Source: a virus
Virus record (IMG/VR): IMGVR_UViG_3300008216_000062
Span: 1 to 26,839 of that record
DNA length: 26,839 nt
Direction: 5' to 3' (one strand)
The position numbers were made by a program, and so were the translations under genes. Below are positions 1 through 26,839 of the stretch, in pieces. The notes beneath the pieces were generated by a model. The model searched no databases. It had not been told where the DNA came from and saw only the letters and a program-made list of their open reading frames with translations. Each line of letters begins with the position of its first letter. Within the stretch, counting starts at the first letter, position 1.

Positions 1-3000
1 ATTCATCTGTTATATCATCAGTATCAGGTAACATTGATGTAAGTGGACCAATATATTGAGGAAAGACTTTTAATAATGGCCCATCAGGATCATTAATTAA
101 TTTAATGATTTCATATCTAGTTAATTTTGATCTTTTAGTAAATTCGTTTTCTTTTCCTTCTTTCTTAAGTTTTTCTAAATTAACGTCATTAATCCTAGTT
201 AATTCATCAAAATAGACTTGTTGATAACGAACCATAAATGCAGCATGTAGAATTTCTCCTATCTGTACAATAGCATTCCTGGTTTCCTTGGTTGCGCCAA
301 GCATTTCCTCTAAACCATATTGAAATCTAGGCGCTAGGTGTAGGCTGATTCGATGTAGTAAATAGGTTTCATTAAAATATTTATTTAATGACGTGCCTTG
401 TTGTATAGCTTCTGCAAATTGAGTTCGATTAAGGATATTTCGATTCTTATGATCTTTACCTGGTTCAAATGCTCCAAGAGTAAAGAGACTATCTAGGAAA
501 GGTGTTATACGCTTGTCCCATAAGTCTTGTTGGTTCTCAACAGAACCAAAAGGCTCATTCTGAAATAAGCGCCGAATTTCTTCTCTTCTAGCTTCATGAA
601 TTTTCTTTTCTTCTCCAGTAAGAGTATCAGAAGGATCAGCCAATTCATTATAAAGTCGTTGTAACTTTCCTGCTTCCTTGTAGATATCTTTGATTATTTC
701 TTTTGTAACATCTTGGGAAATTCGATCAATACCTCCACCATACATATAAATCATAAATGGATATTTAGCGATATCACGTAATTTCTCTTGATTTCCTCCT
801 GTAAAATCTGGAAATACGGTATTCAGAGCTGTATCTAAAGAAGAGTACAGCTCTTCAAAATGCGTTTCATTTATTCGACGATGTGGTAAGAAACCTTTTC
901 CGAACCTATCTTTTATTGCTGAAAAATTAAACCTAAATTTCGCCTTGGATTGGGGTAATTTAAACCAATTAGTTTGATGGTAGAGAAATGCTTCCTTAAC
1001 CGTAGAATTAGCTAAAATATGATCTCCTAATGTTTGATACACGTCTTTTTGTAATGGATCATATTTATACTCTGTACCGTATGTATTACCAACTTGATGT
1101 AAAACATTATCCAAATTGTTAAATTGAGGGAATTGCATAACATTAATAGCAAACCCATTCGAAATACCATCAGCTTGGAACACAATATCTGATGTAAATG
1201 AGGCACCTTTTTTTAATTCAGTATCATTAAAAGAATCTGATTTAGCTGGCATATATTGAGTTAATGCTGTGATAGCATTAAGTAAAGAAAGGTTACTATC
1301 TTTATATTTAGATTTAATTCTTCGTAACGCGTCTGCTAACGTTGTATAGGTTTCTTGGTCCACACCTTCTTTTTTCGCATTAATAGTTTGTAAGGCTTGT
1401 ACAGCAATTAAAACATCGGTATTAGTAATAATTTGTTGAAACTCAATTTCTGCAAAAGAAAAGCGATTTTTATCAACTTCTAACCCAAAATTCTGGGCAA
1501 CAGCTAATTTAAATTTCCAAAGATTGTTATTAGTAAATTTTTCTGCATCCCAAGCTCGTAATAAAAATCGAGTAACCTTACTATTTTGAGGATTAATTTG
1601 TCCTTGCATCATAATACGATGATGGTTTTGTATTTCGTATTTATAATAAAAATCTTTTAATAAATTATTGTCCCCGTTATTATCAAATGCTTCTAATATA
1701 GTATCGAGATCTTTTATTTTATCTTGATTAGATGCGAGAAGACTTTCTTTTTCAGCTTCATGATGATGATCTTCAAGAATAGGTGCGACTCCTGCTAAGT
1801 GTTGTAGAATTGTAATTCCATATTCATCTGTAAGCTCAGCTTGCTGTAACATTGCAGCAGTACTCATAGTTTCAGAAGCATTCCATTTAATTTTTTGAAG
1901 CTTTGCCAGTACACTTGCAACTTTTCTAGGAATTTTTCCGAACGTACCTTTAATACTATCAGATACTTTAGGAGGTTTGGTGAGAGGTTTGTCTTTATTA
2001 ATTTCTATATCGGTTTTAGTAATAGAAACCAATTCGGCAACAATAGCTCGTTCAGCTTTGAAGAAGAAACGACGTTTTTCTTCTCCTGCACCAGTTGGTA
2101 TCGTATATAGTTTGGAGGTTGTATGTTTAAGTGCGCTATGTGTTTTGGCAAAGGAATAACGTTTGGCAGTTTTAATGTGTTTATAAATAAGAGGATTGTT
2201 TTTTGGATGATAATTATTAAAATTTCGTCCTGGAACAACGGCTTCAGCAAAAGCCCATCGATGTTCAATAACTTCTAATAATGCTGTAGGATCATTTTGT
2301 GGACCTTTTGCTATCTCTAACGCAGCTAATCCTAAAACTGGAATTAAACTCTCAAAATACAAATCTGCGCCAATTTTTTGAGGATGATCCTCAGCTAGTT
2401 TTTTAATAGAAAATTTTAATAATGAAGCAACATCTCGTCCAATCTCATCAGCAGCTTGATGATAATCAAAACCAATTTTATTAACTTCTGCTATTTCATC
2501 TTGTCCAAGTGCATCACCTCGTAAAGCATTTGCACCATATAAAAATTGTACTCTCTGATAATCATTAGTAAATCGACGATCAGTTGGTCTTTGTTGTTGC
2601 CATAACATTGCCCCAATCATAAGTGCAAATACAACTTGATCTGGCAAGTATCCTTCACGTAATAAAAGGGATAAGGGTTCACCTGTTGTTCCAATAATAT
2701 AATTATGAGTTGAGACATTACCAGCAATTCCTACCTTTGGATCGTAATATCTCTTTCTAAAATCTCTATATTTTTCTATTAAAACTCGTGCTCCTGGATC
2801 AGACATTCCTAATGTTGTCAGAGCTTTATATAATTTATCTGGAGCAAACGCACCAACTACAAGCTTTCTACCTTTATATTGTTGCGAGTCAATATCTTCT
2901 TGCGTCCATTCAAAATCTGTATCTTGTAACGTATGCAAACCTGGTGTTTCTAATTCTGGATCTACGGATCCTATATGAATTAAATCCGTAAAAAACGCAC

Positions 3001-6000
3001 CTAATAAATTAAAAGATTTTTCTAAATTTTTAGAAGAATCTTTTAATTTATCTACAACTTCTTTTGTTACTACTGATTCGTAAAGTTTTTTCCCAAAAGC
3101 CTTGGCACCTTCAATAAAATTTGTAAGAGTGCGGGGAAATAGTTCTAATTGAGTTCCTTCAGCCTCCGCTGGCGCGTCGGCTTCAGTTTCCTCTGTAATA
3201 TCATCAATAATTTCATTAATTTCATCAGCAGATAACTCAAGTGTATCACTCTCGTCTTCAGGTGTTTTATCATCAGTATCAAGGGTTCCGTCTCTAGTAG
3301 CCCTAAGACGTTTAATGATTGCTTGAATAGTTTTAATTTCATCTAGATCTTCCTTTGTTTTAACTTTTTTCGCCAACAATGTATTAAGTTGTTGAGCATA
3401 TTCTGCAATTTTTGTGTCAAGAACAGATTTGGTGTAATCAGATATTGTTTCTGATATAGGTTGTTCTGCTGTACTAGGTTTTCCAAGCTCATCAATTTGT
3501 TCTGGTATTGCAGCTTTTCGAGGTGGAGCAAAACTAGCTTTAAGTAACGCTGATACCCGATCTTGAAATATTTTTATATCCTCTTGCTCAAAACGGATAT
3601 GCCTTGATCTTTTTTCAATAGAACTTCCTGTATAGCGTTGCACAGCATCTAACGCACTTTGTCCTAAAGTTACTTCATTTTTAAGTCCTTTAATTAATTT
3701 AATCGAACCATTAATTTGTTCTGGAGTAGCAACAGAAGAATTCGCATCAATTCGATTAAGGTATCGTCCTTCTTCCCGTTGCGTATGGTAATCACTTACT
3801 TTCATCTTTTTAACTTCATATTGCATTTTTCGTAATGGTGAAGCTGGATCAATTCGTGTTCCTTCAACAGCCCATATTTCACCTTCTTTTACAGGATCGG
3901 ATATATTATTTGCAGCAGCTTTTTCAAATGCAATTAATTTATTATTAAGATTATCAGCATGTGTTTCCATCTGTTCTTTAAGAACTTTGAGTTGCTGCTC
4001 TTGCATTAATTTGGGTAATTTTTTTACATTTCTCCACAGAGTAATAATTTCATCTCGAAAAGTATGAAGACCTTTAAATCGAGCAGTCTCTCCTTCCAAA
4101 ATATCTTCATTTACTTCTACAAAATCTTTATCATGAACCTGTTTTTCTAAATTTCCTTTTTTATTATATTTAGCTTTATCTTTATTAGCTTTTTTAACAT
4201 CTTCAAGAAGACGTTTATCTTCTGGAGTAATATTAGGATCAGCAAGAGCTTCATCTATTTGTTCATCAGTAGCTTCCTGTACATCTGCTGCGGCTTTTTC
4301 TGCATCAGGACCGCTAAATAATTTATCACCTACGGAGTTAGTATCTAACAGATCTGGAAACTTAGCTTCTACAATTTTTGATACAACAGCACGTATCTCT
4401 TCTTTCTGTTCATCAGTTAAATCTCTATCAGCCATTTCTTCTATTTGAAGAAGTAGACTCTTACGAATTGCTGCAGTTACCTGATCAGGTTTTAAAGTTT
4501 GTTGTTGCTTACGAAGATTAGCAAGTTCTGTAATACCTTTTTTTCGATTTGCATCAAACTTTTCAGTTTCAGCTTTAAATCGTTGATAGGCAACAGGATC
4601 ACTAAAATCTTGTTCTGTAAAGCGTTCCCCTTCGGCATTCAGCCAAGCTGGATCTTCTTCTTTCAGAGAAATAGTATTTTTTGTAATAACCGTATTATCA
4701 TTTGGGTCTGTTTCTATTGTTTGTTCTAAACCACTATTTTTATCTGGAACATATTGAAGCAATTCAGCCGAATCAGTTTGTGTAACATATATCGGGTCAT
4801 TCGTTTCAATATCCGGGTATTGACCTGTACTTGGATCAATATCTACTATTGTTAATTGACCTGTTTTAATGTGTGCCGGCAAAACATCTACTTCTGGCGA
4901 GGTATGTCTGGTTAATTGATCTAAAGGAACAGTCCTGGTTTTCCCTTCATGTTTTGCTCCACTTGGAAGCACACCATACTGTTCGTTAAGTTTCTTCAGA
5001 TCATGTTCAAGCATCCCAGGAATATGTTGTAATTTTTCTTGTTTTTTTTCTGTACTAAGTTTTGTATCATTTCGTATATTTTCAGCAATAAGTCCCCACA
5101 TTTCTTTGTAAAATAAATGCAGATACTCAAGGCCGAAATTGTCTATAATAGGTTGTTCATCTATATTATTGCCCAGTGATCTTTTTTTATTCCCTACATC
5201 TCTCTTAACTTTTGCAAGAATTTGTGCTTCTTTTTCTGGATCTAATTTTGTTGCAGAGTCTTCTTCAACAGAAACCTCCGCGTATGTTTTTCCATCTTTC
5301 TCATTTGTAAAAATTTTGGTTACAGTTCCGCCTGTATCAGTAAATTCATTTACCTGTTCTACAAACCAATCAACTTGTGTACCTATTTCTATAGGTGCAA
5401 TTTTTGGTGCAATTTGAGGAATAAATCCAGCTGTTTTAATTAATCGTTCTAGGAGCGTATTAAGTTCACCAGAGTGTAATTTTGTGCCATGTGATGAATT
5501 GAGAATTTTAAGAAGTTCATCTGTATTAACTTTTCCTTCTTTTTGATATTTGGCAATTTTTTCTAGTTGTGTCGTAATACTTTGTTTATGTACTTTAAGT
5601 TCTTCTGGAGTAAGCGGCTTTTTTAATGCTGCTTCTACTTGTTTTTTAAGTTTTTGATATTTTTTTAATTGTTTTTGTTTGTTAGGATTTTTAGAGTCTG
5701 GAGTTTGTTCAAGATGATTTAACATAAAATTAATGGTATCTAATCTTTTTTTAAGCTTTCTCCCAACAATACTTTCTTCACGTGTTATGGGAGCTGTATC
5801 TGTCTCAACTGCAATGGCATCTCGTTGAGTCTCTAATTCTTTAATTTCATCTTGTAATAATTGTTTGGCTTCATTAACTGCGTCAGTATGAGTTCGTGCA
5901 TAATTTTTTCGTAGCTCATAATATAATTCTTTAAATCGTTCATTAATTGTCTTAACACCATCTTGTACATCAGTGATGGGTTTTTTCAGTTCAGCAAGTT

Positions 6001-9000
6001 GTACTTCTATACCTTCTCTTGCCTCTTTATTTGTCATTCGATCTAGTTGATTTTGTAAATCTAGTCTTCGAGTTTCAATTGCAGCTTTAGCGGCTTTCTT
6101 CTGACTAGGTTGTAAAGCTTTATGAATTACTTTTTTACCTAATTGAAACGTTAGAAATGATCCTGCAATACCAGGCGTAGCTAATGCACCTTCTGCCGCT
6201 GCTAGAATGGCTTCTCCTTCAGAAATGTGCTGTCCTGTTATTCCATAGATTTCTGCAGCTTGACTCCCGAATTCTTGTGCGCCTTCCCCGGCCATAGCAG
6301 CAATAGGTCTAACAGCCAATGACTTAATTAATGTTTTAGATAAACCATCTTTTACAAGACTGTCATTGAATGTTTTTGCAACCTTATTTGCCCATTTAAC
6401 CCGATCACCTAATCCAGGTAATTTCTTAACTGCTCCCTTTACATAATGAAGACTGGCTTTTTCCAGTATCAGACTAATGGCCGCAGACATTTGAATACGA
6501 TGTCTAACATTGTCAGGAATAATTCCAGAATGACCTGCAGGTAAACTCTGTTTATATTCGGTTAACATTTGTCGAGATTTGCCTATAGCCATAGCACTTA
6601 ATAAACCAATTTGTACCGGAATATTACCTAGAGTTAAAGCGAGTGAAAATCCAATACTATCAAATCCCCCTTCAGCAAAAGCTCCGATGTTTTCAATAAT
6701 AGAAAGTATCGCTTCTGGTGCACCCTTCTCTTCATATAATACTTTATATGCTGCAACTGCACCTCGCATATATTTTCTGTTAACAGGCCATAAATCTCTA
6801 TAGTGTTCACCCATTTCTTGAATAGTAGCTTGGTAACTGGCATTTTCTTCAGCCTGAGCATTTAATCGCATAAGAACAATATGTTTAGGATTTGAGGCTG
6901 CCATCTGACCTGATTTAAAACTCACCATATCGTCATAATTAATAGTATGACCTGGATGTGTGATATTCCAATTTTCAACATGATCACTTAATGCTGGGGA
7001 TCCTGCAAACATGCCTGCAATAAGTTCAACTGGATAAGCTAAACTTTGCATTGTTCTATTACGCATTTCTTTCCACCATTCTGCAGAAAACGTAATATCA
7101 GAAAATGGAGCATCTGTAGTAGCCGCATAAGCATCTGCAGCTGCATAGGCAGCAAAGTGTGCAGCAGCACTTTTATGAGCAAAACCCCCAACATGTATCC
7201 CACCTTCTACTTGTGCTGAGTAAGTTGTTACTCCGTTTTCTTCATGTGTATGTACTATACCATCACCGAAAACGTCAGATTTAACAATTGGAGTAGTAGG
7301 TTTTAATGAAGCCCATTCTTCTCGTGCTGCAATATATCGTTGTACCCATGGGCTTGGCATTGCAGGAAGAACAGGACTTGATCTTTCCGGGATTTGATAA
7401 AGATTTCCTTTATATCTTAGAAAACTAGGCGGAGTAGGATCGTCTGGTTTGATATGTTCATCAGGTCTGAATCGAGTCCCTTCAACTACGGTCTCCGCCA
7501 TCATGGGAATACCTTTATCACCAACATATGGTTGTCTCTGGGGTAATTCCGGTGATTTAATAGGTGGAACAGACTGACCCAGATCATTAATTGGTACTTG
7601 AGTAATTGTATCATCATCTAGTTCATTTTTAATTTCATTAACTAAACGTTCTTCACCGTTCACAATCATCATATCTGGAGGTTCGGTCGTTTTTTGATCT
7701 GTTGGTAGAGGTGGTGGTTTTACTTGAGATTTATCAGTATACCAATTAAGAAATAGTGATAAATTATACATTACATGTTGAATAGCTTGTTTAGAAGTTA
7801 CATCAGTAATACGCTTATATCGCATATATTCTTGTACCGTTGTTTTTAATTTCTTCATCCCATCATCTTTATCAAATCCGAGTACGGCAAGATCATCTAC
7901 TTGTCCAATTTCTGCACGAAATTGTTGCCAGGTTTCCTCAACATTCAATACTGGTGATTTTATGGGTTTGCCACTTTCTATAACTTCTTTTGCAATACTC
8001 CCAGGAGGACCTGCAAAACGTGGTAATGGATCATCACGTAAGGTAGGTTGAGGTGGACGAACTAATGATTGCTGAGAATCCCGAACTTCTTCGTGTCTAA
8101 GTGTTGGGATAGGCGGTAATTCTGGTGTTATGGAAGTCGGTGATCGTTGCGCATATGCATAATGCTGAGCTGCAGTGACAGCTCTATCTATTAATTCATT
8201 AGAATAGGTATGATTAGGTGCTTCAAAGGTTAGTAATGCTAATCCAATTTGTTTAATTTTATCGTAATCTGCAAGTGCAATCGTATCACCGGGTTTCACT
8301 CCAGCATATCGACTAGCTCGAGCAATCATTTTATTTGTAGGATTATTATCTGTTAAAGGAGAAATTTCTGAGATGGCTTCTGCTACTGTCATGCCTCGCT
8401 TAAATTTTGTAATAAGATTCAGATATCCTGCACGTAATCCATGGAATGGTGTGTCTGTACTAAAGAATACAGTACTATCTGATTCAGGAAGTTGTCCTAC
8501 ATATGCAAGACCTGGAGTTGTTTTAATATTAAACGGATTATTCCGTTTAATACTTTTTGCAACAGACGGAGTAACAGCTTCGTGTTCTATAGCTTTTGAA
8601 AGATTCTGTTTTCCTGTTGGTATTGCTTTTCGTAATAATGTATTAGCAGCATGCTCATTTGTAATTCTTTGATCAATTTCTGCTAATTTTTTAGTACGAA
8701 TTGTTTCATAATTTGCTGCAATCTTTTTTGCTTGCGCATCAGTTTTACCAACATAGGCTTCCATTGGAAGCGTACTTTCTGCAATATTCGTTCTTTCTTG
8801 TACTAAATGTTCAAGTCTTTCATCACTAGTAGAGAGATTATGTTCCCAATTCTGAATAATTTGTTGTGGATCAATTTCTGTAGGAGTTCCAAACTGGGTA
8901 TCTAACTGGTCAGACAATTGATCGACCGCTGCTGGGGTAGGAATATCTGAAACATTCTGAAGATGTTTTTGTCCTAACAGACCTTGTCTTGCACTAACTC

Positions 9001-9451
9001 GTGCTCTTTTCGTTGCTATTTTATTTATTGTACCTACTTGTTCAAACAAGACATTTTTATCATCGACATCTTCTTCAGTATAATTAACAACAATCTCGTT
9101 AATTTTATCTTTCTCATCTTGTGTTAACGTTAGATCTTTGTCATCGGTTTGATCAACAGTTGGTACAGATTGAGAGCTTTGAAGAAGTTCTTCTATTTCA
9201 GATGTTTCTGGAAGGACATTTGGAGTATGTACAGATGTACCATTTTGCCCATTTTTATGAGCCATAAATGTTTCTTTAGCAAGCCGTATAGCTTGCCCTG
9301 TTTCACCATTTAATTTTTCAGCTTTTTGAGCTTGAATAGATTGTTTTCCAAGCTCTTTTTTTGCTTGAAGTAGAGAAGCAGTGGTATCAGGAGGATCTAA
9401 AGGAGTATCATATAAACCTAGAGCAGTTTTAATATCTTCATGTTTGGGCAT
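1..9451 (-). CDS. N4-like giant virion RNA polymerase, C-terminus beyond left edge
   Basis: I translated this frame codon by codon: it is open from the ATG at 9449-9451 to the left edge, at least 3150 residues. A stop lies in frame at 9461-9463, so this is the only ATG possible. The C-terminal part carries single-subunit (T7/N4) RNA polymerase motifs: a T/DxxGR-like segment at R2612 (reads NHHR, then NPQNSKVTR from 2620, matching T7 FNPQGNDMTK), motif A FQADGISNG with D2761, and motif B RDIAKYPFMIYMYG at 2892-2905 (T7 R627-G640 pattern R-x3-K-x3-M-x3-YG). Motif C would lie just off the window. N-terminal features: an NPFNI domain (about 303-420), Pro-rich linkers (about 440-680), hydrophobic stretches (about 910-950, 1075-1095), long Lys/Glu-rich helices, and an acidic linker (about 2055-2100). 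By N4 analogy it is packaged and transcribes early genes after injection. The ribosome site is weak, unlike its neighbours. Confidence 0.9.
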   Translation of the reverse strand, partial: MPKHEDIKTALGLYDTPLDPPDTTASLLQAKKELGKQSIQAQKAEKLNGETGQAIRLAKETFMAHKNGQNGTSVHTPNVLPETSEIEELLQSSQSVPTVDQTDDKDLTLTQDEKDKINEIVVNYTEEDVDDKNVLFEQVGTINKIATKRARVSARQGLLGQKHLQNVSDIPTPAAVDQLSDQLDTQFGTPTEIDPQQIIQNWEHNLSTSDERLEHLVQERTNIAESTLPMEAYVGKTDAQAKKIAANYETIRTKKLAEIDQRITNEHAANTLLRKAIPTGKQNLSKAIEHEAVTPSVAKSIKRNNPFNIKTTPGLAYVGQLPESDSTVFFSTDTPFHGLRAGYLNLITKFKRGMTVAEAISEISPLTDNNPTNKMIARASRYAGVKPGDTIALADYDKIKQIGLALLTFEAPNHTYSNELIDRAVTAAQHYAYAQRSPTSITPELPPIPTLRHEEVRDSQQSLVRPPQPTLRDDPLPRFAGPPGSIAKEVIESGKPIKSPVLNVEETWQQFRAEIGQVDDLAVLGFDKDDGMKKLKTTVQEYMRYKRITDVTSKQAIQHVMYNLSLFLNWYTDKSQVKPPPLPTDQKTTEPPDMMIVNGEERLVNEIKNELDDDTITQVPINDLGQSVPPIKSPELPQRQPYVGDKGIPMMAETVVEGTRFRPDEHIKPDDPTPPSFLRYKGNLYQIPERSSPVLPAMPSPWVQRYIAAREEWASLKPTTPIVKSDVFGDGIVHTHEENGVTTYSAQVEGGIHVGGFAHKSAAAHFAAYAAADAYAATTDAPFSDITFSAEWWKEMRNRTMQSLAYPVELIAGMFAGSPALSDHVENWNITHPGHTINYDDMVSFKSGQMAASNPKHIVLMRLNAQAEENASYQATIQEMGEHYRDLWPVNRKYMRGAVAAYKVLYEEKGAPEAILSIIENIGAFAEGGFDSIGFSLALTLGNIPVQIGLLSAMAIGKSRQMLTEYKQSLPAGHSGIIPDNVRHRIQMSAAISLILEKASLHYVKGAVKKLPGLGDRVKWANKVAKTFNDSLVKDGLSKTLIKSLAVRPIAAMAGEGAQEFGSQAAEIYGITGQHISEGEAILAAAEGALATPGIAGSFLTFQLGKKVIHKALQPSQKKAAKAAIETRRLDLQNQLDRMTNKEAREGIEVQLAELKKPITDVQDGVKTINERFKELYYELRKNYARTHTDAVNEAKQLLQDEIKELETQRDAIAVETDTAPITREESIVGRKLKKRLDTINFMLNHLEQTPDSKNPNKQKQLKKYQKLKKQVEAALKKPLTPEELKVHKQSITTQLEKIAKYQKEGKVNTDELLKILNSSHGTKLHSGELNTLLERLIKTAGFIPQIAPKIAPIEIGTQVDWFVEQVNEFTDTGGTVTKIFTNEKDGKTYAEVSVEEDSATKLDPEKEAQILAKVKRDVGNKKRSLGNNIDEQPIIDNFGLEYLHLFYKEMWGLIAENIRNDTKLSTEKKQEKLQHIPGMLEHDLKKLNEQYGVLPSGAKHEGKTRTVPLDQLTRHTSPEVDVLPAHIKTGQLTIVDIDPSTGQYPDIETNDPIYVTQTDSAELLQYVPDKNSGLEQTIETDPNDNTVITKNTISLKEEDPAWLNAEGERFTEQDFSDPVAYQRFKAETEKFDANRKKGITELANLRKQQQTLKPDQVTAAIRKSLLLQIEEMADRDLTDEQKEEIRAVVSKIVEAKFPDLLDTNSVGDKLFSGPDAEKAAADVQEATDEQIDEALADPNITPEDKRLLEDVKKANKDKAKYNKKGNLEKQVHDKDFVEVNEDILEGETARFKGLHTFRDEIITLWRNVKKLPKLMQEQQLKVLKEQMETHADNLNNKLIAFEKAAANNISDPVKEGEIWAVEGTRIDPASPLRKMQYEVKKMKVSDYHTQREEGRYLNRIDANSSVATPEQINGSIKLIKGLKNEVTLGQSALDAVQRYTGSSIEKRSRHIRFEQEDIKIFQDRVSALLKASFAPPRKAAIPEQIDELGKPSTAEQPISETISDYTKSVLDTKIAEYAQQLNTLLAKKVKTKEDLDEIKTIQAIIKRLRATRDGTLDTDDKTPEDESDTLELSADEINEIIDDITEETEADAPAEAEGTQLELFPRTLTNFIEGAKAFGKKLYESVVTKEVVDKLKDSSKNLEKSFNLLGAFFTDLIHIGSVDPELETPGLHTLQDTDFEWTQEDIDSQQYKGRKLVVGAFAPDKLYKALTTLGMSDPGARVLIEKYRDFRKRYYDPKVGIAGNVSTHNYIIGTTGEPLSLLLREGYLPDQVVFALMIGAMLWQQQRPTDRRFTNDYQRVQFLYGANALRGDALGQDEIAEVNKIGFDYHQAADEIGRDVASLLKFSIKKLAEDHPQKIGADLYFESLIPVLGLAALEIAKGPQNDPTALLEVIEHRWAFAEAVVPGRNFNNYHPKNNPLIYKHIKTAKRYSFAKTHSALKHTTSKLYTIPTGAGEEKRRFFFKAERAIVAELVSITKTDIEINKDKPLTKPPKVSDSIKGTFGKIPRKVASVLAKLQKIKWNASETMSTAAMLQQAELTDEYGITILQHLAGVAPILEDHHHEAEKESLLASNQDKIKDLDTILEAFDNNGDNNLLKDFYYKYEIQNHHRIMMQGQINPQNSKVTRFLLRAWDAEKFTNNNLWKFKLAVAQNFGLEVDKNRFSFAEIEFQQIITNTDVLIAVQALQTINAKKEGVDQETYTTLADALRRIKSKYKDSNLSLLNAITALTQYMPAKSDSFNDTELKKGASFTSDIVFQADGISNGFAINVMQFPQFNNLDNVLHQVGNTYGTEYKYDPLQKDVYQTLGDHILANSTVKEAFLYHQTNWFKLPQSKAKFRFNFSAIKDRFGKGFLPHRRINETHFEELYSSLDTALNTVFPDFTGGNQEKLRDIAKYPFMIYMYGGGIDRISQDVTKEIIKDIYKEAGKLQRLYNELADPSDTLTGEEKKIHEARREEIRRLFQNEPFGSVENQQDLWDKRITPFLDSLFTLGAFEPGKDHKNRNILNRTQFAEAIQQGTSLNKYFNETYLLHRISLHLAPRFQYGLEEMLGATKETRNAIVQIGEILHAAFMVRYQQVYFDELTRINDVNLEKLKKEGKENEFTKRSKLTRYEIIKLINDPDGPLLKVFPQYIGPLTSMLPDTDDITDE

Positions 9452-9495
9452 AACATTATATTACTTCATTTATCCAGATTTGGATTTACTTCGGG

Positions 9496-11601
9496 TTAGT
9501 CGGTTAGTACCAGTGTCCTTCCAGATTTTCCATCTTTTGTTCTCCACTCTCCCTGAACAGGATCACGTGGAGTATCCTGTTTTAACAACCCTCCAAGCCA
9601 TGATTGTAATGCGTCTACATTTTGTTGAAATGTCTTTTCGCTTTCAGCAGTAAGACCAGTAGTTGATCCGACGTAATCGCCGTAGGTTGAGGCGCCTGGA
9701 AGTGCCGCCGATAGTGTTGTCGGAATTGACGGCGGGGCTGGATTATTCTTAATTGCTTCTGTAAGTTTAACTTCTACTAATTCTGCGTCGTCTAGCCTTG
9801 TCTCTGGTGCTCGCAGGTCCGACTTTCTAGAGGGTAAAGATTCAAGTATACCTTGTAATAGTGTAGATACATGTACATCAGTTATTTCGTCATCCAGTCC
9901 GACTAACCCGATATCATCATCATCACCAAACCAGTTAAAGATAAAATTTCTATCCTGATCTAATGCTGTATATTTTTCAAAAAAATTAACCATCCCAACA
10001 TGAAGAGTTTGTTCCTGGGCAAGTGTTAATGTTGATAATCCTTGCTCATTTCGAAATACATTCAGAACCTTTTTACTGGCCTTTCCAATTTCCTCTTTAA
10101 TTGTGCGAATTGATTGTCTTTCAAAATCGTCTCCATATTCTTGCTTCATTCTCTTAATAACTCTATTCCAAGCAGCTGGAGCTACTCCGCCACTGTTTCC
10201 TATTTCATATAACAGTTCTCGATTCTTGTCGGTGTGCTGCTGCGATGCTTCTATGGCCGCTTGGGTCGCTTGTTTTTCTGCTGTTTCTAGTACATTACCT
10301 GCTGTATAAGCATCCTGTACTTTACTGACATTAATTCTCTCTTTGGCTTGGATTTTTAAAATGTCCCTAGGAATTTTTGGATATTTCTTGTGATATATAT
10401 CAGTGATGTACTCTAAGAATCTTTTTTGATCAAGACTACCTGGAGCTTTTTGATAAGCGCGTTCCCCACTACCATTAAATTTTATAAATAATTCATATAT
10501 TTCATCGACAGGTTGACCAATTAAGTCAGGATGATGTTTAGCACTTTTATGAGTCTCAAGATACCGTCCTTCAGGAAACTCTGTTGCTTTCTTAGGCAAC
10601 AATGCTGTTGAATCTAATGCTCTACGGATCATGCCAATTGCCCAATTTTTTTGTTCATCAGGAATATCAGGATTAGTATTTAAAATTTCACTCATTTCTG
10701 TCATAACTTTTTCTAATTCAATTGCATTTCCGCCTTCATACTGACCACTTACCTTATTAAGACTTGGAAGATGTGCTTCAACTTTCGCTGCCAAGTCCCT
10801 CATTCTTTTTAGCGGATATGTTCTATCTTTTTCATCTTTCATTCTCCGCTTAAAATGAATACCATGTGGACTTCTATCAACAGCATCTTGTGCCATTTTT
10901 CTACGAGTTGCGTATAGTACAGTACTATTTTCTACTCCTAAGTCGTGAGCGATATTATCAATTAATTTATTATAAGAGTCTTTTGTGTAAGAATCAGTAG
11001 CAAATGTAGCTAATTCATCATTTTCTCCAGCAGACACTAATCTTAAACCCGCATTTTTCAAATGATCAGCATCAAGATAATTTGTATGATCTATTTTTAT
11101 TTCTTGGAATGCAGAAGTCTGTGCTGTTGTTAAAATATTATTTGGATCATTTATACCAGCGAGAGCATTAGCTTCTATAAACGCATTAAGTTGGCTTCGT
11201 CGTTCTGCAGGATCCTGGATTTTAGCTATCTGATCTGCTTGATTAAGAACGTGTACACGATCTTTATCTTTTCGTATGGTTACATCGTCCGTTAAAAATC
11301 CAGGTAATTTTTGATGCAGTTTAGTTACATTTGGTGCAAAGAGCGAACTCAATCCTGCTCCTTGTTGATCATTCTCCATTGTTTGCAGAAAGGCTTCTCG
11401 TGCTTCATGAGAAGGCAGTTGAGCAAGTTCCATTTCAGCTTGACTTTGATTCTCTTGTTGAACATTAGTTGTATACGTCGATATATCCGTTAGAATATCA
11501 TCTTGTTCCTGTTGAAGTGCAACACGTGCAGAACCCATTTGGGCTATATAATTCGACGTATCACCAGCAGCAACTGATCTCCATGTTGTTGGTAATGCCA
11601 T
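9496..11601 (-). CDS. 701-aa helical virion protein, probable internal/ejection protein
   Basis: I recognise no named domain. The protein is 701 residues, soluble and mostly helical, rich in Gln, Glu, Asp and Lys, with no signal peptide or membrane helix. It has an acidic patch (GDDDDIGLVGLDDE) about four-fifths along and a Pro/Ala/Thr linker before the last 60 residues. Start is ATG at 11601 with a clear AGGAG upstream. It lies immediately upstream of the giant polymerase gene (44-base gap) and 10 bases after the 272-aa gene, the place of the minor virion proteins in N4 (gp51-gp52 region). I infer a minor virion or ejected protein that works with the polymerase. It could instead be a tail-lumen component. 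Confidence 0.6.
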   Translation of the reverse strand: MALPTTWRSVAAGDTSNYIAQMGSARVALQQEQDDILTDISTYTTNVQQENQSQAEMELAQLPSHEAREAFLQTMENDQQGAGLSSLFAPNVTKLHQKLPGFLTDDVTIRKDKDRVHVLNQADQIAKIQDPAERRSQLNAFIEANALAGINDPNNILTTAQTSAFQEIKIDHTNYLDADHLKNAGLRLVSAGENDELATFATDSYTKDSYNKLIDNIAHDLGVENSTVLYATRRKMAQDAVDRSPHGIHFKRRMKDEKDRTYPLKRMRDLAAKVEAHLPSLNKVSGQYEGGNAIELEKVMTEMSEILNTNPDIPDEQKNWAIGMIRRALDSTALLPKKATEFPEGRYLETHKSAKHHPDLIGQPVDEIYELFIKFNGSGERAYQKAPGSLDQKRFLEYITDIYHKKYPKIPRDILKIQAKERINVSKVQDAYTAGNVLETAEKQATQAAIEASQQHTDKNRELLYEIGNSGGVAPAAWNRVIKRMKQEYGDDFERQSIRTIKEEIGKASKKVLNVFRNEQGLSTLTLAQEQTLHVGMVNFFEKYTALDQDRNFIFNWFGDDDDIGLVGLDDEITDVHVSTLLQGILESLPSRKSDLRAPETRLDDAELVEVKLTEAIKNNPAPPSIPTTLSAALPGASTYGDYVGSTTGLTAESEKTFQQNVDALQSWLGGLLKQDTPRDPVQGEWRTKDGKSGRTLVLTD

Positions 11602-11611
11602 GAGTGGTCTC

Positions 11612-12430
11612 CTATATCGTTCTGGCTACATCAGTTGGTCGAGTATATCGCGTACCTGATGGATCATTAGCTTTCATCCAATCTCTGACATTGGCATATT
11701 TAAAATTAATCATATCTGCTTGATTTGCTAAATTCACTTTAGCCATAGCCCCCATTCGGTTTGCTTCTTCTCTAGCGAAATTGAGTTGATCCCGTGCCAT
11801 TCCTTGACGTTCGATATTTTGGAGAAGACCAAAACCAGTTAGTCCTAAATCAAGCGTATCTTTATTCAAGCCAAGCCCTCGACCTTTACCAAAGAAATCG
11901 TCAAACATGCCTGGTTTCTTGTCTGGAGGTGGTGGGAGTCCAGGATCATACTGACCTCCTGGCATGAAATCAGGATTTATGACTAGATTATAAGCTGGAT
12001 TATTTTGGAGATTAGCGAATGTTCCGAATGATCCGAATCGTGATTTTGGTTGACTACCTCCAAATCTTCCACTGAGAGATAGATTTCCTGCTCCTCCAAA
12101 ATAATGCCGCGATTGGTCTGCTGGAGACCAATTATTGTGACTAGGAAAAGCAAGTTGTGCCAGATTGCTTTGTGGTGTACCTGGCATTTGTATAGGATCT
12201 AGTAAAGTAGTTGATCCTTGACTTGGTCCTTTAAATTGTAAATTACCAGCCTCATCCTCGAAAAAACCAGGAGGTACAAGTTTACGAGCCTTACCTTTTG
12301 ATTTTGGATAATTAGAAAAGGTAAGGTTAGCAACAGGTTGACTACTAGGTGAAGCGCGTAACTGATTATCTTGTAGTCGTTTTGTTTGCCCCCACCTAGA
12401 GTTGATTTGATTTCGATCACGTTCAGCCAT
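11612..12430 (-). CDS. 272-aa Pro/Gly/Asn-rich virion protein
   Basis: Function is not recognised. The first two thirds are low-complexity and rich in Pro, Gly, Ser, Asn and Phe, including a PGLPPPPDKKPG stretch near residue 165. The last 80 residues look helical (DQLNFAREEANRMGAMAKVN). Such a disordered head and helical tail resembles small phage injection or capsid-associated proteins, but this is only inference. The ATG at 12430 has an excellent AAGGAGATATACGT leader. An 87-base gap separates it from the 934-aa gene upstream, the longest gap within the structural block apart from the hairpin after the capsid gene. Confidence 0.6.
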   Translation of the reverse strand: MAERDRNQINSRWGQTKRLQDNQLRASPSSQPVANLTFSNYPKSKGKARKLVPPGFFEDEAGNLQFKGPSQGSTTLLDPIQMPGTPQSNLAQLAFPSHNNWSPADQSRHYFGGAGNLSLSGRFGGSQPKSRFGSFGTFANLQNNPAYNLVINPDFMPGGQYDPGLPPPPDKKPGMFDDFFGKGRGLGLNKDTLDLGLTGFGLLQNIERQGMARDQLNFAREEANRMGAMAKVNLANQADMINFKYANVRDWMKANDPSGTRYTRPTDVARTI

Positions 12431-12517
12431 ACGTATATCTCCTTAATTAAGAAATATAGAATTACCTTAATACTACTATAATTATCAAGACTTGTCTATT
12501 TATAGATCTGGGTCTGT
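12431..12517 (-). other. 87-base AT-rich intergenic leader with small inverted repeats
   Basis: This gap lies between the 934-aa stop and the 272-aa start. On the minus strand it has two very short inverted repeats (TCTATAAATAGA and AGACAAGTCT) next to each other, then AT-rich sequence with TATAGT and TATATT, then a strong Shine-Dalgarno site. It may hold an internal promoter or a processing site, but no -35/-10 pair with good spacing is convincing. I see no terminator. Confidence 0.3.
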
Positions 12518-15322
12518 TTATGATACTAATTTAGGACTTAAACTGGCGTCAATCCTAGCTGTAATATTAAATTGGATTTTATCTAAATCAAATAAATTAT
12601 CCATAACTATGAAACTCTGCTCTGCCGTAACTGTTGGTTGCGTAATAATTCGTTGAACGACATCAATGGGCTTCTCCAAACCGTCTAAAATATCAGTATA
12701 TTCTTTAAGTAAATTGCCTGTTTTTTCTAATATATGATCAAGTTTTTGATGTATATTCTCTATTTCATGGTAAATATCTTTAGTTTGCGTTTCGATTAAT
12801 GCGGTTGCAGCTTTAAAACCTGTATGTAATATAGTACTTGGACTAAAAGCACCCATAAAGACAGGCGTCTGGATTGACCATGCTGCAAATGAACCCGCGT
12901 GTACTGTAGGATTACTTACGAAATACCCAGCTTGTGTGAAGTTAGTTCCCGCTGCTGCACCAATTGTTTGTGTCCCAGCAGGAACTCCCGAAAATACTCC
13001 ACCTGGTTCAACACCAGTTGGAATACCAGGAGTCCAATCAGTCATTCCTGCAGCCATACCAGCCAACATACCCAGAATCATCGCAAGTTCTTCATCACCG
13101 GTTACAGCAACCACAATGGCTTGAACCATATATTGTACGGCCATTGTCATGACAATATGAATCACTGCTTTGGTAATAATTCCTGCAACAGCAACAGCAA
13201 GTTTCATAATACCTGCTGCAGCAGCTTTTGCAAGAATTTTCCCCGTAGCAGTCAGTGCTTTCCATGCTTTTCCTATTGATCCTGGAGCGTAAACAATAAT
13301 CACAACAACAACAACAATTATGACAAGCGCCGCCCATAAACTCATTCCAGGATGATTAATAATTTCGTAATGGGCAATATAAATTGATGCATGTGCACCA
13401 CGCATAAATAATGTTGTAATTTCTCTATGAGATAAATCTTTAATATTCGTATAAACAAATGGCATCATTAAATCATATTTATTTCCGAGATTAAATTTAA
13501 CCATTCGAAAATGCCCAGTATCCCCATCAATGACTTTACAGACAGCAATAGGAGCAGTCACTGTATAAGCATCTAGTCCGGATGCTTTACAACAATAATA
13601 GGTAATGCTTTGTCCATGTGTGGTTTCTTCAGAAGCTTGATTAACTAATCGTAGTGTGCCAGAGCCGTTATTTTCATAAATTAAATCCGGCTGGACATAT
13701 TTTAAATCACTTGCAGAATTGTCTGCTTCTAATAAATTAGGGGTAGGATTATTATAAGATAAACGTTCTGTTACTTGTAACCAGTTTGTGGCTTCTCCTG
13801 TTGTTGTACCAGGATTAACAACCCCATTTCCATCAAGAAAATCCTGAACTTCGCTTAATGTACTCGCTTTGTACCCAACATTATATAATCCTTTGCCAGA
13901 CGAGACATAGTAATTATTATATAAAATATTATTACTAGTAAATCGTGACATATCTGAATAGTAAATACCGTTTTGTACACTGCCACTATTCGCATTAATA
14001 TCAGTAAGTGAGGTATGTTCGTAAGTAATATATGCCCATCGAAAAATCCAGCGACCATCATCAGTTTCCGTAATAATATTATTGGCAGGTTTTTCATCTC
14101 CTGCAGGCGTATTATCGTACACTCCTTTAGTAACGCTCTGTGAAGGATAAATATTCTCAAACATTTGAAATAAATATCCCATGCCTGGTTGAGACGTATC
14201 CCACATTCGTACACCAAAATTAATATAAATATGATCAACATCTCCTGGTTGAGATCCAGGATCACTCATAATTCGATCTAAAAGCGCTTCTGCATCGATG
14301 TTAACCTTAAAAGCTAAATCATCGATTTGCTGGGCTTTTGTTGCACCAAATGATGTAAAATCTGTATTACTAATTCTTAATGGAATAGGATTCATTGATT
14401 GAATATTCAAACCTTGTTGATCAATAGGATCTTCAACAGTATCTAAATCAGTATATGTTCCTGACCCAGCTTGGTAGATAAAAATATAAGTACGAGAAGG
14501 GGCAGAATTTCGATAATAAAACGAAACGTAGTGAAGTTGTGTAGGTCGACTTGGAACCGTATAAGAAAGGGTTCTGGTAATACCAGATACATTATAGACC
14601 TGAACAGTATAGGTATCCGGAGTGGCATTATAGACAATCGTGCCAAAATTCACTTGCCAGCGTGTATCAGCTAAGACATCATCTGACGTCGAGACGGCAC
14701 TTGTAATCTCAACAGCAAAATGATTTGTAGACGGGGTAACAGTAACAGTATCTGCGGCAGGAGTGACTGGAGATGTGACAACTTCACGATAGACTGTACC
14801 TAAAAGATTATCTCCAACATCATAATCTTTATTTTCTTGTAACCAATATTTAACCCAATCAGATTTTGATAAGGCTCGTAAATAGGCATTTTCATTTGTA
14901 CAAGGAACGCCATTCAGTGTATCTAATACATCTCCAAGTTCACTGTAATCAATAATTAAAATGTGGGATTGTATTGATGGGAATCCTTCAAAATAATAGC
15001 CATTCTCAATAAAGGCCATAAATTTCTTAATATTCCCTTTAAGTTCTGTAAAATTTAATGCAAAGATTAGTTCACTAATCAGACTGGTTTCATTATAAAT
15101 GCTGGATTGGATTGCACTGGTAAGAGTGACGGTTAAGTCTTCATCTGTAAATAACGGAATATTATGAACTTCATAATATTCAACAACCTGGGTACTTCCG
15201 CCATCATAGCCTAAAATAACCATGATAGCCGTAACTACGGTTTCAACAACCTGAACAACTGCATCAACTATCGCAACAACAACATCAACAACTGATTGAA
15301 AAATATCGGCTATAAAACCCAT
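12518..15322 (-). CDS. 934-aa virion protein with internal membrane block (putative tail-tip/ejection protein)
   Basis: I do not recognise a named family. The order along the protein is: a very hydrophobic Val/Ile-rich N-terminus (residues 1-38), a long Thr/Ser/Tyr/Asn-rich beta-type region (about 40-640), a membrane block of about 100 residues (about 658-761) starting with a run of Val/Ile and continuing through Ala-rich helices to GMLAGMAAGM, a Gly/Pro/Ala-rich segment, a heptad-like helical segment (about 843-888), and a short C-terminal domain. The start is ATG with GGAGG upstream. It sits between the small capsid-linked proteins and the ejection genes. Such a layout fits a protein that enters or crosses the host envelope during DNA delivery, for example a tail tip or ejected channel. 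That role is inference; receptor binding is the main alternative. Confidence 0.6.
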   Translation of the reverse strand: MGFIADIFQSVVDVVVAIVDAVVQVVETVVTAIMVILGYDGGSTQVVEYYEVHNIPLFTDEDLTVTLTSAIQSSIYNETSLISELIFALNFTELKGNIKKFMAFIENGYYFEGFPSIQSHILIIDYSELGDVLDTLNGVPCTNENAYLRALSKSDWVKYWLQENKDYDVGDNLLGTVYREVVTSPVTPAADTVTVTPSTNHFAVEITSAVSTSDDVLADTRWQVNFGTIVYNATPDTYTVQVYNVSGITRTLSYTVPSRPTQLHYVSFYYRNSAPSRTYIFIYQAGSGTYTDLDTVEDPIDQQGLNIQSMNPIPLRISNTDFTSFGATKAQQIDDLAFKVNIDAEALLDRIMSDPGSQPGDVDHIYINFGVRMWDTSQPGMGYLFQMFENIYPSQSVTKGVYDNTPAGDEKPANNIITETDDGRWIFRWAYITYEHTSLTDINANSGSVQNGIYYSDMSRFTSNNILYNNYYVSSGKGLYNVGYKASTLSEVQDFLDGNGVVNPGTTTGEATNWLQVTERLSYNNPTPNLLEADNSASDLKYVQPDLIYENNGSGTLRLVNQASEETTHGQSITYYCCKASGLDAYTVTAPIAVCKVIDGDTGHFRMVKFNLGNKYDLMMPFVYTNIKDLSHREITTLFMRGAHASIYIAHYEIINHPGMSLWAALVIIVVVVVIIVYAPGSIGKAWKALTATGKILAKAAAAGIMKLAVAVAGIITKAVIHIVMTMAVQYMVQAIVVAVTGDEELAMILGMLAGMAAGMTDWTPGIPTGVEPGGVFSGVPAGTQTIGAAAGTNFTQAGYFVSNPTVHAGSFAAWSIQTPVFMGAFSPSTILHTGFKAATALIETQTKDIYHEIENIHQKLDHILEKTGNLLKEYTDILDGLEKPIDVVQRIITQPTVTAEQSFIVMDNLFDLDKIQFNITARIDASLSPKLVS

Positions 15323-15334
15323 GCCCTGCCTCCA

Positions 15335-15859
15335 TTAGGTAGGCTCAGCATTAGAGATTTGGGTATTTATGTTGCCTGTTCCAGTTTCATTAATTGCGGT
15401 AACACCTGTTGCTGCTACACCAGCTGTCGAGATATTAATTGCCCATGCATCCAAAATTGTTTTCAAATATTTTTGGTCAGCATTCCATTTAAATCCTTTG
15501 GCTTGTTCAGTCGATAAATTGGCTGCTCGACCTAAAAGACTTGTACTAGCTGGTGCAACTTTTGTAGATTGCTCAGTTTGCCCAAATTCTGATATTTCTT
15601 TTTGAAACAATAAATTAACTTCGGCATTCGTTTTCTGCTTTCCAAGTGTATAGGCTACTGCTTGTTGTACTGTTGCTTGCATCGCTGTTAAATACACCTG
15701 TGCGTAATCACTGCCAGTAATCCGACCAAGGTTAAATTGTGCAGCAAGATGTGCATTCACCGTTTCCATCATGTCATCAAATATACCGGTACCTGTCACG
15801 ACATTACTGGCAGATGTCGCTACATTTGCAGTTAAATCAGCAATGGTAAGATCAGCCAT
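15335..15859 (-). CDS. 174-aa conserved podovirus virion protein
   Basis: The segment FDDMMETVNAHLAAQFNLGR followed by ITGSDYAQVYLTAMQATVQQA (residues about 27-68) resembles, from memory, a motif in small structural proteins of many podoviruses (F-D-x-L-M-x-x-V-x-x-H-L ... G-R-I-x-G-x-x-Y-A). The rest is Ala/Thr/Asn-rich, with a C-terminus of the type seen in exposed virion proteins. It overlaps the stop of the 210-aa gene by one base (TAATG), with AGGAG upstream, so translation is likely coupled. It sits in the place of N4 gp53-gp54 class proteins. A head-tail connector or tail component is likely, but the exact role is not shown by the sequence. Confidence 0.6.
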   Translation of the reverse strand: MADLTIADLTANVATSASNVVTGTGIFDDMMETVNAHLAAQFNLGRITGSDYAQVYLTAMQATVQQAVAYTLGKQKTNAEVNLLFQKEISEFGQTEQSTKVAPASTSLLGRAANLSTEQAKGFKWNADQKYLKTILDAWAINISTAGVAATGVTAINETGTGNINTQISNAEPT

Positions 15860-16491
15860 TAGTTATCTCCTATACGGAATGCAGGATTAGCGGCTTGAGC
15901 AGCAGCTAATCGTTCCAACTCCTTTGGGGTAAGAGGAGGCAATTCTCTCACGTTAAACTTTTTCGTGATATACGGTTCCAAAACTTTTTCACCATTGGGG
16001 CGAGTCACAGTTTTAAATTTTTGCATTTCCGCGCCTATGATTTGGTTCAAAATAATTTGTGGAACATGCCAACCTTCCTCATTATTAAATGGCACGAATT
16101 TTTTAATCATGCGTCCATTATTAATTCCTGAAACACCAACGGTAAAAATTAATCCTGGGTAACTTGCCATAAGCGGATCATTTGGAGTAACGACTACTCG
16201 AACAAGTTTCAGAGCCATTTTTTCTGGAGTTAATGTAAAATGTTTCGCAGCAGCAGCTTTTGCAGCTTCACTAGCATTGGGATTCCCACCTTTATATGGT
16301 CTATCCGTGGCTTCAACTTCAAGATCAATATCTTGTGTCATAGTTGAAGGATTTCGGCGAACATCTTCAAGTAAGTCAGTTAATTTTGTCGTTCCTGCCT
16401 TATGATGAAACTTCACTCCATAATCTTTTAATTCTTGTTTAATTTCTTCATCAGTCATTTGATTAATGGGAGTTGACACTGCCGATTCCAT
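15859..16491 (-). CDS. 210-aa conserved structural protein downstream of the capsid gene (N4 gp55-like position)
   Basis: The N-terminal 60 residues look like a small SAP/HeH-like helix-turn segment (MTDEEIKQELKDYGVKFHHK ... TTKLTDLLEDV), of the kind that often binds nucleic acid or other proteins. The central and C-terminal part reads MALKLVRVVVTPNDP ... KKFVPFNNEEGWHVPQII ... ELPPLTPKELERLAAAQAA, which I recognise as conserved in podoviruses with N4-type capsid proteins. No catalytic motif is seen. Start is ATG with a near-perfect AGGAGGT site, placed just after the terminator-like hairpin. The N-terminal assignment is a pattern judgement, and the role (capsid-associated or head completion) is inferred from position. 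Confidence 0.65.
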   Translation of the reverse strand: MESAVSTPINQMTDEEIKQELKDYGVKFHHKAGTTKLTDLLEDVRRNPSTMTQDIDLEVEATDRPYKGGNPNASEAAKAAAAKHFTLTPEKMALKLVRVVVTPNDPLMASYPGLIFTVGVSGINNGRMIKKFVPFNNEEGWHVPQIILNQIIGAEMQKFKTVTRPNGEKVLEPYITKKFNVRELPPLTPKELERLAAAQAANPAFRIGDN

Positions 16492-16511
16492 ACTGACCTC
16501 CTGATTATAAT

Positions 16512-16550
16512 TTAAAAGAGTGCCCCCCCGAGCCCTTACGGGCCCGGAGG
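16512..16550 (-). terminator. GC-rich hairpin with GNRA loop after the capsid gene (partial terminator)
   Basis: On the minus strand an 11-bp stem is formed by the arms 16540-16550 and 16525-16535, closed by a GUAA tetraloop (16536-16539) and followed by UCUUUUAA. Two positions pair as G-U only in the minus-strand RNA; in a plus-strand RNA they would be A-C mismatches. The structure is therefore built for leftward transcription. It lies between the major capsid protein stop and the next gene. It probably lets part of the polymerase through, raising capsid mRNA over downstream genes, or protects the 3' end. Confidence 0.75.
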
Positions 16551-16570
16551 AACGCTAACAGAAGTATTAT

Positions 16571-17902
16571 TTATACTGCTGTGATGCAGGTCCAAATAAT
16601 ACCAAGTCTCTCTGGACGAAGTGCCATAAATCCATAGTACCACTTGATGGAGTAGAAGCCTACTTCACCATATGGATCATCCAAAGAAGCAATTTCTTTC
16701 CCAGGCTTCTTATGGTTAATGGAAAATTTGACATTCTTTCCGTCCGTTTGGAAACCAATCGTGGTGAAAGCACCATCTCCAACAACTAACATTGGATAGA
16801 TGTCCGCACCGTTATCACCCGTACCTGCAGTATCAGCGGCAGATGCACCACCGTTTTCCGTAAACTGCATTTCCGGAACAACAACGATTCGGAATTGGTC
16901 CACAGAACCAATTTCACCATTCAAGATATTACTGGCATCAGCGTATTTTTCAACACTGACAAAACCAGTACCAACACCTGAACCAGAAATGTCAGTCAAT
17001 TTACGCACAACAGGAATCAATTCTGACCCTATGTACATCACTCGACCACCATTCACGGTTTTGGTATCAACCATACGAGAACCCGCAATAATCTTCGTTT
17101 GCTTAGGTGTTTTATTATCATCCAACGCAATTGAAAGATTCATCAAATCCTCGTATTTCACAACTTCGTCAACAGCTAACTTCGCTGATACACCACCGCC
17201 TTTAACAGCAGCTGTTGCACCTGAACAGAAGTAGGCTGTTCCATTTGCTGTGGCATTAGTAATCAGATCTGCCTGAAGCTCTGCTTCAGTCAGCTCATTC
17301 GCCCCAACAAGAGCTTCCTCAGTAATATGAGACAACAAATCAGCATCTGAATCGAAGTCCATTGATTCCTGAGTATACTCAGTAAAGAATCCACGTTTCA
17401 GCAATTCACCCTCAACTTGTGTCCGGGTAAATCCAACGCGATTCACTCTACCGCCGTTTTCACGAAGAGTTGGTATTTTAGATGTAATTGTTCCGGTATC
17501 TTTAGAAGATCCGTACAAGTTCTGGTCATTCAATCCAACTTCACCGTCAACACCAGCTGCAGTTCGAGCAGCAGCTCTATTTGCATAGTTGGTATTTTGA
17601 AGAACACCGGCTGCATTCCATGCGGAATACGTTCCAGCGGTTAACGCCGTACCTGCGGCATCTAATCCCTGGTCACCAGTGTTTAATACATCAAGCATAG
17701 GTACATACACATCTTGCTTGATTTTCTTACCCATATGTTTAGGCATCGCACGTACATCAGCCAAAGGCGTGAAGTACATCTTATCCCGAACAGAAATCAG
17801 GGCTTTCTTAAAATAATAATCGGTTCTCGCTTGAGCGCCGATATCTGATGCAGTCCCACTAGCGGTACTAGAAGGACTATTATATGCATTTTCGTTTGCC
17901 AT
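16571..17902 (-). CDS. Major capsid protein, N4-gp56 family
   Basis: This 443-residue protein has the layout of the N4-gp56 major capsid family (HK97 fold): an N-terminal arm, then KKALISVRDKMYFTPLADVR and PKHMGKKIKQDVYVPMLD, a central helical domain (about 165-230), then the hallmark NGEIGSVDQFRIVVVPE, YPMLVVGDGAFTTIG and a C-terminal DPYGEVGFYSIKWYYGFMAL. Length is close to N4 gp56 (about 400 residues). ATG at 17902 with AGGACA upstream. It follows the scaffold gene after 31 bases and is followed by the terminator-like hairpin, as expected for a highly expressed gene. Its GC content looks higher and its codons less AT-biased than its neighbours, which fits high expression. Confidence 0.92.
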   Translation of the reverse strand: MANENAYNSPSSTASGTASDIGAQARTDYYFKKALISVRDKMYFTPLADVRAMPKHMGKKIKQDVYVPMLDVLNTGDQGLDAAGTALTAGTYSAWNAAGVLQNTNYANRAAARTAAGVDGEVGLNDQNLYGSSKDTGTITSKIPTLRENGGRVNRVGFTRTQVEGELLKRGFFTEYTQESMDFDSDADLLSHITEEALVGANELTEAELQADLITNATANGTAYFCSGATAAVKGGGVSAKLAVDEVVKYEDLMNLSIALDDNKTPKQTKIIAGSRMVDTKTVNGGRVMYIGSELIPVVRKLTDISGSGVGTGFVSVEKYADASNILNGEIGSVDQFRIVVVPEMQFTENGGASAADTAGTGDNGADIYPMLVVGDGAFTTIGFQTDGKNVKFSINHKKPGKEIASLDDPYGEVGFYSIKWYYGFMALRPERLGIIWTCITAV

Positions 17903-17933
17903 AATTTTGTCCTATTATCTTAAAAGTAGGTAA

Positions 17934-19109
17934 TTACCGGGTTGCATACTTCTTCATAAATTCTTCATCCGACAACCCTAAAAAATCTGTATCAGCAGAT
18001 CCTTTTGTAGATGTCGTTTGCTTCACCGGTGCTACTGCTTTTCGTTTTTTATTTCGATCAGCATTATCTTCATTATCTGCAGGATTTGATACTGACTTGG
18101 ATGATGTCTTGTCTTTATCAGAATCAACTGGTGCATCATTAATCAAAATACCTTGCTCAAACATCTGATCCATGATTTGCTTATAGGCATCAACATCATG
18201 AATACCAGTTAGTTTGCCTAATGCTTTATCCCGTTGTAATACCGAATTAATTTTGTCAAAGACTCCATTACCCATATGAGTATTGATAACACTAATAATC
18301 TCAGGATAATCGGAAATTGTAGATTTACTACCTTGATCCCAATCTTTTGTTAAAACACGAATTGTTTTATTAAAAGTTGGAGTATCTTTGATTTCATCAA
18401 GTACAGTATCTAAATTATATTCTTTATCACTAACGGAATAATCAGTTGGTTGATAATCGTTAGATCCGTCCTTATCAATATCTAAAGGATCTATACTACT
18501 TTCTTGTACAAGCTTAGCGATAGCTTTGGGATCTTTTTTGGATATATCAATAAGATTATACAATTTAGCTTCATTTAAAAGCTCATTTTTCTCGAGCATT
18601 TTAACTATTTTTAAATGTGGCTTTAATTGTGCCATCTTCTTTTGATAATTCGCACCCATTTGCATGAGACGGATAATATCCTCAGGATTCTTTACTTGCA
18701 TATCAATGCCATTGGCTTTGAAAGGTTCAGATACCTTTTTATAAGCACGTTCGTAATCAAACTCAGAAGTTTCCGGAGTATCCTCCTTTGTGTCAGACGA
18801 GCCTGGTTTACTAGTGTCCGGAGATTCTGCTGTGTCACTGTCAGTGGATTTTTCAAGCTCCGTCTGGGTATCCCCATCCGGTTGGCTTACTTCATCCTCT
18901 TCGAGTACAGCATCAGTTTGCTCCTGTGCTTCACTAACCTCCTCTGTTGTTTCAGAAGGAGGAGCTTCATGTTCTTCAGTAGTAGGTTCTATATCTAATT
19001 TTTGTTCAGCTGTCAGATCGTCAGATTCTTCATCAGATAAAAATTCAGCTGGATCTTTTTCTAAAAATTCTTGATCAGATAATCCTAAACTTGAGGTTTG
19101 CGAACTCAT
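17934..19109 (-). CDS. Capsid scaffolding protein (N4 gp57-position), acidic
   Basis: The 391-residue protein is strongly acidic and disordered for the first 120 residues (Glu, Asp, Ser, Thr-rich), helical in the middle, and Lys-rich near the end. It lies directly upstream of the capsid gene and downstream of portal, the standard scaffold position, and its composition fits a scaffold. A short motif occurs at both ends: SLGLSDQEFLEK at residues 7-18 and FLGLSDEEFMKK close to the C-terminus. The start codon overlaps the stop of the 110-aa gene (ATGA). No protease motif is seen here or beside it, so removal may be by exit rather than cleavage. Scaffold is inferred from position and composition. 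Confidence 0.72.
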   Translation of the reverse strand: MSSQTSSLGLSDQEFLEKDPAEFLSDEESDDLTAEQKLDIEPTTEEHEAPPSETTEEVSEAQEQTDAVLEEDEVSQPDGDTQTELEKSTDSDTAESPDTSKPGSSDTKEDTPETSEFDYERAYKKVSEPFKANGIDMQVKNPEDIIRLMQMGANYQKKMAQLKPHLKIVKMLEKNELLNEAKLYNLIDISKKDPKAIAKLVQESSIDPLDIDKDGSNDYQPTDYSVSDKEYNLDTVLDEIKDTPTFNKTIRVLTKDWDQGSKSTISDYPEIISVINTHMGNGVFDKINSVLQRDKALGKLTGIHDVDAYKQIMDQMFEQGILINDAPVDSDKDKTSSKSVSNPADNEDNADRNKKRKAVAPVKQTTSTKGSADTDFLGLSDEEFMKKYATR

Positions 19110-19438
19110 ACTTTAATCTCCTCAGCTAAAATTTCTTCTCGAGTTTGTTCATGCTCTCCAATAGCTTGATCCATTTCTGCTCCTCGTCTGATCACTGATT
19201 CAAACCAATTAGATAAAGCGCCAATACCGCAAATCATATTATCAATTAAGCGCATTTGATCAGGATTTAAATTAGAACTTTTCGCCATTACTAATCGAGC
19301 AGCTTCTTCTTTAAAGTAACCTTCTTCAATAACATCTTTAAAAGTTTTACTGTTCATTAACTTTACGCAATTATCGCGTAATTTTCGAATTCGATTAGCC
19401 ATGTCGATTTGAATTTCTACTTGTTCAATGTCTGTCAT
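19106..19438 (-). CDS. 110-aa helical protein between portal and scaffold (N4 gp58-like position)
   Basis: A small, fully helical protein without signal peptide or membrane helix. The pattern RIRKLRDNCVKLMNSKTFKD, then EEGYFKEEAARLVMAKS and a C-terminal acidic helix looks like the small protein encoded between portal and scaffold in N4-type and other podoviruses. I do not know a proven role; an assembly or portal-capsid accessory role is plausible. The start has an AAGGAGG site just 10 bases after the portal stop region. The stop overlaps the scaffold start by four bases, so translation is coupled. Confidence 0.65.
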   Translation of the reverse strand: MTDIEQVEIQIDMANRIRKLRDNCVKLMNSKTFKDVIEEGYFKEEAARLVMAKSSNLNPDQMRLIDNMICGIGALSNWFESVIRRGAEMDQAIGEHEQTREEILAEEIKV

Positions 19439-19446
19439 AACCCTCC

Positions 19447-21507
19447 TTATTGTTTAGTCATTGCATCAAACGCAGATTTATCAAGATTTGCAAGACGATC
19501 AAACTCTTTATCATCCATATGTTGAGTATGCTTTCTTTCATCTGATTCGATCTCTCGAGCATGTTGGACACCAGATTCTTTTTCAACAAAATCAAGATCA
19601 GAAATATCAGATTGACTATGCATTCCTCTGGCCTTAGCTTGTTCTGTTGCAGCTTTCGCAGATTTCAACTGAACATCTACTTCATTCTCACGACCCTTAG
19701 CCATTTCATTTGCAACTTGCGCTTCTAATAAGGCATTTTCAAGCTGAGCTTTTTGTTGAGCCATTGGATCTGGTTGAGGTTGATATTCCGCAATACGTTT
19801 AGCTAAATCAGGCATTTTTCGTAATTGAGCAATATCCGCCAAAATCATCTGACTCATTTCCGGGGGCATGGTGTTACCCATTGTTTGAAGCATAAAAGCT
19901 AATTCACTACCTTTTTGTTCATCAGCTTCAGCAGTAGAGATATTTAATTTAATATCATATTTACCGCCTAAATCATTACGGTTAATCGCAACAAATTCTT
20001 CATTAGTAACACGAATAATTTCTTCATCATCTAAAAATTCTGAATTCATGGAAATAATTTTACGTCCAATTTGGTTTAATCCATTAGATAATCGACGTAA
20101 AATACCTAATTCACGTTTAGATGTAGCATCAAGTGCTGATCGAATACCAGTTGCTGTCACACCAAGTGCCTGACCAGAAATACCTTGAGTAAAGGCTTTC
20201 ACACCCGTTAATGCTTCAGCATCGTTATTTTGCATATTGAGGACTTCAAGGGCTGAACGAGGAATTTCCGGGTAGACTTCCATATGAAAGGCTTGTCGCG
20301 GATCGACATTCGCATTAAATTTATAATCCTCACCTCGTTCAAACTTTCGTGCATTGGTTACATCAAGAGCATCCTTTCTAATTCCTTGTTGTCCCGACGC
20401 GCTTCGACCAATAATATCAATAATACCACGGGTAACAGCGCCCACAATTTTTTGGTTATCTTCAATAAGTGCAGCATCAGGTTCTCCATAGATATTTTTA
20501 CGGCGTGGTAGATATTGAACTAAGACAAATGGAATCTTTTTATCAGGATAGGGATTTTCTTCCATTCTAATAAACGTGCTGCCAACCCATGTAGCCACAA
20601 ATGGCTTGACTTCACCAGTATCATCGATATCCCAATATCCCCAATATTCACGAGCAATTACCTTTTTACGAGCCTTATCTTTAAATGTAAAAGCTGTATC
20701 TTCCGTATTTACTTCATGATCAGGATCCGCTAGAACAGAAGCACTTTCAAAATTAATATCATCAAGATTCGTATATCGCCCATCTTTTTTCAGTTCGGAT
20801 AACGATGTTTCAAAACTGTAAATAACAAAGCTTGCTTTTTCGATATCTCCTTCACAAGTTGGATCTAATACTAAATTATTATAATCACAAACTGTTAAAA
20901 CAGGTTGATTCTTGATTGTTACTGTTTTTAACGTAGCTTTCTGACCAACTTTAATTTCTTGTTGTGTAGGTTCTCCTTCTGGACTCATAACTACTTGTCT
21001 ATTCATAATATCTTCATAAACTTTTCGTTTACCTTCTTCAAATTCCCAACCAGTACGTACAACGACCGTACCTTCATCAACAGCTGTTCGAATATATTCA
21101 TCAATAAATTTTACTTTATCCATACGACAATTAAACTGATAATTCAAAACCAGTCCATTTTGAACAGCTACTTCTTTATCTTCAAATGTTTGAGGAGAGG
21201 TATTAAAGAGATCATCTGTAGATAAGAATGGCTCAGATAAGGCTGCATAACGCCATTCAGCTTGTCTACGTGCTAATCGAGGAACTAATCTGGAACGTCC
21301 TTGCTTTGCATTAATTGTCTGATCCCCATCTAAAACCCGTAACCAAGCATCAATTTCATCAACATGGGCTTGATGAGCTACTAACGCGGATTCATAATCT
21401 TGTTTCAAATTAGCCAAACTAGGGGGATTTTCCCAATCTACCAGGGTAGAAGCATCCGTTTCGACAGCATCGGCGTCTAAATCTATATTATTATTTAATT
21501 CACTCAT
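19447..21507 (-). CDS. Portal protein, N4 gp59 family
   Basis: The 686-residue protein matches the large portal of N4-like phages: an N-terminal helical region with DEIDAWLRVLDG and KQGRSRLVPRLARRQAEWRY (about 50-90), a lower beta part with TVVVRTGWEFEEGKRK and the VLDPTCEGDIEKASFVIY segment, a wing and stem region, and ALGVTATGIRSALDATSKRE in the portion that leads to the crown. The C-terminal 100 residues form a Gln/Ala/Glu-rich coiled coil. N4 gp59 is about 760 residues, so the length agrees. It forms the dodecameric DNA channel at one capsid vertex. The ATG at 21507 overlaps the stop of the 114-aa gene (ATGA) and has GGGAG upstream. Confidence 0.88.
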   Translation of the reverse strand: MSELNNNIDLDADAVETDASTLVDWENPPSLANLKQDYESALVAHQAHVDEIDAWLRVLDGDQTINAKQGRSRLVPRLARRQAEWRYAALSEPFLSTDDLFNTSPQTFEDKEVAVQNGLVLNYQFNCRMDKVKFIDEYIRTAVDEGTVVVRTGWEFEEGKRKVYEDIMNRQVVMSPEGEPTQQEIKVGQKATLKTVTIKNQPVLTVCDYNNLVLDPTCEGDIEKASFVIYSFETSLSELKKDGRYTNLDDINFESASVLADPDHEVNTEDTAFTFKDKARKKVIAREYWGYWDIDDTGEVKPFVATWVGSTFIRMEENPYPDKKIPFVLVQYLPRRKNIYGEPDAALIEDNQKIVGAVTRGIIDIIGRSASGQQGIRKDALDVTNARKFERGEDYKFNANVDPRQAFHMEVYPEIPRSALEVLNMQNNDAEALTGVKAFTQGISGQALGVTATGIRSALDATSKRELGILRRLSNGLNQIGRKIISMNSEFLDDEEIIRVTNEEFVAINRNDLGGKYDIKLNISTAEADEQKGSELAFMLQTMGNTMPPEMSQMILADIAQLRKMPDLAKRIAEYQPQPDPMAQQKAQLENALLEAQVANEMAKGRENEVDVQLKSAKAATEQAKARGMHSQSDISDLDFVEKESGVQHAREIESDERKHTQHMDDKEFDRLANLDKSAFDAMTKQ

Positions 21508-21848
21508 GTCTTGCTCCCGGCTCGTTCTTTGTGTTTTTCGTAGCTACTGTATTGTTTTTTAAGAAAATTATCAACCTTATATATTTTAAGATCATCTATT
21601 GTATCATAATAATCACAGTAATTTTTAAACATGGAATTAGTTACTCCGAGAGGAATAGAACAATAAATATCACGATCTCTGACTATTTCAGAAACAAAAT
21701 ATGTCCAGATCTTGGCAAAATTCATCTTGGCTTCTACGTTATCACTAACCAAGACTCCTGCAATCATATACCCATTTAATGGACGACTAAATCGATAAAA
21801 CAATACTGCCTCTCCTTCTTGTATTAAACTAACATGTGAAAAGATCAT
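21504..21848 (-). CDS. 114-aa protein between ketosynthase and portal, possibly GNAT-like
   Basis: Not firmly recognised. It has an N-terminal beta-rich half (EAVLFYRFSRPLNGYMIAGV) and a C-terminal half with DIYCSIPLGVTNSMFKNYC and KIYKVDNFLKK, spaced like the end of a GNAT acyltransferase fold (strand, N-x-x-x-x-K helix, strand). T7 gp13, a small GNAT-like phage protein, has a similar layout. The acyl-CoA pyrophosphate loop (Q/R-x-x-G-x-G/A) is not visible, so activity is doubtful. It overlaps the ketosynthase stop and the portal start by ATGA each, which makes it part of one coupled unit. A capsid or portal accessory role is equally possible. Confidence 0.5.
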   Translation of the reverse strand: MIFSHVSLIQEGEAVLFYRFSRPLNGYMIAGVLVSDNVEAKMNFAKIWTYFVSEIVRDRDIYCSIPLGVTNSMFKNYCDYYDTIDDLKIYKVDNFLKKQYSSYEKHKERAGSKT

Positions 21849-22852
21849 AAAATCTCCACGACTGCAGATGAAAAGACATTACCCATTCCCGCTCCCAGAC
21901 TAAGAAATGTTCCAGATTCTTCTTGTATAGCCAGGGCTGTTTCTATAGCTGTCGCGGCTCCCATGGTATGCCCAATACGTAACTTATAATTAATAACCGG
22001 AATATTTCCAAATAATTCACCAATAACTTCCTCTTCAACCGTATTATCATCAGAAAATGTACTATGCGTTTTTATAAAATCAATTTGATCCGTATCGACA
22101 TTCTGAATAACTTTTTTATACCCTTCTCCAGTACATGCTATACCTAATGGGCTATTATGAGATTCAGCTGCAATATGCATATCAGTAATTTTAGCTAAGA
22201 CAGAATACCCACATAATTCTGGCGTCGTCTCGAATACCGTGATATTGCAGCCCTGGCCCAGTCTAAATTTGATAACTGAGGGGTCTTCTTCTTCATGTAC
22301 AAGTTTACTCAGTCCATGTGATCCAAATACTGATAAATACTCTTCCGACAAGCTATTATCCACTGAAATAACGACCATAGCGTCTAATATGCCTAAAGCT
22401 AACATATTATATCCAGTATACCAAGCAGAATGCCCACTAATACAATTTGAGCAATCTGTTGCGATATAATCAAAAGAGCCTATTTTGTTAGCAATATATC
22501 CCGCATAGACATGAGTAACGCCCATTTCTGGAATTTGTTGGATTGGATATTGAGATGTTCGCTTGATATTTGCTTCGTATCCTGTCCATACTGTTCCACC
22601 TGCTGCCAATATAAGCCCTATTTTACAAGACTTTAGCTTAGTTAATGCCTGAATAAACTCTAATGTCCCTGTTGCGGCTCCATATTTGCCTTTGAGCACA
22701 TAATCAATTAATTCCCCTGGCATTGTTCGGATACCATGCTGAACCACAACCCCGCCGCCAGTTCCGACTTGATGCACATATTGAGGGTAAGGAATATGAT
22801 CTAAAAGGGTAATATCCTCAGAATAGACGGAATTTGTATGCGTTACATACAT
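21845..22852 (-). CDS. Phage-encoded beta-ketoacyl-ACP synthase (FabF/KAS type, short)
   Basis: A 335-residue thiolase-fold condensing enzyme. The active-site cysteine is in ATDCSNCISGHSAW (C134, aligned to FabF ATACTSG), followed by LGILDAMVVISVD. The first histidine is in FIKTHSTFSDDNTVEEE (H263, FabF NAHGTST), Lys and second His in NYKLRIGHTMGAA (K290, H295, FabF STKSMTGHLLGAAG), and the Gly-rich end is LSLGAGMGN (FabF NSFGFGGTN). All four catalytic residues are present, though HGT has become HST. FabF is about 413 residues, so the N-terminus is shortened. It would extend or condense an acyl chain on ACP. It lies 10 bases after the ACP gene and has no clear ribosome site, so it is probably coupled. 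Inactive or primer-specific variants cannot be excluded. Confidence 0.85.
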   Translation of the reverse strand: MYVTHTNSVYSEDITLLDHIPYPQYVHQVGTGGGVVVQHGIRTMPGELIDYVLKGKYGAATGTLEFIQALTKLKSCKIGLILAAGGTVWTGYEANIKRTSQYPIQQIPEMGVTHVYAGYIANKIGSFDYIATDCSNCISGHSAWYTGYNMLALGILDAMVVISVDNSLSEEYLSVFGSHGLSKLVHEEEDPSVIKFRLGQGCNITVFETTPELCGYSVLAKITDMHIAAESHNSPLGIACTGEGYKKVIQNVDTDQIDFIKTHSTFSDDNTVEEEVIGELFGNIPVINYKLRIGHTMGAATAIETALAIQEESGTFLSLGAGMGNVFSSAVVEIL

Positions 22853-22862
22853 AGAAGAATAG

Positions 22863-23186
22863 CTATTGAAAGAGCCTTTTTGAATATTCCTTAGCTTCAG
22901 CTATTGATGAAGTTCGAGTATATTCAGTTGTAACAAAGTCTTTAATAGCTTGAATGGTAAGGTTTCCTTTACCAATAAAATCCTGTAATTTTGATTCAGG
23001 AATGCCAAATAAGTCAGTTAACCAGACAAAAAACATAACCATGCTTAAACTATCTAATCGTCCCATATCAATACGTTCATCCATGGAAGCTACTGGAATA
23101 TAATCTTCTCCTAGGGGAATATCCTGTTTAAGAATTAAATCCATGATTGACAGAAATTCTTTATCTGTAAAATTAAAGTCCGGCAT
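22863..23186 (-). CDS. Acyl carrier protein
   Basis: A 107-residue acidic four-helix protein with the carrier motif DMGRLDSLSMVMFFVWLTD. Ser46 in the DSL signature is the expected 4'-phosphopantetheine site. Helix II continues with the hydrophobic face typical of ACPs and ends in FGIPESKL. E. coli ACP is 78 residues; the extra length is a C-terminal tail (about 90-107) and a longer N-terminus. It is the first gene of the minus-strand unit that leads through the ketosynthase to the portal. No holo-ACP synthase was found in the window, so priming would depend on the host. No Shine-Dalgarno site is visible; an AT-rich promoter-like element abuts the start. Confidence 0.85.
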   Translation of the reverse strand: MPDFNFTDKEFLSIMDLILKQDIPLGEDYIPVASMDERIDMGRLDSLSMVMFFVWLTDLFGIPESKLQDFIGKGNLTIQAIKDFVTTEYTRTSSIAEAKEYSKRLFQ

Positions 23187-23218
23187 GCTATATAATATAT
23201 ACCATACAAAAAGGAAAT
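23187..23218. promoter_or_regulatory. 32-base divergent intergenic region with overlapping promoter-like boxes
   Basis: This region separates the ACP gene (leftward) from the DUF5664 gene (rightward). On the plus strand a perfect TATAAT lies at 23191-23196 but no good -35 is seen. On the minus strand TATATA (23196-23201) is 18 bases from TAGACA (23220-23225, inside the first codons of the divergent gene). The plus-strand gene has AAGGA four bases before its ATG. AT-richness makes -10 boxes cheap, so these calls are weak. Confidence 0.4.
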
Positions 23219-23656
23219 ATGTCTAAAAAAACAAATCCTAAAGAAGCCATTGGGACACGGAAACCCAGATTTTATTCAGGACTTCCTGCCAATGTGACAA
23301 GAGAAGTGACGATTGGTGTTATGGAAGGCGCAATGAAATATGGCCGACATAACTATCGTATTGCTGGTGTAAACGCCAGTACCTATATTGATGCCACCAT
23401 TGGGCATTTACTGGATTACTGGGAGGGTCAAGATATTGACCCGGACAGTAATCTTCATCATATTACCAAGGCGATTGCATCGTTATATATTCTTCGTGAT
23501 GCCCAGATGCGAAATATGTGTGAAGATGATCGACCGCCAAAATCAGATGTGGAAGGAGATACCCTTCGATTACAAACTATTGTCGATAAATTGTTTCAGA
23601 AATATCCTAATCCTGAACCTTCCTATCGAGAAGGGGATACAACATTAAGGAGATAA
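23219..23656 (+). CDS. dATP/dGTP diphosphohydrolase-like protein, dGTP_diPhyd_N (DUF5664) family
   Basis: A 145-residue protein with the family pattern E-G-A-x-K-Y-G (residues 36-42), HNYR, then HLLDYWEGQDIDPDSNLHHI (63-82) and KAIASLYIL. These acidic and histidine residues form the expected metal and nucleotide site of the all-alpha NTP pyrophosphatase fold. The Pfam name refers to a predicted dGTP/dATP hydrolysing role; activity here is inferred. Phages carry such enzymes to alter dNTP pools, sometimes together with modified bases, but no base-modification gene is visible in the window. It is the first of two plus-strand genes and carries the ribosome site of the second gene in its last codons. 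Confidence 0.75.
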   Translation: MSKKTNPKEAIGTRKPRFYSGLPANVTREVTIGVMEGAMKYGRHNYRIAGVNASTYIDATIGHLLDYWEGQDIDPDSNLHHITKAIASLYILRDAQMRNMCEDDRPPKSDVEGDTLRLQTIVDKLFQKYPNPEPSYREGDTTLRR

Positions 23657-23657
23657 C

Positions 23658-24017
23658 ATGGGAGATCTAACCGCTAATTTTGACCGAGCAGAATATGCCT
23701 GTAAATGTGGGTGTGGAACCGATAACATCAAAGATGAGTTAGCTGAAAAAGTCCAACTAGTCCGAGATATGGTGCAACGACCAATTCGGATTAGTAGTGG
23801 AATGCGGTGCCAGCTGTATAATACAACGATTAATGCTTCTCCGACATCCAGTCATATCGAGGGCTGGGCTGCTGATTTAGCCTATAAAGGCTCAACTGAA
23901 CGCTATCAGTTATTGCATGCAGCTTTTCAAGTATTTAATCGAATAGGAGTTGGACGAAAGTTTATTCACGTAGATGCAGATTTAACAAAAAGTATTGATG
24001 TTGTTTGGCTTTATTGA
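23658..24017 (+). CDS. Zinc D-Ala-D-Ala carboxypeptidase-type endolysin (peptidase M15)
   Basis: A 119-residue peptidase of the phage M15 type (Peptidase_M15_3). The N-terminus has the YACKCGCG cysteine cluster (13-20), followed by RPIRISSGMRC (41-51). The zinc site is H66 and D73 in SSHIEGWAADLA with H104 in KFIHVD; D106 follows. It cleaves peptide bonds in peptidoglycan cross-links or stems. No signal peptide or SAR segment is present, so a holin must release it. ATG has AGGAG 8 bases upstream, inside the previous gene. Its stop overlaps the end of the opposite-strand 108-aa gene by seven bases. It is the only obvious cell-wall enzyme among the lysis genes. Confidence 0.9.
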   Translation: MGDLTANFDRAEYACKCGCGTDNIKDELAEKVQLVRDMVQRPIRISSGMRCQLYNTTINASPTSSHIEGWAADLAYKGSTERYQLLHAAFQVFNRIGVGRKFIHVDADLTKSIDVVWLY

Positions 24018-24337
24018 GCCTTGCCATTCCGGAGATTTTCGAGTTCTTTTGTTAATCTGGTTTCGTCATCTTTCATCCGTTGGAGTTCTCGTTGAACTGG
24101 AGGTGGAACGTGTAAAAGTTCCCCTGGCTTACAATAGGATCCAATACTACAATAATGGGCTTGTGTCTCCCAAATATGTTGACGTAATCCTAAGACCTGA
24201 TCTTCTTTAATTTTATAATCCAAGCGACTAGCTACATTTTGTAGATCTTCGCTTTTGGCCCATCGAGCATCCATAAATATCCATGTTCCGCCGAGCATTG
24301 TCAGTAACGCAATAAAAACTGGTACAGTCTTAATCAT
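24011..24337 (-). CDS. 108-aa membrane protein with coiled coil, possible inner-membrane spanin
   Basis: Starts with the ATG at 24337; a TTG nine bases earlier is the alternative. One N-terminal membrane helix (about 4-23) is followed by a periplasmic domain with two Cys (about 65-72, AHYCSIGSYC) and a C-terminal coiled coil (VQRELQRMKDDETRLTKELE). This N-in topology with coiled coil is that of an Rz-type i-spanin, but there is no overlapping Rz1 gene here, so the pairing partner would be one of the two lipoproteins upstream. The gene follows the 65-aa gene with one spacer base and is the last of the minus-strand small-gene run. Family not certain. Confidence 0.55.
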   Translation of the reverse strand: MIKTVPVFIALLTMLGGTWIFMDARWAKSEDLQNVASRLDYKIKEDQVLGLRQHIWETQAHYCSIGSYCKPGELLHVPPPVQRELQRMKDDETRLTKELENLRNGKAQ

Positions 24338-24338
24338 A

Positions 24339-24536
24339 TTAATCAATCAATACCCTAGCTATAGCTTCTAATTTATCCTGACGGTCAGCCAGAATCCCAA
24401 TTTGCTCATCCAGATCATCCCAGAGCTTCGCTGTCGGATGCTCGGCTACGGCTGTATGTTTATTTAAGATAATCTGAATAGCATCCTCAGCTTGGAGGAT
24501 ATCTGCTTCATATCGTGCTTTTAAGGCTTGTAACAT
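24339..24536 (-). CDS. 65-aa small coiled-coil protein
   Basis: A short acidic helical protein (RYEADILQAEDAIQIILN, DDLDEQIGILADRQDKLEAI) with no membrane helix. It has a strong GGGAGGAGG site before the ATG and its stop is one base from the next start, so it is surely translated. I do not recognise it. It may be a chaperone-like or virion accessory protein. Confidence 0.5.
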   Translation of the reverse strand: MLQALKARYEADILQAEDAIQIILNKHTAVAEHPTAKLWDDLDEQIGILADRQDKLEAIARVLID

Positions 24537-24556
24537 ATTATCCTCCTCCCAGATGA

Positions 24557-24658
24557 TTAACTCGTATATTTTTTCGTACTCCGTTTAATAATATTCTTCT
24601 TCTTTTTCTTCGGAGGTCTACCTCGTTTTGTTCCGTATGTTCCTATTCCTTTAGGCAT
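24557..24658 (-). CDS. 33-aa basic peptide with AT-hook-like core
   Basis: The ORF reads MPKGIGTYGTKRGRPPKKKK and ends KRSTKKYTS. The GRP core flanked by Lys/Arg is an AT-hook-like DNA-binding signature. The start has AGGAG upstream, and the gene lies in line with its neighbours 1 base after the 56-aa stop. Small basic peptides of this size occur in phages as DNA or RNA condensing proteins and packaged peptides. Function is not proven. Confidence 0.55.
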   Translation of the reverse strand: MPKGIGTYGTKRGRPPKKKKKNIIKRSTKKYTS

Positions 24659-24659
24659 G

Positions 24660-24830
24660 TTATGCTCCTCTCCTGCCTTTAGCAGCCATTGATGCCATTT
24701 TCTTATTGCCGTATTTCTTTCGTCCAATATGAGCTGCTAATGCTGCCGGATTCTTTGCGCCCTGTTTTCCCAGTTTATTCTTTAATTTTTCGAATCGTCC
24801 CCCACCACCAAGTTTCATTGATTTCGCCAT
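24660..24830 (-). CDS. 56-aa basic phage protein, conserved MAKSMKLGGGG type
   Basis: The ORF begins MAKSMKLGGGGRFEKLKNKL and has NPAALAAHIGRKKYGNKKMA and KGRRGA at the end. I recognise this as a small protein seen in many phages of proteobacteria: GGGGRF, then PAALAA-IGR-KYG. It is strongly basic and likely nucleic-acid binding. AGGAGA lies upstream of the ATG. It sits between the 62-aa gene and the AT-hook peptide. Its role is unknown to me. Confidence 0.65.
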   Translation of the reverse strand: MAKSMKLGGGGRFEKLKNKLGKQGAKNPAALAAHIGRKKYGNKKMASMAAKGRRGA

Positions 24831-24848
24831 AAAGAATCTCCTGCCCCG

Positions 24849-25037
24849 TTATCTATAAAGAGGACCTAATCTTAATGCATCAATTCGCCTTTGTACAATA
24901 TCCTCATTCGATAATTTTTGAATGCCTCCGCGTGTTCTATAGATAAAATCTTGTGTACTAACAGGAGTTTGTAAATTTTGTGAAAGACTAGCGATGTATT
25001 TTCGTTTTTGAGCTAAAGTCAGATCCGCATTTGCCAT
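24849..25037 (-). CDS. 62-aa small hypothetical protein
   Basis: A basic, helical protein (LAQKRKYIASLSQ, NEDIVQRRIDALRLG) without membrane segment. The ATG overlaps the stop of the lipoprotein gene by one base (TAATG) with AAAGGA upstream. I do not recognise the family. It is translationally coupled to the lipoprotein, so it may belong with lysis or with the DNA-linked small proteins that follow. Confidence 0.45.
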   Translation of the reverse strand: MANADLTLAQKRKYIASLSQNLQTPVSTQDFIYRTRGGIQKLSNEDIVQRRIDALRLGPLYR

Positions 25038-25372
25038 TATTGTAAGATCCTTTCTGCTTTACTCTTTACTTTATCAGTCATGTTTTTGTCTTTTTTACAA
25101 ACTTCTTTATAAATATCATTATTTCTGCTGACTTGGGCTAAATCCTGGCTGACAATATCCGGAGGATTATTATTAAGCAGCCATTCTTTTGTTTCAATAT
25201 TTAATTTGACTTCATCATACCAGAGACATTCTTTTGCGTAATAATCATTGGCATCATAAAATCCAAGCGCAAAATTCAAAGTAGGCGGAATAAGCTGTCC
25301 CCAAGGAAAGCTACATCCCGTCAAGAACATCAGGCATACCAGTACGAGCCCTGACTTTAGCTTTTGCGTCAT
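25037..25372 (-). CDS. Lipoprotein, probable outer-membrane spanin (Rz1-like)
   Basis: Start chosen at the ATG at 25372; a TTG one codon earlier is possible. The signal peptide ends in the lipobox LTGC (Cys about 20). The mature part has a pattern ECLWYDEVKLNIETKEWL and SRNNDIYKEVC, with a C-terminal Lys-rich helix. The C-x-W ... T ... N-x-x-x-x-x-x-C layout resembles phage Rz1-type lipoproteins. It overlaps the end of the upstream 95-aa membrane protein by 62 bases in another frame, an arrangement typical of spanin pairs. The overlap makes the 95-aa protein a candidate partner. The spanin role is inference. Confidence 0.6.
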   Translation of the reverse strand: MTQKLKSGLVLVCLMFLTGCSFPWGQLIPPTLNFALGFYDANDYYAKECLWYDEVKLNIETKEWLLNNNPPDIVSQDLAQVSRNNDIYKEVCKKDKNMTDKVKSKAERILQ

Positions 25373-25598
25373 CAATTTCTCTTTCGACCTCTAATCGAGC
25401 TGCCATTCCTCGAGGATGATTAATATTATTAAAGACATTTCCAGCTAACCAATTAAAAATAGGCCAAAGTGTACCTAATACTGGAATTTTTTGAACAAAC
25501 CGATCTGGCAATGCCCCGGTAATAACAGTAAATAAAAGGACAACTTGCCCAAGAATTTGAAACCAGGTTTGATCTCCAAATAGTGCCACTAAATCCAT
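25311..25598 (-). CDS. 95-aa membrane protein, holin- or i-spanin-like
   Basis: Hydrophobic segments at about residues 12-30 (TWFQILGQVVLLFTVITGAL) and 40-53 (LGTLWPIFNWLAGNVF) are followed by a charged helical tail (MAARLEVEREIDDAKAKVRA). The start has AAGGA upstream and overlaps the 53-aa stop by one base. The position before a lipoprotein gene that begins inside it suggests a holin or an Rz-type spanin subunit. Two membrane segments favour holin, the charged tail favours spanin. Confidence 0.55.
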   Translation of the reverse strand: MDLVALFGDQTWFQILGQVVLLFTVITGALPDRFVQKIPVLGTLWPIFNWLAGNVFNNINHPRGMAARLEVEREIDDAKAKVRARTGMPDVLDGM

Positions 25599-25759
25599 TA
25601 ATCACATCCTTCTGTTGCTCTATTATTATACACAGCACCTATTAATGTATTCTTTTTCATAGACGATTCATGGGGGATATTAATCACCATAACAGGTGTA
25701 GCTGGCATACTATGTGATTTCTGCTGTTTCTGCTTTTTCTTTTGTTTGTCTTTTGCCAT
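25598..25759 (-). CDS. 53-aa small hypothetical protein, Lys/Gln-rich N-terminus
   Basis: The ORF starts with MAKDKQKKKQKQQKSHS and continues PATPVMVINIPHES, ending NNRATEGCD. Its ATG overlaps the stop of the preceding 67-aa gene (TAATG) and its own stop overlaps the next start, so it is well embedded in the run. The basic head suggests nucleic-acid or membrane contact. Unrecognised. Confidence 0.45.
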   Translation of the reverse strand: MAKDKQKKKQKQQKSHSMPATPVMVINIPHESSMKKNTLIGAVYNNRATEGCD

Positions 25760-25962
25760 TATTTATGCTCTCGTTTATAGACTAATACCCCAGTATACCA
25801 ATTGGTTTTACACCCCACAGATCCCGGATCATCTTCTTTCTTAGGATCCTTTATATCTTTAGGATTAGGAGTAGGCGTAGAAAGAGGAGCTTCAGGCTTT
25901 CCACTTTTTGGTAGCCTTCCGCTCCCCTTCGTTTTTCCACTGGCCTTTTTCATTCGTGCCAT
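25759..25962 (-). CDS. 67-aa Lys/Pro-rich protein overlapping a lipoprotein gene
   Basis: I take the ATG at 25962, with AAGGA 11 bases upstream, over the TTG at 26004. The protein begins MARMKKASGKTKGSGRL, has a Pro-rich centre (STPTPNPKDIKDPKKEDDPG) and ends in a short NWYTGVLVYKREHK segment. The first 70 bases of the gene lie inside the lipoprotein gene in a different frame. Both readings are Lys-rich there. Translation of the C-terminal half is supported by the TAATG overlap with the next gene; translation of the N-terminal half is less sure. No family recognised. Confidence 0.45.
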   Translation of the reverse strand: MARMKKASGKTKGSGRLPKSGKPEAPLSTPTPNPKDIKDPKKEDDPGSVGCKTNWYTGVLVYKREHK

Positions 25963-26116
25963 GCTTACGTTTTTCCTTTTCTGCCCATGCTTGGACTTCT
26001 TCAAGAGTCCCGCAAATCACATTCGGTGAACAGATATCTGCATGCCAAGTTGGACTGCCAATTGGTCCACACGCTAAGACGAGTAAACCAGCAGCTAAGG
26101 CCATAAAAGCATTCAT
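25892..26116 (-). CDS. 74-aa lipoprotein
   Basis: I place the start at the ATG at 26116, not at the TTG at 26173, because it gives a clean lipoprotein signal: MNAFMALAAGLLVLAC, Cys 16 being the lipidated residue, with AGTAGG upstream. The mature part has Cys29 and Cys35 (ADICSPNVIC), then a Lys/Glu-rich helix up to the stop. It is short enough for an Rz1-type outer-membrane spanin and follows the 64-aa holin-like gene. It overlaps the 67-aa gene by 71 bases. Function uncertain; signal call is solid. Confidence 0.6.
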   Translation of the reverse strand: MNAFMALAAGLLVLACGPIGSPTWHADICSPNVICGTLEEVQAWAEKEKRKHGTNEKGQWKNEGERKATKKWKA

Positions 26117-26123
26117 GATAAAC

Positions 26124-26318
26124 CTACTTTTTCTTCCTATCCAGGCCCATTTTCCAAGTGGCTGCACTACCAATACCTAGCATACCCCACGCTTCCGCAG
26201 AGAAATGATGGTATCCCCACATTTGACACACCATCATGCTACAGCCAACCAGCATTAACACATAGGTTTTATATCCTGGCATCGCTTTATCAATAAATCC
26301 AATTATTGAAGCAACCAT
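26124..26318 (-). CDS. 64-aa holin-like membrane protein
   Basis: Two short hydrophobic segments follow a GYKTY motif: TYVLMLVGCSMMVCQMW (about 18-34) and EAWGMLGIGSAATWKMG (about 42-58), with a terminal DRKKK tail. The GYKTY ... G ... KMGLDRKKK layout is like many small phage holins. GGAGAA lies upstream of the ATG. It sits in the first part of the small-gene run downstream of the promoter. A holin for the M15 peptidase is the simplest reading; a virion membrane protein is another. Confidence 0.6.
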   Translation of the reverse strand: MVASIIGFIDKAMPGYKTYVLMLVGCSMMVCQMWGYHHFSAEAWGMLGIGSAATWKMGLDRKKK

Positions 26319-26358
26319 AGTTGTTCTCCAATCTGTTAATTATCTATAAAATGCCTTA

Positions 26359-26583
26359 TTAGGCATGCTTATTGAAAATCGCATACAATACACCGACTGC
26401 AACCAGCCCAACTAATCCTTGACTACCAAGGGCTGCCACAATAGTGGTGATATTCCCGACAACATCCCCACCTACAAACGGAACCGCTTGTCCAAAAAGA
26501 ACTTGGGCAACAACTGCTAGTGCCAACAATGCCACACCAGCTTCGGTTAACTTTTTAATCCATGTCGTAACGTGATCAAACAT
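26359..26583 (-). CDS. 74-aa two-helix membrane protein, possible holin
   Basis: Two membrane helices (about 12-30 and 46-69) flank a conserved-looking VPFVGGDVVGNI link; the N-terminus is short and charged (MFDHVTTWIKKLTEAG) and the C-terminus ends KHA. I have seen similar VGG-DVVGNI small proteins in marine podoviruses without a proven role. It is the first gene after the promoter, with a very strong AAAGGAG site, so it is likely abundant. It could be a holin or a small membrane-associated virion protein. Confidence 0.55.
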   Translation of the reverse strand: MFDHVTTWIKKLTEAGVALLALAVVAQVLFGQAVPFVGGDVVGNITTIVAALGSQGLVGLVAVGVLYAIFNKHA

Positions 26584-26616
26584 TTTGCACTCTCCTTTAT
26601 AAATGATTCGTAGCTA

Positions 26617-26644
26617 ATTATACGCTAATTTTCCCGTGTAACAA
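26617..26644 (-). promoter_or_regulatory. Sigma70-like promoter for the small-gene run
   Basis: On the minus strand a perfect -10 TATAAT (26617-26622) is 16 bases from TTGTTA (26639-26644, four of six matches to TTGACA). The first ATG, at 26583, follows after a leader with AAAGGAG. In N4, late genes use host sigma70 polymerase, so the box fits known late control. The whole leftward small-gene run can be read from it. Confidence 0.65.
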
Positions 26645-26652
26645 AGCTTTTT

Positions 26653-26686
26653 CCTGGAATCCAGGCAGGATATCACGGGTATCCTG
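26653..26686 (-). repeat. Two abutting hairpins upstream of the promoter
   Basis: Hairpin one is CAGGATA / TATCCTG with a 7-base loop (26666-26686). Hairpin two is CCTGG / CCAGG with a 3-base loop (26653-26665). They touch with no base between, and neither is followed by a T-run, so neither is a standard terminator. They lie between a tail-type gene and the promoter. Confidence 0.6.
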
Positions 26687-26704
26687 GTATAAACTTCTTA
26701 TTCA

Positions 26705-26839
26705 CTATGGCTTCGGAAACTTGTTTTTGACGGCTTCAATATGCTGTTCCCACACGTTTGTGCCGTTCTTTTTATCCCAATACAAGGCATCCAACTGGTC
26801 AGCGAGAGGCCAGTAGGTCACGGCTCGTTGGCGTTGGTA
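26705..26839 (-). CDS. C-terminus of an XkdW-like tail-associated protein, partial at right edge
   Basis: The frame is open from the right edge to TAG at 26705-26707, 44 residues. It reads RAVTYWPLADQLDALYWDKK and ends VKNKFPKP. This matches the short YP-x-x-x-DQLDALW ... VK-x-x-YPKP domain (XkdW-like) found at the end of phage tail or fibre proteins. The start and full length lie outside. The gene probably ends an upstream tail unit, and the small-gene promoter follows it. Confidence 0.7.
   Translation of the reverse strand, partial: YQRQRAVTYWPLADQLDALYWDKKNGTNVWEQHIEAVKNKFPKP

Follow-up and report, generated by a model that had tools for sequence, protein, structure and literature searches.

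The closest described systems to the locus analyzed here are the virion RNA polymerases (vRNAPs) of phage N4 (gp50) and of other cultured schitoviruses, together with polyvalent proteins that carry an N4-like RNA polymerase (RNAP). On native duplex DNA the N4 vRNAP shows no activity; it relies on host SSB and on gyrase-driven hairpins, and the transcription that it carries out assists genome entry (PMC4496689; PMC3715699). That ejected vRNAPs lack cysteine is already established for cultured phages (PMC3715699). In polyvalent proteins, N4-like RNAPs occur with HExxH peptidase, lysozyme/transglycosylase, and PBECR or ART domains; the parts of the survey covered here list no SF1 Dda/RecD-like helicase joined to an RNAP, and the SF1 helicase that they describe is UvrD-like and belongs to a plasmid protein (Iyer et al., 2017; PMC5512222).

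We examined an IMG/VR virus record in full (26,839 bases; hereafter, the window), which encodes a giant homologue of N4 gp50. The window protein and its relatives share with gp50 the fold, the Arg of the T/DxxGR segment, motifs A and B (and C in the relatives), the complete lack of Cys, an HExxH domain after the core (in the relatives), and a gene order that includes ejection proteins, the capsid protein, and the portal. They differ from it in having QxxHR where N4 has TxxGR, and His-Asp rather than Phe-Asp in motif C. The N-terminus of most clade members is also much longer than that of N4 and includes a hydrolase-like domain, and the closest relatives add a Dda-like helicase after the core, reaching up to 5,959 amino acids compared to 3,500 in gp50. 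The other cultured schitovirus vRNAPs considered (LIT1, phi50-12, XC38, D291, QDWS595, 1.245.O, DSS3P2, RHph_X3_15, and Vibrio phi 1) have the same catalytic residues, except that LIT1 has Phe at the motif B Tyr, and mostly a His-Asp motif C; in contrast to the helicase-bearing relatives, they are 3,024–3,646 amino acids long and have no Walker A helicase module. Stand-alone SF1B helicases of the Dda/N4 gp37 type resemble the fused domain in all helicase motifs and in Pfam and PHROG assignment, but the fused copies form a separate clade and are nearly all Cys-free.

Identity and genomic context of the polymerase

The polymerase open reading frame (ORF) encodes 3,150 amino acids and is open at its 3′ end; the C-terminus is missing because the contig ends there (Table 1). 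The original prediction, of an N4-type vRNAP core, was made for positions 1–2000 of the window (approximately residues 2484–3150) and is borne out by profile, profile-profile, and predicted fold comparisons, by gene order, and by the absence of Cys. PHROG family phrog_2206 (virion RNA polymerase) matches the protein, and the Pfam family PF21894 (N4_RNAP_helical) scores above its cut-off around motif B. Pfam PF21769 gave no match over the window's own record; in N4 it covers the region around motif C where the core ends, and most of that stretch lies off the window contig. Searches of PDB sequences with phmmer and with profiles returned no match, so N4 was reached only via profile-profile and fold comparison. 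With hhalign, the window core alone aligned to an alignment of five known vRNAPs at 98.7% (E = 2.4e-16), far beyond chance, and the clade aligned to known vRNAPs at 99.8% (1e-28).

Structure prediction gave core models of middling confidence, in which the T/DxxGR segment is poorly predicted. For the window core (pLDDT 59), Foldseek returned one PDB match at E ≤ 0.001, the N4 mini-vRNAP promoter complex 3c3l (E = 4.4e-7, prob 1.00). The complete core of a relative, L017 (pLDDT 62), matched the N4 vRNAP at 2.7e-13, with mitochondrial and then T7 RNAPs next; its matches to the N4 vRNAP entries 9pnq/2po4 lie at ~3e-13, and its VIA Z scores are 13.1 for N4 and 9.5 for T7. No other fold was matched better than the N4 vRNAP in these comparisons. 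The collections searched for relatives were IMG/VR, GTDB genomes, and an annotated phage set; no relative was found in the GTDB genomes.

The neighboring genes follow the order of N4: two ejection-protein positions, gp53, gp54, gp55, the capsid protein, gp57, gp58, and the portal. None of the 3,150 residues of the polymerase is Cys, although the Cys content of the window's other genes predicts ~19. At the site of its N-terminal hydrolase-like domain, relatives have a PF01464 SLT (transglycosylase) domain. The polyvalent-protein survey had already described, from a Moraxella prophage, an N4-like RNAP fused to a lysozyme/transglycosylase (PMC5512222), and N4's own ejection proteins apparently have no wall-degrading activity (N4 structure paper, PMC12633501).

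Taken as a whole, the locus is best explained as encoding an RNA polymerase that an uncultured N4-like phage (Schitoviridae type) packages in its virion and co-injects, a reading that we hold with high confidence, and we infer that the window protein is ejected and active as a polymerase. That it is instead a free cytoplasmic T7-like RNA polymerase, of the N4 RNAPII or Autographiviridae type, finds some support in the 61 residues around T/DxxGR-NPQ, which are ~40% identical to an Autographiviridae RNAP, but is exceedingly improbable given the large size of the protein, its late-gene position adjoining ejection-protein genes, its lack of Cys, and profile and fold matches that favor the N4 vRNAP over T7 RNAP. 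Furthermore, two contigs with a related helicase-zincin C-terminus (G007 and G008) also have an RNAPII-like gene of their own, a feature shared with N4.

Table 1. Features of the window, with positions on the 26,839-base record.
Feature	Position	Strand	Basis or remark
Giant virion RNA polymerase, N4 gp50 homologue	2..9451	-	phrog_2206 1.8e-49; 0 Cys; C-terminally cut
Polymerase core, residues 2113-3150	2..3115	-	N4 mini-vRNAP equivalent minus last, motif C-bearing part
Motif B, R2892...K2896...Y2904-G2905	737..778	-	alignment; PF21894 at 2862-2933
Motif A, D2761-GISNG	1154..1171	-	alignment
Gln2759 (CAA) at N4 Glu557 position	1175..1177	-	Glu in 23/23 other aligned sequences
NPQNSKVTR, residues 2620-2628	1568..1594	-	K2625, R2628 = N4 K437, R440
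T/DxxGR position, Q2608-N-H-H-R2612	1616..1630	-	Thr and Gly replaced, Arg kept
N-terminal peptidoglycan-hydrolase-like domain, residues 294-437	8141..8572	-	phrog_873 'endolysin' 2.1e-16
Putative ejection protein, N4 gp51 position, 701 aa, 0 Cys	9496..11601	-	gene order; no profile match
Putative ejection protein, N4 gp52 position, 272 aa, 0 Cys	11612..12430	-	gene order; weak phrog_2646
N4 gp53-position protein	12518..15322	-	phrog_2220 2.1e-43
Major capsid protein, N4 gp56 position	16571..17902	-	phrog_1357 9.5e-113
Portal protein, N4 94 kDa position	19447..21507	-	PF23899 8.6e-143; phrog_1216 1.7e-229
Beta-ketoacyl-ACP synthase-like protein	21845..22852	-	PDB FabF-type, E 3.3e-6
Small protein with acyl-carrier-like DSL motif	22863..23186	-	weak carrier-protein match
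dATP/dGTP diphosphohydrolase-like protein	23219..23656	+	
M15 peptidase endolysin	23658..24017	+	

Other genes of the window include, in the late region, a beta-ketoacyl-ACP synthase-like protein and an adjoining small protein with a DSL motif, both assigned to PHROGs of 'unknown function' (phrog_35856 and phrog_28189). A dATP/dGTP diphosphohydrolase-like gene lies on the strand opposite the structural genes and is followed by an M15 peptidase endolysin. On the contig of a relative (G009, 19209–20486; L060), the major capsid protein frame contains one TAA in a six-frame match, for which an assembly error, a frameshift, and recoding are candidate explanations.

Catalytic residues and the T/DxxGR segment

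Catalytic positions were compared in one alignment of 24 sequences, in which the catalytic columns are nearly invariant. The window keeps the equivalents of N4 mini-vRNAP Arg424, Lys437, Arg440, Asp559, Arg666, Lys670, and Tyr678. The residues originally assigned to the motifs (QNHHR with R2612, NPQNSKVTR at 2620–2628, D2761 in DGISNG, and R2892, K2896, Y2904, and G2905) were all placed correctly. The spacings given with them were also right: R2612 and D2761 are 149 residues apart and D2761 and Y2904 143 apart, and the N4 values are 135 (R1421–D1556) and 119 (D1556–Y1675).

The Gly of T/DxxGR is indeed missing, with N4 TRVGR aligning to QNHHR in the window (His at the Gly site), but the weight originally given to a "degenerate" motif is not justified. 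Only four of the ten cultured schitoviruses keep this Gly (N4, Vibrio phi 1, Rhizobium X3_15, and DSS3P2); it is gone in the other six (phi50-12, XC38, D291, LIT1, QDWS595, and 1.245.O) and in the whole clade of the window, where the segment reads Q-x-x-H-R, with Gln for His in L021. The Arg is present in all 24 aligned sequences. The missing Gly is therefore no sign of an unusual enzyme; judging by the alignment, its loss is ordinary variation, and the Gly does not define the family. The Arg would keep its conserved job, and the Gly would be dispensable. We rejected any reading of the geometry of the QxxHR turn from the models, where pLDDT is low.

Within the sequenced part of the core, a single checked catalytic residue differs: Gln2759 replaces N4 Glu557, a residue described as required to hold the phosphates of the initiating nucleotide (PMC4496689). 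Gln is unique to the window here, the other 23 of the 24 aligned sequences having Glu. CAA and GAA differ by a single base, and the Gln may thus reflect a minority variant or an error in sequencing. One could propose that a drifted T/DxxGR and a Gln in place of Glu557 mark an inactive or decaying polymerase, retained only as an ejection or structural protein, which would fit two positions unlike N4, one of them unique in the alignment. We consider this very unlikely in view of 3,150 codons without a stop, the integrity of all remaining checked catalytic residues, and the absence of the Gly in six of ten cultured schitovirus vRNAPs, on which ground decay inferred from the missing Gly was rejected. 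To our knowledge, T7 RNAP has no Glu at the N4 557 position, which also counts against an inactive enzyme.

The window contig stops short of motif C, which is therefore not visible in the window. A His-Asp motif C roughly 270 residues after the motif B Tyr, as in N4, had been predicted. The motif is present as LHDAF in ten of ten IMG/VR relatives with enough sequence, ~280–350 residues after the Tyr, so that this part of the prediction is upheld in the relatives; the comparison to N4 does not, since motif C in N4 is Phe-Asp (IFDGMN, D1948). His-Asp is found in T7, in many other schitoviruses, and in the window's clade, and is the more usual form among the aligned sequences.

Some variation was seen elsewhere in the cores. 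The most divergent fused polymerase (L040, ORF 2909–11380) keeps Gly-Arg (VTNGR) and has DAVTSG, not DGxTNG, in motif A. In L005 and L006, ~123 residues are inserted in the core ahead of the T/DxxGR segment; by eye the insertion looks like a DUF4326-type domain, without confirmation from Pfam, and a similar domain occurs in the C-terminal part of L002.

A Dda-like helicase fused to the polymerase in relatives

Close homologues of the window polymerase occur on contigs from several different metagenomes. In L002, L003, L006, and L016, an SF1 helicase directly follows the RNAP core in the same ORF. It matches Pfam AAA_30, AAA_19, and UvrD_C_2 as well as phrog_325 'Dda-like helicase' (7.6e-50), and its motifs are intact (Walker A GRGGTGKT, DEAS, GDNVQLPP, HKxQGST, and YVATSRP). 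These four and L005 are the five closest relatives of the window; L005 has the core and Walker A, and then its contig ends. SF1 motifs and an RNAP core are also joined in one ORF in the more distant contigs L036 (core E = 1e-122) and L040 (core E = 5e-68), and contig L037 begins within an ORF of the core-helicase type.

Contig L035 (3300032278_000010) comes from the same sample as L005 (IMGVR 3300032278_000201) and begins where the latter stops. The two probably represent one phage genome because they appear to meet inside the helicase, where both hold ...FSIE.... The L035 contig additionally encodes an RNAPII-like protein and a free Dda helicase.

An HExxH (zincin) domain lies after the core in all relatives that contain that part, the window contig ending earlier. 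It is downstream of the helicase in L002, L003, L006, and L016, and in N4 it follows the core; an HExxH motif also stands ahead of the helicase in L036 and L040. After the helicase of L002, residues ~3970–4430 include DUF7831 (PF25176, 6.8e-28) and, by eye, NADAR-like and DUF4326-like segments, which are candidate NAD/ADP-ribose-linked effector domains.

The helicase is missing in the sister group L017–L022, in which the flanking sequences on both sides are still alignable; in L017 the core leads directly into the zincin. No Walker A helicase module occurs in any of the ten cultured vRNAPs examined, N4 included. Among the matches listed from the annotated phage collection, helicase homologues are free Dda or N4 gp37-type proteins where annotated, bar one crAss-like sequence. 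The latter, from cr118_1 (NC_055872; L047, 15382–30222), is a RecD/Dda-like helicase located at the C-terminus of the product of a 14.8-kb gene; we rejected it as a stand-alone helicase since the annotation places it inside this gene. It may be a case of convergence, the virion RNA polymerase of cr118_1 being of an unrelated type.

All fused helicases form one clade in the helicase tree (100/99). They contain no Cys, apart from one in L040; the Cys count is two to seven in seven other Dda/gp37-type homologues of similar length. Contig G007 encodes both a free Dda-like helicase with eight Cys and a Cys-free fused one. The Cys-free copies and their single clade suggest a long shared history in which helicase and polymerase were ejected by the same route. 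No description of a superfamily 1 Dda/RecD-like helicase fused to an N4-type vRNAP was found in the open-access papers covered.

We consider it likely that the window protein also carries the helicase, in the missing C-terminus past the contig end. This rests on sequence relationships: the core tree groups the window with the helicase-bearing L002, L016, L003, L005, and L006 (91/96), apart from L017–L022; its N-terminal half gives longer aligned stretches with the helicase-bearing set; and L036 branches outside both the window's set and L017–L022, yet has the helicase. Some doubt attaches to the window because one sister subgroup has no helicase. No contig overlapping the window's end was found among other viral contigs.

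Possible roles of the fused helicase

By analogy to N4, the Cys-free polymerase would be expelled through the tail as beads on a string, after the gp52/gp51-type ejection proteins, and the N-terminal hydrolase-like domain may help the chain to pass the cell wall. The T7-fold core, for which motif C, beyond the end of the contig, would supply the second catalytic Asp, would then transcribe early genes and thereby help to pull the genome in. As in the closest sisters, a Dda/RecD-like SF1B helicase and then the HExxH (zincin) domain would follow the core in the same Cys-free chain. We propose that the helicase unwinds or pulls incoming DNA, supplying single-stranded template or pull for the polymerase. 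In its full form, in which the window phage ejects a single chain of cell-wall hydrolase, RNA polymerase, and helicase, with the helicase working with the polymerase and replacing the dependence on gyrase and SSB, the proposal is tentative and on balance rather unlikely to hold in every part.

The helicase of the relatives may instead be polyvalent-protein cargo, serving DNA repair, recombination, or counter-defence and freed by the HExxH protease after entry. This is a serious possibility, although short of probable. In the part of the survey covered here, fusions of N4-like RNAPs to unrelated effector domains beside an HExxH peptidase are on record (Iyer et al., 2017; PMC5512222); a DUF7831 domain follows the helicase in L002, and G007 encodes, besides the fused helicase, a free one of Dda type for replication. 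Cargo fits less well with a helicase placed immediately after the RNAP core in L002, L003, L006, and L016 and belonging to one clade across diverse members. We regard the cargo reading of the helicase as almost as likely as the joint-motor one.

Promoters were also considered. A scan of three relatives for hairpin promoters found a few isolated hairpins and no repeated family, the early region lying outside the window. One isolated pair, GGCGTAGCC (G007 24053 and G008 27143), was left as chance. The residues that recognize and contact the −11 element of the N4 promoter have no alignable counterpart in the window's clade.

Two points bear on the vRNAP family more broadly. The textbook Gly of T/DxxGR is not conserved in it, and therefore searches that demand this Gly overlook family members. 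For the large C-terminal part of N4-type vRNAPs, a 2025 structure paper guesses a role in 'binding to or unwinding DNA' (PMC12633501). In the lineage described here, a recognizable helicase sits between the polymerase and the C-terminal part, and the guess of DNA unwinding thus becomes testable.
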